Below, in pieces: positions 1 through 64,000 of a stretch of 64,000 nt of DNA. The translations under genes and the position numbers were made by a program. Position 1 is the stretch's first letter; every line of letters begins with the position of its first letter. The stretch lies in the IMG/VR virus record IMGVR_UViG_3300040801_002079, positions 252,802 to 316,801 of that record. The stretch is one strand, 5' to 3'. Source of the stretch: a virus. Below the pieces are notes generated by a model. That model did not search any database. It saw nothing but the letters and a program-made list of their open reading frames with translations, and was not told the DNA's origin.

Positions 1-309
1 CGAGATGATATGGAATCATTTGCCCTGATGACCGTATCTAAAGTATGGAGAAGTTTTAATCCAGAGAAATCCAATAATCCATTCGCATATTTTACCCAAG
101 TAATTAAGCGGGCATTTTATCAATATCAAAACATGGAACGCAGACAGCGTGATATTTCAAATGAACTATTAATAGAAGATGGTCAGTCCCCTTCCCATGC
201 ATACATGGTCGAATATGAATATCGGAATTTTGACCCGGACGATGCGGGTGGATCAATTAAAACCACGTATGGTGACGGATATTCTGAAGCTGATGAGACC
301 GAATCTTAA
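1..309 (+). CDS. 55: Late-transcription sigma factor gp55, 3' part
   Basis: This is the C-terminal part of a T4 gp55-type sigma factor, which directs host RNA polymerase to TATAAATA late promoters. The frame is open to the left edge (codons R-D-D precede the first ATG at 10), so the gene is cut by the window rather than starting here. The segment with NPFAYFTQVIKRAFYQYQN followed by an ERRQRD stretch resembles sigma region 2 of gp55 proteins (aromatic-rich, with a short basic helix). The tail is acidic. The stop at 307-309 overlaps the end of convergent gp46 by 4 nt. The many TATAAATA boxes elsewhere in the window support a functioning gp55 system. The family call is fairly secure, although only about 100 residues are visible. 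Confidence 0.75.
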   Translation, partial: RDDMESFALMTVSKVWRSFNPEKSNNPFAYFTQVIKRAFYQYQNMERRQRDISNELLIEDGQSPSHAYMVEYEYRNFDPDDAGGSIKTTYGDGYSEADETES

Positions 310-2507
310 TTCATTGTAACCGTTGTTAGTCCACCCTTGAGGGTCGCCTTGAGGGTCTTATTAAACGATGACTTAATTTCATCACGATGAGTGATGACGT
401 ACATATTCAAATCCTCATCCTTGGCAATCTTTTTAATCATCTTGGATGCAAGTTTAATTCCAAGATTACTTAATCCGGTGTCAAGACATTCATCCAGAAT
501 ACAGAAATTAATTTTCTGATGACGAGCCTGTACAACATCTCTAAACGCAAAGGCAAGAGCAATATTAATTCTAGCCTTTTGTCCACCCGATAGATTGGAG
601 AAACTGATGGGGTTATTAAACTGAGATATGGATATGGTCATGTCCTTTGTAAACTCAACCTTATGCAACATACCAATCGCGTCTAAATAATATCGCAATT
701 GTGTATTAAGAAGTGGTAGATTAATATTCAATAATTCTTGTCGTATATGACTATCCTTTCTGGTTAACAGCTTAAGTAAAAATTCCTGATGAGTTAATAG
801 CTTCTTAAGTTCATCAATCTCATCATCTCTAGGCTCATCAATGTTTGCAAATGCTTTCTCAAGCCGTTCAACTGTTTCGGTGTGAGGATTAGGCTCTGCT
901 GTTTTATCAGCCAGTGTTTTCTTAAGCTGATCAAGTCTAGACTGATCTGCATATAATGAATCCAGCGTTACCCCGTCCCTTTCCATCGAATCTGCTTCAG
1001 CATTCAGCACTCGTATATCCTCTTCCAATACATCAATTTCCTCTTGATGTTTTGTTAAATCAATTGTGGCATCCAGAGTGTACGGATTCTCTTGGCTTAT
1101 CAGCCTTTCGTAATCGGCTTGAGCGGCCTCAAATGCCCGCTTAGAATCTTCATATAATGATCTTGAATCAAAAATACAATCAACTGAATCAATATCCTTT
1201 AATAGTTTTTCATTATCATCATTAAGCTCAGTATTGGCATTTTCAATAGTCGTGTATTGTAACGCATATTGATTAAGCTCTGCTTCCTTCTCTTTAATTT
1301 TATCTTCATTCTCGTGATATGTCTGCTTACAGTATGGACATAATGCAGATTTTAACAATTTAACTTCCTCATTAAGGCCCTCAAGTGTCTCATAAATTTT
1401 AGATAATTCTGATTTATTGTCATTTATAGTTTTAACATTATTATCGTATTTTTCATTAAGCACATCCAGTTTATCCAATTGCTCAGATTGCTCGTTGAAA
1501 TCTATATCGTCATACTGCTTCAATAGGAGTTGTGACTTTTCTATATCGGACTTATGATCACTCTCCCATTTCTTTATATTAGTTTCAGTCTTTTTATATT
1601 CGGCTAATTTAAACTTGAGCTTATCAATCTCCGCTTCCTTTTCAGATACCGCAGATCGGATAATGCCAATAGTTTTCTGATTCTTGATTTCCCCAGCAAA
1701 GTCTATTAATTCCAATTGCTTAATATCATCTTTGGCTTTCTTAATCTGTGCCGCATGGTCTTCATCCCACTTCTCAACCGAACCTTTTGCCAGTTCAAGC
1801 TGCTCAGCATAGCGCGATGTCTCTTCTTCTATTCGTTCATTAAGCTCAATTAATCGTGTGATGGAAGCCTTGGTTTCCTTTATCTTGGGTTTAAGATTAT
1901 TAGCCTTTTCCGTTAATTCTTTTTGTCCAAATATTTCTTCAAGAATTGATGTTTGGCTTGTTTTGTTTGTGCTTGTCGCTGGAAGGTTTAAGAACGGCTC
2001 AAAGCTTGCACTATAAACCACGATGCGTACAAAAATATCAAAAGGCATTCTAAGTATATCTTCAGCGATATACTCATCGACAGACCTTCCTGCGGGGGTT
2101 TTAATGTTATCAGGTTTGGTTAAATCCTTCACGTTTTCAGCGGATGAGAACCTAACCCCATTATTGCCCGAACCGCCAAGGTCTTTATTCTTACGCCATC
2201 TTTCAACTTTGAAAAATGTTCCATTAACTTCAAAAATCACAGCAACATAAAGATTCTTCTTGTTTATGTTATTAATAATTTCATCCAGCTTCTTAAACTC
2301 AGAAACTGTCTTACCGTATAAAGCGAATGCTAAAGCGTTAAGGATGCTTGTTTTGCCTGCACCATTATTATCATGTTCACCATCGATAATAACATCAAGG
2401 TTTTCACCGATAATTAAGGTAGGTTCTTCTATCTCAAGAGGAATTACGGTCAAATTATCACCGTAAGACAGAAAGTTTCTTATATGTAATTCAATAAAGC
2501 GAATCAT
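306..2507 (-). CDS. 46: Recombination endonuclease subunit gp46 (Rad50/SbcC-like ATPase)
   Basis: This is the SMC-like ATPase partner of gp47. The gp46/gp47 complex resects DNA ends for recombination-dependent replication and host DNA breakdown. The 733 residues begin with an N-terminal Walker A (NNGAGKTS, about residues 47-54). Long charged coiled-coil arms flank a zinc-hook CPYC near residue 391. The C-terminal ABC signature LSGGQKAR is near 637 and Walker B FCILDE near 667. It is longer than T4 gp46 (560 aa), the extra length lying in the coiled coil. The start ATG overlaps the gp47 stop (ATGA at 2504-2507), which indicates translational coupling. It lies last in the helicase-gp47-gp46 operon. 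Confidence 0.95.
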   Translation of the reverse strand: MIRFIELHIRNFLSYGDNLTVIPLEIEEPTLIIGENLDVIIDGEHDNNGAGKTSILNALAFALYGKTVSEFKKLDEIINNINKKNLYVAVIFEVNGTFFKVERWRKNKDLGGSGNNGVRFSSAENVKDLTKPDNIKTPAGRSVDEYIAEDILRMPFDIFVRIVVYSASFEPFLNLPATSTNKTSQTSILEEIFGQKELTEKANNLKPKIKETKASITRLIELNERIEEETSRYAEQLELAKGSVEKWDEDHAAQIKKAKDDIKQLELIDFAGEIKNQKTIGIIRSAVSEKEAEIDKLKFKLAEYKKTETNIKKWESDHKSDIEKSQLLLKQYDDIDFNEQSEQLDKLDVLNEKYDNNVKTINDNKSELSKIYETLEGLNEEVKLLKSALCPYCKQTYHENEDKIKEKEAELNQYALQYTTIENANTELNDDNEKLLKDIDSVDCIFDSRSLYEDSKRAFEAAQADYERLISQENPYTLDATIDLTKHQEEIDVLEEDIRVLNAEADSMERDGVTLDSLYADQSRLDQLKKTLADKTAEPNPHTETVERLEKAFANIDEPRDDEIDELKKLLTHQEFLLKLLTRKDSHIRQELLNINLPLLNTQLRYYLDAIGMLHKVEFTKDMTISISQFNNPISFSNLSGGQKARINIALAFAFRDVVQARHQKINFCILDECLDTGLSNLGIKLASKMIKKIAKDEDLNMYVITHRDEIKSSFNKTLKATLKGGLTTVTMN

Positions 2508-3532
2508 AATTTATCATACTCCGAGATAAGAAGATCATTTTCTATTTTATCGCTTTCAATGTTTTTTAACATTTTGCGAACCAGTGCGTTCGTGCTTTCA
2601 TTCTGAACATCTTCCTCAGTCAATTCACTATCAACAACCGTTACAGTCATAACTTCTTCTATAGTAAACTCTCTAAGTTGATGATCTGTAATCATTTTTT
2701 GCTTAAGTTCGCTATTTTCGCTAAAGGTTATATCGACATCTGCTACACATTTAACACGAGCATTATCTGAGAGAATATCGGGATTTTCATTTATTTCTGA
2801 AAGTTTTACTCGCATATATTTCGGACAATCTTCCCAATTAATATACTGAGTATCACCAGATTCATAATCATAAATTGCCATGCCACGATCATTATCGTTA
2901 GCGTCCCCAAAATCCATGGGGAAGGCGTTGCCAATATACGAAATGTTTTTAGAATGTTGTCGTTTATGAAAGTGTCCTGAAAATATTTTATCAGGAGCGG
3001 AGAATTTATCTGGATCAGGTCCCGATTCCTTTACAACGGTATCCCCTGTTAAAACAAATCCCTTAAACTCAAAATGCCCCATCCATATAGGAACATCGAA
3101 ATACCCAGATAAGTCTGCATATTCATGCTCAAATAAAAACGGGGAGTACAATGTTGGAACGATAGTATCTTCACTGATAAGGGGTTCATCAACTAGCACA
3201 AAATTTTCAAGGGATTTATATATGTATGAAGCAAATACCTCGCGGTTATCCCTGTAATACAAGTCATGGTTTCCAACAATAAAGTAAATGGGAATTCCGA
3301 CATCATTCAAAATAGATGCGCAATCCATGGCATATTTTGAAGTTAATGAATCGATAGCAGTTCTTTCTTCAAACCAGTCTCCGAGAAACACAATATGATC
3401 AACATCATACTTAACGCACTGGTCTTTAAACCAGAGCGTGAAACTCTTACAATCTTCATTATGTATTTTACTATTATTTTTACGTCCAAAGTGGATGTCT
3501 GTGAACATTCCAGCACGTTTTAATTTTTGCAT
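2504..3532 (-). CDS. 47: Recombination endonuclease subunit gp47 (Mre11/SbcD-like)
   Basis: This is the metallophosphoesterase nuclease subunit of the gp46/gp47 complex. All metal-site motifs of the calcineurin-like fold are visible in its 342 residues: D12-x-H14 (TDIHFG), GDW at 51-53, GNHD at 87-90, a GHFEF motif in the middle and GHFH near 186. The C-terminal third is the divergent DNA/partner-binding region. It starts 3 nt after the stop of the upstream helicase gene and overlaps gp46 by 4 nt, so all three are probably co-transcribed from the promoter at 5207-5235. Confidence 0.95.
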   Translation of the reverse strand: MQKLKRAGMFTDIHFGRKNNSKIHNEDCKSFTLWFKDQCVKYDVDHIVFLGDWFEERTAIDSLTSKYAMDCASILNDVGIPIYFIVGNHDLYYRDNREVFASYIYKSLENFVLVDEPLISEDTIVPTLYSPFLFEHEYADLSGYFDVPIWMGHFEFKGFVLTGDTVVKESGPDPDKFSAPDKIFSGHFHKRQHSKNISYIGNAFPMDFGDANDNDRGMAIYDYESGDTQYINWEDCPKYMRVKLSEINENPDILSDNARVKCVADVDITFSENSELKQKMITDHQLREFTIEEVMTVTVVDSELTEEDVQNESTNALVRKMLKNIESDKIENDLLISEYDKL

Positions 3533-3535
3533 AAA

Positions 3536-5179
3536 CTATTTAATCCATGTAAAGCTTTCCAACCACCATTTAGGTATAACGGTATTCTTTGTCTGGTTAT
3601 ACAAGAATGTGAAGCTTTCGTCAAGTATGTATGTTATTCCCCAATCAGTGTGATCACGGCATACACGACCCGATCCCTGAATCATCTCCTTTAATGTCTG
3701 ACGATTGTACCAATCCCTAGACATATCCATTCTGCGCTTAATCCATTCATCACCTAACGATGGAAATGGAACTTTGGCAAATATGGCAAACCTTCCCAGA
3801 TCATGCTTCAAGTCAAGCCCTTCGGTAATACTAGGGGATACCAGTACAGTCGGCTCTACTTCTGCACTCTCCATGTATGACTTAATAATGTCATCACGTT
3901 TGACAACCTGATCCTTATATGGGTTATGGTTCAATATCTTATGGCTATCGGTTGTTTGTAATTCTTCAATAATCCACTTTGAAAGTTTAAAGCTTCCGGT
4001 GTGTATAATGCCGGAATCACTCTTATGTTGATCAAGAATGCCCTTAATGGCATTAATCATATTGCGTCTGCCAGCATTTTTTTCGGGATCATCTCTATCC
4101 CATCCATAGCTCATACGGGCTGACGGCATATACATAACAGGTCTGCGATCAGGATCAAACTCTGATTTAAGCGATAGAAACGCCGCTTCATCTGGATTAA
4201 TCCGTAAGTCTCGACAGAATCCATCTTTATTTAAAATAGTGGAACTCATAAACAAAAACTTTTCGGCTTTCGGTTTAATTATCCCATGAAATGCCCTTCC
4301 ACCAAATAACTCCTTTACCGTAAAATCTTTATCATTTTTAACCAATACGTAGTTATCCTCAATTTCTTCATTAGTACATAGAAGAACTTGATTGATATTG
4401 TCGGCATGTCGGGTATACCTGATGTAATTCTTAATGATTGCTTGATCATCAGCGGATAGTTTATCACTGGAAGCATAACTTTCAATTCGCTCTATTTCCC
4501 TTGAAAGAGACCCAATATAATGTTCCAGCTTAGGCCAATATGTCTCAGTCATCCATTGATGAGCTTGTGACATTGTTTTCGGTCTATATAGCTTGAGTTG
4601 GTTATTGCTGATTTTAGCGCAAGTTGTTTCAGAAATAGCGAAAGTGCTAAAATTAACCAGTTGCTGTTCGAGATTATGGCATTCGTCCATAACCATTAAC
4701 TTTCTACTAGGCATTCTTTTTTCTTCCAGATATGAAAAATAAAGAAGAGCCAGTGTGTAATTCAAAACCATATTAGGTGATGCATTAGCCCTACCAAAAG
4801 CAGCTTTGTAAGGACATGAACTACATGAGGGTTTAATAGATGAACCTACTTCACATGAGCAATCTTTTGGCTCACAACGATAGTTGCCCTTTCCGTACAT
4901 AGAAGCCAAAAGCTGTTTATCAAAAGAGGTTTCATACTGATTCTGAAGAATCTTTTGAGGTGTTAGAATGAATGAAGAACCCATCCCACTTTTGGATAAC
5001 CATGAACTTACCGTTAAACCAATAGGTGATTTACCACCACCCACAGGCATTTCAAGTAAAATGTATTTCTTTTCAGGAGGTAATTCTTGTATCCAATCAA
5101 ACGTTTCTTGTTGGGAGATACGAGGACTGTATTTGGGCATTACCCTGTCCCATGATTTCATTATGTCGTTATCATTCAT
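3536..5179 (-). CDS. Fe-S cluster superfamily 2 helicase, XPD/DinG-type
   Basis: This is a predicted ATP-dependent 5'-3' DNA helicase of 547 residues. Walker A is PVGGGKS at 45-51. Cysteines at 102, 107, 109, 119 and 122 sit where XPD/DinG helicases bind a 4Fe-4S cluster. The DEAH-type box reads DECH (165-168), and motif VI reads QGSGRVCR near residue 500. T4 has no close equivalent (its helicases are Dda, UvsW and gp41). Placement directly ahead of gp47 and gp46 suggests a role in end resection or recombination, but that is inference from the operon. The start is supported by an AAGGAA-type ribosome site just upstream, and the host-like promoter lies about 30 nt further out. Confidence 0.85.
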   Translation of the reverse strand: MNDNDIMKSWDRVMPKYSPRISQQETFDWIQELPPEKKYILLEMPVGGGKSPIGLTVSSWLSKSGMGSSFILTPQKILQNQYETSFDKQLLASMYGKGNYRCEPKDCSCEVGSSIKPSCSSCPYKAAFGRANASPNMVLNYTLALLYFSYLEEKRMPSRKLMVMDECHNLEQQLVNFSTFAISETTCAKISNNQLKLYRPKTMSQAHQWMTETYWPKLEHYIGSLSREIERIESYASSDKLSADDQAIIKNYIRYTRHADNINQVLLCTNEEIEDNYVLVKNDKDFTVKELFGGRAFHGIIKPKAEKFLFMSSTILNKDGFCRDLRINPDEAAFLSLKSEFDPDRRPVMYMPSARMSYGWDRDDPEKNAGRRNMINAIKGILDQHKSDSGIIHTGSFKLSKWIIEELQTTDSHKILNHNPYKDQVVKRDDIIKSYMESAEVEPTVLVSPSITEGLDLKHDLGRFAIFAKVPFPSLGDEWIKRRMDMSRDWYNRQTLKEMIQGSGRVCRDHTDWGITYILDESFTFLYNQTKNTVIPKWWLESFTWIK

Positions 5180-5206
5180 TCATTTTTCCTTATTTCAGGT
5201 CATTTC

Positions 5207-5235
5207 ATTATACCACTTCTTTTCTCAGATAACAA
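5207..5235 (-). promoter_or_regulatory. Sigma70-type extended -10 promoter for helicase-47-46 operon
   Basis: On the minus strand a -35 box TTGTTA (5235-5230) is followed by exactly 17 nt and then TGGTATAAT, a perfect extended -10 (TATAAT at 5212-5207). It points at the helicase gene, whose ATG is about 28 nt downstream. This looks like an early promoter for unmodified host RNA polymerase, unlike the TATAAATA boxes of the structural genes. Confidence 0.75.
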
Positions 5236-5254
5236 CCGCTGAAAGCGGGTTGTT

Positions 5255-5274
5255 GGTTCGAAGAACCGATTTTT
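5255..5274 (+). terminator. Short hairpin with T-run
   Basis: GGTTC-GAA-GAACC is followed by GATTTTT. The stem is only 5 bp, so it is a weak plus-strand terminator candidate. No plus-strand gene is known to end here. Confidence 0.35.
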
Positions 5275-5281
5275 CATTTCC

Positions 5282-5315
5282 ATCTTAAAGGGACTCGTAC
5301 CTCGCCCTTTAAGAT
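5282..5315. repeat. Perfect 11-bp inverted repeat
   Basis: ATCTTAAAGGG at 5282-5292 and CCCTTTAAGAT at 5305-5315, separated by 12 nt. It lies upstream of the helicase promoter. Function unknown: it could be a protein-binding operator or an RNA hairpin. Confidence 0.7.
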
Positions 5316-5791
5316 AATTATATGGGGTTTTATCGATTGAGTTACTTATATGAATTAATTATTTAAGCCCTTAGAGTTAATTATAAGGGGGTTTTACCCT
5401 ATCTCCCTCCCCCATTTTTCGTAATTACATAATAATTACAAGAAAATTGATCCCAAAGCCAAACTTAGTGGTTTTAGTTCTATCCACCATCAGAACCGAA
5501 ATGCACCTAGATTACAATCAGAACAAATCGACTTACCCCTTCTGGTAAACACAGAGGAATATGTTTTAATAGGTCAGGCTATATGATTCCAGTTTAATTC
5601 CGAAAACTATTGCAATCATGAACCCCTATATGGACCTTAAGTACCTTTTAGTGTATATCGCGTTTACAGATATACGGCCTCTTTCGACGTTCACGGATTA
5701 GCCGTGTCAGTGCAGCCCATTCAGAATTATCAAGTTGTAATGTAATCAGGTTAAAGTAAGTATCGTAGGTATTGTAAGTATCGTAACTATT

Positions 5792-6538
5792 TTAATTAAG
5801 TAATGCTTCTTCTATTAATTCAAAATTATATTCTTTATCTTTAGCTAGTTTAACTATTATTTCATACATTATTTTTGCATCATTAATATCTTCAATTGGT
5901 TTAGGTATATTACTCATTGCGAATGCTTCTTCACATTCGTTGCGTAACACATTTACATACCAATCATCATGTAGGTTATCATTTTCCAATAATGAAAGCA
6001 TTATCTCATGCTTCTTAAACCTACCCCCTGAAGTTCCAGCACAATTTTTACAAGGAAGTTTTTTACCTTTAGTGTTAAATTGCTCTGGATAAGTAAGCTC
6101 ACACGCTTTAACTTTCAGAGTTGATGGTGAAACTACCACACCATGATATTCGATGTCAAGCATTAATTTGGTTCTTAATAGTGTACTGAACGTAACAAGA
6201 TCAATAAGAGGACCAGCAGCGGATGAATAGCTATAACCCTCAATGCAGATTATGGTTTCCTCTGCATCATTATTCAGGTTTAAAGCAATGTCGCTAATGA
6301 TATGGTCAGTTATCTCATTATATAATTTAAGTTTTGCTAGTTCGCTTTGCGAATACGGTAAACTCGTATCAACACCATCAAAGAATTTATAATCAACATA
6401 TTGATCCATGAGTTTGAACCATTTCTTCAAACTCCCAGTTTTCGTCTTTGCTAAAGCATTCGTAGTGTAAACGTAAAATCGACCATTTATACACACTGCC
6501 GTACATGACAGTGAGGGGTCTATCGTTATTATATTCAT
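5792..6538 (-). CDS. RuvC-like Holliday-junction resolvase / RNase H-fold nuclease
   Basis: This 248-residue protein has the acidic pattern of the RuvC/RNase H fold. D7 is in ITIDPSLSCTA, E100 in ICIEGYSYS, and D191/D192 in HDDWYVN near the C-terminal helix. The overall layout matches the RuvC-like crossover-junction nucleases of T4-like marine phages, which would do the job of T4 endonuclease VII (gp49) in resolving branched DNA before packaging. A CKNC pair at 163-166 precedes a basic stretch and may bind zinc or DNA. A late-type box CATAAATA (6570-6563, minus) lies about 25 nt upstream of the ATG, consistent with a late packaging-linked role. Confidence 0.7.
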   Translation of the reverse strand: MNIITIDPSLSCTAVCINGRFYVYTTNALAKTKTGSLKKWFKLMDQYVDYKFFDGVDTSLPYSQSELAKLKLYNEITDHIISDIALNLNNDAEETIICIEGYSYSSAAGPLIDLVTFSTLLRTKLMLDIEYHGVVVSPSTLKVKACELTYPEQFNTKGKKLPCKNCAGTSGGRFKKHEIMLSLLENDNLHDDWYVNVLRNECEEAFAMSNIPKPIEDINDAKIMYEIIVKLAKDKEYNFELIEEALLN

Positions 6539-6562
6539 AACCCAGTCACCTTATTGTGACCT

Positions 6563-6570
6563 TATTTATG
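6563..6570 (-). promoter_or_regulatory. Late promoter box CATAAATA
   Basis: The minus strand reads CATAAATA, one mismatch from the T4 late consensus TATAAATA, about 25 nt before the RuvC-like gene. Confidence 0.55.
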
Positions 6571-6579
6571 AATAATTTT

Positions 6580-6957
6580 TCAGTAGTTAACTACTATAAC
6601 ATTCAACCCATTATCTTTGGCATACTTAATCATGTGGGCAGTGCCACGAGATTTACCATCCCAGAATGCAATTAATGAATCGGCATAATCACCCATCTGC
6701 TCGTTGCGTATGGGTCCAGCGGCCTTTCCATGTTTATCCCATTCTGCTGGAAACAGCATTACACCAACATGATTTTCTTTAGCCCAGCGTTCACCTAAAC
6801 TATCGGCACCACGAGCACCACCTGATACAATCTCTATTTCATCAGCATGATTGCCATTCCATATAGCATTTCGAAAATTTTCTAATGTTTTTGATAGTTT
6901 CTCGTAGTCATTAAAGTCTCTGCCACCAGCAACTATTACTTTGTGAAAATTAAACAT
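6580..6957 (-). CDS. SLOG-fold protein, DUF2493/YspA type
   Basis: A 125-residue Rossmann-like protein of the SLOG superfamily. It shows VIVAGGRDFNDY at 8-18, VSGGARGADSLGERWA at 44-59, a PAEWDKHGKAAGPIRNEQM block at 70-88, and AFWDGKSRGTAHMI at 98-110. These glycine-rich nucleotide-binding motifs are typical of DUF2493 proteins, which are widespread in phages and thought to bind nucleotides or nucleotide-derived ligands. The true function is unknown. It lies between the gp26-like unit and the RuvC-like gene on the same strand, beginning 9 nt after the end of the gp26 -1-frame extension. Confidence 0.8.
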   Translation of the reverse strand: MFNFHKVIVAGGRDFNDYEKLSKTLENFRNAIWNGNHADEIEIVSGGARGADSLGERWAKENHVGVMLFPAEWDKHGKAAGPIRNEQMGDYADSLIAFWDGKSRGTAHMIKYAKDNGLNVIVVNY

Positions 6958-6966
6958 ATCCCTATT

Positions 6967-7197
6967 TTAATATATCGGGTTGGGTTTTTTCAACTCATTT
7001 TTTATATGTTCTGTTTGGAACTCGTTAACCAAGTCCTTTTCAAAGGGGGTCATTTCCATTAATTCAGCATATGGTATGGAACCCCTACCGAAGTAAGCCA
7101 TAGAGATGCAAGATTGAACGATTGCTCTAATCTCACCCCTCAACCTAGCAATTTCCTTATTAATTATTGTTTTGTCTTCTTGGTTGAGGGCACGGTA
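6967..7197 (-). CDS. -1-frame extension of gp26-like protein, 76 codons
   Basis: This open stretch overlaps the 3' end of the gp26-like gene in the -1 frame and continues past its stop. It encodes 76 codons beginning YRALNQEDKT and ending KKPNPIY. The centre carries an MAYFGRGSIPYAELMEM block followed by an acidic helix, like the short helical extensions of phage tail-assembly chaperones. It has no good start of its own: the only in-frame ATG is internal (7099-7101) with no clear ribosome site. The simplest reading is that a fraction of ribosomes slip at TTTTTTT (7203-7197) and make a fusion of about 385 residues. That the region is translated is well supported; the mechanism is inference. 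Confidence 0.75.
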   Translation of the reverse strand, partial: YRALNQEDKTIINKEIARLRGEIRAIVQSCISMAYFGRGSIPYAELMEMTPFEKDLVNEFQTEHIKNELKKPNPIY

Positions 7198-7203
7198 AAA
7201 AAA
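7137..7203 (-). other. Predicted -1 ribosomal frameshift signal in gp26-like gene
   Basis: Reading the minus strand: slippery T_TTT_TTT (7203-7197, codons caT TTT TTT), a 6-nt spacer ACCGTG, then CCCTCAACC (7190-7182), which pairs perfectly with GGTTGAGGG (7145-7137) across a 36-nt loop. The zero-frame stop (7164-7166) lies inside the loop. Slippery site, spacing and stem match the classical layout of programmed -1 frameshift signals. Confidence 0.75.
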
Positions 7204-8123
7204 TGAATCGGATTTAACGGAATCTCCGTTTTACTCTCATATGAACACTTTTTACACTTAAACTCATATTCCTTGGATGTTCCCCAATCATTAGCAACTT
7301 GGATATATTCTTGCATCTCGTCAATGACTGGAGCCTCACATGCTAGCGCCCATTCACGAATATGCTCTTTATTTGTAACTCCATTAACCGATTTGATGAC
7401 AGACAACAGTGTGTCAATAATGAAATCAGCCATTTCCTCAGGAGTTTCAATTTTTGTCATATCGTACTGGAACAATGTTAACATTTCTTTAAATGTTGAA
7501 GGACGTAGCTCAATCTCTTCACCAGTGGCTACAGTAAATTTGTAGTCATCCAGATTTGGATCAAACGGCACAGTATCACGTAAGAACTTATTAAGGTTTA
7601 TTTGATAAGTTGGTTTAACATTTACAAGTTCTGTGTATGAAGATTCCTCACCTTCTCTTCTCTGATCAATGCGATGCTCATCGGTTGACGATTCTGGAAT
7701 TATTTCTTTATCATTTCCACACTTGGGGCAATTCCAGTAAATGTCCAACTCTGATCCGTAAGTTACCATTCTTAAGCAGACTAATAGGTAATCTACATCA
7801 TTGGATAACAAATCCATCGGTTTTTTAATTTGAGGCATACACCGCTGAAATACCTTTTCAATAGCTGAACCTTGAAATAGCATATCAGGTGAACGCATTG
7901 TAATCTCATCAACTGTTGTCATGGGATAAACTAATACTTCACCATTAACAACCTCCTCATCCAGTTCACCATTAGTATACGTAACACCTCCAGATGGAAG
8001 TCTAAATGTCTCCGGGGGCATCTTGTTGAAACGTGCCATTAATGGATTGGGTGGAGGAGCGTATGTTCTGGTAGCCTCTTCTGTTTCAGGCTTAACTTCG
8101 TTTACATGTTCGTTCATCATCAA
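7164..8123 (-). CDS. 26: Baseplate hub protein, gp26-like (T4_baseplate family)
   Basis: A 319-residue protein resembling the T4 gp26 family of baseplate hub assembly proteins. The N-terminal part runs through ETFRLPSGGVTYTNGE, a VYPMTTVDEITM segment and a helical MDLLSNDVDYLLVCLRM segment. Two CxxC pairs (C132/C135 and C290/C293) form a probable zinc ribbon that brackets the middle domain. The zero-frame product ends ten residues after the FF pair encoded by the TTTTTTT slippery site. A -1 shift there would replace the last ten residues with a 76-residue tail. A consensus late promoter (8156-8149, minus) lies 25 nt upstream. It diverges from the gp48-like gene. Confidence 0.75.
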   Translation of the reverse strand: MMMNEHVNEVKPETEEATRTYAPPPNPLMARFNKMPPETFRLPSGGVTYTNGELDEEVVNGEVLVYPMTTVDEITMRSPDMLFQGSAIEKVFQRCMPQIKKPMDLLSNDVDYLLVCLRMVTYGSELDIYWNCPKCGNDKEIIPESSTDEHRIDQRREGEESSYTELVNVKPTYQINLNKFLRDTVPFDPNLDDYKFTVATGEEIELRPSTFKEMLTLFQYDMTKIETPEEMADFIIDTLLSVIKSVNGVTNKEHIREWALACEAPVIDEMQEYIQVANDWGTSKEYEFKCKKCSYESKTEIPLNPIHFFTVPSTKKTKQ

Positions 8124-8148
8124 CCTCTAATAATTATCGTTGTATTCA

Positions 8149-8156
8149 TATTTATA
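8149..8156 (-). promoter_or_regulatory. Late promoter box TATAAATA
   Basis: The minus strand reads TATAAATA, an exact T4 late consensus, 25 nt before the gp26-like start. Confidence 0.8.
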
Positions 8157-8194
8157 AGTACAAAAAAATGGTGATTTTACCGTTAAGATATAAT

Positions 8195-8202
8195 CATAAA
8201 TA
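8195..8202 (+). promoter_or_regulatory. Late promoter box CATAAATA
   Basis: CATAAATA lies about 42 nt upstream of the gp48-like gene and probably drives the plus-strand baseplate operon. It diverges from the gp26 promoter only about 40 nt away. Confidence 0.6.
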
Positions 8203-8244
8203 CATATACGCAATGATTTATATATTGTCAGGAGATAGATTATC

Positions 8245-8895
8245 ATGGGTATAATACGGGACGCTGCTTTTAATAGAGATGGTGGAATTATAGCGAATCA
8301 GCAACGATTTGTTCAGCAGCAACAAAGAGAGGACCATAGCTTGGGTGGTTCTCAAGAAGAAATTAGATTAATAGCCCGAGATGGTCAGGAAGGTCAACAC
8401 GGGGTAAGATTATTCGTCACACCCGAATTAAATGAAACACGTACTGTAAATTATCAAGAAATATCGGAAATGCGACAAGCCGGTGGAATATTGATCTATA
8501 TTGGTACTCAGGCTAGGACTTATCAAATAACAGCCCGGATGGTCTCAAGATCACAAAGAGAGGCAGACTTAACATACAAATATACACACCTATTAAAATC
8601 ATGGACTGTCCCAAGAAAGGGCGGCGGAGTGTTTGACGATGAAAACGCACCCGAAGTTTTAAAACTATATGGTTATGGACAGGAGCGTCAAATAAGAGGG
8701 GTTCCTGTTGTTATAACATCGCTGAGCATTGATTTCCCGTCTGCTGTAACCTACGTAACAACTAGGGATGGAAAGGCCCATGTCCCCGTTATACAAACAT
8801 TCACAATATCATTGAAAGAAGCCAGAAGACCGGAAGAGTTACAGGATAATTTTGACCTCACTGCGTACAAACAGGGCACATTGAAAAATTGGTAA
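8245..8895 (+). CDS. 48: Baseplate tail-tube cap protein, gp48-like
   Basis: A 216-residue protein. Its central YQITARMVSRSQREADLTY segment, a GVPVVITSLSIDFPS strand pair and the C-terminal QTFTISLKEARRPEE block match the closing beta-layer of T4 gp48 (which ends with TFTLEITMREI). gp48 caps the baseplate and, with gp54, starts tail-tube polymerisation. It is shorter than T4 gp48 (364 aa), mainly at the N-terminus. The ATG has a clear AGGAGA ribosome site. It is first in a run of closely packed baseplate genes (gp48, gp53, hub, gp5). Confidence 0.6.
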   Translation: MGIIRDAAFNRDGGIIANQQRFVQQQQREDHSLGGSQEEIRLIARDGQEGQHGVRLFVTPELNETRTVNYQEISEMRQAGGILIYIGTQARTYQITARMVSRSQREADLTYKYTHLLKSWTVPRKGGGVFDDENAPEVLKLYGYGQERQIRGVPVVITSLSIDFPSAVTYVTTRDGKAHVPVIQTFTISLKEARRPEELQDNFDLTAYKQGTLKNW

Positions 8896-8901
8896 ACGAT
8901 C

Positions 8902-9267
8902 ATGAGCATTAAAGAATATCCAAACAAATCATCAGCTTTAAAGCGTAAAAGCCGTTATGTTCAGGGCGGTACAACCGAATTAAAAAGAAAAAGATTGGGT
9001 TGGTGGGAAAGAGATATAGATATTCCCAAAGATGATATTACAGATATTGAATTAACAATAGGTGGCAAATATACTAATCGCCCCGATCTTGTGGCACATG
9101 ATTACTATAGAGATGCAACGTTAGCATGGATTGTGTTACAGTATAATGATATAGTTGACGTTAAGGATGAGTTTGTTACAGGCAAAACAATTACCATTCC
9201 ATCAGCAGACAGAGTTTATTTTGAGATATTAACGAGTAGTGTCAAAGTTCAAGAATCGGTATTATAA
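8902..9267 (+). CDS. 53: Baseplate wedge subunit gp53-like
   Basis: A 121-residue protein with the gp53 core: a tyrosine-rich segment (DYYRDATLAWIVLQYNDI, about 64-81) followed by VTGKTITIPSADRVYF. This is a LysM-like small domain found in gp53 of T4-like phages. T4 gp53 is 196 aa, so this is a short form. gp53 clamps wedge subunits at the baseplate hub interface. It begins 6 nt after the gp48-like stop, and the next gene follows immediately (9268). Confidence 0.7.
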   Translation: MSIKEYPNKSSALKRKSRYVQGGTTELKRKRLGWWERDIDIPKDDITDIELTIGGKYTNRPDLVAHDYYRDATLAWIVLQYNDIVDVKDEFVTGKTITIPSADRVYFEILTSSVKVQESVL

Positions 9268-11103
9268 ATGTCAGAACCTAAAAACCCATTAGATCAATTT
9301 AGTACATATCAGGTACGCCACATCTTAGGAGCATATAAAAATACTCCTTCAGCGGAAAGTTATAATCTTGTAATAACTTCCGGTAAAAGTGGAACATCCA
9401 TAGCAGGGGGTGACGGTGTTGTTGTAGCTAATGAGTTTGTTGATAGCGTGTTTAGTGTGCCATCTGTAGTATGGAGATGGGGAAAGGTTGGAGAATATAG
9501 CGCAACCACCACTCATATGGATGGAGTTATAGAAATAGGTGATGCTACGGGAGGTAGGTTCCTTGACTGGTTTCGCACAAATGTTATAAAAACATTAGGC
9601 AAATCTACTGACCACTTAACGTTTGCTTTAAAAACTTATTTTATTGGGGTCAATCGAATAAATGAAACAAAGGATGTAATAACAGGTAATCCATTAATAT
9701 TCCATGTGCATCATATAAGGGATATCATGAATGTGAAAGGGGAGGGGACCCGAGTAAGACTTGATTTTAGTGCTGCATATAATGCAACAGGACAGAACCC
9801 AGCAGTCTGCAAGCCCTATCAGTTAACACTAACACACAAAAGCGGAAACCTAACCAATACTGACCCCGAAGAACCTAACGGTAGCTGCTCTATATCAGAC
9901 CGAGGATCGGAGGATGCTTCGTTTTTCGACCCCAGAAAAGAAAGACTTGATAAAAGTAAACCAATGAGGACACTAAAAGAGTTATTTGAAGCATTTGAAG
10001 CCGACCTTAATCAACAACCAGAAGCCCACAAAATGCAGGTTCAGAAATGGTTAAGTAAAATAAGAGATAATTATGTTCAAAAGATAACGCCACCCGAACA
10101 AGAACGAGGTGAGAAATTACCCATTGAGTTCGAAGTGAAACTTGACCCCATATATTATGGATATAAGGTTGATAATAGAAACTTACCATTTGAGCAAACA
10201 GAAGAACGCCCCGATGAAACCAAGGGGGTGACATCTGTACCATTTAGGCCCGGAGCACCACTAACAGAAATGATTGAAACTCTCATGAAGTATTCAATCA
10301 AAGTGGGTGAAGACGCAGCCTTGCCACAAAATGCAAAAACGTTCGCATCCAATATTAGCTATGTTGTAGATCGGGATGATAAAATCAAGATCAAGATCAA
10401 GATCAAACAAATAACAATACCCTACACCACTCAAGACTTTGGAGATACTGGACCAGACAAGGCATTAAAGCCATTAACATTTTCATTCAAATCTAGGACC
10501 GGTGTCGATAATGATATAACATTTCTTAAAACTACAATATCAACTGATGCGGGAATTATACCCCTTGAAACCCCACAAACCGACAGTGCCAAAAAACCAT
10601 TAGTTATTTTTGGTAATAGAGAAACACAGACAGGGGAACGAATACCAACAAGCGCTCCGGGAGATAAATTCTTTGATTCAGGATTTAGTGGACTGCGTTT
10701 ACCTATAATGCCATATTTAAATACTGGGTTGGAAAATGCAGAAGCGGCAAGTAACGTTGATATTATGAACTTTATAAAGCTAAACCAAAGAAGTGACCAT
10801 CAAATAGAAATAAGAGGAAATTCAAGCTTAATGTTTGATTTCCACCGATTACCCAGTGAAGCAGCGGAACTTGAAAATCCCGGAGAGGCCGAGTATTATC
10901 AAATTCCAGAATCATATCCAATGTATCTGAAGATTGATATATTCTTAAGGGGAGATGCTGTTATTGGACTGGATAGAGACAGGGGCGTTCCTGAGCAATA
11001 CTTTTATAAAAATCATTATGAAATTTCAGGAGTTATTAATAACTTAACAGACGGGGCATTTTATCAAACTATATTACTCAAGAAAACGGACGATATTATA
11101 TAA
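9268..11103 (+). CDS. Virion structural protein, possible baseplate hub (gp27 position)
   Basis: A 611-residue protein that is not recognised with certainty. Its place between gp53 and gp5 is where hub components such as gp27 occur. It is rich in beta-strand-type sequence. It has a distinctive lysine/isoleucine run (DDKIKIKIKIKQITIPY, about 371-387) and a C-terminal region with repeated acidic loops (GLDRDRGVPEQYFYKNHYEI). No enzymatic motif is seen. The stop (TAA 11101-11103) shares one base with the gp5 start (TAATG), so the two are translationally coupled. A gp27-like hub role is inferred from position only. Confidence 0.45.
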   Translation: MSEPKNPLDQFSTYQVRHILGAYKNTPSAESYNLVITSGKSGTSIAGGDGVVVANEFVDSVFSVPSVVWRWGKVGEYSATTTHMDGVIEIGDATGGRFLDWFRTNVIKTLGKSTDHLTFALKTYFIGVNRINETKDVITGNPLIFHVHHIRDIMNVKGEGTRVRLDFSAAYNATGQNPAVCKPYQLTLTHKSGNLTNTDPEEPNGSCSISDRGSEDASFFDPRKERLDKSKPMRTLKELFEAFEADLNQQPEAHKMQVQKWLSKIRDNYVQKITPPEQERGEKLPIEFEVKLDPIYYGYKVDNRNLPFEQTEERPDETKGVTSVPFRPGAPLTEMIETLMKYSIKVGEDAALPQNAKTFASNISYVVDRDDKIKIKIKIKQITIPYTTQDFGDTGPDKALKPLTFSFKSRTGVDNDITFLKTTISTDAGIIPLETPQTDSAKKPLVIFGNRETQTGERIPTSAPGDKFFDSGFSGLRLPIMPYLNTGLENAEAASNVDIMNFIKLNQRSDHQIEIRGNSSLMFDFHRLPSEAAELENPGEAEYYQIPESYPMYLKIDIFLRGDAVIGLDRDRGVPEQYFYKNHYEISGVINNLTDGAFYQTILLKKTDDII

Positions 11104-12866
11104 TGGGCGCACTATCAAGAATCAGAGAAAAGTTAACACTTAATGGGGTGGGGGATAATCATACCACCGCTGGTTTCGGTATAACCATAGGCACGGTTGT
11201 TGATACGGATGATCCGCTACAGATGGGTCGGTTGAGGATTTACTGTCCTGATTTAAATGATGACCCTAAAAAGGTACAACATTTGCCATGGGCCGTTTAC
11301 GCCTCGCCTTTTGGAGGAAGCATTCGCAATGCATGTCATGCAAAGGGACACCCACACCCTGACATGGAAAATAAATCATCGGGTGTTACGCAATATGGTT
11401 TTTGGGCCATACCTGAAAAGGGTGCAAACGTATTGGTTACATGGATCAACGGCGATCCACGAAAGCGAGTTTGGTTGGGTTGCCTATATGAGCAGCAAGA
11501 AACGGGTGGACTATTTCATGGGGTGTATGATTGGGGAAGCGGAGACGGTAAACCCGATGGTCCGTTTTCAGCACCTGAACCAGACTTTGATGGTGATGAT
11601 ACAAAAAATAAAATACAACCACTCTACGATAACCTAACTGAAGCATTTGATGGTGATAGAAAATCCGCCGAATGGAAGACTCGTGGAGCAGACTATGCTG
11701 GTGCAGTTAATGTTGATATCGATAAAAAGCACACCAATTCAGAACTTCAATCGGGTGAAGATGATTCATGGGTTAAAAGTAAGCTAGGAGCGGCAGGATA
11801 TGATTGGACATCATTTAAAAACCTTGGATCATATTTAGCTTCAAAAGTTGTTGGGTTTATGTCACCCGGATTACACTCTATTTCATTTGATGATAGGCCC
11901 TTTAATTCTCGAATCAAATTGCGTACAACAGCAGGACATCAGATTATATTAGATGATACTAATGAACGCATATATGTTAATACATATGAGGGAAAATCAT
12001 GGATTGAATTGGATAGAAACGGCAACATTGATGTTTATTCCGATAAGCGCATATCAATGAGGGCTAAGAAAGACATTAACTTCTCGACGGATGAGTCATT
12101 CAGAGTAAAGGCTAAGAAAGGAATATTCATGTATGCGGGAGATAAAGATGGGCAGACCCCGTTAGATTCAATCCCTCCCGATGGTCAAATTAGGTTCCAC
12201 TCAGAAAATGACACCCACTTTTTTACTGAAGGTGACTTCTTTCAAACAATTAATAAAAACTATGATTTCACACTGGATGGCAATTTCACAGGAGAGATTG
12301 GGGGTAAGTATAATCTACAGCTTAATACTAATACGTATAATGTATTAACGCCCAATAACAGTATAATGATTAATGGCTCGAAGATTGAATTTGATACAAT
12401 TAAACTTGTAATAGATGCCGGTAGCAAGATTCAATTACAAGGCGGGTCTTCAACCGTGCAGATTGCATCAGGTACAATTAAATTAGATGCTCCTAATATA
12501 GGATTTAATGCGGCGGGTGGACATACGGTTACATCAATGGTGACAGGAATTAATGTAGCATTGGCTTGTTGCCCAACATCCCCCCTAATTCCAATTCCTC
12601 AAATTGTTTCCCCAGAGATGTTAAGTAACCCCAATGTTATCGTAGACGAAACTGAGATAGCTCCATGGACTAATAGAGTGCCCGATCATGAGCCGTGGCC
12701 TAGAGTTATGAAATTAGATGAAACGGTTAATAAGTCTGATGATGGGCATAAGAATAATGTTAGATGGAAAGACCAGTTTGATAATACATCCGATAAGGGT
12801 AGAAAAAATATTGGAATCATCGAAGGTGATGAAGAAACTACTCGCGGGGATTTTTGGAGAAGGTAA
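11103..12866 (+). CDS. 5: Baseplate central spike gp5-like, lacking a lysozyme domain
   Basis: This is the tail needle protein that punctures the outer membrane. The N-terminal OB-fold (about residues 22-130) is recognisable by GTVVDTDDPLQMGRLRIYCP, WAIPEKGANVLVTWINGDP and RVWLGCLYE. The C-terminal part (about 290-500) has regularly spaced short strands (KRISMRAKKDINFST, FRVKAKKGIFMYAG, KIQLQGGSSTVQIASGTIKL) typical of the triple-stranded beta-helix. T4 gp5 has a lysozyme domain between these parts. Here the linker (about 150-270) shows no lysozyme catalytic pattern, as in other far T4 relatives. Length 587 aa. Confidence 0.85.
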   Translation: MGALSRIREKLTLNGVGDNHTTAGFGITIGTVVDTDDPLQMGRLRIYCPDLNDDPKKVQHLPWAVYASPFGGSIRNACHAKGHPHPDMENKSSGVTQYGFWAIPEKGANVLVTWINGDPRKRVWLGCLYEQQETGGLFHGVYDWGSGDGKPDGPFSAPEPDFDGDDTKNKIQPLYDNLTEAFDGDRKSAEWKTRGADYAGAVNVDIDKKHTNSELQSGEDDSWVKSKLGAAGYDWTSFKNLGSYLASKVVGFMSPGLHSISFDDRPFNSRIKLRTTAGHQIILDDTNERIYVNTYEGKSWIELDRNGNIDVYSDKRISMRAKKDINFSTDESFRVKAKKGIFMYAGDKDGQTPLDSIPPDGQIRFHSENDTHFFTEGDFFQTINKNYDFTLDGNFTGEIGGKYNLQLNTNTYNVLTPNNSIMINGSKIEFDTIKLVIDAGSKIQLQGGSSTVQIASGTIKLDAPNIGFNAAGGHTVTSMVTGINVALACCPTSPLIPIPQIVSPEMLSNPNVIVDETEIAPWTNRVPDHEPWPRVMKLDETVNKSDDGHKNNVRWKDQFDNTSDKGRKNIGIIEGDEETTRGDFWRR

Positions 12867-12872
12867 TAAATA
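12865..12872 (+). promoter_or_regulatory. Late promoter-like box AATAAATA
   Basis: AATAAATA overlaps the gp5 stop codon and lies about 20 nt before the ATG at 12893. Confidence 0.45.
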
Positions 12873-12892
12873 TATACCAGAGGTTATTAATT

Positions 12893-13357
12893 ATGAAAAT
12901 TGAAGACATTTTAAATGAGGCTAGAAGTCGTGAAGAGGCATGGTGGATTGATGACGCACTGGAGTCTGCATGGGAAAATGATTACGTATTGTTTTACGAG
13001 GAAGTTCAGGGAATGGTGGAAGAACTTGCTGATATGTATCCCGATAATCCCAAAGCTAAGAAGGCACAGAATTATTTCATGAAACAATTCGCGGGCCTTG
13101 AAAATGCAAAAATAGCAGAGAATGAATATAATGAAAAGTTTATTCACTATGTTCTGGGGACCGATTATCGAAGTGGCGAAATGCCATTCTCTGAGGCGAT
13201 TAAGCGTTTAAGGGAATTTGAAAAATGGGTTGACGATGTTGATGTATATTATGAGCCTAGTGATATTGAGGATGCTGAATATGCTGAAGGACGATTTGAT
13301 TATAATGGACCCAATGACCCATATGCTGAAAGAGGCGTTAAACGATCTGACTTTTAA
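12893..13357 (+). CDS. Unknown acidic protein with capsid-targeting-like N-terminus
   Basis: A 154-residue acidic protein of unknown function. The ATG at 12893 is preferred over an upstream TTG (12854) because it has a GAGG ribosome site and follows a late box. The N-terminus MKIEDILNEARSREEAWW resembles the T4 capsid-targeting sequence (MKTYQEFIAEA of internal protein III). It contains an L-x-E motif followed by A, the type of site cut by prohead protease gp21. The rest is helical and ends in a Tyr/Asp-rich segment. It could be an internal head protein encoded among the baseplate genes, but that is inference. Confidence 0.6.
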   Translation: MKIEDILNEARSREEAWWIDDALESAWENDYVLFYEEVQGMVEELADMYPDNPKAKKAQNYFMKQFAGLENAKIAENEYNEKFIHYVLGTDYRSGEMPFSEAIKRLREFEKWVDDVDVYYEPSDIEDAEYAEGRFDYNGPNDPYAERGVKRSDF

Positions 13358-13359
13358 TC

Positions 13360-13755
13360 ATGACTAAGAAGAACATATACAGAGGTATTTCCTTTATACG
13401 GTATAAAGATAAAAAGACATTATCTTTATCAGATAAGGAACTGGTTAAACAAGATATACTTAACCACATTTATACGCGGATAAATGAGCGCATAATGATG
13501 CCACGATTTGGGACACGAATATCTGATATGCCATTCGATCCACTGGATGATATCCTTTTAACATTCTTAGAAGATGATCTTTTAACTGTCATGGAATATG
13601 ATCCCCGCGTTGAGTTACAAAGAAGTGAAACATCGAACGGGATACAAATAACACCATTATATGATGAGAATATAGTGATAGCTACCGTACAGTTATTTTA
13701 TGTTGAGCTTGATTTGTCGGAATCAATTGATATTAGGCTAGATTTTAATACGTGA
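13360..13755 (+). CDS. 25: Baseplate wedge subunit gp25
   Basis: A 131-residue gpW/gp25-family protein, the T4-type sheath-initiator wedge subunit. It shows the family pattern KELVKQDILNHIYTRINERI, the basic RFGTRISD loop and the acidic PLDDILLTFLEDDL helix, then a beta-sandwich end (ATVQLFYVELDLSESIDIRL). The size matches T4 gp25 (132 aa). It begins 2 nt after the preceding stop with no strong ribosome site of its own, suggesting coupling. gp6 follows after 43 nt, as in T4-like genomes. Confidence 0.9.
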   Translation: MTKKNIYRGISFIRYKDKKTLSLSDKELVKQDILNHIYTRINERIMMPRFGTRISDMPFDPLDDILLTFLEDDLLTVMEYDPRVELQRSETSNGIQITPLYDENIVIATVQLFYVELDLSESIDIRLDFNT

Positions 13756-13762
13756 ATAAAGA

Positions 13763-13770
13763 AATAAATA
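13763..13770 (+). promoter_or_regulatory. Late promoter-like box AATAAATA
   Basis: AATAAATA lies about 28 nt upstream of the gp6 ATG. Confidence 0.5.
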
Positions 13771-13798
13771 GAAATATACGATTAGGGATTAAACTATT

Positions 13799-16711
13799 AT
13801 GCGAATTGTAAGTAGAGCGGAATCATGGGAAAGAGTATATGAGGCATTTGAGCAAGTAAATTTCTCTGCCTTTGATTTCGTAACGATCAAAGAATCCCTG
13901 ATAGACTATTTGAAATTATACTTTGCGGAAGATTTTAATGATTGGATTGAATCTTCAGAACTCTTGCCCATCATTGAAGCATTTGCGTATGTGGGTGAAC
14001 TTCTAGCTTATCGTGTTGATCTTAATGCCCATGAAAATCTAATCACGGTTGCCCAAAGAAAAGAATCAATTTTACGCTTAGCAAAACTGCTGTCATATAA
14101 CGCATCACGAAATATACCATCCCGTGGATTAGTTAAGCTGACCACAATATCAACAACAGAGAGCGTTTTTGATTCAAACGGAACAAACTTAGCTAATGTT
14201 GACATTATATGGAATGATCCCAACAACCCAAACTGGAAAGAACAGTTTACATTAGTAATGAACCGAGTCTTACGGCAAGACTTTGGAACTGTTCTACCAT
14301 CAGATAGGGTTCAAGTCCAAGATGTATTATTTGAAGTCTATGAATTGAACAATAATCCAATTCAGAACAACACACTATCCTATAATATTAGCGTTTCCAA
14401 TGAAACATATCCCATGGAAATAGTGGCCTCCACGCTTAATTCATATGGGCCATTAGAAAAACGACCAGAAAAGGATATGCAATTATCGGTATTATATTTG
14501 TCGGATGGTCTAGGAGATTCATCAGATAATACGGGGTTCTTCTTTTTCACTAAACAGGGGTCCATGCAGCGAGTTTTAGCGGATTTTGATGGAGTTACCC
14601 CAAATCAAACATTCGATGTTAACACCATTAATACCAATGAAACGGACATATGGGTTAATAATATTGACCCAGATACTGAGGAAATATTGATCGATGACTC
14701 TGATATTCAGGCGACTGAGCGTGAAGGTGAATGGTATCCGGTTGATTTGGCTAGTGCACAAAATATCATCTTCAACACATCAGAAAACAGAAATAAGTAT
14801 GAAGTTGAAACACTTGATGACGATAAATTCCGTTTAATATTTGGAGATGGTAATTTTTCAAATATCCCATCGGGTAGATTTGAAATCTGGCACAGATCAT
14901 CCGCAAATAAATCACTATCTATACCTGAAAGTTCTATACAGAATATAGCAAATAACTTCACATATCTTGATAATAATAATAAAGAGCAAACACTATCTTT
15001 CAATGTAAGCCTATTATCCCCGATACAAAATTCTGCCCCATCGGAAGATATTGAACGCATAAGGCGAACTGCACCATCCGTATACTATACACAGGATAGA
15101 ATGGTTAATGCGCAGGATTACAATGAATATATGCTTCAGGATAACTCAATACTGAAGCTACGAGGAATTAACCGCACATTTGCTGGTGACTCAAAATACA
15201 TAACATGGCATGACCCAAGAGAATATTATGAAAATGTAAAACTATTCGGAAGTGATCTTGTGGTTTATTTTAACACGGTGGCAAATTCTTTTGATGTTGA
15301 TCAATCTGATTTACCACCAATCGACAATTCTTTAGACTCAGATGGAATTGTGAACGGGGAAGCAATGGAAGCCCTGATCTATAATTATATTCAGCCACTG
15401 CTAAGTACTGATTTATTCTTCACCACATTCGCAATAAACGGTGTTCATCCTCAAAACATTAGAAGAGAATTTACAGCCGATGAATTTTTAGCGATAAAAG
15501 AATCTCTGGCGCTGGTATCAGTTAACCCTCCAAATACAGTGTATATGGATTATAGTGAAGACTTGGATTTATGGTCAGTCTTTTCGTCAGAGCCTGTCTC
15601 ATGGTGGATAGCGGCAGAGGCCGATAAGGATAATGGGTGGACCATACGATATAATGGGCAAAATATAATTGTTCACAGTGATGAAACCCGATTCTGGATT
15701 TCAAATGATGAAGATAGGGTTATAACAACCGACACACTTAATACAAACCTTGACGAAATTATAGTTTTATCTGCAAACTTAAATTCAGATGGTGATATTT
15801 TAGGGTCGAATCGTCCGTTTAGTGTCATCCGTCAAGTGGTAATTGAACAAGGTGAATATATGGGGACTCAGAGTATTCACGATTTAGAGGTATTGCCATC
15901 AGATGAAACATTTGACGGATTTCCTGATGATGTTGATTTAGCATATCTAATCGGAGATACAGATTATGTATACTTCAATAGAGAATCGGATGAATACCCA
16001 TGGGTGTTCCAACCGTATAGTATAGACACTGTTGCCGCTTTTGCCGAAGATCAGGCCAGTGGAGCGGGACTATGGAAAAGAGAGCGGGGCAGAGAAGACC
16101 TAAACTTTTTATGGATGCATAGAACACCGCGCTATCATTTAATTGATCCAGCCCCTAGTAACATTATTGATATTTACATCATGTCCAGAGGATACTATTT
16201 GTCATTAAGGCAATGGTTGAATGGCTCCTTAGCTGAAGAACCCGAAGCCCCAACCCCATTTACACTAAGAGCAGATTATGGCTACATGCTTGAAAATAAA
16301 ATGATATCCGATACTGTTGTGTTGCATCCCGGTAAGGTTAAGCCTATTATTGGACCACTTGCACACCCATCACTACAGGCAACTATAAAGGTAGTGCGCT
16401 CTCCAAATAGGAGTATTTCAGTTAATCAACTTAAGACTCGAATTGTAGATTTGGTTAAAGAGTTCTTCGATATTAATAAATGGGAATTTGGAGAAACATT
16501 CTATTTTACTGAACTATCCGCGTTCATTCATTCTCGCTTACCCGTCGAGCTAGATTCTGTCGTATTTGTACCGGTAAATGATGCTAATGTTTTTGGTGAC
16601 CTTTATCAGGTGTTGGCAAAAGAAGATGAAATCATCCAACCAAATATAACAGTAGACGATGTTCAAATCATAGAATCCATCAATCCTCGAAGCATACAGC
16701 AAACCCTTTAA
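13799..16711 (+). CDS. 6: Baseplate wedge subunit gp6
   Basis: A 970-residue protein at the conserved position after gp25. The N-terminal third has the gp6/gpJ-type core: DFVTIKESLIDYLKLYF, SELLPIIEAFAYVGELLAYRVDLNAHEN and the ESILRLAKLLSYNASRNIPS block. gp6 forms the dodecameric inner ring of the baseplate wedge. It is longer than T4 gp6 (660 aa), with an extra middle region (about 560-830) containing several WxxP and FD motifs that may be an inserted surface domain. The C-terminal segment (SINQLKTRIVDLVKEFF-like, near 880) is the conserved dimerisation part. A late box lies upstream. Confidence 0.85.
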   Translation: MRIVSRAESWERVYEAFEQVNFSAFDFVTIKESLIDYLKLYFAEDFNDWIESSELLPIIEAFAYVGELLAYRVDLNAHENLITVAQRKESILRLAKLLSYNASRNIPSRGLVKLTTISTTESVFDSNGTNLANVDIIWNDPNNPNWKEQFTLVMNRVLRQDFGTVLPSDRVQVQDVLFEVYELNNNPIQNNTLSYNISVSNETYPMEIVASTLNSYGPLEKRPEKDMQLSVLYLSDGLGDSSDNTGFFFFTKQGSMQRVLADFDGVTPNQTFDVNTINTNETDIWVNNIDPDTEEILIDDSDIQATEREGEWYPVDLASAQNIIFNTSENRNKYEVETLDDDKFRLIFGDGNFSNIPSGRFEIWHRSSANKSLSIPESSIQNIANNFTYLDNNNKEQTLSFNVSLLSPIQNSAPSEDIERIRRTAPSVYYTQDRMVNAQDYNEYMLQDNSILKLRGINRTFAGDSKYITWHDPREYYENVKLFGSDLVVYFNTVANSFDVDQSDLPPIDNSLDSDGIVNGEAMEALIYNYIQPLLSTDLFFTTFAINGVHPQNIRREFTADEFLAIKESLALVSVNPPNTVYMDYSEDLDLWSVFSSEPVSWWIAAEADKDNGWTIRYNGQNIIVHSDETRFWISNDEDRVITTDTLNTNLDEIIVLSANLNSDGDILGSNRPFSVIRQVVIEQGEYMGTQSIHDLEVLPSDETFDGFPDDVDLAYLIGDTDYVYFNRESDEYPWVFQPYSIDTVAAFAEDQASGAGLWKRERGREDLNFLWMHRTPRYHLIDPAPSNIIDIYIMSRGYYLSLRQWLNGSLAEEPEAPTPFTLRADYGYMLENKMISDTVVLHPGKVKPIIGPLAHPSLQATIKVVRSPNRSISVNQLKTRIVDLVKEFFDINKWEFGETFYFTELSAFIHSRLPVELDSVVFVPVNDANVFGDLYQVLAKEDEIIQPNITVDDVQIIESINPRSIQQTL

Positions 16712-16740
16712 AGTTGCGTTTTTCACTAACCGCAATTTTT

Positions 16741-16748
16741 AATAAATA
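16741..16748 (+). promoter_or_regulatory. Late promoter-like box AATAAATA
   Basis: AATAAATA lies about 37 nt before the GTG start of the giant protein at 16785. Confidence 0.5.
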
Positions 16749-16784
16749 ATTTCATATTGGTATGTTAGCTTGTAGAGGAAATTC

Positions 16785-19700
16785 GTGAATAATTCGGATT
16801 ATAAAAAAAATAGGATAAACATTAATGAATTGCTACCGGACCTTATTTCAAATACTGAAATAAGTAAAAGTATTCAAGAAAATCTGTTTAATCGATTCCT
16901 ATCTAAAGATGAATACCAGAGAGTTATAGGTGTTATAGGAACTCCCGACCCAAGAGACCCAACTTCATTTAGAATTCCAGAAAACAATGAATACCGAGAA
17001 AATTATCAGTTGCAGCCCGTTGCTCATGCAAAGGTTGGCTCAGTAGATTACCATTTGTCGTTTCATGATTTGATGAGACGATTGGAGTATTTGGGAGTAA
17101 ATACTGAAAGATTTGATGAGTGGGGCAATTCGATGCAATTCAATTGGGTCCCACCAATTGACATTGATAAAATTATAAACTATCAAGATTATTTTTGGGT
17201 ATCGGAAAATTTTGATGACGTACCACAATATATAACGGTTAAAAACTTGTGCACTTGGGCGCAAGCTCGTTCTATACAAGCAAAGAAGACTGTTATTTCT
17301 GTACAACAGCCCATTGACATCAACTCAATAAATGAAAATATAATCGAATTATCAGGAAATGTTGTTTCCAAGTATAGTCCGGGAGAACACTTAATAGTTT
17401 ACAATAGTAATGAGAGTGAATATGTCGTTGTTACAATTAAAACCGTAGATTTTAATCTATCATCATCTAATACTGATATTATTGTTGACACTAGATTATC
17501 ATCTGATCTCAATACCGCAGCAAGAATCGAATTTCCCATAATTGGAGTTATATCCGCAGAAAAATCAATAATTTTAGAGGGGGATTTGACAAATATTTTC
17601 GCTCCGGAATATATATTCTCTTTAACTAAGTCTATTGGGACGGTAACAACATACCATACGGTTTCAAGCGCATCATATGATACACTGCAAAATCAAACAA
17701 CAGTTGTACTGAAAGAAAACCTTGAAGCCTTAAACTGGAAATATGCTTCAACCTTGCCTCAAATCTTAATGAATGATGAGGAGGCTAGAAGCAGATGTAA
17801 TGAAAATTATACTAGCACCTTGTTTACACAATGGAAAGACGAATACATTGGAAGGCTAATATGGTCACCTAATAAATTAATTATTCAATCTTCTGGATCG
17901 GGACGAACAGAGCTAGGGGAAGATTCTTTTTATGAAGAGAGTTTACTACTTGTAACGTCCGGGGTTAAGAGAGGGGATGTATTAAATATATTAGAAGGTA
18001 AAAGTGAAGGCCAGCATGAAATCATAAGCGTTAATCAAAATCCGGTAACGGGGAGCGTATTGGGGGTTGATCCAAGCGCATTCTTCTTTACAGAATATAA
18101 TGTATCATATCAGATTTATAGGGAACAAACCACGGCTCTAATAACACGATCCGAAGATGATGTACCATCATCTCCAGAAATATATGACCTATGGATAAAT
18201 TCAGATGATGGTAATTTATATCAGTGGACTGGAAGCACATGGAGATTGGTTGCAAACAACATTGATGTACTTGTCGCTTCTTTATATGGCAGACACCTAC
18301 TTGACTTCAATGAAGATGATGCGTGGGCCAAAGAAAATAAATGGATTCACAAAACACAGCTTAGTACATTTGAATCTGCCACACGAGCGCAAATTCCAAT
18401 AATTGAATACGAACCATATATTAAAAAATCAACAACGTCATATTCTAGCAAGGAATGGAAATATAGGGTTGATTCAACTAACGAATACTTTGAAACTGAT
18501 GCGTCACCCAGAATGTTTGAAATTCAGGACATTCGCATAACAGAGAGTGGTAATGAATTTTCATTCATGACGGATACAAAAATATTACTTCATGAAAAAT
18601 TTGGCAACTTGGTTGACGATATTCAAATTGGTGAAAGGATAGAATTTAATGACTTTTCAGAAAACATCAGCACAAAAATTGTTAAAGATGTTGAATTTTA
18701 TAGAGTGTTTCCGAAGTCCAGACACCAAACGGTAATAACATTAACAACCCCCGTAAATGATCCATTTGATCTACCTGTAGGGGCACACATTGGTCCACAG
18801 GAAACATCACTGGGTGATCCTTGGATTGGTATAGATGAAGGGCACTGGCTATTTGAAGGAGTTGTTAATATTCAGGCATCAAGTATTGAGCCTGAGCCAA
18901 ACCCAATGCTTAACGAACTATTTGAAAGTAAGTATGTTCCGAAACAAACCGGCGCACGAACGCTTGATATACAATCATTAGATTTTGAAGACATTGAATC
19001 ATTAGAAGTTATAGAAGCACTGGAAACTATAGTACAGGGTGCATACAACTATGAAACAAATATTGGACCTGTATGGCAAACATTTTCTCTCCCGGATAGT
19101 ATACAAATAACCGCTCCAAGGTTCGTATTTGACCCCACACTTCATACATTAGCACTATATGAAGATTATCAAGAGGGTGACATGCGTGTATACATAAATG
19201 GTGTCAGACAGTATGGCAACTTCTTTGATATTAGATCAGAAATATATCCAGATTTTGTTGGTGGCATTCAGTTTGATGATGATACGGTTATTACTAACCT
19301 AGATGTTATACGAATTGAACTGGGCGAATATGCTAAGTATGAAATAGGAAAAAGGGCGGTCACTATTCCAACTGAAGCGGGACTAGAGCCATACAATTTA
19401 GTAGATGTTCGGGCAATGGAGCAAATAAAAACTGATACAAATCAGTACATTTATTTTAACGTTTACGATGTTGACACTCAGCCGAAAATATTTGCTAATA
19501 CTATATTCAAGTATAATGAATCCGATGAATATTCCGTAAGCCCATATATTCTGGAGCGTGTTGTTGCCGATCCAGCCACCAAAACCTATGAATTTGTTAA
19601 CGAATTGTTCAACCATGAAACAGAAGAACTATATTGTTATTATGACGCAAAGTATGTTGGTAACGAACTTCAAAATCTATGGAAGAGAGGATTAAATAAC

Positions 19701-22700
19701 GAACAGTACGTACCTAAAAAAATAGATAACACTGATTACTGGAAGCTTCCAAATCAGATGTACTATAACCCACAGCATAGAAATAGAAGAGTTGTATCTT
19801 TTCAGGATGTATATAGACATTTTAGAAGTATAGCCCAGTCCCAAACCACTCCCGGAATATATTCAAATGTAACAAACCTATTTCATCTTGATGATAGGGT
19901 CAATTTCGGCTTGGGTGGAACAATAAAAGAACATAATGATAATTTTGATATCTTGATATCAACCATCTTTTTAAACAATGTAAATCCTATAAAACTCTAT
20001 CAGTTTGCGCATGATCAATATCGTTTAAACTTTAAATGGTTGGAAGAAAAATTTATCGATAGTTTTGAAATGCTAGTAAGTGATACTCAGTCCAACACGA
20101 CTGATACACTATCCGCCACTATTTCAGAATATTTAATAGATGCATTTGAAACGAATGATAAACTATCTCAATGGTTTGGGGATAGCTCCACATATAATGA
20201 AGCAACTGATACTGGAATAAAAAACTGGATTGCAACAACTCCATATTTTGGAATGAATTATCTGTACATGCCGTACATGAATATTGATGAAAGATATGGA
20301 ATTTATGAATTGTTCCATCATGATGGTCACCGTAGACAAATAGAGTTATCAGCTTCACTGAAGGAGCAATTAAATAAACGTCTATTGGCTCTAGATATAG
20401 CGTCAGAACAAGTAGTTAATAATGATCTTGATCCATTTCCCTTCAGCATAGAGGGTCGTGCTGTAAAACGCGGAGATTATCTGGTTAGGACTGTCCTACA
20501 GGATAAAACTCGTAAAGTATACAGAAGAAACTACAATAACGTATGGGAAGAATTTCCATATGAAAAGATATTAGCAGAAACATATCTGGATGTCGAGAAA
20601 AGGCTTTATGATAACTGCCCATCATATGATGAGCTTGTTTTCGATTTTTCAACGGTTGAGAATGACGTTGAATATTCTTCCACGCTTGAAAAGCAATTCG
20701 TTAAATACGGCAATTCCAGAGGTATAGATTATCTATACGCCAACGAAATATTTTACACTGGGACTGACCCATTCACTTGGAATTATTATTATACCCCAAT
20801 ACCGTCACATCCCGTGACAGGAATAGAAAGTTCAGATGTTGCGGGTAGCTGGCAAGCATTATATGAGAAAGTTTATAATACCCCATACCCACACCTTGAA
20901 CCATGGAAATTGCAAGGATATAGGGATTTGCCGGATTGGTGGCTAAATCGTTATAAGGTAACAGATGGTACCAGAAGATGGTCATCCGAAATGTGGGATA
21001 ATGTTCTAGCTGGAAGAGTTCCCACTGGACGAACCCTTCCTGACGGTGAAATATCGGCTGGCGCAAGAAATGAAGTAAATTCTTATGATTACGTATCTGT
21101 AAATATCGACAATTTTCCAACACATGATGGATACGATTCGGATGAATTGCTTCCACCATATTGGAATTCCAGCAATTCCGAACTAAGTACAGTTAGGTCA
21201 TTATATGATCCAGATGCTAATGATTTCATACAATCACCCGATCTGGACTTTGATTGGGGACAAAATGGAACACAAGAATGGAAATGGAGTGCATCCGCTC
21301 AAAGAATTTATGATGAGTTAATAACAGCATTTAAATTGCAGCCATTAAAATTCACAGCAAGAACATACGGAATAGAAAAGGCTGAGATAAATTGCCTTCA
21401 AATTGATTCCTTAACAAAGTCTCCATACGCCGTTAGAAAAACTCTATTTCATGGAGATATAGACCCAGACACTAATAGTGTGATTACAATTAATGGTGCT
21501 GGGCAATGGTATTCACACTACAACAGAAGCCATAATTTTGATGGCGAATCATCAGAATATAGAACACTATGGAAAGATTGGGATATCCCCCTATCATATG
21601 AATTTAATGCATTCATTGATACGCCCAGCTTCAGAATAGAAAATGCAAATTTCGACATAACAACCAAAGATTATAGCGTGGAAGTTAAAAAGACTCACGG
21701 TATAGATTTAAAATCAATCTTTGGGCTAAGGGCAAGAATATTATCAGTTCCTTCTAAGTATGCAAAGAACCGCGATTATGGTTTAGGGTGGACCGCAGAG
21801 TTCTTTAACACATCCCCTGATAATAATGATATAAATGTTTATGGAACAGAAAACTATGACTATAGGGTAAAATCGGATAATGAGACCCTGCGCTTATTTA
21901 GTTACCCAATATCTGGAGCAGATGTATCCAGACAAAGAGGTCTACAAGTAGCGAATTATAATCAACAAGCACTATTAAGCGACGAGACACTATATCCATC
22001 AACCGTAACTCCATTTTTTGCTGACATTTTAATTGATGGAATAAAGCAAATTGAATTGGTTGTGCGTGGCACAGAAGTTAAAACTATATCGGATTTGCTG
22101 GATTCTCTTAATTTACAGCTTGGAACCAACGCTACTGCCACACTTGAACAGGGTAACATTTATATAAGAAGTGATACTACCGGGGCAAGTTCTTCCATTG
22201 AAATAACAGATAGAGGATTGTTTACAACATCACATCAATCATATAGTTCTTTACAGCCGCCAACAACAGAGCCTTTAGAATTTAATCGTGTATTTACAAT
22301 TAAAGGAAACTACACATCGGTATTTCCTGAAAAGAGCGAAGTTGTAATAACAGATTCTACTAATTATAACGGAACATATACCGTGTTTGGAACATTTTAT
22401 GATGTGCCAAATAATGAAACACATATTCACGTAGATGAATTTGTAACAATACCAGATACCACAGTTGATGGATTTATAGAACCTGCCGATGCACTAACTT
22501 TACCGGAAGAGTGGGTGACTGGAACAGAATTATTCTTAAATGGAAACTCCGATGCGCCTCCACCATTAGATAATACACTACCGTATTACATCATTCGATT
22601 AAGCGATAGAGAATTTAAATTGGCTGAAACTGAAGTTCTAGCATATAAGGGGACAGCAATATCCGGAATCTCCGACAGTTTTATAAACACCATGATAGGC

Positions 22701-25700
22701 AGGCTACAGCGCACATTCCGAGCATTGAGCGGTCAAACGATTGATACGGTATGGCGGAGACACTATCCAGATAAACGAGTTGTCGAGTCTCACCCCAATC
22801 TAGTCAGTATATCCGGCATACAAAACATGATTGATTTTGTAACGGGATATGAAGATTACTTATATGATCGCGGATTTGTATGTAAAAATCCAGATGGGGA
22901 TAATTATGACCTATCTACTGGAAGAACTAATGATTGGCAGTTTGAATTAGAGAAATTTATATCTAACCTTTATAGGCTAAGAAGTAGAAGACAAGAAGAG
23001 CCATTGGAATATAAAGTATCAGTTAATAGTGTGGACAATAACATAACACTATTGGATGGTGCATACTCAAGTTGGCAGAATGGTACGCGGGTTGTAATTG
23101 TGGAAGGAGATGATGAGGCCCAATTACCCCAACCATTTGATTCAACACTATCGAACGCATTCCCCTATTACATTATACGAAGCGCTCATGATAATATTTT
23201 CCAGTTAGCCTATACCCATTATGATGCAATGAGGGGCAATGCCATTGATATCATAGATGATGGAGTGGGGGATATAAGGCTTAAAGTCTTTAAGAGATTG
23301 ACAAATGCTCCAGAATTAGAAATAAACCCACTAAAATCATCAATATGGGTTAAAAATGATCAGGGTGTTATGAATGATGTATTTCATGGCACAAACCTTG
23401 ATGTTGTCACATCACAAGCTGTATTTGATAACAATAAAAGGGAAATGAACAGCAATGAAATAATTGTATTCAGACAGGATCATGAAAATAAAATAACAAT
23501 AACAAATGAATTACGCAATTATACAATAGATGCTAAGGTTCCCATCAACAAATATATGGCGGGAATGAATTTATATTATGATGGATATGAGCATATCATA
23601 ACATTTGAAGAATATTCAACCGACGACTCTTTGATATACGATCCATTCTTGGGCGTATCAACACTTAACTTCAGAATCGAATTTAACCGACAGAATGATA
23701 CTACCTTTAGGCCAAATGTTGGTGGATACACATTACTTGATAATGAATTATTGCAAAATCTAGAGTCCTCTGTAAATGACGTTAGAATGATGTACGACAC
23801 ACATAAGACACTGGAAACTAAGCAGTTAACAGAATATGTTCGCAAATCATTAGGATTCGATGAAAAGGATTATATGAATGACATTTCATTAAATCCTAAA
23901 ACACAGTTCCTATTTTATAAAGGAATGATTCAGAATAAGGGTACAAATTTTGCCGTAGATGCATTCACAAATCAAACGCTATTTGAAACTGCCGAAATCG
24001 ATGAATTCTGGGCGTATAAGCTTGGAGAATTTGGTGGAGCAAGAGAGCTTAGTTATCCTGAAATGATACTAACCCCCGATGATGTTGTTCGCAGAGAACT
24101 AAGATTGGAGTTCTTATTGCCGGATGAAGGAAGTCTACATTCGTCATTTGTTCCGGTTAGAATAACTGATCCGGAAAGATGGTGGGACCAGCCAGATCAA
24201 CTACAAACAATAAAACCATATGACGGATTCTGGTTCAATATTGATGTTCTTGAGCAAATCGGAAATTCGGAATACAACATAGAATACATTAATGGTAATT
24301 ACATCTTAGATTTGGGTAAGATTGTTAACTCTGTAATTTTGACACATTACAATCCCGAAAGTGAACTCGTTGAACAACTGCAAGAGAATTTACATTTCGT
24401 CTATATGAGTAATAGGGCGATAAAGTTCATAAGAGATGCGGATGATGTTCCCGTTGCAGATTTGCCCCCAGACTCTGCGTTAAAATATCAAGACCTAACT
24501 GTTAATGTGGTAACATATCACTATGATGCCATAAACCCAGCTAAAGTTATTGACAGAGACTATGACCTTGGTAATTATGATGATACGGGAATTGATGCTA
24601 AGGCCGCAAAAGTTATAACGGAAGTGCCGGTTTGGAATCCAGCCTTTGGACAATATTCACATATTGTAGATTTTGTTACTAATATAAAGAGTAGCGAAGA
24701 CCAAGCAAACTATACCAATTATCCAGACGGCACTTCCCCCGATTTAACACCATGGCTATTTGACATGGTTGGTACCGTATGGATGGACAATAGTATAGAG
24801 CATTATGTTCCATATTATGACAAAACTGCCATGCCTAATTTCGATAAAAGAATCTTCTTATGGGGCACATTGGCTGAATGGGGCGATATAGCACTATATG
24901 AGTGGTCACAATCACTACTTCCACCAGAAGAATGGGACGGAGACGGTTCCCCTAGAACACTAATCTATAAAAATGATGCAGCAGACCCTGTAAATGATGA
25001 TCCCATTTGGGTTGAAAATCCAGACCCCGATGTGCATGAAGATTATATTGCAGGCTTGGTTACTCCAACCAATAGCACATCCTTAACTGGTGAAATAGAG
25101 GCATATATAAATGGTGAATATGATCAAACCCTAACTATAAACACCCCGGATGATTTTGTAACATATGCTCTAACTTTGCCGCAAGAGGTTCATGTTCATT
25201 TGATGCATCGGGGGTATGTCCCAACAGAGGATGATCTAAGTGATAATCTATATAAGTATGATACGCCATACTGCAAAGAGACTAGGTATAATTCGGATAG
25301 TAATGAACCATATGATGTATATTATTTCTGGGTAAGAAACCGTGAAACAAAGAGAGAATTTCAGAATGGCAGCGTAACAGTAGTTGAAGCGGAAAAGATA
25401 TCTAAGAATATGGATTCGCCGTATATGATTATTGAGGGATTGCGTAGCAATGAATTTGGTTATGGAATAATTTACGGCGCAACATTTGATCCATTTGAAT
25501 ATGATGTTCCAAATAGATATACTCACGCAATAATAAAAGGACTAAGAGGAACTGTTAAGGGACATTCTCGCTATACGTTAAGGTTCACACGAGACTTTAA
25601 CTTGAGAGATGAGATAGATGATGATCTAAATCTAAAAAATGTCCACGAGGAATGGAAGTTATTTAGAGAAAAGCAGTTTTCCAAGATTGATATCGATTTA

Positions 25701-26999
25701 TGGGAAAAAATAATCGAATCTATGATAAATCATCCTGTATCTAATAAGGTTGTGGATGTGGATACAACAATTCCTACGCTCAATAGAATTCTATATGATG
25801 ACCTTTATCAAAAAGATACAAAATATGGATTAGGAACTGAACAGGTATTAACTGACGGCGAACTTGCCATACAGACGGTCACATCCATTCTGGATGATCC
25901 AGATAGGGAATTTATCGGCATAAACATCGATGAGTTTAGGCAGAATAATGGGTTTACAACGCAAACGGATATTGTAAACTCAATGTATGAAATTTATAAT
26001 TCATTCTCTGTTGTTGATGTCAATTATATATTTTTCCAAGTTTTACTAGATGCATTCAGCCTTAAGAAGGAATTTAAAGACATATTTAAAACCTCTTGGG
26101 TTGCATTGCAAATTACTCAAAATATTACGTCACCTGAGAATATTGAACTTGATATTGTTGAAGTTGAAGAAGGCGGGGATTGTTCGCTACCCATAAGTAA
26201 TATACCAGATGAAGAGATTTCACCACCTCTCCCATCCGCATCAATGACCCCGACTCCAACGGTTACGCCAACCATGACTCCAACGGTTACGCCCACAACT
26301 ACCGTTACCCCAACCGTTACCCCGACAAATACGGTTACACCAACAAATACTGTAACTCCAACTGTTACTGTTACACCAACACTAAGTGCTACAGTTACGC
26401 CTACTGTAACAGTCACTCCGACAAATACTGTAACTCCAACACAAACTGCTACGGTTACGCCAACTCCAACACAAACTGCTGCGGTTACCCCAACAGTGAC
26501 CCCAACAGTGACTCCCACAATAACCCCAACGGTTACACCGACTCAAACTGTTACACCTACGGTAACGGCTACGCAAACTGTTACACCAACCGTTACACCA
26601 ACAAATACGGTTACACCAACTCAAACAGTGACTCCGACTCAGACTGTAACTCCAACAAACACGGTTACACCTACGGTTACACCAACACAAACTGTTACCC
26701 CGACAAATACGGTTACACCTACGGTAACGGCTACGCAAACAGTGACTCCGACCCAAACCGTTACACCTACTGTTACACCGACAAATACGGTTACACCAAC
26801 TCAAACCGTTACACCTACTATTACACCGACTCAAACAGTATCCCCAACGGTTACACCAACTCAAACCGTTACACCTACTGTTACACCGACAAATACGGTT
26901 ACACCAACTCAAACCGTTACACCTACTGTTACACCGACAAATACGGTTACACCAACTCAAACCGTTACACCTACAATAACACCTACCCAATCTGGATAA
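16785..26999 (+). CDS. Giant baseplate/tail protein at gp7 position, with Pro/Thr repeat tail
   Basis: A 3404-residue structural protein starting with GTG behind AGAGGAAATTC. It follows gp6 where T4 has gp7 (1032 aa), so a wedge-associated role is likely but not proven. Recognisable pieces: an acidic start with a DYHLSFHDLMRRLEYLG segment (residues 87-103); a flagellin hook-IN-like module (about 1742-1815, with TISDLLDSLNLQLG and GNIYIRSDTTG); and two copies of a PYYIIR-type module (about 1915-1970 and 2115-2165). Residues from about 3150 on are almost entirely T, P, V, N and Q in a VTPTxTVTP pattern (about 250 residues). The 3' end of this tract is a near-perfect 48-bp tandem repeat. No enzyme motif is seen. 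The Pro/Thr tail may be a stiff stalk or a glycosylation target. Confidence 0.65.
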   Translation: MNNSDYKKNRININELLPDLISNTEISKSIQENLFNRFLSKDEYQRVIGVIGTPDPRDPTSFRIPENNEYRENYQLQPVAHAKVGSVDYHLSFHDLMRRLEYLGVNTERFDEWGNSMQFNWVPPIDIDKIINYQDYFWVSENFDDVPQYITVKNLCTWAQARSIQAKKTVISVQQPIDINSINENIIELSGNVVSKYSPGEHLIVYNSNESEYVVVTIKTVDFNLSSSNTDIIVDTRLSSDLNTAARIEFPIIGVISAEKSIILEGDLTNIFAPEYIFSLTKSIGTVTTYHTVSSASYDTLQNQTTVVLKENLEALNWKYASTLPQILMNDEEARSRCNENYTSTLFTQWKDEYIGRLIWSPNKLIIQSSGSGRTELGEDSFYEESLLLVTSGVKRGDVLNILEGKSEGQHEIISVNQNPVTGSVLGVDPSAFFFTEYNVSYQIYREQTTALITRSEDDVPSSPEIYDLWINSDDGNLYQWTGSTWRLVANNIDVLVASLYGRHLLDFNEDDAWAKENKWIHKTQLSTFESATRAQIPIIEYEPYIKKSTTSYSSKEWKYRVDSTNEYFETDASPRMFEIQDIRITESGNEFSFMTDTKILLHEKFGNLVDDIQIGERIEFNDFSENISTKIVKDVEFYRVFPKSRHQTVITLTTPVNDPFDLPVGAHIGPQETSLGDPWIGIDEGHWLFEGVVNIQASSIEPEPNPMLNELFESKYVPKQTGARTLDIQSLDFEDIESLEVIEALETIVQGAYNYETNIGPVWQTFSLPDSIQITAPRFVFDPTLHTLALYEDYQEGDMRVYINGVRQYGNFFDIRSEIYPDFVGGIQFDDDTVITNLDVIRIELGEYAKYEIGKRAVTIPTEAGLEPYNLVDVRAMEQIKTDTNQYIYFNVYDVDTQPKIFANTIFKYNESDEYSVSPYILERVVADPATKTYEFVNELFNHETEELYCYYDAKYVGNELQNLWKRGLNNEQYVPKKIDNTDYWKLPNQMYYNPQHRNRRVVSFQDVYRHFRSIAQSQTTPGIYSNVTNLFHLDDRVNFGLGGTIKEHNDNFDILISTIFLNNVNPIKLYQFAHDQYRLNFKWLEEKFIDSFEMLVSDTQSNTTDTLSATISEYLIDAFETNDKLSQWFGDSSTYNEATDTGIKNWIATTPYFGMNYLYMPYMNIDERYGIYELFHHDGHRRQIELSASLKEQLNKRLLALDIASEQVVNNDLDPFPFSIEGRAVKRGDYLVRTVLQDKTRKVYRRNYNNVWEEFPYEKILAETYLDVEKRLYDNCPSYDELVFDFSTVENDVEYSSTLEKQFVKYGNSRGIDYLYANEIFYTGTDPFTWNYYYTPIPSHPVTGIESSDVAGSWQALYEKVYNTPYPHLEPWKLQGYRDLPDWWLNRYKVTDGTRRWSSEMWDNVLAGRVPTGRTLPDGEISAGARNEVNSYDYVSVNIDNFPTHDGYDSDELLPPYWNSSNSELSTVRSLYDPDANDFIQSPDLDFDWGQNGTQEWKWSASAQRIYDELITAFKLQPLKFTARTYGIEKAEINCLQIDSLTKSPYAVRKTLFHGDIDPDTNSVITINGAGQWYSHYNRSHNFDGESSEYRTLWKDWDIPLSYEFNAFIDTPSFRIENANFDITTKDYSVEVKKTHGIDLKSIFGLRARILSVPSKYAKNRDYGLGWTAEFFNTSPDNNDINVYGTENYDYRVKSDNETLRLFSYPISGADVSRQRGLQVANYNQQALLSDETLYPSTVTPFFADILIDGIKQIELVVRGTEVKTISDLLDSLNLQLGTNATATLEQGNIYIRSDTTGASSSIEITDRGLFTTSHQSYSSLQPPTTEPLEFNRVFTIKGNYTSVFPEKSEVVITDSTNYNGTYTVFGTFYDVPNNETHIHVDEFVTIPDTTVDGFIEPADALTLPEEWVTGTELFLNGNSDAPPPLDNTLPYYIIRLSDREFKLAETEVLAYKGTAISGISDSFINTMIGRLQRTFRALSGQTIDTVWRRHYPDKRVVESHPNLVSISGIQNMIDFVTGYEDYLYDRGFVCKNPDGDNYDLSTGRTNDWQFELEKFISNLYRLRSRRQEEPLEYKVSVNSVDNNITLLDGAYSSWQNGTRVVIVEGDDEAQLPQPFDSTLSNAFPYYIIRSAHDNIFQLAYTHYDAMRGNAIDIIDDGVGDIRLKVFKRLTNAPELEINPLKSSIWVKNDQGVMNDVFHGTNLDVVTSQAVFDNNKREMNSNEIIVFRQDHENKITITNELRNYTIDAKVPINKYMAGMNLYYDGYEHIITFEEYSTDDSLIYDPFLGVSTLNFRIEFNRQNDTTFRPNVGGYTLLDNELLQNLESSVNDVRMMYDTHKTLETKQLTEYVRKSLGFDEKDYMNDISLNPKTQFLFYKGMIQNKGTNFAVDAFTNQTLFETAEIDEFWAYKLGEFGGARELSYPEMILTPDDVVRRELRLEFLLPDEGSLHSSFVPVRITDPERWWDQPDQLQTIKPYDGFWFNIDVLEQIGNSEYNIEYINGNYILDLGKIVNSVILTHYNPESELVEQLQENLHFVYMSNRAIKFIRDADDVPVADLPPDSALKYQDLTVNVVTYHYDAINPAKVIDRDYDLGNYDDTGIDAKAAKVITEVPVWNPAFGQYSHIVDFVTNIKSSEDQANYTNYPDGTSPDLTPWLFDMVGTVWMDNSIEHYVPYYDKTAMPNFDKRIFLWGTLAEWGDIALYEWSQSLLPPEEWDGDGSPRTLIYKNDAADPVNDDPIWVENPDPDVHEDYIAGLVTPTNSTSLTGEIEAYINGEYDQTLTINTPDDFVTYALTLPQEVHVHLMHRGYVPTEDDLSDNLYKYDTPYCKETRYNSDSNEPYDVYYFWVRNRETKREFQNGSVTVVEAEKISKNMDSPYMIIEGLRSNEFGYGIIYGATFDPFEYDVPNRYTHAIIKGLRGTVKGHSRYTLRFTRDFNLRDEIDDDLNLKNVHEEWKLFREKQFSKIDIDLWEKIIESMINHPVSNKVVDVDTTIPTLNRILYDDLYQKDTKYGLGTEQVLTDGELAIQTVTSILDDPDREFIGINIDEFRQNNGFTTQTDIVNSMYEIYNSFSVVDVNYIFFQVLLDAFSLKKEFKDIFKTSWVALQITQNITSPENIELDIVEVEEGGDCSLPISNIPDEEISPPLPSASMTPTPTVTPTMTPTVTPTTTVTPTVTPTNTVTPTNTVTPTVTVTPTLSATVTPTVTVTPTNTVTPTQTATVTPTPTQTAAVTPTVTPTVTPTITPTVTPTQTVTPTVTATQTVTPTVTPTNTVTPTQTVTPTQTVTPTNTVTPTVTPTQTVTPTNTVTPTVTATQTVTPTQTVTPTVTPTNTVTPTQTVTPTITPTQTVSPTVTPTQTVTPTVTPTNTVTPTQTVTPTVTPTNTVTPTQTVTPTITPTQSG
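26244..26996 (+). repeat. Pro/Thr-coding tandem repeat tract
   Basis: About 750 nt encode repeated VTPT/TVTP units. The last copies, beginning at 26855, 26903 and 26951, are a 48-bp (16-codon) unit in near-perfect tandem, which points to recent expansion. The opposite strand is also open through this tract because of the base pattern, but that is not a gene. Confidence 0.9.
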
Positions 27000-27005
27000 T
27001 AAATA
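26998..27005 (+). promoter_or_regulatory. Late promoter-like box AATAAATA
   Basis: AATAAATA overlaps the stop of the giant gene and lies about 18 nt upstream of the gp15-like ATG. Confidence 0.5.
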
Positions 27006-27023
27006 CACATGAGGTAAGGTATA

Positions 27024-27809
27024 ATGTCTGACACATATTTAAATGAACATTTTAGGGACTTTTATCACGGAGATTACTTTTATAATTATGTCCTACAATT
27101 CATGGCTATTTTTTCCGGCTTGCAAGTTTCTATAGGTAAAAGTGATTTTGACACCGAACAAGAAACCATATATGTTCCTATACGATATGGAACATCCGAT
27201 AAAACAGTTGAGTGGATAGTTTCTAGTCAAACTGACAATAAACCATTAAGACTGCCTGTTATGGCTGCAAAAATAGAAGCAGTTGAATTAGCACCAGAAT
27301 TAAGAAAGGGGATGCATCAGGAAGCTGCCAATACACACTTGCCCCGAGGGGCATCATTGCCGGATGGGATGAAAGTTATTCGACAAAAGCAGCCAAATCC
27401 ATGTAGAATAACATTCAATTTATCAGTCTTTAGTAGCAACAATAAAAATCGGTTTGAAATAATGGAACAAATTCTTAGACTTTTTGATCCAGATATTCAG
27501 ATATACACTTCAGACGATTTCAAAGATCATTATAAAATAAGTAAAGTCGAACTAACCAATATATCAATGGAAGAGGAGTATCCCATGGGCACCTCAAACC
27601 CATTAATTATCGACAATTACCAGTTTATGACAGTGGCATACATTAGAGCACCCATTGACCTCAAAGAATCATTTGTTAAGTCAATTAGACTAAGATTGGA
27701 TGCAATCTCAAGTTTACCAGTATCGGATGCTGTGGTAGAATTAAATAACTTCGGTAATACTGGAGATATTTTATTTGATGTTGATGATATGGACATACCA
27801 AAAAATTAA
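27024..27809 (+). CDS. 15: Tail sheath stabilizer/completion protein gp15-like
   Basis: A 261-residue protein resembling T4 gp15, the terminator hexamer that caps sheath and tube and joins the tail to the head. Shared features are a YFYNYVLQFMAIFSGLQV start, an IYVPIRYGT strand, and a central PNPCRITFNLSVFSSNNKNR block followed by FEIMEQILRLFDP. T4 gp15 has the matching ELSIFTRYEDDMFQIVEQILPYFQP region. T4 gp15 is 272 aa, so the size fits. It lies two genes ahead of the sheath gene. A GAGGTAAGG ribosome site precedes the ATG. Confidence 0.8.
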   Translation: MSDTYLNEHFRDFYHGDYFYNYVLQFMAIFSGLQVSIGKSDFDTEQETIYVPIRYGTSDKTVEWIVSSQTDNKPLRLPVMAAKIEAVELAPELRKGMHQEAANTHLPRGASLPDGMKVIRQKQPNPCRITFNLSVFSSNNKNRFEIMEQILRLFDPDIQIYTSDDFKDHYKISKVELTNISMEEEYPMGTSNPLIIDNYQFMTVAYIRAPIDLKESFVKSIRLRLDAISSLPVSDAVVELNNFGNTGDILFDVDDMDIPKN

Positions 27810-27810
27810 T

Positions 27811-27818
27811 GATAAATA
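27811..27818 (+). promoter_or_regulatory. Late promoter-like box GATAAATA
   Basis: GATAAATA lies about 27 nt before the small acidic gene at 27846. Confidence 0.45.
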
Positions 27819-27845
27819 GTGTTATATTGCTAGGAGATTATTAAA

Positions 27846-28073
27846 ATGAGTGATCCAAAAGACTACTTAAGAAAAATGATAGACCACACTATTGATGGGG
27901 ATATGGAAAGTGCTGAACAGGCATTCAAAGATTACTTAGTTCCCAAAACTAAAGAAGTAATGGGGATGGGGGCACCGGAGGCTCCAGTAGAAGAACCTGC
28001 ACCTGAAGAGCCAGTAGCGGAAGAGCCAGTAGCGGAAGAACCTCCACCTGAAGAACCGCAACCAACTGAATAA
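27846..28073 (+). CDS. Small acidic protein, possible prohead core protein (gp67-like)
   Basis: A 75-residue protein. The N-terminal helix (YLRKMIDHTIDGDMESAEQA, then FKDYLVPKTKEVMG) is followed by a Pro/Glu-rich tail of repeated EEPVAEEP units. The size, helical start and acidic low-complexity end resemble T4 gp67, an 80-residue prohead core component, but no signature residue proves it. It has its own late box and a TAGGAG ribosome site, and a strong terminator follows. A high-copy structural or scaffold peptide is likely. Confidence 0.45.
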   Translation: MSDPKDYLRKMIDHTIDGDMESAEQAFKDYLVPKTKEVMGMGAPEAPVEEPAPEEPVAEEPVAEEPPPEEPQPTE

Positions 28074-28083
28074 ATAAAGTTTT

Positions 28084-28132
28084 ACACTCCCCTCTTTTGA
28101 GTGTATCGGGGGCAGCACTGCCCCCTTTTTTT
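28084..28132 (+). terminator. Rho-independent terminator (double hairpin)
   Basis: A first hairpin ACACTC/GAGTGT (28084-28104) is followed by GGGGGCAG-CA-CTGCCCCC (28108-28125) and seven T (28126-28132). This strong terminator separates the small acidic gene from the sheath gene. Confidence 0.9.
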
Positions 28133-28162
28133 ACGAAAAACTAAAATATTAATTACACACTT

Positions 28163-28170
28163 CATAAATA
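28163..28170 (+). promoter_or_regulatory. Late promoter box CATAAATA for sheath gene
   Basis: CATAAATA lies 49 nt upstream of the gp18 ATG, which also has a strong AAAGGAGTG ribosome site. Together they give the sheath its own isolated, strong transcription unit. Confidence 0.65.
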
Positions 28171-28219
28171 GTTACTGAACATATAACTTAATTTTAGGTA
28201 TCTAAAGGAGTGATTAATT

Positions 28220-30367
28220 ATGCCTAGTTTAATAAGCCCTAATGTATCAGTTACGATCATTGATGAGAGCTTTTATATTCCCGGAAGAGCTACTACGGTT
28301 CCTCTTATCTTCATCGCAACTGCTGACAATAAAATGCAATCAGATGGTATTACACCAGCCATTGGTACATATGAATATGGTGTAGTAAGAGAAGTGACTT
28401 CTATTCGCCAGAGTGCTGAGCTTTACGGCGTACCTATATTCAAAGAAAGTGCAAGTGGTGAACCCCATCACGGCGATGCAAGAAATGAATATGGTCTTGA
28501 CGCTCTAAACAAATTCTTGGAAATCGGTAACCGAGCATATGTTGTTCGTGCAAATGTAAATTTGGATGATGATTATGACAGCGTTAAAGCTCTATGGAAC
28601 GGCAAAGTCACCGATTCAGCCGATTACCTAAACCAATTGGTTGGCGATTACATTGAAGAATACAATGTTGAAAATGGATTAATCCCTGCTGATTCAAACT
28701 ATAAAGAAACAGTAACTGCTACAGAGTTAAAGACTCTTGTTACCACAGCGTTTGAAGATACTTTAAATTCATATTCTTTCAGTAGCCGTGAATTTGAAGA
28801 AGGATTCATTCAGGATCACACAATTGATCACCCCGGATATCAGGAAGTACTTTTTGATACAGACCGAGGTTATTTGCAGAACACAGACGTTACGGGTGTA
28901 GAAAATGATAGCACTCTTTACGGAGCAGATGTTGAAGTTGTTTCGGGAGCAGGTACAGTTGTTTACAACCTATATTTCCAAGGCTCAACGATTCAAACAT
29001 TTGGCGCACTTTTAACCCAAATGAATTCAGTATTTGGAACTGAGGCTGTTGCTGAGCTAATTGCTGGCAACATTAGAGTAACCAGCACTCTAGACGGAGT
29101 TACATCATCAGTAGAAATTCTAGCTGATGGACCAAGTGGTTATCTGCCCCTATTTTCAAATCTAAGCCTATTTAAGCAGATCGATGATCCAGTTGCAGGC
29201 AAGGGCGTTAGTCCACTTATTGTCTACAATGATGCATATGACACCGCTGTTGGAACATATGACGGCATGGATGCACTAATAGATTCTTGGGTTTCCGGCT
29301 CACTCGTAGCAGACGAGTTCACTCCAGCCGAAGCTGAAGGTTTAGCTATTGCAGCAGCCTCTGATTATGACAATACTAAAGAGTTCAAAGATTACACCAC
29401 TCTGGGCGCTAATGATGCAGCAAGAAGAGCAGAAATTGTTGAAAGGCTACAGGAAGTCATTAATGACCCATATACTGGAGTCCGAGGTGAAAACTTTGAA
29501 TACAATATTGCAATGGCTCCCGGATACTTTGAAACTACGGATGAGCTTGTAAGATTGTCTCAAGATTTATACGAAGAAGTCTTTGTAATTGCCGATACAC
29601 CGTTTGATAAGCCACCAATTGGTCCGAACAGTATCGCAGTGTGGGCAGCAACCCCAGCAAAGACAAGTTCATATCATGTTGCATACTACTATGCACACGG
29701 TATATCTTCAAACTTGGATGGAGAAGACATTATGACATCAGCAGCATCAACCGCACTACGTGTTTATGCGTACAACGACCTAGTTGGTGAAATGTGGTTC
29801 GCTCCTGCTGGTACTACTCGTGGTACATGTCCTCACCTAACAAGTGTTGGTTATGTCAGTGGAGCACTAGGTGGGCCAACCACTTGGGTGGAGGATCATC
29901 TTGATGATGGTTCCCGTGATTCACTATACGAAGAGCCTAAGAACATCAATCCAATTGCTTATAAGGCGGGAAGAGGAATCTTGGTTCTTGGACAGAAAAC
30001 TACATCACCCAATACATCAGCTTTGGATCGTGTTAACGTATCCCGCTTGGTTAAGTTTATCAAGAGAGAGTTAAGAAAAACACTGTTCCAGTACCTATTT
30101 GAACCAAATGATAGGTTTACCAGAGCAAATGTTAAGGCTACGACAGATAGCTTCCTAGTAAGCCTGATTGATCGTAGAGGATTGTATGATTTCGCCACTG
30201 TGTGTGATGAAACAAATAACACTCCTGACCGTATTGACAGAAATGAGCTATGGATTGACGTAGCTATCAAGCCTGTCAAGGCAGTTGAGTTCATTTATGT
30301 TCCAATCCGCGTAGTTGCTACCGGTGCAGACATTGGTGGAAGACAGGAATCCGGATTTGACGTATAA
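28220..30367 (+). CDS. 18: Contractile tail sheath protein gp18
   Basis: A 715-residue sheath protomer (T4 gp18 is 659 aa). The N-terminus (ISPNVSVTIIDESFYIPGRATTVP) and the C-terminal domain (ERIDRNELW-type segment, DVAIKPVKAVEFIYVPIRVV) are the conserved sheath core. A surface insertion at about residues 228-312 (FGALLTQMNSVFGTEAVAEL, GNIRVTSTLDG) looks like a flagellin hook-IN module and resembles a stretch in the giant protein at 16785-26999. The gene is flanked by terminators on both sides and has its own late promoter and strong ribosome site, as expected for one of the most abundant virion proteins. Confidence 0.92.
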   Translation: MPSLISPNVSVTIIDESFYIPGRATTVPLIFIATADNKMQSDGITPAIGTYEYGVVREVTSIRQSAELYGVPIFKESASGEPHHGDARNEYGLDALNKFLEIGNRAYVVRANVNLDDDYDSVKALWNGKVTDSADYLNQLVGDYIEEYNVENGLIPADSNYKETVTATELKTLVTTAFEDTLNSYSFSSREFEEGFIQDHTIDHPGYQEVLFDTDRGYLQNTDVTGVENDSTLYGADVEVVSGAGTVVYNLYFQGSTIQTFGALLTQMNSVFGTEAVAELIAGNIRVTSTLDGVTSSVEILADGPSGYLPLFSNLSLFKQIDDPVAGKGVSPLIVYNDAYDTAVGTYDGMDALIDSWVSGSLVADEFTPAEAEGLAIAAASDYDNTKEFKDYTTLGANDAARRAEIVERLQEVINDPYTGVRGENFEYNIAMAPGYFETTDELVRLSQDLYEEVFVIADTPFDKPPIGPNSIAVWAATPAKTSSYHVAYYYAHGISSNLDGEDIMTSAASTALRVYAYNDLVGEMWFAPAGTTRGTCPHLTSVGYVSGALGGPTTWVEDHLDDGSRDSLYEEPKNINPIAYKAGRGILVLGQKTTSPNTSALDRVNVSRLVKFIKRELRKTLFQYLFEPNDRFTRANVKATTDSFLVSLIDRRGLYDFATVCDETNNTPDRIDRNELWIDVAIKPVKAVEFIYVPIRVVATGADIGGRQESGFDV

Positions 30368-30387
30368 TCAAATCCACATGTAAAAAG

Positions 30388-30414
30388 AAAGCCCCGATTT
30401 TTCGGGGCTTTTTT
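30388..30414. terminator. Rho-independent terminator after sheath gene
   Basis: AAGCCCCGA-TTT-TCGGGGCTT is followed by TTTT, with AAA ahead of the stem. It can therefore work in both directions, ending the sheath transcript and the convergent gene at 30438-31157. Confidence 0.92.
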
Positions 30415-30437
30415 ATAACCTAAATATTATTTTTTAA

Positions 30438-31157
30438 TTAGAGTTTAATAACGTATTCGTAATAATTCTCTAGCCTGTCATCAAATTTCTTTTTATATTC
30501 CTTTTCAAACCGAGTTAAATCAACATCTATAGCTTCGGCTGCAATCTTTTTAAACTTCTTAAAGGTGCTTCCAAAATACTCATCCTTTAACTTATCTAAG
30601 CTGCGAACAAGAATCTGCTTCCTACCTTCATCTGCGGTATTTTCAATTTTCTCTTTGATATCAGCAGACACATCCTTATATTCTTGAATTCTGCGCTTCA
30701 TTGCTTCAATTACAATATTATACAGTTTTTCGAAGTTTTTATCATTATTGATTTCTTTGGCAGATTCGTATTCAGTTTTAAACTCAACCTCATCATTTTT
30801 ATAGTTATCAATGAAGCTAACTAATTCATTTTTAATTTTATTATATACTTTCTTGCTGGCAATGAAATCATCAATATCTAAACGATCCGGGTAAGTTGAT
30901 GTGGAAACAACAATGGTGTGACCATCTTTTTGTGTATTCTTGGCGAGACGGACAAACTCTTTATCAGAATTCAATATGGTCATATACAGTTTTGTATAAG
31001 GTGATCGCTTAACCATTATTCCGATATTAAAATCTAAGCGAGAGTCGCTATAATCGATATGCGATTCATCCGCATTATTAATAACCTGATGAAGAACGAT
31101 ATCTGCCTCATTCTGCGAATTGTTAATTTTTTCTATTAGAAATTCCCTAAAATTCAT
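30438..31157 (-). CDS. Unknown lysine-rich protein with capsid-targeting-like N-terminus
   Basis: A 239-residue charged helical protein of unknown function, inverted between the sheath and tube genes. The N-terminus MNFREFLIEKINNS closely follows the T4 capsid-targeting pattern (MKTYQEFIAEA) and holds an L-I-E motif of the kind cut by prohead protease gp21. That makes a packaged internal head protein plausible. The C-terminal half is rich in K, E and D with a strong coiled-coil look. A CTGGAG ribosome site precedes the ATG. No TATAAATA box is seen upstream, so timing is unclear. Other reading: an accessory cytosolic protein. Confidence 0.6.
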   Translation of the reverse strand: MNFREFLIEKINNSQNEADIVLHQVINNADESHIDYSDSRLDFNIGIMVKRSPYTKLYMTILNSDKEFVRLAKNTQKDGHTIVVSTSTYPDRLDIDDFIASKKVYNKIKNELVSFIDNYKNDEVEFKTEYESAKEINNDKNFEKLYNIVIEAMKRRIQEYKDVSADIKEKIENTADEGRKQILVRSLDKLKDEYFGSTFKKFKKIAAEAIDVDLTRFEKEYKKKFDDRLENYYEYVIKL

Positions 31158-31198
31158 AGTGTACTCCAGCTAAAAATTTAAAAATATTTTTCATTACC

Positions 31199-31206
31199 TA
31201 TAAATA
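31199..31206 (+). promoter_or_regulatory. Late promoter box TATAAATA for tube gene
   Basis: Exact TATAAATA, 44 nt upstream of the gp19 ATG, which has an AAGGAG ribosome site. Confidence 0.8.
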
Positions 31207-31250
31207 TATGTAACGATTTACTACTGTATTTATCTTAAGGAGTTTTTACA

Positions 31251-31823
31251 ATGGGATTAATTAGCGATTTAGGTGTAGAAGGCGGTGGAATTCACCACCC
31301 ACAACACAAAAACAGATGGGCATTAAACTTTCTTGGTCTGCCCGGAGATGCACACGAGCTAAGGTTACAGGCTATTACCGCTGATCGACCTAAATTAGAA
31401 TTTGAAAAGATTCAGCTTGACAGATATAATACACGAGCATACATTGCTGGTAAATATAACTGGCAAACAATCTCTGTGACATTTGAAGCAGACTTGGGTG
31501 GTCTTGTTGTTAGAGCTATTCAGGCTCAGTTAGAGCGTCAGCAGAGCATTATTGGTCCCGGCGCAGCCCCAAGGCTACCAGCAGCCCCTTATGGCGATAT
31601 TTACAAATTTGGTATTCATCTAGATATGCTTGATGGTGAATCATTAGTTCCTATGGAGCGTTGGTTCATTGAAGGATGCTATTTTGAAAACGTTGATTGG
31701 GGCGATTTGGATTATGCGGCAAGCGAAACAGTTAAAGTTGTTACTACAATCAGCTACGACCACGCAAGACAGTTAATTCAGTCTACATACCCATACTCCA
31801 AGGCAACAGGTGGCGCAGCTTAA
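31251..31823 (+). CDS. 19: Tail tube protein gp19
   Basis: A 190-residue tube subunit (T4 gp19 is 163 aa). It has the T4-like start with a glycine-rich N-terminus, NRWALNFLGL, a LEFEKIQLDRYNTRAYIAGKYNW-type block and a long ISVTFEADLGG beta-hairpin. The closing part (ENVDWGDLDYAASETVKV, TISYDHARQ) forms the inner barrel. It is flanked by its own late promoter and terminator, as expected for an abundant virion protein. Confidence 0.88.
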   Translation: MGLISDLGVEGGGIHHPQHKNRWALNFLGLPGDAHELRLQAITADRPKLEFEKIQLDRYNTRAYIAGKYNWQTISVTFEADLGGLVVRAIQAQLERQQSIIGPGAAPRLPAAPYGDIYKFGIHLDMLDGESLVPMERWFIEGCYFENVDWGDLDYAASETVKVVTTISYDHARQLIQSTYPYSKATGGAA

Positions 31824-31850
31824 TACTCCCGCCTAAAATTGGTATCAGAA

Positions 31851-31879
31851 AATGGCTTCTTAACGGAAGCCATTTTTTT
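31851..31879 (+). terminator. Terminator of tube gene, fused to next promoter
   Basis: AATGGCTTC and GAAGCCATT form a 9-bp stem, and the seven-T run (31873-31879) leads straight into TATAAATA (31879-31886). Confidence 0.88.
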
Positions 31880-31886
31880 ATAAATA
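31879..31886 (+). promoter_or_regulatory. Late promoter box TATAAATA, ending 5 nt before ATG
   Basis: An exact late consensus whose expected transcription start falls on or next to the ATG at 31892, so the message would have almost no leader. Confidence 0.65.
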
Positions 31887-31891
31887 CTTTT

Positions 31892-32437
31892 ATGGCAAAT
31901 TTCATTAAAAGGGCGCAGACCGTACAAGAAGTGGGACTTAAGGATAATTCCAGTATAACCCGTGTGGATATGTATGTTCAGCAATTAAATTCAAAAAATT
32001 CCAGTAAGGTAATGGAACTTTCTAGAGGTGATTTTGAAAAAAACACTGTAGAAGATAACGCCGCCTTTTTTACATCCGAAGATACAAACCCCCTAATCTC
32101 CGGGCTTAAAGCCTTAGATAGAGCATCGATGGTTATAGTAGGAAAACGGGCATGTAGCACATTTGCATTTTCTGATGATATGGTATGCTCAACTCCATAC
32201 TTTATTAAAAAGGCTGATCTTTCTGAGGCAAAAGATATAATTCTAAGAAACCTAAGTATGCGAGAGCCAGTATTAGCAGGAGTTCCAAAAAAACGACCCC
32301 TCGCTATAGCCTTTGATGAATTAGCAATGCGTATAACAAAAGATGTTAGATCAGGAAATTCAGTCTTTGATAAGTACATCGATGAAGTCATAATGAAAGG
32401 AACTGAAGCAATGAAGGAATGGATTTACAATGGCTAG
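31892..32437 (+). CDS. Unknown protein of tail block
   Basis: A 181-residue protein, not recognised. It has an N-terminal KRAQTVQEVGL segment and a central LISGLKALDRASMVIVGKR helix-strand pair. The C-terminal half is helical and basic (FDELAMRITKDVRSGNSVFDKYIDEVI). The ATG lies only 5 nt after a late promoter box with no ribosome site, so it is either leaderless or begins at the internal ATG 78 nt downstream. Its stop overlaps the start of the gp54-like gene by 8 nt. The position suggests a tail or neck factor. Confidence 0.6.
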   Translation: MANFIKRAQTVQEVGLKDNSSITRVDMYVQQLNSKNSSKVMELSRGDFEKNTVEDNAAFFTSEDTNPLISGLKALDRASMVIVGKRACSTFAFSDDMVCSTPYFIKKADLSEAKDIILRNLSMREPVLAGVPKKRPLAIAFDELAMRITKDVRSGNSVFDKYIDEVIMKGTEAMKEWIYNG

Positions 32438-33389
32438 CCGTGAGTCCAGATTTGGAGTAGCTCTCTTTGGTGAGCATAGGCAAATATCAGATGATTTTGC
32501 AGGTATAGATGCTCCAAAGTTAAAATTTAACTTCACAATGAGTATAACATATTCTGATATGTTTTCAGCATATGGCGGAGATGATGATCCATATGAAATA
32601 ACATTCGCCATAAAACAAATAACCCGCCCAGCACCAAACGTCATATATGAAGATGTAAACTTTTATAATTTTATGACAAAGGTTGCAACGAGGGTAGATT
32701 TTGGTGTCGTGACGGTAACACTATTTGATGATAGGACAAATAAAGCCCATGATTTATTTCAAAAATACATGGAAAGTATAAGTCCTGTGACAAATATAAC
32801 AAAAGAGTCGGCACCCGTTTTACAAAACTATGGACAATCAACCACAGCATTATTGGGTCCAATGGGAGATAATGGTGAGCATGGGCCTATCCATAATATA
32901 AGGGTTAATCATTTAATTGATCACAATGGATCAAAAGTTATATATGATTTTTTAAATCCCAAAATACAGAATGTTGTATTAGATGAACTTGATATGACAC
33001 AATCTGATGTCAACACTGTTACGTTCACGTTCATTTATGATAGCTATAATGTAACAACAGAGCGGACATCATCTAATGGTTCAACGGAGTCTGTTGAATA
33101 TTCCGAGGATAGATTATTAAACGGACCCGGAGGAGCAGTGGGTGGATTAGCTTCAAATTCTCCAATACCACTGGAAGATTTACCAAATGAAGGCATGACA
33201 CAAACTGTATCGATAAGCGAACTGCCCAATACCCCAACATTATTACAACAGATCAGGGATCAAATAAACATAGATGGTATACCATCACAAGTGTTGGTCG
33301 AGCAATTACAGAAGATGGGCGTGGATACTGGAGGATTAGCTGGATCAGCCATAAGGTCCGTAATTAGACAAATAATAGGGAGCGGCTAA
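32430..33389 (+). CDS. 54: Baseplate-tail tube initiator, gp54-like
   Basis: A 319-residue protein (T4 gp54 is 320 aa). The tube-like core shows ITRPAPNVIYEDVNFYNF, then VDFGVVTVTLFDDRTNKAHDLF and a KYMESISPVTN helix, then a paired TFTFIYDSYNV strand. This parallels T4 gp54 (strands NIRITGRELDPLVISFRMD, helix with WVNSVQDP). The C-terminal end is helical. gp54 together with gp48 nucleates tube and sheath assembly. It overlaps the unknown gene upstream and shares one base with the gp4 start. Alternative: a second tube-type protein. Confidence 0.55.
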   Translation: MASRESRFGVALFGEHRQISDDFAGIDAPKLKFNFTMSITYSDMFSAYGGDDDPYEITFAIKQITRPAPNVIYEDVNFYNFMTKVATRVDFGVVTVTLFDDRTNKAHDLFQKYMESISPVTNITKESAPVLQNYGQSTTALLGPMGDNGEHGPIHNIRVNHLIDHNGSKVIYDFLNPKIQNVVLDELDMTQSDVNTVTFTFIYDSYNVTTERTSSNGSTESVEYSEDRLLNGPGGAVGGLASNSPIPLEDLPNEGMTQTVSISELPNTPTLLQQIRDQINIDGIPSQVLVEQLQKMGVDTGGLAGSAIRSVIRQIIGSG

Positions 33390-33850
33390 TGGGATGGAAA
33401 CAAAAATTATATGAACTTAACAATCCCCAGAAATATATTGGCGATCCTCGCAAGCTAGTCTACAAGTCCTCATGGGAAGAAGAAGCCTTTAAGGTGTGTG
33501 ATAATAACCCTAATGTTATAGAATGGGGATACGAAATAGTTGATATACCATACGCTGTTCCGGGGAAAACCAATCCTAATGTTAAAAGAATAAAAAAGTA
33601 TTTTCCAGACCTTTATGTGGTATCAAAAACCTCTGATAATAAAATTAGAAAACAGATGATTGAGATTAAACCCGATAAACAAACAAAGCCGGGAAGATCA
33701 AGAAATCCAAAAACTCGTCTTTATGAAGAGTATGTGTTCACCATAAATCAATTAAAATGGGCCGCAGCAGAAGAATGGTGTAAAGCCCGTGGTATAGAAT
33801 TTGTAGTTGTGACTGAAAAATCGTTATTCGGAAATAGAAGTAAAAGATAA
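33389..33850 (+). CDS. 4: Head completion protein gp4
   Basis: A 153-residue protein matching T4 gp4 (150 aa) in size and pattern: YIGDPRKLVYKSSWEEEAF, the EWGYEIVDIPYAVP strand, KKYFPDLYV and MIEIKPDKQTKPG. These form a PD-(D/E)xK-like nuclease core (the acidic residue in PDLY plus EIKPDK). In T4 gp4 acts with gp50 and gp65 in head completion before tail joining. The start shares one base with the gp54-like stop. Confidence 0.88.
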   Translation: MGWKQKLYELNNPQKYIGDPRKLVYKSSWEEEAFKVCDNNPNVIEWGYEIVDIPYAVPGKTNPNVKRIKKYFPDLYVVSKTSDNKIRKQMIEIKPDKQTKPGRSRNPKTRLYEEYVFTINQLKWAAAEEWCKARGIEFVVVTEKSLFGNRSKR

Positions 33851-33858
33851 GTTTTTGT

Positions 33859-33866
33859 TATAAATA
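33859..33866 (+). promoter_or_regulatory. Late promoter box TATAAATA
   Basis: Exact TATAAATA, 30 nt upstream of the ATG at 33897, which has a TGGAG ribosome site. Confidence 0.8.
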
Positions 33867-33896
33867 GTTAAAGAACCATTATTATGGAGTTTTTAC

Positions 33897-35630
33897 ATGA
33901 AACACAAAGTTAATGAAACCGCAGCCGCTGGGTCAGTGGGTGCACATGCAATCGCCGTTGCACCATCTCGCGTGGGAGCGACTAAAAAGAGAGACTTTAA
34001 AAGCTTCCTAGTCAGCTTTTATGATGGACTTGGAAATAAACTGCGTATGCATCCCGTAAACCTTTATAAGCTAGAACCAAACAAAAAGGTTAAGGTTGTT
34101 TCATCTGTTAATGAAAACTTCAATTTAGACAGCGTATTAGCTCAACTCAGTAATTTTGAAAATAAAACCAATGCTACCGAAGAGGATGTAGTTTCATACG
34201 GTGTTGAAGATGATAAGGGCAACCTAATGAAGGTTACCATTCTCAATACACAAGCAGAAGATTTCGAGGCGTACATATCCGCATATTTGTCAGAATTAAA
34301 AAACTTTGAAAATAGTGGCGTAGATTTAGAGGACATTTCACTCGCGGAACTTTTATATAAACTAAAAGACCTTTTCGATATAAGAGATGTTGAATTCCCC
34401 AACATTCCGGAAGATGTAGTATATAATGCGGATGAAGTCAGCGATAGTGTTGAAGATTTACAGCAAGCTGATGAATTCGGTGACGAAGACATGGGTGAGT
34501 TTGGTGACGAAGAATTTGGCGACGAAGATATGGGCGAATTCGGTGACGAGGGGTTTGACGAAGGCGAATTCGAAGGGGAAGATTTTGGTGACGAAGAGTT
34601 AGGTGACGAAGAATTTGGAGAAGAAGGCTTTGAAGATGATGAATCCGTAGAAGACTTTGAAGAGTTCGAAGATGAATCCGATACTCAGTCATTACTCAAT
34701 AGCATTATTGATATGCTAAAAACTCAGGCTGAAGAGCAAAAGGCACGTTATGAGGCTGATGCTGAAAGGTATAGAGCGGATCAGGCAGAATTTTCAGCTA
34801 GAGCGGCGGAAGCAAAGCTAGCAGATGCGGAAGAAATGATTGCAATGCAGGCAGAGAAGGATAAGCAGAAACAGCAAGAGAAGGAAGCTAAGAAACATGC
34901 TGATCTTGCCACTTATCGTTACAAGAGAAGCAGGGGCATGTTGGATGACGCTAATCCCACATTTGAAGGATTCGATGATGATAGCTTATTAATGGACGCA
35001 GTACTTAATGAGGAAGATATTGTAATTGATCCATCATTACTACGGCGTGAATATATGGTTGAACGCAGGAAGATAATGGATGCCATTAATAATGCAGAAA
35101 ATGATGAAGAAAAGAAGGCCCTACAAAAGCAGCTTCAGCTTCTTCCTCGTAAGTATATGATAAAACGTCAAGAGGCCGAAGCAAGGGGAGAGCAGAAGGA
35201 CGCTCAGAGATTAGATAATAACAGGGAAGAAGAAGAGCAGAACAATCAAAATCGCCCACAAGACCCACGAGCGCAACAGCAACAGGCGCAAAGTGGTCAG
35301 TATATGGAAAGCTCTGAGTACATCATCGAAACAATATCAGAAGAAGAATATGAAAAGCTGGAAGAGGGTGCCAAACGTCAGTTCAAGCGTTACGGGAATA
35401 AGTTTGTAAGAAAATTCCGTTGTTATGGTGGACCAAAAGATGGACGTATGGTATCTAAAGCGGCTGATTGTGGAATCAGGAAAGACCCGTTTAAGGTTCG
35501 TCAGGGCAAAAGAAGTGCCAGAAGAAAGAAGGGGCAGCGTGTTCGTAAGACCAGATTAACTAAAAGAAAGGCTCCTTCACAGAGAGTAACCCGTATGAAT
35601 AAAATATTACGAGGGGACAAGAAGGGATAA
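33897..35630 (+). CDS. Charge-polarised protein with acidic repeats and basic C-terminus
   Basis: A 577-residue protein of unknown function. An N-terminal folded-looking domain (KRDFKSFLVSFYDGLGNKLR, residues 32-51) is followed by a D/E/G/F repeat tract (about 193-268, with GDEDMGEFGDEEF units), then a long coiled coil rich in A, E, K and Q (about 270-345) and a Q/N-rich segment. The C-terminal domain has a CYGGPKDGRMVSKAADCGIR two-cysteine motif, then a strongly basic end (K/R-rich, about 535-577). The C-terminal type is common in T4-like marine phages. The acid-basic layout suggests a scaffold, core or DNA-binding virion protein. It has its own late promoter. Confidence 0.6.
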   Translation: MKHKVNETAAAGSVGAHAIAVAPSRVGATKKRDFKSFLVSFYDGLGNKLRMHPVNLYKLEPNKKVKVVSSVNENFNLDSVLAQLSNFENKTNATEEDVVSYGVEDDKGNLMKVTILNTQAEDFEAYISAYLSELKNFENSGVDLEDISLAELLYKLKDLFDIRDVEFPNIPEDVVYNADEVSDSVEDLQQADEFGDEDMGEFGDEEFGDEDMGEFGDEGFDEGEFEGEDFGDEELGDEEFGEEGFEDDESVEDFEEFEDESDTQSLLNSIIDMLKTQAEEQKARYEADAERYRADQAEFSARAAEAKLADAEEMIAMQAEKDKQKQQEKEAKKHADLATYRYKRSRGMLDDANPTFEGFDDDSLLMDAVLNEEDIVIDPSLLRREYMVERRKIMDAINNAENDEEKKALQKQLQLLPRKYMIKRQEAEARGEQKDAQRLDNNREEEEQNNQNRPQDPRAQQQQAQSGQYMESSEYIIETISEEEYEKLEEGAKRQFKRYGNKFVRKFRCYGGPKDGRMVSKAADCGIRKDPFKVRQGKRSARRKKGQRVRKTRLTKRKAPSQRVTRMNKILRGDKKG

Positions 35631-35632
35631 GC

Positions 35633-36166
35633 ATGACAACATTTTCATCTATAAATGAACTTGAGGAATGGTTAAAAGAATCTGAACTTGACATTAAAGA
35701 TGTTGAGGTCAGGAGAATCATAAAAGAAGAAAATGAGCTAACCTCAGTTACCAGTGATACCATTACCATAACATCGACAGATAATGCTAACCAGACATGG
35801 GTGGCATCGGACAATATTAGTACATCAGTTTCAGTTCCTTCCGTATTTTCAACGGAAGATATAAAGGTTGAGGTTAAATCGTTATCTGAGCAACCCGCAT
35901 ATAAAATTATGCCATTATCCGAAGGCGCTGATTCCGATAGTGAAAATGTATGGTTTGTTGATGATTATGAGTCGGTGGAAGGTGCATGTTCGACAAGTAA
36001 GATTCTATATAAGGGATCAACTCTACTCATGAATGTCTGCGAATCAGAGGGTGTATCCAAGGTTTCACTGATTTTAGAAATAGATGGAGAAATCAAACGA
36101 GTTCCATTTAAGCTTGAAAAGGCTTGCCAATCATGTGAGGATCATGATATGATTATTTCCTTATAA
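35633..36166 (+). CDS. Unknown protein
   Basis: A 177-residue protein starting 2 nt after the preceding stop, so probably co-translated. The N-terminus (LEEWLKESELDIKDVEVRRI) is helical, followed by a Thr/Ser-rich region and a C-terminal beta-rich half with four cysteines (C-x14-C in the middle, CQSC near the end). No family was recognised. A virion or assembly role is suggested only by its neighbours. Confidence 0.6.
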   Translation: MTTFSSINELEEWLKESELDIKDVEVRRIIKEENELTSVTSDTITITSTDNANQTWVASDNISTSVSVPSVFSTEDIKVEVKSLSEQPAYKIMPLSEGADSDSENVWFVDDYESVEGACSTSKILYKGSTLLMNVCESEGVSKVSLILEIDGEIKRVPFKLEKACQSCEDHDMIISL

Positions 36167-36177
36167 GGGAAATTATC

Positions 36178-36792
36178 ATGAAAAATCCGTTCTTAATCTT
36201 TGAGAATTTTATATCTCCACTTCAGTGTGAAGATATAATTATAGGCAATAACAACACCTTTCCTAATCTTGATAAACACAATAAGGTGCAGCCACTCTAT
36301 TCTCGCAATGGGCTGGCTGAGACGCGAATATTACCTCAAGTTAAAGCAGAAGTTATTCCACGAGTTGAAGAATATTACGATGTGGAGGTTAAAGGCATTA
36401 CCCCGTTTATGATGGAATGGTATGCCGCAGGATACGAAGGAACCAATAAACCTCGTTGCGAAAACTCCATATATCTAAATGGAAAATGGCAAAGATCAAA
36501 CAATAATGATTTTACTGCCGTTATTTTCTTAAACGATTATAATGATGAAACTCCATTTGATGATGAGTATGAAGTTTTTGGTGGACAATTAGAGTTTATA
36601 ACACACGGATTTAGCTTCAACCCCCAACGTGGAACATTGATTATATTCCCCGGTGCCCCTAATTTCATAAACAATACAGCAGAAGTTAAGGCAGGAGAAT
36701 TAACCCAAATACGATTCCATATTGCAACCCACGAACTTTTTGTGTATGATATGGAAAAATTCAAAGGCAACTTTGAAACATGGTTTAAATAA
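36178..36792 (+). CDS. 2-oxoglutarate oxygenase-like protein (prolyl-hydroxylase fold) with altered metal site
   Basis: A 204-residue protein with the layout of phage 2OG-Fe(II) oxygenases of the prolyl 4-hydroxylase type: an N-terminal FENFISPLQCEDII, ITPFMMEWYAAGYEG, IYLNGKW, FTAVIFLNDYND, then FGGQLEF and the PQRGTLIIFPGAPNFINNT strand ending in QIRFHI. In active members an HxD and a distal His bind iron and an Arg binds 2OG. At the aligned places this protein has R93-C-E95 and N162, while R179 is kept. All three iron ligands therefore seem replaced, and it may be a binding protein rather than an enzyme. The fold call is likely; loss of activity is inference. Confidence 0.65.
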   Translation: MKNPFLIFENFISPLQCEDIIIGNNNTFPNLDKHNKVQPLYSRNGLAETRILPQVKAEVIPRVEEYYDVEVKGITPFMMEWYAAGYEGTNKPRCENSIYLNGKWQRSNNNDFTAVIFLNDYNDETPFDDEYEVFGGQLEFITHGFSFNPQRGTLIIFPGAPNFINNTAEVKAGELTQIRFHIATHELFVYDMEKFKGNFETWFK

Positions 36793-36803
36793 AGGAGATT
36801 AAA

Positions 36804-37085
36804 ATGACCGATTTACTAGACACTGATTTTGTTCCATCCGATCCAGCAATTCGCAAACAGGTTCGAGACGCGATCTTTGAAGCTGCGGGATTGAAGCAGA
36901 TACAGAAGGATAAGGGTGACCAGATTAAAGACATCGTTGATATGCTTTATGATGATCACGGCATTCCAAAGAAGACCTCGCGTAAGGCAATCATGATTGC
37001 GTTCAAGGACAACTATCAGGAAACTACCGTTGAAAATAGTATGCTTGAAGTTTTCGTTGAAAATGTAGGAATTGTTAATAACTAA
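36804..37085 (+). CDS. DsbA-like double-strand DNA-binding late transcription factor
   Basis: A 93-residue protein resembling T4 DsbA (89 aa), which binds DNA near late promoters and helps gp33/gp55-dependent transcription. The shared pattern is a helix ending in KQIQKDK, then the IKDIVDMLYDDHGIPKKTSRKA block and a KDNYQETTVENSM segment. T4 DsbA reads IKDIRIRAKDELGVDGK and later HKDNRDVFEAENEE. A strong AAAGGAG ribosome site precedes the ATG. The gp43 start follows its stop by 0 nt. The call is by eye from a short protein. Confidence 0.6.
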   Translation: MTDLLDTDFVPSDPAIRKQVRDAIFEAAGLKQIQKDKGDQIKDIVDMLYDDHGIPKKTSRKAIMIAFKDNYQETTVENSMLEVFVENVGIVNN

Positions 37086-39704
37086 ATGTATATCTCATCG
37101 ATGCTTTCTCCAGACTACACTAGTGTTGTAGTCTGGGAACGCAATGGCAATAAAAGAGAAAGAAAGACTTACGATCTTGACCTGTCCTTTTATATTCCAC
37201 ATGAGGATGGGACGGATGAGGACATCTATGGCAATAAGCTTAAGAAGTTAACATTCGATACATTACGAGATTACAACAATGCTCGTAAAATGTATAAGGA
37301 TCGCGGTAAACAACTCTACGAGTCCGACATTTCTGTAGAGCAAAAGGTAATGTCCAAGCACTATTACGGTGCTGAAATGGGACCACTCAATATTACATTT
37401 TTTGATATTGAGGTCGATTATTGCAAAGATAGGGGGTTCTCCAGTGTGGAGCACCCCTACGCTCCCATTAGCTCTATAGCGTTATATCATTTACATACGC
37501 ATAAGCGTGTCATTTTTGCTGTGCCCCCGCAATACAGTCCGTATGAGCCAACGGAAAAAGAATACACCATTGATGATATTAGTGAAAACGTTACATCAAA
37601 GGCTAAAATTGTTATATGTAAAAGCGAAAGAGAATTACTAGACGCATTTTTGCGTGAAATTCAAGACACTGATTTGATTTCGGGATGGAACTCTGATTAT
37701 TTCGATATTCCATATACGTATAAAAGAATTAGAGATGTTCTGGGTAAACGAAGTTTACCCCGCATGTGTTTCCCCGATAGTAAGTCTCCCACGATACGAC
37801 CCGTTGAGCGAGAAGTTACACAAGGATTCAAAGTCACGGAAGAGGTTGTTCGCCTATTCGGAAGAACCACGGTTGACTACAAATTAATATATGAAAAATT
37901 TGAGCGTGAGAATAAAGCATCTTACGCATTGGCCTATATTGCGGAAGAAGAATTCCCCGATATGCGCAAACTGGAATACGAAGGATCACTATACGATCTT
38001 TATAGATCAGACTTTAGTTATTACCTAGAGTACAACATGATTGATACTGAGATTCTAGTAGAGTTAGAGGAAAAGAAAAAGTATATAGCGCTTACATTGC
38101 AGTCATCTCATATGGCTACAGGACAGGTGGCTCAAATCTATGGAACTATTAAGCTAGCAGAACTTGCTATTATCAATTATTGTCATTATGAATTGAACAA
38201 GCGAGTGCCAGATTCAAAGAACCACGATTACTTCTCTAAGTATGGCGGAGCCTTCGTACTGGACTGCCAAAGAGGGGAACATAAAATGGTGGGGTCAGTT
38301 GACGTTGAATCTCTGTATCCAACGGGTATCATGAGCGTCAATGCTAGTCCCGAAACCATCATAGGACAATTTGAAGATAATGAACTAGCATATGCTGCGA
38401 TAGCTGATGCAACCGGAGAAGAGTTATCGTTTGCATATGAAAACGGAGATGTTGCTGTAAAAACAACGGAAGAGTGGAGGCAACTCTTTAAGGATAAGAA
38501 TTATACACTGAGTGGATATGGAACCGTATTTGATCAGAATAATAAGGGTGTAATTCCCGCTGTTCTTGAATCATGGTTTGCAGAACGGCGACAGTATAAA
38601 GGTGAGCTTGCAAAATATAAAGATGAGCTTGAAGCGTTAGATAAAAGCGATCCAAAATATAATGAAGTTAAAGAGAAAACGGAATTTTATGATAGGTTAC
38701 AGTATATTAAAAAAATTCAGCTTAACTCACTATATGGATGCATGGGTAACAAATTTTTCAAATTCTTTGATATACGCTTAGCCGAAACAACAACCAAAAC
38801 AGGACGAGAAATCCTGATCCATATGGCGAAGCATATTGGAGAAACCCTTGATGGTGAGTATACATTCCCCACGGATTCTGTTGTATATGGCGATACCGAT
38901 AGCTGCTATTTTAAAACACACACTGATAACATAAATGATGCTAAACGAGTGTGTACGTACATTGAAAACTCTATTAATAAGAGTTTCCCTGTATTCATGA
39001 AAGAACGTTTCTTCTGTGACGATCAAAGAGCAAGCAGGGCAAGAGTTGAAAGTGAAATCATTTCTGATATTGGAATTTTTGTAAGTAAGAAGATATACTT
39101 ACTACATCTGGTTCACAGTGATGGACAGGATGTTGACAAAATGAAGATTATGGGTCATGCTGTAAAGAAGACAAATATTACAAAGACCGTTAAAACTCAT
39201 TTAACTGAAATTTTAGAAAGTTATTTTAAAACTCATGATTGGGCTAAGTTTAATAAGGATATTGTCAAGTTTAAAAAGTTCTTAGAACACGATGCATCAA
39301 TTGAAGATATTGGGTTGCCCGGAAAGGTTAATAAGGTTGAACCTTATACAGAACAGTTCAACGCTGATCCAAACGCCCGCTTGCCCGGAAGACAGAGTGC
39401 TGCAATTTTTTGGAATATATGTCTGGATAAGTATGAAGATTTAGAATCACCAAAAATAACAAGCCAGATGGCAGTGCGAACATATTACTTAGATATGGAA
39501 TTTGGTAGATTTGGAAGTATCGCAGTTCCATCAGATTTGGTTACCATACCAGACTGGTTTAAGGAAAATTTTGTTCCAATTATTGATGTAGACAAACAGA
39601 TTAATAGGTTGGTTGATAAAACTCTTACCAATATATGCGAAGCTGTAGGAAAATTGGTTCCCACTGACAAGGCTGTATTGGCAGATGAACTATTGGTATA
39701 TTAG
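37086..39704 (+). CDS. 43: DNA polymerase gp43, family B
   Basis: The 872-residue replicative polymerase (T4 gp43 is 898 aa). Proofreading exonuclease motifs are present: FFDIEVDY near 105, GWNSDYFDIPY near 200 and YNMIDTE near 316. Polymerase motif A reads VDVESLYPTG near 405, motif B KIQLNSLYGCMGN near 544 and motif C YGDTDSCYF near 601, all with intact catalytic aspartates. The ATG directly follows the stop of the DsbA-like gene, and gp45 begins 2 nt after its stop. That pairs the polymerase with its clamp in one operon. Confidence 0.95.
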   Translation: MYISSMLSPDYTSVVVWERNGNKRERKTYDLDLSFYIPHEDGTDEDIYGNKLKKLTFDTLRDYNNARKMYKDRGKQLYESDISVEQKVMSKHYYGAEMGPLNITFFDIEVDYCKDRGFSSVEHPYAPISSIALYHLHTHKRVIFAVPPQYSPYEPTEKEYTIDDISENVTSKAKIVICKSERELLDAFLREIQDTDLISGWNSDYFDIPYTYKRIRDVLGKRSLPRMCFPDSKSPTIRPVEREVTQGFKVTEEVVRLFGRTTVDYKLIYEKFERENKASYALAYIAEEEFPDMRKLEYEGSLYDLYRSDFSYYLEYNMIDTEILVELEEKKKYIALTLQSSHMATGQVAQIYGTIKLAELAIINYCHYELNKRVPDSKNHDYFSKYGGAFVLDCQRGEHKMVGSVDVESLYPTGIMSVNASPETIIGQFEDNELAYAAIADATGEELSFAYENGDVAVKTTEEWRQLFKDKNYTLSGYGTVFDQNNKGVIPAVLESWFAERRQYKGELAKYKDELEALDKSDPKYNEVKEKTEFYDRLQYIKKIQLNSLYGCMGNKFFKFFDIRLAETTTKTGREILIHMAKHIGETLDGEYTFPTDSVVYGDTDSCYFKTHTDNINDAKRVCTYIENSINKSFPVFMKERFFCDDQRASRARVESEIISDIGIFVSKKIYLLHLVHSDGQDVDKMKIMGHAVKKTNITKTVKTHLTEILESYFKTHDWAKFNKDIVKFKKFLEHDASIEDIGLPGKVNKVEPYTEQFNADPNARLPGRQSAAIFWNICLDKYEDLESPKITSQMAVRTYYLDMEFGRFGSIAVPSDLVTIPDWFKENFVPIIDVDKQINRLVDKTLTNICEAVGKLVPTDKAVLADELLVY

Positions 39705-39706
39705 AT

Positions 39707-40444
39707 ATGATTAAATTATCAGAAAAAACATTAAAGATTATTAATGACATTATAGATGTTGGGCAACTATTCAACATCGGTGTCTTCATTCTTGATAAGA
39801 ATGGCATTAGAGCTAAAGCAGAAGAATCTTACATATTCTTAATGAAGCATCAACCACTTGATTTTTTGGAATTCGATTCTCTATGTATTAGTCGAGTTTC
39901 GGATTTTAAAACACGAATAAAGTTCATGGAAAGCACCAGTGGAAAGAGTGGGTTTGATATTTTCGCGGCAGAAACTAAGACCCTTGATTCTGGTGACAAT
40001 ATTGTATTAAAGCTACGACTAATTTCTGATAGAACGAGTGTCGAAATAACGGGAGACAACGGAGCCAAGCACCAGCTTCCGAAACAGGTGAATGATGAAG
40101 ATATGGTATCCTTTACTCTCAGTCATGATAGTATTGAAGTTCTCAGTAAATTACCCCGAGCAATTCAGAATAAAAATAAGGCTCTAAATATTAAAATGGT
40201 TAATGGGATTGTTGTCGCATCGTCACGCGATGTTCACCGTGATTACGTACAGCACATTATATCTGAATCTCCTGAATTTATGGGAGATTCAGAACCATTC
40301 GACTTCACATACAACTTAACTAATATTGTTCCAATGATCAGAGGCAGAATGAGTCTGGATGTAACATTAACCAAACGGGGAGTTATGCGTACAACATTAA
40401 ATGATATTGATGTCGCTATATTCCCTGAAAAAATTGCAGACTAA
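39707..40444 (+). CDS. 45: Sliding clamp gp45-like
   Basis: A 245-residue protein directly after gp43. The start KLSEKTLKIINDIIDVGQ parallels T4 gp45 (KLSKDTTALLKNFATINSG, 228 aa). The rest shows the two-domain clamp rhythm of alternating strands with central DMVSFTLSHDSIEVLSKLPRAI and a closing TLNDIDVAIFPE. In T4 the trimeric clamp gives gp43 processivity and also activates late transcription through gp55 and gp33. The call rests on size, start and operon place. Confidence 0.75.
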   Translation: MIKLSEKTLKIINDIIDVGQLFNIGVFILDKNGIRAKAEESYIFLMKHQPLDFLEFDSLCISRVSDFKTRIKFMESTSGKSGFDIFAAETKTLDSGDNIVLKLRLISDRTSVEITGDNGAKHQLPKQVNDEDMVSFTLSHDSIEVLSKLPRAIQNKNKALNIKMVNGIVVASSRDVHRDYVQHIISESPEFMGDSEPFDFTYNLTNIVPMIRGRMSLDVTLTKRGVMRTTLNDIDVAIFPEKIAD

Positions 40445-40453
40445 GGAGACGGT

Positions 40454-40834
40454 ATGTTTAAATCAACCGAAAATAAGTTAAAAGAGTTACTTGCTGATTA
40501 TAAATCCACTTTGTTAGAAGATGCTGAATTTATGTCAAAACTTGGAAAGGCTGTTGAAACTGCTAGAGCAGTTGAAGTTTCCAAGATGCGTGAGCGTAAG
40601 CTCGAAGAGTTTACAGAAAAAGAGCTTGAAATGGAAAACTCAGCGGAACCATGGTGTGATATGATGGTGATAGGCGTTGATGATACGCGAGGAGTTGCCA
40701 TAAGAACCGGATGGAACACAGCCTTCATAAAATATCTAAAAGAAAATGGGTTTACCGGGGAAGATGAAGAGGCAATTGTGCAGCACTGGATCGGAAGGCT
40801 GGGTATAGAAACCATGCTGGACGATTATGACTAA
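40454..40834 (+). CDS. Unknown protein in replication operon
   Basis: A 126-residue protein. The N-terminal half is a charged coiled coil (AVEVSKMRERKLEEFTEKEL). The C-terminal half is a compact domain (EPWCDMMVIGVDDTRGVAI, then WNTAFIKYLKENGFTGEDEEA) seen in small proteins of T4-like phages. No function is assigned. An AAGGAGA ribosome site precedes it, and it overlaps the exonuclease gene by 8 nt. Co-expression with gp43 and gp45 suggests a replication or transcription accessory role. Confidence 0.6.
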   Translation: MFKSTENKLKELLADYKSTLLEDAEFMSKLGKAVETARAVEVSKMRERKLEEFTEKELEMENSAEPWCDMMVIGVDDTRGVAIRTGWNTAFIKYLKENGFTGEDEEAIVQHWIGRLGIETMLDDYD

Positions 40835-41852
40835 ACTGAAAAACCTAATAATTGATGGTAATGCAGTCCTCTATAAGTATTTTTTTGGATACAAAAAATA
40901 CGACATAGATGACATTATTGCTGTCGCCCATGTAAACACTCTATACAAAATACAATATTTGGCAAACCGATATAAGGTTGACAACATTGTTGTAGTATTT
41001 GATTGTTTTAATAAGGGATGGAGAAAGGTATATACTAGTAATTTAAATCCCGAAAAGGTAACACATAGACCTTATAAAGCGGGCAGAAGAGAAAATCTCT
41101 CTCCGAGCGACGAAAAGAAATTAAAAGAGTTTGATGCAAGCATCCACAGATATGTGGATTTCTTTAAAACTCAAACTTCTGTGCTATGCTTGCAAGGCAA
41201 TTCACTAGAGGGTGATGATTTAATTGCGGGATATGTACGCCGCTTTCCCAATGATGATCACATTATCTACAGTTCTGATAAAGACTTTATGCAGCTAATC
41301 AACAGCATTACTGGAACAGTAACTCTTGTTGAAAGTCAGAATGACACTGAGCGTAGTTTAGAAGACTGGAATAATGATCCTGAGTTGTTTCTTTTTGAAA
41401 AATGTTTCAGGGGGGAACCAAGGGGCGGGGATAATGTGCAAAACGCTTATCCCCGGCTTCTCAAGAAAAAAATATTCGCGGCTTATGAGGATGATTATTT
41501 AAAAAATAATATTTTTAACAACACATTTGTTGTAACTGAACTAGATGATGATGATAATGTTATTGAGTATAATTATAGAACCGGAGATTTATTTAAAGAA
41601 AATAAATTATTAATGGGTTTGAATCATCAACCTGATTACATCAAGGGATTAATTGATGTGACGATAGATGAAGGAATAAAGGATATTGGTAAATTCAATT
41701 ATGTTCAGTTTTTAAGATTTTGTAAACAGCATGGCATGGATGCAGCGATAAAAGAAAAGGAAAAATTTATCGATGTTCTATCAAGACCTTATCGATTATC
41801 ATCGTCTGGGTCATTATCCGGTGCAGCATCCCCCCAGAAGCCCTCAGATTGA
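40827..41852 (+). CDS. 5'-3' exonuclease / flap nuclease (T4 RNase H-like)
   Basis: A 341-residue FEN/PIN-fold nuclease that would remove RNA primers from Okazaki fragments. Metal-site motifs are IIDGNA (D10), VVFDCFNKGW near 57, EGDD near 128, SSDKDF near 150 and a RGGDN helix-loop near 199. T4 Rnh is 305 aa. The last about 25 residues are Ser/Pro-rich and lie opposite the 3' end of the convergent membrane-protein gene (64-nt overlap). Confidence 0.88.
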   Translation: MTKLKNLIIDGNAVLYKYFFGYKKYDIDDIIAVAHVNTLYKIQYLANRYKVDNIVVVFDCFNKGWRKVYTSNLNPEKVTHRPYKAGRRENLSPSDEKKLKEFDASIHRYVDFFKTQTSVLCLQGNSLEGDDLIAGYVRRFPNDDHIIYSSDKDFMQLINSITGTVTLVESQNDTERSLEDWNNDPELFLFEKCFRGEPRGGDNVQNAYPRLLKKKIFAAYEDDYLKNNIFNNTFVVTELDDDDNVIEYNYRTGDLFKENKLLMGLNHQPDYIKGLIDVTIDEGIKDIGKFNYVQFLRFCKQHGMDAAIKEKEKFIDVLSRPYRLSSSGSLSGAASPQKPSD

Positions 41853-42397
41853 TTCTGAGCGGGCTGGGGACCATACGGCGCATCATCTTCCGTTTGATAT
41901 GGTCCATACGGTCTGTGAGGCGTAGGTGGCGCATACGGCTTATGTGGAGTGTATGGATTATGTGGCTTGTGGGGGTTATATGGATTATGCGGCGTATTGG
42001 GCTGAATTCCCGGAGTAGGGAATGGATTGTCAGGATGGGTAACATCATACGGCAAACCTCTTTCCCATTTTCTTCCCGTTGCAACATATAGTCCAAAAAT
42101 GCCAGTAGACAATCCTATAATGGTTGTTACAAATGTAGATTGAGCCGCCGTGGGACCGCCAACAATATCAATCACTGAACATGCCATTACTTTGGCTTCT
42201 TCTAGACTGAGGCCCCGTTCCATGAGCACACCAAGCACTCCTGCATCACATTGTTCGTTGATATAGGTGGGAATCGACTTGTACCATAGATACAAATTGA
42301 AAACTAATGTTGCATACAGAATTAGTATAACTCTTGGTATTATTCTCCAAGCATCTACGCTTTCTGCGATGACTAGCGAGATACGTCTAAAATCCAT
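41789..42397 (-). CDS. Two-helix membrane protein with Pro/His/Tyr-rich tail
   Basis: A 202-residue protein from the ATG at 42397. An upstream TTG (42424) is rejected because it lies ahead of the promoter box. A first hydrophobic helix (IIPRVILILYATLVFNLYLW) and a second (FVTTIIGLSTGIFGLYVATG) flank a loop with two cysteines. The C-terminal third repeats HNPYNPHKPHNPYTPHKPY-type units, then ends acidic. The two-helix topology and late promoter make a holin or other membrane lysis factor possible, but there is no direct proof. It overlaps the exonuclease gene end and diverges from the gene at 42430. Confidence 0.6.
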   Translation of the reverse strand: MDFRRISLVIAESVDAWRIIPRVILILYATLVFNLYLWYKSIPTYINEQCDAGVLGVLMERGLSLEEAKVMACSVIDIVGGPTAAQSTFVTTIIGLSTGIFGLYVATGRKWERGLPYDVTHPDNPFPTPGIQPNTPHNPYNPHKPHNPYTPHKPYAPPTPHRPYGPYQTEDDAPYGPQPAQNQSEGFWGDAAPDNDPDDDNR

Positions 42398-42399
42398 AG

Positions 42400-42413
42400 T
42401 ATAAATATTTATA
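42400..42413. promoter_or_regulatory. Palindromic bidirectional late promoter
   Basis: TATAAATATTTATA is a perfect 14-bp palindrome that reads TATAAATA on each strand (plus 42400-42407, minus 42413-42406). It sits in the 32-nt gap between two divergent genes. The minus-strand ATG lies only 8 nt beyond its box. Confidence 0.8.
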
Positions 42414-42429
42414 TAAAAAGGCAATTATT

Positions 42430-43146
42430 ATGGCACGACCAAGAAAAAGCTTACCCTTTGAAAAAGCAAGGGAAATTGTGAGAGCGGAAAGAATTGAGTC
42501 CGTGGCACAATATAAAAAATGGCATGACCTTAATAAACCTGCGGGATTACCCCGAAGGCCAGATCGTGCATACCATAGAGATTTTATTTCATGGAATGAT
42601 TTTCTTGGAAATGATAACCCCTTTCCTATTGTCAGAAGGACGTTCAGACCCTTTAATGAGGCACGAGCTTTCGCCCAGTCGTTAAATATATCTACACGTA
42701 AGCAATGGTTTGATATGTGCGATTCTGGGGAAAAGCCAGATGATATACCCCGAAGACCGGATTTATATTATAGAAACACACACGAATGGATTTCATGGGG
42801 CAACTTTTTGGGTGTTACAATAACATCCAGAGCGGAAACCGTAGTTAAAACTAACACAATATTCTTTATAATTTATAACCCTAAAGCGGAAAAGGATTAC
42901 TTTAGATGCGGAATAACAAATGGCGGTGCAAGTTCACTCAATGATTACCTTAGAAAAATTAATGGGCGCACAGTTTGTGCGTACTTTGTTCCAGATACGT
43001 TTAAACCAGATTCGTTCTTAGGTGATTTTAATATAGAAGAGCATTATGAATATAAGGGATACTACAGAATACCAAGCAATGAATTGACACAAGTTATGGC
43101 AAAATTATCAATTAAGTATCATAGGGTTGGTTCTCGAACAGCTTAA
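42430..43146 (+). CDS. Protein with two phage-integrase-type repeat units
   Basis: A 238-residue protein. Two tandem copies of a roughly 60-residue unit (about 8-68 and 74-137) follow the pattern of the phage-integrase repeat (INT_rpt): FEKAREIVRAERIESVAQYK to WNDFLG, and FNEARAFAQSLNISTRKQW through SGEKPDDIPRRPDLYY to WISWGNFLG. These helical units are usually DNA-binding and occur ahead of integrase domains, but no tyrosine recombinase domain follows. The C-terminal part (NTIFFIIYNPKAEKDYFRCG) is unrecognised. It has a late promoter, and its end overlaps the convergent Nudix gene by 35 nt. Confidence 0.7.
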   Translation: MARPRKSLPFEKAREIVRAERIESVAQYKKWHDLNKPAGLPRRPDRAYHRDFISWNDFLGNDNPFPIVRRTFRPFNEARAFAQSLNISTRKQWFDMCDSGEKPDDIPRRPDLYYRNTHEWISWGNFLGVTITSRAETVVKTNTIFFIIYNPKAEKDYFRCGITNGGASSLNDYLRKINGRTVCAYFVPDTFKPDSFLGDFNIEEHYEYKGYYRIPSNELTQVMAKLSIKYHRVGSRTA

Positions 43147-43540
43147 AGCATTCTTTAACGATGGGAACATGTAATGTTCTACCACTTTCTAAGTATTCTT
43201 CCAATGTCATCCATTTAGTCTCTCCAGTTTCAAAGCACGGATCATCATAATCGGAATCGCTCATTGTTGACACTTCTGCGATGTAAATGTGATGGGTGGA
43301 CAGAAACTTACCGCATTTCTTAACCCACTTAATATTCTGCTCCTTTAAACCCAGTTCCTCATTTGCCTCACGCACCGCAGCCTGAAAAGGGTTTTCACCG
43401 GGATCAACTCTACCTTTTGCAATCTGAAAAACTTTACCCCCATATTTCTCATCTGATGGCATCATAAACATCATATGAACCTGATCATCATCAGACCTGA
43501 AAAATGGTATAAGTCCTGCTCTTTCCTGTTTTTTACTCAT
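43112..43540 (-). CDS. Nudix hydrolase
   Basis: A 142-residue Nudix-fold protein. The Nudix box is complete: GRVDPGENPFQAAVREANEE followed by LG, with the REx2EE core for magnesium. Substrates may be nucleoside diphosphate derivatives, oxidised dNTPs or capped RNA ends; T4 NudE is a comparison. No substrate can be read from the sequence. It is alone on the minus strand, diverges from the gene at 43611 and overlaps the 3' end of the repeat-unit gene. Confidence 0.92.
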   Translation of the reverse strand: MSKKQERAGLIPFFRSDDDQVHMMFMMPSDEKYGGKVFQIAKGRVDPGENPFQAAVREANEELGLKEQNIKWVKKCGKFLSTHHIYIAEVSTMSDSDYDDPCFETGETKWMTLEEYLESGRTLHVPIVKECFKLFENQPYDT

Positions 43541-43562
43541 AGTGACACATCATTTTTTTGAA

Positions 43563-43570
43563 TATAAATA
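43563..43570 (+). promoter_or_regulatory. Late promoter box TATAAATA
   Basis: Exact TATAAATA, 40 nt upstream of the ATG at 43611, which has a strong AAGGAG site. It may also drive the glycan-modification operon by read-through. Confidence 0.8.
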
Positions 43571-43610
43571 TATTACAAGATAACAATATTTATTAAACAA
43601 GGAGTTTGTT

Positions 43611-43976
43611 ATGGAAACGAGATTTATTAAGAAGCTTGACTTAAATCGAAACGGAGTTGGCATTGAAGTCACGGTTGTTAACGCAATTGATGTGGGAACA
43701 GACGAGGATGGCAAAACACAGTATGAAATCTGGTTCATTAAAAATGATGAACTTGATCCAATCGACAAGCAGCGTTTGCTTGAAGTGTTGCAGAAGAGTG
43801 CTCGTGTTAATGATTTTCAGCCTCTCTACGAGACCTTAGCTGACGTAACGTTAGGAAACGGTCAAAATGCGTTGGATTATTTCCATCAGTATGTTAAGGT
43901 TCTATATCCTAGTGGTGTCATTCAGCGTCCGAAGCTGGGTAGAACTGCTATGACAAATAGACCTAACTTTGTATAA
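43611..43976 (+). CDS. Unknown protein
   Basis: A 121-residue protein with beta-rich N-terminal half (FIKKLDLNRNGVGIEVTVVN, then TQYEIWFIKNDELD), a helical middle and a basic C-terminal tail (RPKLGRTAMTNRPNFV). Own late promoter and strong ribosome site, so probably abundant late in infection; a structural or assembly role is a guess. No family was recognised. Confidence 0.6.
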   Translation: METRFIKKLDLNRNGVGIEVTVVNAIDVGTDEDGKTQYEIWFIKNDELDPIDKQRLLEVLQKSARVNDFQPLYETLADVTLGNGQNALDYFHQYVKVLYPSGVIQRPKLGRTAMTNRPNFV

Positions 43977-43980
43977 AAAT

Positions 43981-44006
43981 CCTAGCTAGGCTCACCCCTA
44001 GCTAGG
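43981..44006. terminator. Twin CCTAGCTAGG palindromes, possible terminator
   Basis: CCTAGCTAGG at 43981-43990 and again at 43997-44006, 6 nt apart. Each copy is itself a palindrome and the pair can form a 10-bp hairpin. The T-rich side lies on the minus strand; on the plus strand only TAGTATTT follows. It could terminate weakly, process RNA or bind a protein. Confidence 0.5.
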
Positions 44007-44034
44007 TAGTATTTCAAATAATAAGGAGAAAGAT

Positions 44035-45408
44035 ATGGAAAACACCATATTCGTGCAAATTGCAAGTTACAAAGACCCCGAACTAATACCCACCTTAAAT
44101 GATTTAATTGAAAACGCGAAATATCCTGAGAATATCCATGTAGGAATCTCATGGCAACATGATGATAATGAGTCCCTAGAAGATTTCATGGACGCAGGAT
44201 TTGATGTACTGGGCTTCAAAGAGGACTTTTCTGACATTGAAGATTATCAGAAGATTACAGCGTTTGTTAATATGTCCAAGGGTGGAACCAAGCTCTCTGT
44301 TTTAGATATTGATTATATGAATACTAACGGGGCTTGCTGGGCAAGACATAAAATTCAGCAAATGTATTCCGGTGAAAAGTATACTTTGCAGCTTGATTCA
44401 CATCATCGCTTTGTAGAAGGTTGGGATGAATTGGCTGTAAATATGCTTGAGAGTCTACGTTCTGATGAATGTCCCAAGCCTTTATTGACCGCATATATAC
44501 CATCTTTTGATCCTGAAAATGATCCAGCATCAAGAATTCATGTACCATGGAAAATGGATTTTGATAGATTCATTCCAGAAGGTGCTGTATTTTTCAGACC
44601 ATCATCCATAGATGATTGGGAAGAAAGAGATCGGCCCATGCCTGCACGTTTTTTCTCCGCGCACTTTACATTTGCTGACGGGAAGTTTGCTGAAGAGGTC
44701 CAGCATGATCCCAATTATTTTTTCCATGGAGAGGAAATATCATTAGCTGTAAGGGCGTTTACGCATGGGTACGATCTCTTTCATCCTCATCGTGTTATTG
44801 CATGGCATGAGTACACCCGAAAGGGACGAACCAAAGTATGGGATGATCACACTACCCCTGAAAAAAATAAGGGTAAAGTCGAGCTTGACTGGGTTGAGAG
44901 AAACAATCTATGCCATAAGCGAAACCGAATATTGTTTGGAATGGATGGAGAAGACCCGAATCAAATTGATTTTGGAAAGTATGGTTTCGGCAATGTTAGA
45001 ACTTTACGAGAGTATGAAGAATATGCTGGTATCAGTTTTGAACACAGAGGAGTCCAGCAGGAAACTCTTGATAAAATGGAACCACCGAACAATCTTCCGT
45101 ATGAAACAGAAGAAGAATGGAAAGACACATTCTGTCGATCAAATGACGTAAGAATTTTATTCCACCGAGATGAATTGGGTGAGATAAAGGATGATTACGA
45201 TTTCTTCTATGTCGGCGCACACGATGAAGACTATGACGAAATTTATCGGGAAGATTTAACTGAGGCCAAAATCAAGCAATACCTGCAAAACGAATGGTTT
45301 GATTTTAGACTAATATTTTTAGCAAATCGTATACCTAAAACTTTCACTGTTTGGCCTCACAGCAAATCTGATGGATGGGGTGAACGTATTGTAAAAGATG
45401 TGGAGTAA
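44035..45408 (+). CDS. Polypeptide GlcNAc-transferase-like glycosyltransferase (GT60 type)
   Basis: A 457-residue protein resembling the GlcNAc glycosyltransferase family that includes eukaryotic Skp1-hydroxyproline and mucin-threonine alpha-GlcNAc transferases. Visible motifs: IFVQIASYKDPEL (5-17), VGISWQHDD (36-44), GACWARHKIQQMYSGE (99-114), the metal/sugar-site LQLDSHHRFVEGW (118-130) and FFHGEEISLAVRAFTHGYDL (about 229-248). The last about 90 residues (LFHRDE.. FFYVGAHDED) are an extra domain. It heads a tight five-gene operon, with a GGAGAAAG ribosome site. A cytoplasmic enzyme modifying phage virion protein or a surface glycan is likely; the acceptor is unknown. Confidence 0.8.
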   Translation: MENTIFVQIASYKDPELIPTLNDLIENAKYPENIHVGISWQHDDNESLEDFMDAGFDVLGFKEDFSDIEDYQKITAFVNMSKGGTKLSVLDIDYMNTNGACWARHKIQQMYSGEKYTLQLDSHHRFVEGWDELAVNMLESLRSDECPKPLLTAYIPSFDPENDPASRIHVPWKMDFDRFIPEGAVFFRPSSIDDWEERDRPMPARFFSAHFTFADGKFAEEVQHDPNYFFHGEEISLAVRAFTHGYDLFHPHRVIAWHEYTRKGRTKVWDDHTTPEKNKGKVELDWVERNNLCHKRNRILFGMDGEDPNQIDFGKYGFGNVRTLREYEEYAGISFEHRGVQQETLDKMEPPNNLPYETEEEWKDTFCRSNDVRILFHRDELGEIKDDYDFFYVGAHDEDYDEIYREDLTEAKIKQYLQNEWFDFRLIFLANRIPKTFTVWPHSKSDGWGERIVKDVE

Positions 45409-45411
45409 ATT

Positions 45412-47724
45412 ATGTCTGACGGTATTATTTTATCAGCATATGGCTCCCATAATGCTACAATCTCCATGTACCACAACGGTGAATACCACGTTGTAGAATT
45501 AGAGCGGTGGTTAAATAAGAAGAACTCCGGGTTAGCAGGGTATCTTCCAGCAAAGTATCCACAAAAGGTATTTGATGATGTTATGGAATACCTGTTCGAA
45601 AGAGCAGGTACCCGTAAAGTCGATCTTTTCCTATCCAATTATTTCACTAAGATTGATTTCACTGGATACGATATAAAGGAATTCAGAAGATTTGATCATC
45701 ACCAGTCTCACGCCGCTGGAGCATATTATCAGTCTGATTTTGAAAAGTCTTTAATTTTCACCTATGATGGTGGAGGAAACGGATCATTCTTTAACGTATA
45801 TATTTCTGAAAGTAGAGATACCGGCCCAAAATTGATTGATAGGTTCGATCTTGATCTGGGCTTCCCTTACATGGTTCTAGCCGACCACTTATCTGATATC
45901 AGAAAAGAACCTCTAAACATTGGAAATTTGGTTTATGCTGGAAAGTTAATGGGGCTTTGTGCTTATGGTACCGTTCGAGATGAATGGATGCCCCACTTCA
46001 TGAATTTCTATAAAAGGTTCCGGTATGGCGGAGATGCATTTAAGGGCGGTGCTGAAGTGCGAATTTCAGCAACAAACGAACTGTTCAGTGCAATAGGTGT
46101 TAATGATGTTGATTTCGAACTGGAAACCACGCGGTTTGACGGCGAATTTTCATGGGATATTGCGGCAACGTCACAGGCAGCGTTCGAGGAAGTATTCCTT
46201 GAATTAGCAATGCCTTACATTAACAAGTATAGCCCGGAAGAATATCCCATATGCCTTTCAGGTGGATGCGCTCTTAATGTTCTACTCAATGCCCGATTAT
46301 TAAAGATGGTGGGTAAAAACAATATTTTTGTGCCACCAAATACAAATGATTGCGGCATAGCCGTTGGTGGATTGCTAGATTACATAAAGCCGCGTGAAGT
46401 TGTGGATTTGACGTATTCTGGATTGCCCATAATGGACGAAAGAGAGTACACTGCACTAATAGAAGATAATCCTGTAAAGGCTATAGATGAAATCACCTTA
46501 GATGACTTATCAACCCTACTAGCTGAGAATTATATTGTAGGAGTGGTCAGGGGAAATTCTGAGCATGGTCCTAGAGCGCTGGGTAATCGTAGTATATTGT
46601 GTAATCCAGTGGGTGACATGAAGGATGTCCTTAATAAGAAGGTGAAAGACCGTGAATGGTATCGCCCATTTGCCCCACTGGTAAGATATGAGGATGTATC
46701 CACATATTTTGATTTCGATTCAGAAAGTCGCCACATGACGTTTGTTGCAGATGTTAGGGATACTGAGAAGTTTCCTGCCATCACGCACGTTGACGGCACC
46801 GGACGGTTGCAGACAGTTACCCGCGAACAAAATGAGTTCATATATGATTTAATAACACAGTTTAAAGAAAAGGCTGGGCATGGTGTTATTCTCAATACAT
46901 CCTTTAATGTTAACGGTAAACCAATTCTTACCAGACTAAGTGATGCCTTTAAGATTTTAATGGATACCGAATTGGATTGTGTATATTATGATGGAAAAAT
47001 AATTTTCAAAAGTAATAGAGAAAATGAATTTAATAATCTTTTAAGGTATGAGCCGGTGTCCATGGATCACACAAACTTCACCGTGTATGTTGACGCTTTT
47101 ACAAACAGTGAAGATGAATTCAAAGCACTTCTGCCAAAGTTGGATGAGCTTCAGATGCGCTATAAAAAATTAATGATAGTTCTTAATGAACGTCATATGC
47201 ATTTATTTACAGTTAAATCAGATGCCACTATAATACCCAGAGGGCAGAGGCAAATGTTTTATAGGGACATGATTGGTGGCGCAGGCTTTCCAAATAAAGA
47301 AGTTGATTTCATTAAGCCTCTGTGGTTTAAGGACATAATTGAAAACAACGCTTTGCAGTCAGATTATCACATTGTTGTCGATTTAACCTTTGAAAAATCC
47401 TTTGAAAATTTCAAAGAGTTTATGACTAAATATATGGGCGAAGCAGATGTCGCAAATAGTATCATTACTGACACTGAAGACTTTTCAACAATAACAGTGA
47501 AAGAGTTCTTATCTAAGCGCAGTAATTACGTAGAAACCAATGATAGATATCCTAGATTCGGGTTATATGCCGGATATTCAGAACTAATGTCTTGGTTTTT
47601 AAGAACATACGAAGGAAACCTACGCTACCATATGCTAAATGGGCGAGGAGAATCCAGTAGAGACTATTTAGCGATTCAATATTTAGAAAACGAAGGTAAA
47701 TTTTTAATTTTGGAACAACAATGA
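45412..47724 (+). CDS. Carbamoyltransferase, NodU/TobZ type, with extra C-terminal domain
   Basis: A 770-residue enzyme expected to transfer a carbamoyl group from carbamoyl phosphate via carbamoyl-adenylate to a sugar hydroxyl. The Kae1-like N-terminal domain has the metal histidines in DHHQSHAAGAYY (H96/H97/H100) and DGGGN (119-123). The YrdC-like C-terminal part shows GNSEHGPRALGNRSI near 381 and LNTSFNVNGKPI near 494. Residues after about 545 form an additional unrecognised domain with a second alpha/beta pattern, making it longer than the usual 500-600 aa. It begins 3 nt after the preceding gene and overlaps the next by 4 nt. Confidence 0.88.
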   Translation: MSDGIILSAYGSHNATISMYHNGEYHVVELERWLNKKNSGLAGYLPAKYPQKVFDDVMEYLFERAGTRKVDLFLSNYFTKIDFTGYDIKEFRRFDHHQSHAAGAYYQSDFEKSLIFTYDGGGNGSFFNVYISESRDTGPKLIDRFDLDLGFPYMVLADHLSDIRKEPLNIGNLVYAGKLMGLCAYGTVRDEWMPHFMNFYKRFRYGGDAFKGGAEVRISATNELFSAIGVNDVDFELETTRFDGEFSWDIAATSQAAFEEVFLELAMPYINKYSPEEYPICLSGGCALNVLLNARLLKMVGKNNIFVPPNTNDCGIAVGGLLDYIKPREVVDLTYSGLPIMDEREYTALIEDNPVKAIDEITLDDLSTLLAENYIVGVVRGNSEHGPRALGNRSILCNPVGDMKDVLNKKVKDREWYRPFAPLVRYEDVSTYFDFDSESRHMTFVADVRDTEKFPAITHVDGTGRLQTVTREQNEFIYDLITQFKEKAGHGVILNTSFNVNGKPILTRLSDAFKILMDTELDCVYYDGKIIFKSNRENEFNNLLRYEPVSMDHTNFTVYVDAFTNSEDEFKALLPKLDELQMRYKKLMIVLNERHMHLFTVKSDATIIPRGQRQMFYRDMIGGAGFPNKEVDFIKPLWFKDIIENNALQSDYHIVVDLTFEKSFENFKEFMTKYMGEADVANSIITDTEDFSTITVKEFLSKRSNYVETNDRYPRFGLYAGYSELMSWFLRTYEGNLRYHMLNGRGESSRDYLAIQYLENEGKFLILEQQ

Positions 47725-48614
47725 GTGCACATTTTGTAACTTGCATATATAATGGATTAAATCAAAGTGAACTGTGTGGCAGGCTAAATCGTGAACGCCC
47801 GTATAAGTATTCACTTTCAACCATAGCAAAAACCAATAATAAGATTATATGTTATACTTCCCCGGATGAACTGAGTGGAATGCGATCAGATTTTCCAAGG
47901 GAGCGGTTTCCTAATATCGAATTACTCCCATGGAGCCTATATGCAATGACATTCCATAAGCGGGTAAATTCTGTACGCAACAAGGACGCACATATATACA
48001 GGGAGTCCCCAGACTGGAGAGATCGCTGTGTTGAAATTATGTGGGGCAAATTCTTATTCATAAAAGATTCAATTGTAAACAATCAAGAATCTGAATATGT
48101 ATACTGGATTGATGCGGGCATTTCACATCCGGGAATAATTCATAGCAGGTTTAACCCACACTATGATCATAATATTGGGTTTGTTCGGGATTTGGATAAA
48201 TCAACCTACCCCACCACATTTAAAAACGACTTGATATTTGACGAACAGTTTATGGATAGCCTGATTAACTATACGGGTCCCGATAAGATATTGAACGTTG
48301 CTGCAAAGGGGCCACAGCATCCCAGATTAAGCTACGATAATAAATTCATTGGTTCAGTTATAGGTGGAATCTTTGGTGGTCACAGGGATTTAATGGAAAA
48401 ATATTGCAATGAGGTTACAGCGCAGTTTGAAGAATATCTTTATAATAAGGAACAACTGTGCAAAGAAGAGCAGATTATGACCGAGATACTTTCAGAAGGA
48501 ACTCTACCAATTAAGACATTCATATTTGATACATGGTACCATCCTGACTGGGAAGATCGATATAATGAGTCTCAGGTTAGTTTTTGCGACTTCTTTGATG
48601 AGATTAGAAAATGA
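47721..48614 (+). CDS. HtrL/WlaTC-family putative glycosyltransferase
   Basis: A 297-residue protein with the hallmarks of the HtrL_YibB/WlaTC family, found in surface polysaccharide loci and thought to be sugar transferases: an aromatic-rich N-terminal strand, VEIMWGKFLFIKDSI, the YWIDAGIS motif near 127-134 (acidic metal or sugar-site residue) and GGIFGG near 215. The acceptor is unknown. It overlaps both neighbours by 4 nt (ATGA), so translation is coupled to the carbamoyltransferase and the next HtrL-like gene. Confidence 0.75.
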   Translation: MSAHFVTCIYNGLNQSELCGRLNRERPYKYSLSTIAKTNNKIICYTSPDELSGMRSDFPRERFPNIELLPWSLYAMTFHKRVNSVRNKDAHIYRESPDWRDRCVEIMWGKFLFIKDSIVNNQESEYVYWIDAGISHPGIIHSRFNPHYDHNIGFVRDLDKSTYPTTFKNDLIFDEQFMDSLINYTGPDKILNVAAKGPQHPRLSYDNKFIGSVIGGIFGGHRDLMEKYCNEVTAQFEEYLYNKEQLCKEEQIMTEILSEGTLPIKTFIFDTWYHPDWEDRYNESQVSFCDFFDEIRK

Positions 48615-50266
48615 AAAATCAACTAACATTAGTTACAGCATTATTTGACTTGGGCAGAGAGCATCTACCCGAGGGGTTCAGTAGGGGGTTTGATCATTAT
48701 CTGGAATGTTTTGAAAAGCTCTTACAGGTCGATTACCCGATGGTTATATTTGTTGATAAGGAATTAAATGATTGGGTAAATGAACGTAGACAGGGTAAAC
48801 AAACACATATTGTAAATAAATCAAGAGAAGATTTAGAGTCATTTCCTTTTTACACTGAAGTTCAAGAAATAAGAACAAGCCAAGACTGGATCAACAGGGC
48901 TGGGTGGATTCCAGATAGCCCGCAAGCTAAGCTCCCATTATATAATCCCGTTGTAATGAGTAAGCAGTTCTTTATGAATGATGCAACACTTATGAATATT
49001 TTTAATACGAAATATTTCATGTGGATCGATGCTGGCATATCGAATACCATAGGTGATCCAAAGGGATACATTGATGAAGAATTTGGTGATAAGATATCCA
49101 AAGTATTCAGTAACAACAAGATGCATTATCTTTGCTTCCCCTATGAGCCTGCTGCTGAAGTTCATGGATTTGAAAAAGACGCAATGTTTCGCTATGCGGG
49201 ACAGGAAACAAAACATGTAGCAAGAGGCGGTATATTCGGTGGCAGCATAGATGCTATTAACATAATAAACGAATCATATTATGCTGAGTTGTCAGAGACT
49301 ATACGATCAGGGTATATGGGAACAGAGGAGAGTATATTCACGATTCTCACATACAAGCACAAGCATCTATGCACTTGTCATATGATTGAGTCTGATGGAC
49401 TCGTGTATAGATTTTTGGAAAAGATAAAGAACATGAAAAAGGATTCATATAACTCATTATTGGCAGTATATGTATTAACCTTTAATTTACCTAAACAATT
49501 TGCATTATGGGCTGAAAAATTTGAGAAGAACTTAGAAAATAATCTTAGGGATGAAACAGTACGCTATGTAATAAACAACTCCACTGACCCTAGCGTGGAA
49601 GCCGAATACAGCGAACTGTTTAAAAAGTATGGGTTTGAAGAACTTAAGTTTGATAATATTGGGATATGTGGAGCTAGACAGGTAGCAGCAGAACATTTCG
49701 AAGAAAATAATCACAAGTATATGATTTTCTTTGAAGATGATATGTTACTATGTGGATCAGAGGATGAAGGAAAATATTGTAAAAATGGATTCAGAAAATA
49801 TTTTCCAGATATTATTAGCAAATCTATGTCGATAATGGAAAGTGAATCATTGGACTATTTCAAGCTTTGCTTCTCAGAATTTTACGGTGATAACCATGAT
49901 AACTGGGCATGGTACAATGTCCCACAGGAAAAAAAGGACAAGTGGTTTTTAACAAATAAAAACTCAAGTGACCCAAAGAAGGTTAGAATTCATTACACCA
50001 GTGCATTTAGAGGGGTACCATATGCTGTGGGCGAGTACCACTATTGCAATTGGCCCCTGCTATTTAACAGAGAAGGCAACAGAAAGATATTTCTGGATAC
50101 CAAGTTTGAACATAAGTTTGAACAAACATGGATGAGTTTTGTAATGGAACTTATTGTGGATAAAAAAATTAAACCCGGATGTTTGTTGGGCAGTGCCATA
50201 ACACATCATAGGGAGTTTCACTATAGTAAAGAAATTAGGCGAGAAAATGAACACTACACCAATTAA
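48611..50266 (+). CDS. Fusion: HtrL/WlaTC-type plus GT2-like glycosyltransferase
   Basis: A 551-residue two-domain protein. Residues 1 to about 275 repeat the HtrL/WlaTC layout (TLVTALFDLGRE, FFMNDATLMNIFN, MWIDAGIS near 137, GGIFGG near 206). From about 280 a second Rossmann-like domain begins (LLAVYVLTFNLPKQFALWAE), with NNSTDP and then FFEDDMLLCG near 373-382, an acidic DD motif typical of GT-A glycosyltransferases. It could add two sugars in sequence. It overlaps the upstream gene by 4 nt and the downstream sulfotransferase by 20 nt. Confidence 0.75.
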   Translation: MKNQLTLVTALFDLGREHLPEGFSRGFDHYLECFEKLLQVDYPMVIFVDKELNDWVNERRQGKQTHIVNKSREDLESFPFYTEVQEIRTSQDWINRAGWIPDSPQAKLPLYNPVVMSKQFFMNDATLMNIFNTKYFMWIDAGISNTIGDPKGYIDEEFGDKISKVFSNNKMHYLCFPYEPAAEVHGFEKDAMFRYAGQETKHVARGGIFGGSIDAINIINESYYAELSETIRSGYMGTEESIFTILTYKHKHLCTCHMIESDGLVYRFLEKIKNMKKDSYNSLLAVYVLTFNLPKQFALWAEKFEKNLENNLRDETVRYVINNSTDPSVEAEYSELFKKYGFEELKFDNIGICGARQVAAEHFEENNHKYMIFFEDDMLLCGSEDEGKYCKNGFRKYFPDIISKSMSIMESESLDYFKLCFSEFYGDNHDNWAWYNVPQEKKDKWFLTNKNSSDPKKVRIHYTSAFRGVPYAVGEYHYCNWPLLFNREGNRKIFLDTKFEHKFEQTWMSFVMELIVDKKIKPGCLLGSAITHHREFHYSKEIRRENEHYTN

Positions 50267-50822
50267 AAAGTATTTTATTATCAGTCTTCCCCGGACGGGA
50301 ACAAAAAGCTTATGTAACATGGCTCACACGCTTGGGTTTAAATTTAAGCATGTTCCATCAGTTACGCTGCCTCGCCTACTCAATGAAAACGAAATACAGG
50401 TATTTGCTGATACGCCAATATTTACCCCCTCAACATTCACCGAACTTTGCAATAATGAAAATCATTATTTTATCTACATAAAGCGAGACATGGAAAGCTG
50501 GGTTGATTCTCTGGAGCGGGTTAATTTACATAATAACTATATGGCTCTCCATACAGGAAAAGTGCCAGAGAATTGTATGAACAAAATGGACCGGGAATGT
50601 CTAGAAGAGCTATTTAATAATCAAGATTATTCCACTGAGCTAGCTAAAGAGCGGTACAGATGGCACTATAATAAAGTGACTCACATTATTCCAGAGGACA
50701 GGCTTCTTGTGTATAGCTTCGATATGGGATGGGAACCTCTAGCTGCGTTCATGGAAAAAGAGCCTCCCGTGGCAGATGTGCCACAAATCAACAAAAACAC
50801 AATGTTTGATCCTATTGTTTAG
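50247..50822 (+). CDS. Sulfotransferase family protein
   Basis: A 191-residue P-loop protein. The 5'-phosphosulfate-binding loop is ISLPRTGTKSL (12-22), and the 3'-phosphate-binding segment is YIKRDMESWVDSL (77-89; R80 and S88). These are the PAPS-binding signatures of sulfotransferases. It would place sulfate on a sugar or tyrosine, probably using host PAPS. It is shorter than most cellular sulfotransferases (250-300 aa) but matches short phage forms. It closes the operon, and its end overlaps the convergent tail gene by 4 nt. Confidence 0.82.
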   Translation: MNTTPIKKYFIISLPRTGTKSLCNMAHTLGFKFKHVPSVTLPRLLNENEIQVFADTPIFTPSTFTELCNNENHYFIYIKRDMESWVDSLERVNLHNNYMALHTGKVPENCMNKMDRECLEELFNNQDYSTELAKERYRWHYNKVTHIIPEDRLLVYSFDMGWEPLAAFMEKEPPVADVPQINKNTMFDPIV

Positions 50823-51991
50823 ATTACACTAACATCAGAATCTGATGTGTTGCAAACAGATATAGTAAGTGTGTAAGTGATACTGATAGCCACATCCTTT
50901 GCTTTAGGAATTGGAGTAAAGATGATATGTGTCAGCAAACGCTCCCTTTCATTTTCGGGTATAATAGGATCATTTGCAACACCGGCAACCTGACCTGTTA
51001 TACTAGATACATTGCAATTCGCACAAACCCCATCAGTAACAATGTTACCAAAGTCGGCAGGAGCGCTGTCATTACATCCTATAACTACGGAAGAATTCGC
51101 GCCAGTGTCTTTACTCTGGAATGTGAGTAGCCCGTAAGATTGCTTACCAATAATGGTTGGATATGTCCCCCCGGAGTTATCTGTAATGAATACATATACA
51201 AATTCATTAATGGGGTCTCCTCCTGAAAGCCAACTGCCGGTATTAATGCCTTCACAAATATCACCATAGGTAATCTGTCCTGTCGGTCCAGTGCCCGCAG
51301 ATGGCGTTAAAAGTGTTGCACTATAAGACAAGCCATCTACTGTTAAATCTATCGTTAGGGTTGAGTTCAGGGGCACGGAAGATACATCGGAAGCCACCTT
51401 ATCATTCACAAATATACTAGCATACCCCGGAGAAGAAACAGCGGGTAAGCCGGGACTATAAAGCCCAATTTCATCAAATGTGAAATCTTCGTCCCCTGTT
51501 GGTGAAAGAATGGACAAATCCTGACCATTCGGTTCATTTTCATTCAGAAATACCTTTATAACAACGTTCGATTTAATACCTGCTTCCTGAGAAGTTACTC
51601 CCGCTCCAATCGGATCAGATAGGGGATCACTTCCACCCCCGGTTCTAACAGTATTGGGTCCAGCAGAGCCTGTATCGATGCCTAAATCGGTATTAGCTTC
51701 ATCCACTACCTCAGAATAGGTTTCATTATATAGACGAGACTCCCATCCATCTATTCTGCCATCGTTTGGGGGGTTAAAGATTAAATTATCACCAACATCT
51801 TTAAAGGTTCCACCGTTGCCGAAAGCCATTCGGTGAATGATTGAGTTTGGCTCATTAGCTAAAGCTCGTGCCAAAATTCGTGACATATTTTGTGGGTGTA
51901 TCGCGTTTGACTTATCAACGAGAACTTTATTATTGGTTTCATCACGAATAAGAACATTCGTTTCTATTTGTACATTCATACCGTCTTTCAT
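50819..51991 (-). CDS. Tail fibre or virion structural protein
   Basis: A 390-residue beta-rich protein with an N-terminal block (NKVLVDKSNAIHPQNMSRIL, then IIHRMAFGNGGT) seen in conserved virion structural proteins of T4-like phages. The middle has Ser/Gly/Thr-rich strands and a CNDSAPADFGNIVTDGVCANC region with three cysteines. The C-terminal part is again beta. A late promoter pair lies upstream (52010-52017 and 52026-52033) and an AGGAG site precedes the ATG. The exact place in the virion is unknown. It is encoded near other fibre genes. Confidence 0.6.
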   Translation of the reverse strand: MKDGMNVQIETNVLIRDETNNKVLVDKSNAIHPQNMSRILARALANEPNSIIHRMAFGNGGTFKDVGDNLIFNPPNDGRIDGWESRLYNETYSEVVDEANTDLGIDTGSAGPNTVRTGGGSDPLSDPIGAGVTSQEAGIKSNVVIKVFLNENEPNGQDLSILSPTGDEDFTFDEIGLYSPGLPAVSSPGYASIFVNDKVASDVSSVPLNSTLTIDLTVDGLSYSATLLTPSAGTGPTGQITYGDICEGINTGSWLSGGDPINEFVYVFITDNSGGTYPTIIGKQSYGLLTFQSKDTGANSSVVIGCNDSAPADFGNIVTDGVCANCNVSSITGQVAGVANDPIIPENERERLLTHIIFTPIPKAKDVAISITYTLTISVCNTSDSDVSVI

Positions 51992-52009
51992 TAAAGGCTC
52001 CTGAAATAA

Positions 52010-52033
52010 TATTTATACCTAACTGTATTTATA
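52010..52033 (-). promoter_or_regulatory. Two tandem late promoter boxes
   Basis: TATAAATA on the minus strand at 52033-52026 and again at 52017-52010, both exact, upstream of the gene ending at 50819. Confidence 0.75.
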
Positions 52034-52060
52034 TAAAAAGATGCAGTGCGTAAATTCAGC

Positions 52061-52068
52061 TATAAATA
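52061..52068 (+). promoter_or_regulatory. Late promoter box TATAAATA
   Basis: Exact TATAAATA, 28 nt before the small membrane-protein ATG at 52097, which has an AAGGAG site. It is divergent from the pair at 52010-52033. Confidence 0.8.
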
Positions 52069-52096
52069 TATAAAAGAGTAATTTAAGGAGACTTTT

Positions 52097-52246
52097 ATGT
52101 TTTTTTCATTTATGCTAGGCGCATTAGTTATGTTGGTTTTTGGTGTATTCGCACCCAATACATTTACCAAAATGACCGGAATGGTTCGTTCACTTTGGGA
52201 TAAAGTTAAAGAAGAAGAACAAACGGACGATTTCTCGGGAAAATAG
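52097..52246 (+). CDS. Small single-helix membrane protein, zero frame
   Basis: A 49-residue peptide. A hydrophobic helix fills residues 1-20 (FFSFMLGALVMLVFGVF), followed by a short charged tail (KMTGMVRSLWDKVKEEE). The stop TAG comes directly after the slippery sequence GGGAAAA. It has an exact late promoter and strong ribosome site, so it should be expressed. It may be a membrane anchor, lysis-related peptide or tail accessory. Through a -1 shift it can be extended by 62 residues. Too short for family recognition. Confidence 0.65.
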   Translation: MFFSFMLGALVMLVFGVFAPNTFTKMTGMVRSLWDKVKEEEQTDDFSGK

Positions 52247-52327
52247 AACGGGGCAATGATTTGCTTGCGGGGCTGTGTCCCGACAACGAAGATGAGTGTA
52301 TTGAGCGCTTAAAGCAACATTGCCCCG
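52237..52327 (+). other. Predicted -1 ribosomal frameshift signal
   Basis: Slippery G_GGA_AAA at 52237-52243 in the zero frame, a 5-nt spacer TAGAA that begins with the zero-frame stop, then CGGGGCAATG (52249-52258), which pairs perfectly with CATTGCCCCG (52318-52327). Inside the loop a second hairpin CGGG/CCCG (52268-52271 with 52279-52282) can form. GGGAAAR heptamers are known slippery sites (lambda uses GGGAAAG), and spacing and stem fit the classical layout. Confidence 0.8.
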
Positions 52328-52431
52328 ATTTAGATGAAAAATGTCTTGCAAGTTTATCCCAGATGGACTACTATCTTGTGGGAAGGGAAAACTATAATTT
52401 AACCCCTGAACAAACAGATAACAAGTCTTAA
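52243..52431 (+). CDS. -1-frame extension: four-cysteine domain
   Basis: Open frame of 62 codons entered by -1 slippage on GGGAAAA. It starts IERGNDLLAG, contains four cysteines spaced CX6CX7CX6C within an acidic helical region, then a tail ending DNKS. There is no ATG at its beginning; the nearest candidate is a weak TTG at 52261. A fusion with the upstream peptide would give a 111-residue protein with an N-terminal membrane helix. The paired cysteines suggest a helical hairpin stabilised by disulfides or metal. Independent translation is possible but less likely. thyA follows after 13 nt. Confidence 0.7.
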   Translation: MERGNDLLAGLCPDNEDECIERLKQHCPDLDEKCLASLSQMDYYLVGRENYNLTPEQTDNKS

Positions 52432-52444
52432 CTGGGAGAAAACT

Positions 52445-53311
52445 ATGACAATAAACCCGTTTGATGCTGAGTATCACCGACTCGGCAATAAAATCTTATC
52501 AGATGGATTCTGGAAAGAAAATAAAAGAACCGGCACTAAATGTTTAACACTTCACGGCGAATCATGCACCTATGACCTTTCTACTGGATTTTTTCCAGCG
52601 CTAACCACAAAAAAATTATTCTTTAATGCCATGATTGGTGAATTATTGGGATTCATTCGTGCAGTTGATAATGCGGCTGACTTTAGGGCACTTGGGTGTC
52701 CCTTTTGGGATGCTAATGCTAATGAAACAGAGGCATGGCTCAATAACCCCAATAGAAAGGGAGAAGATGATCTAGGTCGAATCTACGGCGTTCAAGGCAG
52801 ACATTGGATAAACCGACATGGCGAAGAGATAGATCAACTAAAACAGATCATCGATAAGCTCTCAATTGGTATAGATGATAGAAGATTAATTATGAATTAT
52901 TGGAATCCGGGAGAAATAAATGAACAGGCATTGCCCCCGTGCCACGATTTTTACCAATTCCATTTAAGGGGTACAACATTAGACCTATCTATGTATCAAA
53001 GATCAAACGATGTACCACTTGGTACACCAATGAATATAGCTAGCTCATCTTTGCTATTAATGTTGGTCGCCAGAATAACGGGCCATTTTCCCGGAAAGTT
53101 CACTCATATGATGGGGGATGTTCATATCTATGATAATCAAGTGGATTTATTTAAAGAGCAGATGTCTCGCGCACCATATTTTCCACCTAAGATGTGGATA
53201 AGCCAAGATATAAAGTCATTGGAAGACTTGGAAACATGGGTGACATTTAATGATTTTACAATTGAGGAATACGAGCATCACCCAGTTATAAAGTTCCCGT
53301 TTGCTGCTTAA
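52445..53311 (+). CDS. thyA: Thymidylate synthase ThyA
   Basis: A 288-residue folate-dependent thymidylate synthase that methylates dUMP to dTMP for phage DNA synthesis (T4 td equivalent, 286 aa). The catalytic cysteine is in ALPPCHDFYQF (about C166), followed by the dUMP-site MYQRSNDVPLGTPMNIA and the HIYDNQVDLFKEQ block. Near the start, RTGTKCLTLHG is the phosphate-binding Arg region. No intron interrupts it, unlike T4 td. A GGGAGA ribosome site lies upstream. It stands between tail-fibre genes rather than with the replication genes. Confidence 0.95.
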   Translation: MTINPFDAEYHRLGNKILSDGFWKENKRTGTKCLTLHGESCTYDLSTGFFPALTTKKLFFNAMIGELLGFIRAVDNAADFRALGCPFWDANANETEAWLNNPNRKGEDDLGRIYGVQGRHWINRHGEEIDQLKQIIDKLSIGIDDRRLIMNYWNPGEINEQALPPCHDFYQFHLRGTTLDLSMYQRSNDVPLGTPMNIASSSLLLMLVARITGHFPGKFTHMMGDVHIYDNQVDLFKEQMSRAPYFPPKMWISQDIKSLEDLETWVTFNDFTIEEYEHHPVIKFPFAA

Positions 53312-54111
53312 GCCGTTATAGGTGGTGGCTCAAAATTAAAAGCAAATGCATGTAATGATTTTGCTGTATCGAAATGGACCGTAGCCTCATTTTCAGTTAT
53401 GTAATCAATTCCTGTTGGGGTTATTAATGTAGGCGGGCTAGTGGATGGATCGATACAATATATTACACAAAACTGAGTGCCAAGATTGTGTGGAATTGAA
53501 TGTGACACACTCTTAGTGTAATTTGTGTAAGTGTAATGTGTTTTCTTTGAAACAAGGTTATCGTTATTATCAAAGAAAACCATATTACCTCTTGTGGTGT
53601 CGGTAATATCAAATCCATTAAGGTTGTCAAATGTTAAATTAAATGTGCTACCCTCAAGAATTTGCTCAATATCAAACAATAATAGATCACCAGATAGATA
53701 TCCAATAACGGACATATCATTAGCATTGGAGAAATTTGACATATCTATATCGGATAATTTGATGCTGGAAACATTAGCCACAATGTTTGCTAACTGATCA
53801 ACAACATCAAATAAGCTATCATTTCCAGTTAGCCCACTTATTCCGGGAAGGTCATTAAATGGTACAGGATTAAAGGTTAAATCTTCGTTTAGCCAATTGG
53901 ACCCCAGAGATGCTTTTAGGTTGGGGTCTTCTGAAACAGTGGTATTAAGGGCGACAAGCTTTTCACCGTCATTAAATCTTAAAACCTTATCGCTTATACT
54001 AAATGTAAACTCGCCCGCATTCTCCGCATTAAATGAGGGGGCAGATGGGATTGAATCAATCACCAAGTTTACAATTTTACCGCCTTCTAATTTTACACCA
54101 CCAATTCTCAT
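53308..54111 (-). CDS. Tail fibre-type structural protein
   Basis: A 267-residue protein of beta-rich, Ser/Asn/Asp-rich composition. A segment of short repeats (VSSIKLSDIDMSNFSNANDM, IGYLSGDLLLFD) resembles fibre shafts. The end holds a SIPHNLGTQFCVIYC strand and a PTLITPTGIDYI block like those in fibre tip or collar domains of phage appendages. The start has a late promoter upstream (54143-54136). The stop overlaps thyA by 4 nt. Function beyond a virion appendage is unknown. Confidence 0.6.
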   Translation of the reverse strand: MRIGGVKLEGGKIVNLVIDSIPSAPSFNAENAGEFTFSISDKVLRFNDGEKLVALNTTVSEDPNLKASLGSNWLNEDLTFNPVPFNDLPGISGLTGNDSLFDVVDQLANIVANVSSIKLSDIDMSNFSNANDMSVIGYLSGDLLLFDIEQILEGSTFNLTFDNLNGFDITDTTRGNMVFFDNNDNLVSKKTHYTYTNYTKSVSHSIPHNLGTQFCVIYCIDPSTSPPTLITPTGIDYITENEATVHFDTAKSLHAFAFNFEPPPITA

Positions 54112-54135
54112 TTAAAAATTCCTCTTTAATATGTA

Positions 54136-54143
54136 TATTTATA
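54136..54143 (-). promoter_or_regulatory. Late promoter box TATAAATA
   Basis: The minus strand reads TATAAATA, squeezed between the stop of the giant adhesin (54145) and the fibre gene start (54111). Confidence 0.8.
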
Positions 54144-54144
54144 C

Positions 54145-57100
54145 TTATCGCGGAGCTAAACCGGTAATTGTTATGGTATCAATACCGTAATCGTTATTCC
54201 ATATTGTTCCCGTGGTTCCCAACGTAACCTTTATTCTTACGCGAGTATTAACATGGTTAGCAGAACTCAAATCAACATTTCTGTAAGACCATATTTGTGC
54301 TCCGCCTGTGACAACCTTATCCGGATCGGACGGACCACCAAATTCTGGGCCAACATCAACCCATCCAGCGCCACCCTCATTTAGTTGAACCTGACAGGTT
54401 GCATTGTTATCATTACCGCGTTGGTTGGTATAGAACTCAATATAAAAATCACTGTATTGTGTGCTGTCCAGTGTTGTATTAAATTCCATAAAGAATTCAT
54501 CACCGCCCACTGTGGGGCTTGATGATTCTGTGTATACATATCCTTCTGGGCTTCCACCCTGACCCGATGTTGGCCCCACACCACTTGAAGCCGTATCGTT
54601 ACTATCCCATTTCCACCGCCTATTTGCTCCTCCCGGAGTTGCTGTTGTTCCAAGTGGGTCTGTCCATGTAAATTCGGTAACATCACCCGTAGTCGATGAT
54701 GGGAATGAATATGGTCCATATACATCCTCAACTGGTGGACCAACAAGGGAATCATAATTTGTAATAGTTAATTCATCGTGATCACTGTTAACTATATGGA
54801 AAATTGGCGTAACTTTGGAATCGTAATCCGTTATTGTAATGGTATCATGATCTGATAAAATATCCACCGGATCAGCAGGAGTTCTATACAACATTATGGT
54901 ATTACACTCATCAGCCAAGGCTGGTCCACTCCAATCATAATCCATACCAAATGTTGAATCATCATGGTTCCATCCACCCAATTGCGCCAAATGAATAATT
55001 TTATAATATTGAGGAATATTAACTTGGCTAGTTGAATATTGATAATTTCTATCATATGTTTCATTTAGGGCTTTATCATGATACACCACTTCTGTAATAT
55101 AACCATTCAATAGTCCTCCATTAGGATCGGTTCCGATATATTTTAACCTAAAGTCGGCCTCTGGCTCCCCTGATGACGGATTAAGTGCAAATCGGAAAGA
55201 CGTATACCCGCTAGTTACATATTTGTTCCTATCAGCATCCACGCCATCTATGAATAGCGATATTATTCCATCTCCTTCATGCATGACCGTAATATTGAAC
55301 CACCTATAATATCCCATCGTTATATCAATGCCCGGAGATGTAAAATTGGTGTAAGTAATATCATTAGTTTCAAACTTGGTTCTTATTCCAAATGTTACAT
55401 CCTGTCCTATGCCATCACCTTCTGCATACACCTCAAATTCATCTCCACCATCTCCAAATTCGGAACTAAAGATTGGATGCTTCATACTTAGATCAAAAGT
55501 ATTGGGACGTAGGTAGACCATTGCACTAAGTGTGAACTCTTCTGTTATTGTTCTGGTTATGGGATTAGTTAGAGTTATACTTCCGTTGGACCCAAAGCAC
55601 CCGAGCGATCCAACTTTGTGGAATCCAAAGTCGAGACTATGCTTAGGCTTGCTTGTACCAGCAGCGATTAAATCATTTGACCCGATTTGATCTGAAATTA
55701 CATCATCGCTATCCATTCTCCAGTAATGCGTGGGATTATCATACTTAACTAAGTATGGGTAATCATATTCTCTGGAAGATACAGTTGTATCCCATCCGGT
55801 AAACCCAGTCGGCGGGGTATATTTGAACTCAGCAGCGTTTGTTCTGAATATAGTTCTAGTCTGTCGTGGGCCAACTCCTGTCCCACTATACTCACCTGTA
55901 ACGATGTAAATGTAATCTGACATGTCAAGCGCTGAAACGTCCGTTAATGTGAATAATGGATCAGTTCCAGTGGAAGGATCACCCTGTATCCAGTTTCCAT
56001 TTATTGAAATCCACATGCCTCTATTATCAATATCAACAGCTATTCCAAGTGTTCCAGTAAGCGGGGCATCAGATGTTGGGGTTGATATGCCATTAGTATA
56101 CAACTCCCCTCTGGAATCATACATGTAATGAAATTCTGATTCTCCCAAATAGGTTAATGAGTTTTCAACAGCCAGCAGTCCATATGGAAGTGTATAGTCT
56201 ACATAAGATACACCAACCCGGAATCCCGGAGTTTCCACATCACTCTTAGCTATATTAAAGAACAACTCAGCGTAATGTTTCCCACTATTATGTCCTATAT
56301 GGGATGAATATTCATAATCTGGGGTCGTACTAACTTGTGCAAGCATTGCTTGTCGCGCATATCCTCTAAAATCATTGGGTGTAAAGTAATGAGTGTACGG
56401 ACTTTGGGTATACACTGGAGTAGCGTAAGCCTGATTAATGTCGGTTACCCAATTTGCATAGCGTGGAGATTTGAATGTGTATTCGGGCTGCGATCCGGGA
56501 AGACCACAATCAAATCGATATAACATATGGGCATCAAAGTTGTAGCCCTCATCAAAATCCATACTATATTTTGGAACATCATCTTCAATAAACCCAGACC
56601 CAATTGTAAAGATGTATCTACCATCATCCGAAAGAACAAAGTTTGCACCAAACAGATCAGACATGTAACTTTGTATAGGCTCTATATATTTAATAAATTT
56701 ATATTCTTGATCAGTATCATCCCAATCAAAAATATCTAGTTTACCGTGGGTTCCGCTTTGCGTGAAATTCTGAAACATCTGAGATGTTACTATCCTATTT
56801 CCATCCCTCGACATCGCCACAAACGTATCATCACTTTCGTCTACATCAAATTCCAGAACTGGATGACTTATCCTGATCCGCTGTACGAATTCCCAATTTC
56901 CCGGAGTTGTTTCTTTAAACACAATTGCACCAGATGCAAAGTATGAGAATGTATCATCCCTAATAGTTTGTCTTGATGCATAATTGAGTACTATAGTTGA
57001 TCCATCTGATGATGCGCCACAATACGAAGTATTATTCCATGGGGTTTTTCCTATATATGTACCATTTGAGGTTTTATATGCGCCAAAATCATCATATATG

Positions 57101-60100
57101 GTGCTCTTTAATAGCTCCGGATGAGTTAAATCAAGAGAACCTTCATATTCCCATGTCGTGTTACCCACATTATATTTCCAAACTCTTGGAGCTTGCACCT
57201 CAACATTATCATGCATATTGAAAGTTCCGCTTGTCATTATTATGCGAGACCCATCGGGGACAACATAAAAATGTTGCTCAACCGATTCAGTTGCATAAGA
57301 TGACATAGCATCTTCTACAACAAGCGCCTCATCTAGATTCCAAACACTTCCATTTTGACGGAATATTTCATTATCTGCGACTACAACTGAGCCGTCATCG
57401 GAACATGTGATGCCCCTAGCTCTACGATTGCTTGGCTTAACACTAAGCTCCATCTCATCAATTTTTAAATATGTGCCATCAAGCTGATCTTCATATACAT
57501 GGATTTTATGTGGCAGGGGAGAGAAAGTGGTTCCCAAGCTTTCGTATGTGAAAATATATTGACCATTATTTGACATAACTATAGGGCTTGACCCTAATGT
57601 ATCGCCATAAAAATAGGTGGTCCAATTATCAGACACATCCTTTTTCATTACCAACAATTTTTCATACGAGTTTTCGTTTACATATGCAGCATATACTGAT
57701 CCCTCAGATGATATAGCAAACTCATCCCCATCAACCATGAAAGTTTGCCCTATATTTTGATCGCCCTCTGTAGACCACGGGGTTTGTACATCTAGTTGGA
57801 ACATAATTCCTGAATAATAATTTGATGCTGTATATCCACCAGCCCCGTATATTTTTGTACCACTACTATTCCACGCAGATGGATTTATCCGAGAATATAA
57901 TTCTATGGCATCAGAAGCTTGTGATATCGTATCTATCTCCCACGGGGTTGATAGCGTGTATTGCATTACAATTCCACCTTCAGCCTCTCTAATGGTAAAT
58001 AATTTTGTACCATCCGGCGAGAAGCTTAGAGAGCTAAAATCGTCTGAAGTGTTTATATACTCTCCAAGGGTCCCACTAACATATGATTTTGAATCATACG
58101 ATATAGTCGATAGCTCCCACGGAGTGCTGAGGGTGTATTGATAAATTGTGTCATTTCCAATTCCCGCATAGTATAATTTTGTACCATCCGGCTTAATATA
58201 AAATCCACCTGAACCAGAGCTTTGGGCTGTAAAATCATAAGTTACTGAATTGTACGTTGCTGTTCTTAAATCCCATGGTGTTGTAAGATCGTATTCATAT
58301 ATATCAGCAGCAGTATCAAGTAAGTACATTTTATCGCCTGACGCACTTAACGAAATGTTAATAGCCGATCCACCTTCGGTGAAGAAGAAGCAACCATCAG
58401 TTAAAAACATGGTGCTAACATCACCCGGAGTTGTCAAATCCCCCTGAAGCAATGTATTTCGGGCATTATTATAGTAAACGGATGAGTCATATCCATCGTA
58501 TGTTACATATATTTTACTTTCATCAGATGATACCCCTGCAAAATCTTTAACTGTTAAAGATGATACAGTAGAGCTTGTGCTATCTAATGATATACCATTT
58601 ATATCCCATGCGGGAGATATATTGTATTTAAGTAAACTATTTCCCTCAAATGTGTACAGTGTATCTCCGCTAGAGTTAATATCAAGGCCAAGATATGGAG
58701 TATTTCCTGATAAATTTGTATAGTTTCCTGTAAATGTTAATGTTCTAATGTCTCCCGGAGTCCCTGCTTCATATTGAAAAACTGCGCCCGAATCTCCTGA
58801 TATGAAAAAGCGGCTTTGATCATCATTCCAGTAAAATCCATTCAAATCATCTTCAAATGCTGAATGATCAAATACCTCAGCGCCCAAATCAAATGAGTCA
58901 AAAGACCATGCAGAACTTATATCATATTGTAATCCCCGATTAGAACCACCAAAGTAGTAACAATTTGATCCATCGGGGCTAAAATGAATAACTAGTGGGT
59001 AAATTGGGTTATCAGCAGAATAATCATATAGATCGGAATCTAATGTAGCTCCAGTTAAATCCCAAGGAGTTGGCAATGTATAACTGCGGAAATAATATCC
59101 ATTGGTAGATTCTGCTAGATATAATTTAGTACCATCAGGTTTAAAGTAAAAAGAAGTGCTAAGCGCCGAGCTTATCGCTGAAACGTCAAGTGATACACTA
59201 TCATATGTTGCCGTAGTAACATCCCATGGCGTAGATGCAGTGTATTGGGACATATTTTCATTATCTGAACTGAATGTGTACATCTTGGTACCATCATCGT
59301 TCCACCATGGTCCATATGTATTTTGACCCTGAGCACTAACACTTAGTCTATTCCCAGAATAGGATGCCGATGACAATAACCAAGGAGTGGATAAGTCAAC
59401 CTCATATACATATTCGGAACTAACATAGCTCGTATATAATTTAGTACCATCGGCATTAAATGACAGCCCAGTAAAGCTACTATCCGAGTTACCACCAGTT
59501 AATTCATACATTGTTATATTGTATTTTTCAAATGAAGCAGTGCTGAAATCCCATGGGGTTGATAATGTAATCTTATAAAGTAGGGTATAGGAAGAGCTTG
59601 TGCCATACGCTAGAAGAACTTCAGTTCCAGCATCATTAATATGAATACCATGAGGATTTTCTCTGAACCAATCCCTGTAATCAAGTACAATACCATTTGA
59701 TGTTCCAGTTGATAAATCCCACGGCGTACTAAACGTATAATGATAGATATAAAAGGTATCTAACTCAAAGGCTTCGGTTCCATCCGGGTTAAAGTGAAGA
59801 CCCAGACCATAACTCATTACTTGAGAATTATTTGAATACACCGCAGTACTGACATCCCACGCGACAGATAAATCATATTGAAACGCACTGGCTCCGCCAT
59901 GCACAACCATTGTTAAACCATCGGGACTGAAGTTTATATCCTGTGGACTGGTATCTTGTGTTCCTGTATAGAAAGAAACATTATCATAAGATGCTGTACT
60001 TACATCCCATGGAGTAGATAATGTATAAGCGTATACAGTATCTTCGGAGTTTGTGAATACAAACATCTTGGTACCATCAGGTTTAAAATGGACACTTAAT

Positions 60101-63100
60101 GGGTTTGTTGTCTCATTTGAAACATCAAACATGTCAACATATGTTAACGAATCAGGTTTAATTTCGTAAGGAGATGAACATGCCCATTGAATTATAGCAT
60201 CATTTGGAACTCTAGCCACAGTATACACATAATTCCCGGTGGAATCAAATGTCGCATCATAGCTATAACCATGCTCATATGAACCAAAAAAGGCTTCATT
60301 GGACATAGCTGTAGTTAGATCATATGGAGTTGAAAGGCTGTATTCTCTGAATCCAGCATTACCCGTTTGTACAAAAACTTTATCGCCGGTTGCGGAAAAT
60401 TCCATACCCTTTATGTTGGTATTATTGTTATATCTTACATCATTGAAGTCCACATAATTATCATGGAGGGATGCAGTTCTTAGGTCCCACGGCGTTGATA
60501 AATTGTATTTAACAAGCGTATCAGTTGAGTTTGAACCCGCATAAACATAAGTTCCGTCATCCGATACACGTATTGTCCACTCTGACATTGTATCAGACCT
60601 AATATTGTCATATACCGTTGTTGATATGTCCCATGGGGTTGTTAAGGTGTAATGATATACATAACTAGAAGCCCGCAAAAAGAACTTCGTTCCATCGGAT
60701 GAGATATCGAAACTATAAAAACTATAGCCAATTTGATCTGCGGTGCTGAACGACACATAATCATATGTCGCTGTACTTATATCCCACGGTGTTGCTACAC
60801 TATATTGGCGCAACCTATCCCCCGATCCATCGAATACATAAAGCTTCGTACCATCAGGCTTAAATACAAAACAATCAATAATATTGTATATGGGGTTAAA
60901 CATCTTATCATCATAAGATGCCGTTGTGACATCAAATGCTGTAGAACAGGTATACTGAAAAATATTATCTGTATAATTATTTTTTATATAAAGTTTTGTG
61001 CCGTCTGCACTAAATCCCATATATCCAACTTCATCAGCGGCAGATATTTCATCAGGGAAAAAGGTGTCAGCATTATAGTATGAACCACTTATATCCCATG
61101 GAGATGGGCATAAGTATTCTGATATATACCCTGAATCGCTATTGCATATCCAATATTTTGTACCATCGGGCTTAATTTTGAAGGAATCAACATTTACTCC
61201 ACCGATAAGTGCGGGTCCATGCGCCGAATACTGCATAGTATTAATATCATAAGGAGTAGAGCATGTGTATTCAATTAGTCTATAAGAATCAGTGTCAAGT
61301 AAAAATACTTTAGACCCATCATCATTAAATTGAGGTTTTATTGGTAGATGTGAGGATACGCCCATAGCTGAAGTTGCTGAGCTTGGTATTAATGAATCTG
61401 TTATACGAAGTGATTTCTGTGTTGACGTATTGACTGAATTAATATCCCAAGGAGTCTCGCATTCAACTTCTACTAAATATGCTGAATTAGTGTATTGCAA
61501 TTCATTTGTGTAATATAGCTTGCTGCCATCATCGGAAAATCTATATCCCCACTTAGTAATATCCACATAGGTGCTGGTTGACGTATCTGTAGCCAAATAT
61601 CGCTCTGGAGCCTGTAGATTTCCTTTAATAGTGTTATTATGCATTTCTAGAGTGCTTAGGTCATCAGCTACACGCATATCGGCCCTGTACACTGCATCAG
61701 TGTCTGCCGAATAGAAAAACATTTTCGTATCATCTGGAGATAACCACGTAGATGTTATATACTGGCTGGCTCTTGTTTCTAGGTTGACGGATTTTTCATT
61801 TCGTCTAAATGGATGTTCGGGGAATATTTTCTGAACATTGTTATAATCTGATGGGCGTTCAACAACAGTGTAGCTATTATATAAATCTAATATTTCGGAA
61901 GCATCAAGTGTATACTGGTTATAAAAACGTATATGCGATATAAAATATTTTAAATTATTATCAATCCATCCAAAATCTCCAATGCTAGTAGATGTAAGGC
62001 TAGGATTTATATGGGATGTTAAGGCCAATACTCCATTAAGGTAAATTTTTATAACTTTATCAAATGTGGGGGTAAACCGCAATCCAGTACCACTGCCACC
62101 TGATACAAGAGGAGGCCAATAGGTATCAGGAAGCGAGGAAAATGATCCATACTCTAATACATTATATGTATATACTAAACCCGTACTACTAACATTTGTG
62201 ATTTCAATCTGAGTTGGAGTAATAGCATTATCAGTGATATAAACAATATCTCCAATCTCATATCCTGTTCCACTACTGGTTTTAGAGAAACTAGTTGGGG
62301 TAGCTGGGTATGACGCAACTTCAGATGTTGCAAATATATGTGTCCATTCTCGCCAAGGAATACTATTATATAACGTTTCCTGTCTCTGAAAAACTATTGA
62401 TTTATTATTTGGATTGTATGAGAACACTGAGTCCAATATAGGGTAGTACGTCTCCGCTCCAGCCCCGACAACGGATTCTGGGTAAAACCAAAAGCCATAC
62501 CCAAATTCTCCGCCATCCACTGTAACATTTGCATCCAGTGTTAACTCTTTCGCGCCTTGAAATACATAGGATGCAGATGATGTACCCTCAGCATCTTGAA
62601 CGAAAGTTCTAACTTCCTTATTTGGATAGGATGAACTTACATATATTTCCTCGCTGTTAACAGGGGTTGGGTTAGTGCCAGTATCATATATTGCCGTACC
62701 GATATCTTCAGACATCTTCCATTCATGATATGTTTTAGGTGCCGCAGCAATAGCCGAAGGTGTAGGTGTAATGGTTGGCGTAACCGTCATAGTAACAGTT
62801 GGTGTAACAGTAGCTGTCTGTGTTGGTGTAAATGTAGGAGTAACTGTTGGTGTAACCGATGCCGATGGTGTAGCTGGAGGCGTAGTGGTCATCGTTGGAG
62901 TCATGGTTAACGTTGGTGTTGGTGTTGGGGATGGAATGAAACATTCATCATCAACCTCAATTAATGTTATAACTCGCTCAATATCGACAAATATAGTAAA
63001 TGGATTAATAACATATCCAATTTTCTGCAAAGCGGTATTTTGCGGAACAGCGGTGGTTATTTTACCATTATCATCCAACCAAACTGATGTACCGTAAGGT

Positions 63101-63918
63101 TCATTAAAATTCCAAAAATCTCTGTTTTCCACAACCCCGTGCGTTACAATTTTACCAATTCTATCCTTAACAAAGTCTTCTACTGCTATACCAATGCACG
63201 GTCTTTTTGGTTCAAGCTTGGAAGCTAATCCATACTTTTTTGGACCCCTCAAACAAACTCCGTGGAATTTTGGAACGGGTTCAATTGCTCTACCATTAAT
63301 TTGAGTATTTTCAATCTTATATTGGTTATCCATATCGTCCTGAACACTGAAACTTGTTTCAGCCATCATGAACTCGCTTGTGCTAAATTTACCAGACTTT
63401 TTAATGGGAACATTTTCACTAGTAAATAATATGTGACCAGCATTAGAGAATATATTTCTATTGACTTGTGACCCATTTGGGAATATTTCTAAGCTTGCAT
63501 TTTTATGAACCTTACCTGCAAACACCCTAACTACGGTTTTCCATGCCCTTCCGGAGAAGTACTTCATTTTGTTTTCATTAATTAAAAAGAAGTGCTGCCC
63601 TCTGACTGGCTTTGTGGGAAGTGATGTTCCAAATCCACCATCTTTATTAGGATCGACAGTGGTAAAATCGAATGTTCTTTCACCTGTAGTTAAATCTATA
63701 TCCCAGTATAGCCAAGCATCTGAATCTTTAGGGAAAGGCCCATGCCATGCGTTTAATATGCCGTGATCTTCAGTGAAAAGGTAATTACTTTTTCCGTGTG
63801 CAAGTGTTATGATGGTTGGTGAATCTTCTACGTTAATATCCACTCCGGTATTGGTCAATACCAGAAATGGTCTCGTATCTTGCTGTCGGTAAATACCCTG
63901 TCGAAATTCAATTAACAT
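54145..63918 (-). CDS. Giant tail adhesin: Pro/Thr linker, lectin-like domains, propeller repeats, SPRY, MAM-like end
   Basis: A 3257-residue receptor-binding candidate. Order: N-terminal attachment region (1-328); Pro/Thr linker (about 328-391); LamG/concanavalin-like domain (about 395-680, WFYPESVVG and IYLNGVLAL); about 24 repeats of roughly 50 residues (about 770-2050) built on SPDGTKLY-type strands followed by LSTPWDLSTA-type turns, as in beta-propellers; a second propeller-like section (2050-2480); a SPRY-like domain (about 2507-2720, SGKHYAELFFNI, LGIAVDIDNRGMWISING); a second LamG-like domain (about 2727-2967); a C-terminal MAM/jelly-roll-like domain (about 3057-3257). A late promoter lies upstream. 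It is probably the host-binding appendage. Confidence 0.75.
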   Translation of the reverse strand: MLIEFRQGIYRQQDTRPFLVLTNTGVDINVEDSPTIITLAHGKSNYLFTEDHGILNAWHGPFPKDSDAWLYWDIDLTTGERTFDFTTVDPNKDGGFGTSLPTKPVRGQHFFLINENKMKYFSGRAWKTVVRVFAGKVHKNASLEIFPNGSQVNRNIFSNAGHILFTSENVPIKKSGKFSTSEFMMAETSFSVQDDMDNQYKIENTQINGRAIEPVPKFHGVCLRGPKKYGLASKLEPKRPCIGIAVEDFVKDRIGKIVTHGVVENRDFWNFNEPYGTSVWLDDNGKITTAVPQNTALQKIGYVINPFTIFVDIERVITLIEVDDECFIPSPTPTPTLTMTPTMTTTPPATPSASVTPTVTPTFTPTQTATVTPTVTMTVTPTITPTPSAIAAAPKTYHEWKMSEDIGTAIYDTGTNPTPVNSEEIYVSSSYPNKEVRTFVQDAEGTSSASYVFQGAKELTLDANVTVDGGEFGYGFWFYPESVVGAGAETYYPILDSVFSYNPNNKSIVFQRQETLYNSIPWREWTHIFATSEVASYPATPTSFSKTSSGTGYEIGDIVYITDNAITPTQIEITNVSSTGLVYTYNVLEYGSFSSLPDTYWPPLVSGGSGTGLRFTPTFDKVIKIYLNGVLALTSHINPSLTSTSIGDFGWIDNNLKYFISHIRFYNQYTLDASEILDLYNSYTVVERPSDYNNVQKIFPEHPFRRNEKSVNLETRASQYITSTWLSPDDTKMFFYSADTDAVYRADMRVADDLSTLEMHNNTIKGNLQAPERYLATDTSTSTYVDITKWGYRFSDDGSKLYYTNELQYTNSAYLVEVECETPWDINSVNTSTQKSLRITDSLIPSSATSAMGVSSHLPIKPQFNDDGSKVFLLDTDSYRLIEYTCSTPYDINTMQYSAHGPALIGGVNVDSFKIKPDGTKYWICNSDSGYISEYLCPSPWDISGSYYNADTFFPDEISAADEVGYMGFSADGTKLYIKNNYTDNIFQYTCSTAFDVTTASYDDKMFNPIYNIIDCFVFKPDGTKLYVFDGSGDRLRQYSVATPWDISTATYDYVSFSTADQIGYSFYSFDISSDGTKFFLRASSYVYHYTLTTPWDISTTVYDNIRSDTMSEWTIRVSDDGTYVYAGSNSTDTLVKYNLSTPWDLRTASLHDNYVDFNDVRYNNNTNIKGMEFSATGDKVFVQTGNAGFREYSLSTPYDLTTAMSNEAFFGSYEHGYSYDATFDSTGNYVYTVARVPNDAIIQWACSSPYEIKPDSLTYVDMFDVSNETTNPLSVHFKPDGTKMFVFTNSEDTVYAYTLSTPWDVSTASYDNVSFYTGTQDTSPQDINFSPDGLTMVVHGGASAFQYDLSVAWDVSTAVYSNNSQVMSYGLGLHFNPDGTEAFELDTFYIYHYTFSTPWDLSTGTSNGIVLDYRDWFRENPHGIHINDAGTEVLLAYGTSSSYTLLYKITLSTPWDFSTASFEKYNITMYELTGGNSDSSFTGLSFNADGTKLYTSYVSSEYVYEVDLSTPWLLSSASYSGNRLSVSAQGQNTYGPWWNDDGTKMYTFSSDNENMSQYTASTPWDVTTATYDSVSLDVSAISSALSTSFYFKPDGTKLYLAESTNGYYFRSYTLPTPWDLTGATLDSDLYDYSADNPIYPLVIHFSPDGSNCYYFGGSNRGLQYDISSAWSFDSFDLGAEVFDHSAFEDDLNGFYWNDDQSRFFISGDSGAVFQYEAGTPGDIRTLTFTGNYTNLSGNTPYLGLDINSSGDTLYTFEGNSLLKYNISPAWDINGISLDSTSSTVSSLTVKDFAGVSSDESKIYVTYDGYDSSVYYNNARNTLLQGDLTTPGDVSTMFLTDGCFFFTEGGSAINISLSASGDKMYLLDTAADIYEYDLTTPWDLRTATYNSVTYDFTAQSSGSGGFYIKPDGTKLYYAGIGNDTIYQYTLSTPWELSTISYDSKSYVSGTLGEYINTSDDFSSLSFSPDGTKLFTIREAEGGIVMQYTLSTPWEIDTISQASDAIELYSRINPSAWNSSGTKIYGAGGYTASNYYSGIMFQLDVQTPWSTEGDQNIGQTFMVDGDEFAISSEGSVYAAYVNENSYEKLLVMKKDVSDNWTTYFYGDTLGSSPIVMSNNGQYIFTYESLGTTFSPLPHKIHVYEDQLDGTYLKIDEMELSVKPSNRRARGITCSDDGSVVVADNEIFRQNGSVWNLDEALVVEDAMSSYATESVEQHFYVVPDGSRIIMTSGTFNMHDNVEVQAPRVWKYNVGNTTWEYEGSLDLTHPELLKSTIYDDFGAYKTSNGTYIGKTPWNNTSYCGASSDGSTIVLNYASRQTIRDDTFSYFASGAIVFKETTPGNWEFVQRIRISHPVLEFDVDESDDTFVAMSRDGNRIVTSQMFQNFTQSGTHGKLDIFDWDDTDQEYKFIKYIEPIQSYMSDLFGANFVLSDDGRYIFTIGSGFIEDDVPKYSMDFDEGYNFDAHMLYRFDCGLPGSQPEYTFKSPRYANWVTDINQAYATPVYTQSPYTHYFTPNDFRGYARQAMLAQVSTTPDYEYSSHIGHNSGKHYAELFFNIAKSDVETPGFRVGVSYVDYTLPYGLLAVENSLTYLGESEFHYMYDSRGELYTNGISTPTSDAPLTGTLGIAVDIDNRGMWISINGNWIQGDPSTGTDPLFTLTDVSALDMSDYIYIVTGEYSGTGVGPRQTRTIFRTNAAEFKYTPPTGFTGWDTTVSSREYDYPYLVKYDNPTHYWRMDSDDVISDQIGSNDLIAAGTSKPKHSLDFGFHKVGSLGCFGSNGSITLTNPITRTITEEFTLSAMVYLRPNTFDLSMKHPIFSSEFGDGGDEFEVYAEGDGIGQDVTFGIRTKFETNDITYTNFTSPGIDITMGYYRWFNITVMHEGDGIISLFIDGVDADRNKYVTSGYTSFRFALNPSSGEPEADFRLKYIGTDPNGGLLNGYITEVVYHDKALNETYDRNYQYSTSQVNIPQYYKIIHLAQLGGWNHDDSTFGMDYDWSGPALADECNTIMLYRTPADPVDILSDHDTITITDYDSKVTPIFHIVNSDHDELTITNYDSLVGPPVEDVYGPYSFPSSTTGDVTEFTWTDPLGTTATPGGANRRWKWDSNDTASSGVGPTSGQGGSPEGYVYTESSSPTVGGDEFFMEFNTTLDSTQYSDFYIEFYTNQRGNDNNATCQVQLNEGGAGWVDVGPEFGGPSDPDKVVTGGAQIWSYRNVDLSSANHVNTRVRIKVTLGTTGTIWNNDYGIDTITITGLAPR
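57770..61620 (-). repeat. About 24 beta-propeller-type repeats in the giant adhesin
   Basis: Units of about 150 nt each encode a DGT-x-x-(Y/F) strand and an (S/T)TPWD turn. They are diverged enough that no long exact DNA repeat is obvious, so they are old duplications. The number would suit several propellers of 6-8 blades. Confidence 0.8.
62740..62935 (-). repeat. Pro/Thr-coding linker in giant adhesin
   Basis: This stretch encodes TPTxTxTPT-type residues (about 328-391), the same composition as the tail of the 3404-residue protein. Confidence 0.85.
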
Positions 63919-63938
63919 CTACTATTAGCCTTTTTTAG

Positions 63939-63946
63939 TATTTATA
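63939..63946 (-). promoter_or_regulatory. Late promoter box TATAAATA for giant adhesin
   Basis: The minus strand reads TATAAATA, 20 nt upstream of the ATG (63918). The remaining bases to 64000 show no gene. Confidence 0.8.
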
Positions 63947-64000
63947 ACAAAATACAAATTTGGATATAGGCTACTGGTGTTGGTTCTTAAGAGCTTAACA

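Follow-up and report, generated by a model that had tools for sequence, protein, structure and literature searches.

How is an open reading frame expressed when it has no good start of its own, opens inside the end of another gene in the −1 frame and stops just ahead of a thymidylate synthase gene? Such an arrangement lies in the 64-kb window (the whole stretch of DNA analyzed here), which is the final part of a 316,801-base viral record. A small gene for a membrane peptide (ORF1, 52097-52246) is followed there by ORF2 in the −1 frame (to 52431) and by thyA (52445-53311), and the three are flanked on both sides by minus-strand tail-region genes. The initial annotation had proposed a programmed −1 frameshift by which two products of 49 and 111 residues share one membrane helix. 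The features on which our analysis rests are as follows.

52061-52068, + strand: T4-type late promoter box TATAAATA; the same box stands upstream of ORF1 in the related loci L004 and L002
52086-52091, + strand: Shine-Dalgarno-like AAGGAG of ORF1, read directly
52097-52246, + strand: ORF1, the 49-aa zero-frame product, from the reading of the frame and the homologues in L002 and L004
52237-52243, + strand: slippery heptamer G_GGA_AAA (GGGAAAA), in phase and aligned with the L002 and L004 homologues
52243-52431, + strand: ORF2, the −1 frame, a four-cysteine module ending QMDYYLVGREN, from the frame, homologues and dN/dS
52244-52246, + strand: zero-frame stop TAG, abutting the heptamer; TAA in L002 and L004
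52249-52266, + strand: 5' arm of the stimulatory helix (10 bp, 2-nt bulge, 6 bp), from folding, covariation and RNAalifold
52312-52327, + strand: 3' arm of the same helix, from the same three analyses, coding for K-Q-H-C-P of ORF2
52445-53311, + strand: thymidylate synthase (ThyA), 288 aa, with its own ribosome-binding site GGGAG (PF00303, E = 2.2e-83)

The DNA polymerase of the window shares 43% identity with its counterpart in Xanthomonas phage XacN1 and 41% with the one in Stenotrophomonas phage RAS14, and all three have a common gene order around the locus; judged by these two likenesses, the virus is a giant bacterial virus, a jumbo myovirus of the XacN1/RAS14 group. Although these closest named relatives by DNA polymerase resemble the window in gene order round the locus, their annotation is without ORF1, ORF2 or ThyA at the corresponding place. 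A cluster of glycosyltransferase-like and carbamoyltransferase genes at 44035-50822 also has an order common with XacN1 (ORF334-330).

The zero frame of ORF1 runs from the ATG at 52097 to the TAG at 52244-52246 and codes for an N-terminal membrane helix (about residues 2-18; best 17-residue Kyte-Doolittle mean, 2.47) and then for a basic and acidic tail. There is no charge before the helix and K/R stands directly behind it, so the C-terminus is predicted to be inside, which suggests that the four-cysteine module of the fusion product faces the cytoplasm. The −1 frame opens at 52210 and, as had been described, stays open for 62 codons past the slip (stop TAA, 52429-52431) with the cysteine spacing CX6CX7CX6C, the cysteines standing in two near-repeats, CPD-x4-C-(I/L)-x2-L. 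Joined to ORF1, it would give a 111-aa protein with the junction ...DDFSGK-IERGNDLL....

Neither ORF1 nor ORF2 matched Pfam, PHROGs or NCBIfam, the joined product found no match among 50,697 phage records, and the PDB sequence matches of the two frames (THO subunit 1, an F-box protein) were short, chance-like similarities that we set aside; thus the earlier statement that no described family came to mind still holds in all of these collections. The structure model of the module was poor (mean pLDDT 61, three short helices at low confidence), and in this low-confidence form it matched no PDB fold. A CHCH-type twin-cysteine hairpin was rejected because it needs twin CX9C or CX3C, whereas the module has CX6C-X7-CX6C.

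We searched IMG/VR with ORF2, and then with the ORF2 alignment, its most conserved motif, ThyA and the neighboring tail protein as queries. ORF1 was found in three independent loci, the window, L004 and L002, all of them metagenome-derived viral contigs (L003 is the L002 sequence from a second sample), and every one has retained the slippery site. L002 and L004 have the same neighbor genes as the window. The motif QMDYYLVG, searched in viral contigs and GTDB genomes, returned known loci only, plus the chance matches L042, L047 and L048; the 41 loci examined for the neighboring tail protein held no additional ORF1; and a DNA pattern of slip site plus stem gave 23 stretches, of which all 20 outside the known contigs were chance. 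A YC1 match seemed to span the module, but proved to run by chance into the gene ahead of it. In L002, two flanking minus-strand ORFs (1819-3549 and 6802-7962), by eye endonuclease-like and TnpB-like respectively, are likely mobile genes.

Evidence for slippage comes from the way in which the heptamer differs among the three loci. ORF1 ends with TCG GGA AAA TAG in the window, with GAC CCA AAA TAA in L004 (C_CCA_AAA) and with GAT TTA AAA TAA in L002 (U_UUA_AAA), so that an in-phase heptamer directly precedes the stop in all three homologues. The heptamers align at the same place without gaps, with the repeated letter X being G, C and T, and the zero-frame residue encoded there is Gly, Pro and Leu, respectively; because the residues differ, the repeated letters appear to be retained as a slip site and not for the protein. 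The initial annotation was correct on the heptamer and the TAG, but it placed the end of the heptamer one base before the TAG is completed, whereas the heptamer ends immediately before the TAG. The zero and −1 frames overlap by 34, 16 and 7 nt in the window, L004 and L002, with one in-phase heptamer in each overlap; the L002 overlap consists of nothing but the heptamer, which leaves no other place for the shift there. As a background, 0.36% of codon pairs form an in-phase X_XXY_YYZ with Y = A/T and NNN is identical in 10 of 187 in-phase N_NNA_AAA, both counted in the genes of the 64-kb window and not over the whole genome. The majority of X_XXZ_ZZN heptamers cause a shift in E. coli, and Y_YYA_AAR has been noted as shift-prone (PMC4066793). 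Upstream of the heptamer, a Shine-Dalgarno-like stretch is seen in L002 (AAGGA, 12 nt) and L004 (GAGGG, 6 nt), with none clear in the window.

Behind the heptamer, the spacer (TAGAA, 5 nt) and the perfect 10-bp outer stem (52249-52258 with 52318-52327) are present as the initial annotation had them, and the inner hairpin it mentioned proved to be two: inside the stem, a 2-nt bulge is followed by 6 further bp and two inner hairpins. The spacer is 4 nt in L004 and 11 nt in L002, where a stimulatory structure is expected at about 5-8 nt. The window sequence folded at −39.1 kcal/mol against −22.0 ± 3.0 for its shuffles (z −5.7), and none of 200 shuffles equaled it; L004 folded from its own sequence gave z −3.8. 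The stem of L002 is weak alone (z −0.95 to −1.6), and its lowest-energy fold nonetheless includes the helix. The 111 nt from the heptamer onward align without gaps among the three loci; the helix core AAUG/CAUU is paired in all three, and the inner helix reads UUGCU/AGCAA in the window, GCGCU/AGCGC in L004 and UUUUU/AAAAA in L002. With these three sequences, pairing held in 85% of 48 cells, compared with at most 50% when one side was slid, and six pairs had changed on both sides, a covariation value reached by 3 of 500 shuffles. RNAalifold, to which the helix was not supplied, recovered the same helix. The 3' arm codes for the conserved K-x-H-C-P, whereas the residues coded by the 5' arm are unconserved, which argues that the 5' arm is the side that follows. 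Rfam gave no match, and a covariance model search returned the three known sites only (next best E 0.25).

The A-run at the junction might instead be taken to mean that the fusion is made by slippage of the transcribing polymerase. At four A in each of the three loci, the run falls short of those known for bacterial slippage, and the conserved XXX and the helix would then be purposeless; we give this reading hardly any credence.

Could ORF2 be made from its own start, by re-initiation past the ORF1 stop and without any frameshift? L002 does have an ATG 2 nt past its TAA (4995), from which its ORF2 could be made in this way, and the window has a TTG at 52261. However, that TTG is the single candidate in the window, where no ATG or GTG stands ahead of the cysteines, and it lies inside the stem, in agreement with the earlier remark that ORF2 has no good start. 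L004 lacks any ATG, GTG or TTG ahead of its four cysteines, the start positions are unconserved, and re-initiation leaves both the XXX identity and the covarying helix unexplained. We therefore regard it as improbable.

An indel from sequencing or assembly, or a gene in decay without a functional signal, has to be considered too, as the sequence is metagenome-derived. Against this, three diverged sequences share the −1 arrangement down to the codon, and one of the three is known from two samples (L002 and L003). Moreover, ORF2 of the window and L002 differ with dN 0.29 and dS 1.97, and the identity between the two peaks in the −1 frame, the sole frame without stops, which points to purifying selection on that frame. 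Chance or a sequencing error as the cause is very unlikely because two diverged contigs keep the design at the same place, and for an indel or gene decay we see almost no room. Since heptamer, helix and −1 frame are all kept in L004 and L002, the comparison with relatives that had been called for came out in favor of the programmed frameshift and its two-product design, which the three diverged loci support strongly. We are highly confident that the cassette is a real −1 frameshift of the ordinary bacterial type, as far as comparative sequence evidence can tell.

What the shift would add to the membrane peptide is indicated by the gene downstream, a context of the module that had been overlooked. 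The window ThyA scores 279.9 bits against PF00303 (Pfam gathering cut-off 24.3) and is an ordinary ThyA; those of the L004 and L002 contigs are 64-69% identical. In the window and L004 a stop codon stands between module and ThyA, whereas in L002 the −1 frame continues straight into ThyA, for which L002 has an internal start, too, behind AAAGGA. In four further loci (L005, L010, L011 and L014) a shorter module forms the N-terminus of ThyA with its own ATG. These correspond to the case named earlier as refuting the frameshift, a second frame with its own start and no slippery site; such loci do exist, but they are without ORF1. The ORFs of L005, L011 and L014 start near 4992-4995 and that of L010 runs from 4444 downwards on the minus strand. 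A ThyA with such an N-terminal cysteine extension ending QMDYYLVG(R/K/Q)E is apparently undescribed, and in L010 the extension is reduced to its last part, CPTQMDYYLVGREC. A ThyA tree places the frameshift loci together (83/69) and the own-ATG fusions in a separate clade (99/98). In the structure model of the L002 fusion, pLDDT was below 50 in the latter half of the module and in the linker, and the module was not docked on ThyA. The module thus adjoins or is fused to ThyA in every relative found, and on this ground the four-cysteine stretch is taken to be a ThyA-linked module.

The box TATAAATA begins 34-37 nt before ORF1 in all three frameshift loci (−37 in L004, −34 in L002) and was not found upstream of the four ORF1-less loci (L005, L010, L011 and L014); it fits the late expression suggested earlier. 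Elsewhere in the window the box occurs, for example, at 31199-31206, 33859-33866, 43563-43570, 54136-54143 and 63939-63946. The 12 sites in the window are no more than chance in number, and nearly all stand, by inspection, just upstream of a same-strand gene start. Two very long ORFs of the window, at 16785-26999 (+) and 54145-63918 (−), of 3404 and 3257 aa, carry Thr-Pro repeats (TPTxTPT), as does an L004 ORF at 8300-9622 (−); all three are probably tail-region proteins.

Position and promoter leave a second reading of the product, namely that the frameshift is real and the protein serves a virion, tail-region or late membrane role, the ThyA link being ancestral and lost where the module was split off. 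The cassette lies between tail-region genes, with the same neighbors in L002 and L004, behind a T4-type late box, and a stop divides the module from ThyA in the window and L004. The thymidylate synthase of T4, moreover, has been reported as a baseplate component. However, the module adjoins or is fused with ThyA in every relative found and has no family match to lysis or tail proteins. We regard such a role as a serious possibility that falls short of probable; the lysis or tail accessory role put forward initially is disfavored by the tie to thymidylate synthase. A tail assembly chaperone of the G/GT kind was rejected: it would be expected next to the tape-measure and major tail genes and with chaperone domains, whereas ORF1 is a 49-aa membrane peptide next to ThyA, and neither ORF1 nor ORF2 had a PHROG or Pfam match.

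In the reading that we favor, with ThyA as the partner, the small gene upstream of thyA would be transcribed late, as the TATAAATA box suggests. Most ribosomes would stop at the TAG, and the 49-aa peptide with its single membrane helix would be released. A minority would pause at the branched helix while Gly- and Lys-tRNA occupy G_GGA_AAA and would slip back one base to GGG_AAA, aided by the helix and probably also by the adjacent stop codon, and would add the 62-residue four-cysteine module to give the 111-aa membrane-anchored protein. The conserved slip site, the covarying helix and selection on the −1 frame support such slippage, which presumably takes place in vivo. The long product would keep the module at the membrane, on its cytoplasmic face, where the module may bind or position ThyA, as fusion and adjacency suggest; contact between the two is presumed, since they are separate in the window and L004. 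In the closest relative, L002, the same shift would yield a single membrane-helix/four-cysteine/ThyA protein. Free ThyA would come from its own start, and a minor fraction of it, or of a precursor-synthesis complex, would be tethered at a fixed low ratio. That the job of the cassette is to tether a minor ThyA fraction, or a ThyA-containing precursor-synthesis complex, to the inner membrane is quite possible, though we would not call it probable. More tentatively still, frameshifting may set the inner-membrane-anchored fraction of ThyA or of its dedicated partner module.

If true, this would be a translational switch for placing nucleotide synthesis at the inner membrane. The cassette links a membrane anchor with a module that elsewhere is fused to an enzyme of DNA-precursor synthesis, and it brings within reach of a test the old notion that precursor synthesis of phages has a defined place in the cell. 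Apart from tail chaperones, capsid extensions and mobile elements, phages have few conserved frameshift genes, and the comparison is unusually clean here, as the slip-site letter changes yet stays repeated and the helix covaries. It also presents a module gene that passes between fused, split and frameshift-joined states.

Among phage thymidylate synthases (PF00303), the downstream gene of the window is an ordinary member, and compared with phage ThyA in general the present clade adds an N-terminal or upstream four-cysteine module with QMDYYLVGRE. The cdd gene of Bacillus subtilis, where the slip also lies at the gene end beside a stop, resembles the window cassette in having a −1 slip on A_AAR in a pyrimidine-metabolism gene. 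Its extended cytidine deaminase, made at the slip A_CGA_AAG, has been called incidental (PMC5009743). Unlike in cdd, the heptamer here is of the X_XXY_YYZ kind, the site has been conserved together with its helix, and the slip adds an entire module. Lambda G/GT, dnaX and the IS3 family likewise have an in-phase X_XXY_YYZ, a stem at typical spacing, an open −1 frame and an early stop, and the lambda-type site G_GGA_AAG differs from the G_GGA_AAA of the window in its last base only. In contrast to those systems, a membrane peptide is here joined to a ThyA-linked module and the stop abuts the heptamer; both the place in the genome and the proteins are other than for tail assembly chaperones. The frameshift is of the ordinary bacterial type, whereas the gene pair and the kind of product are new.
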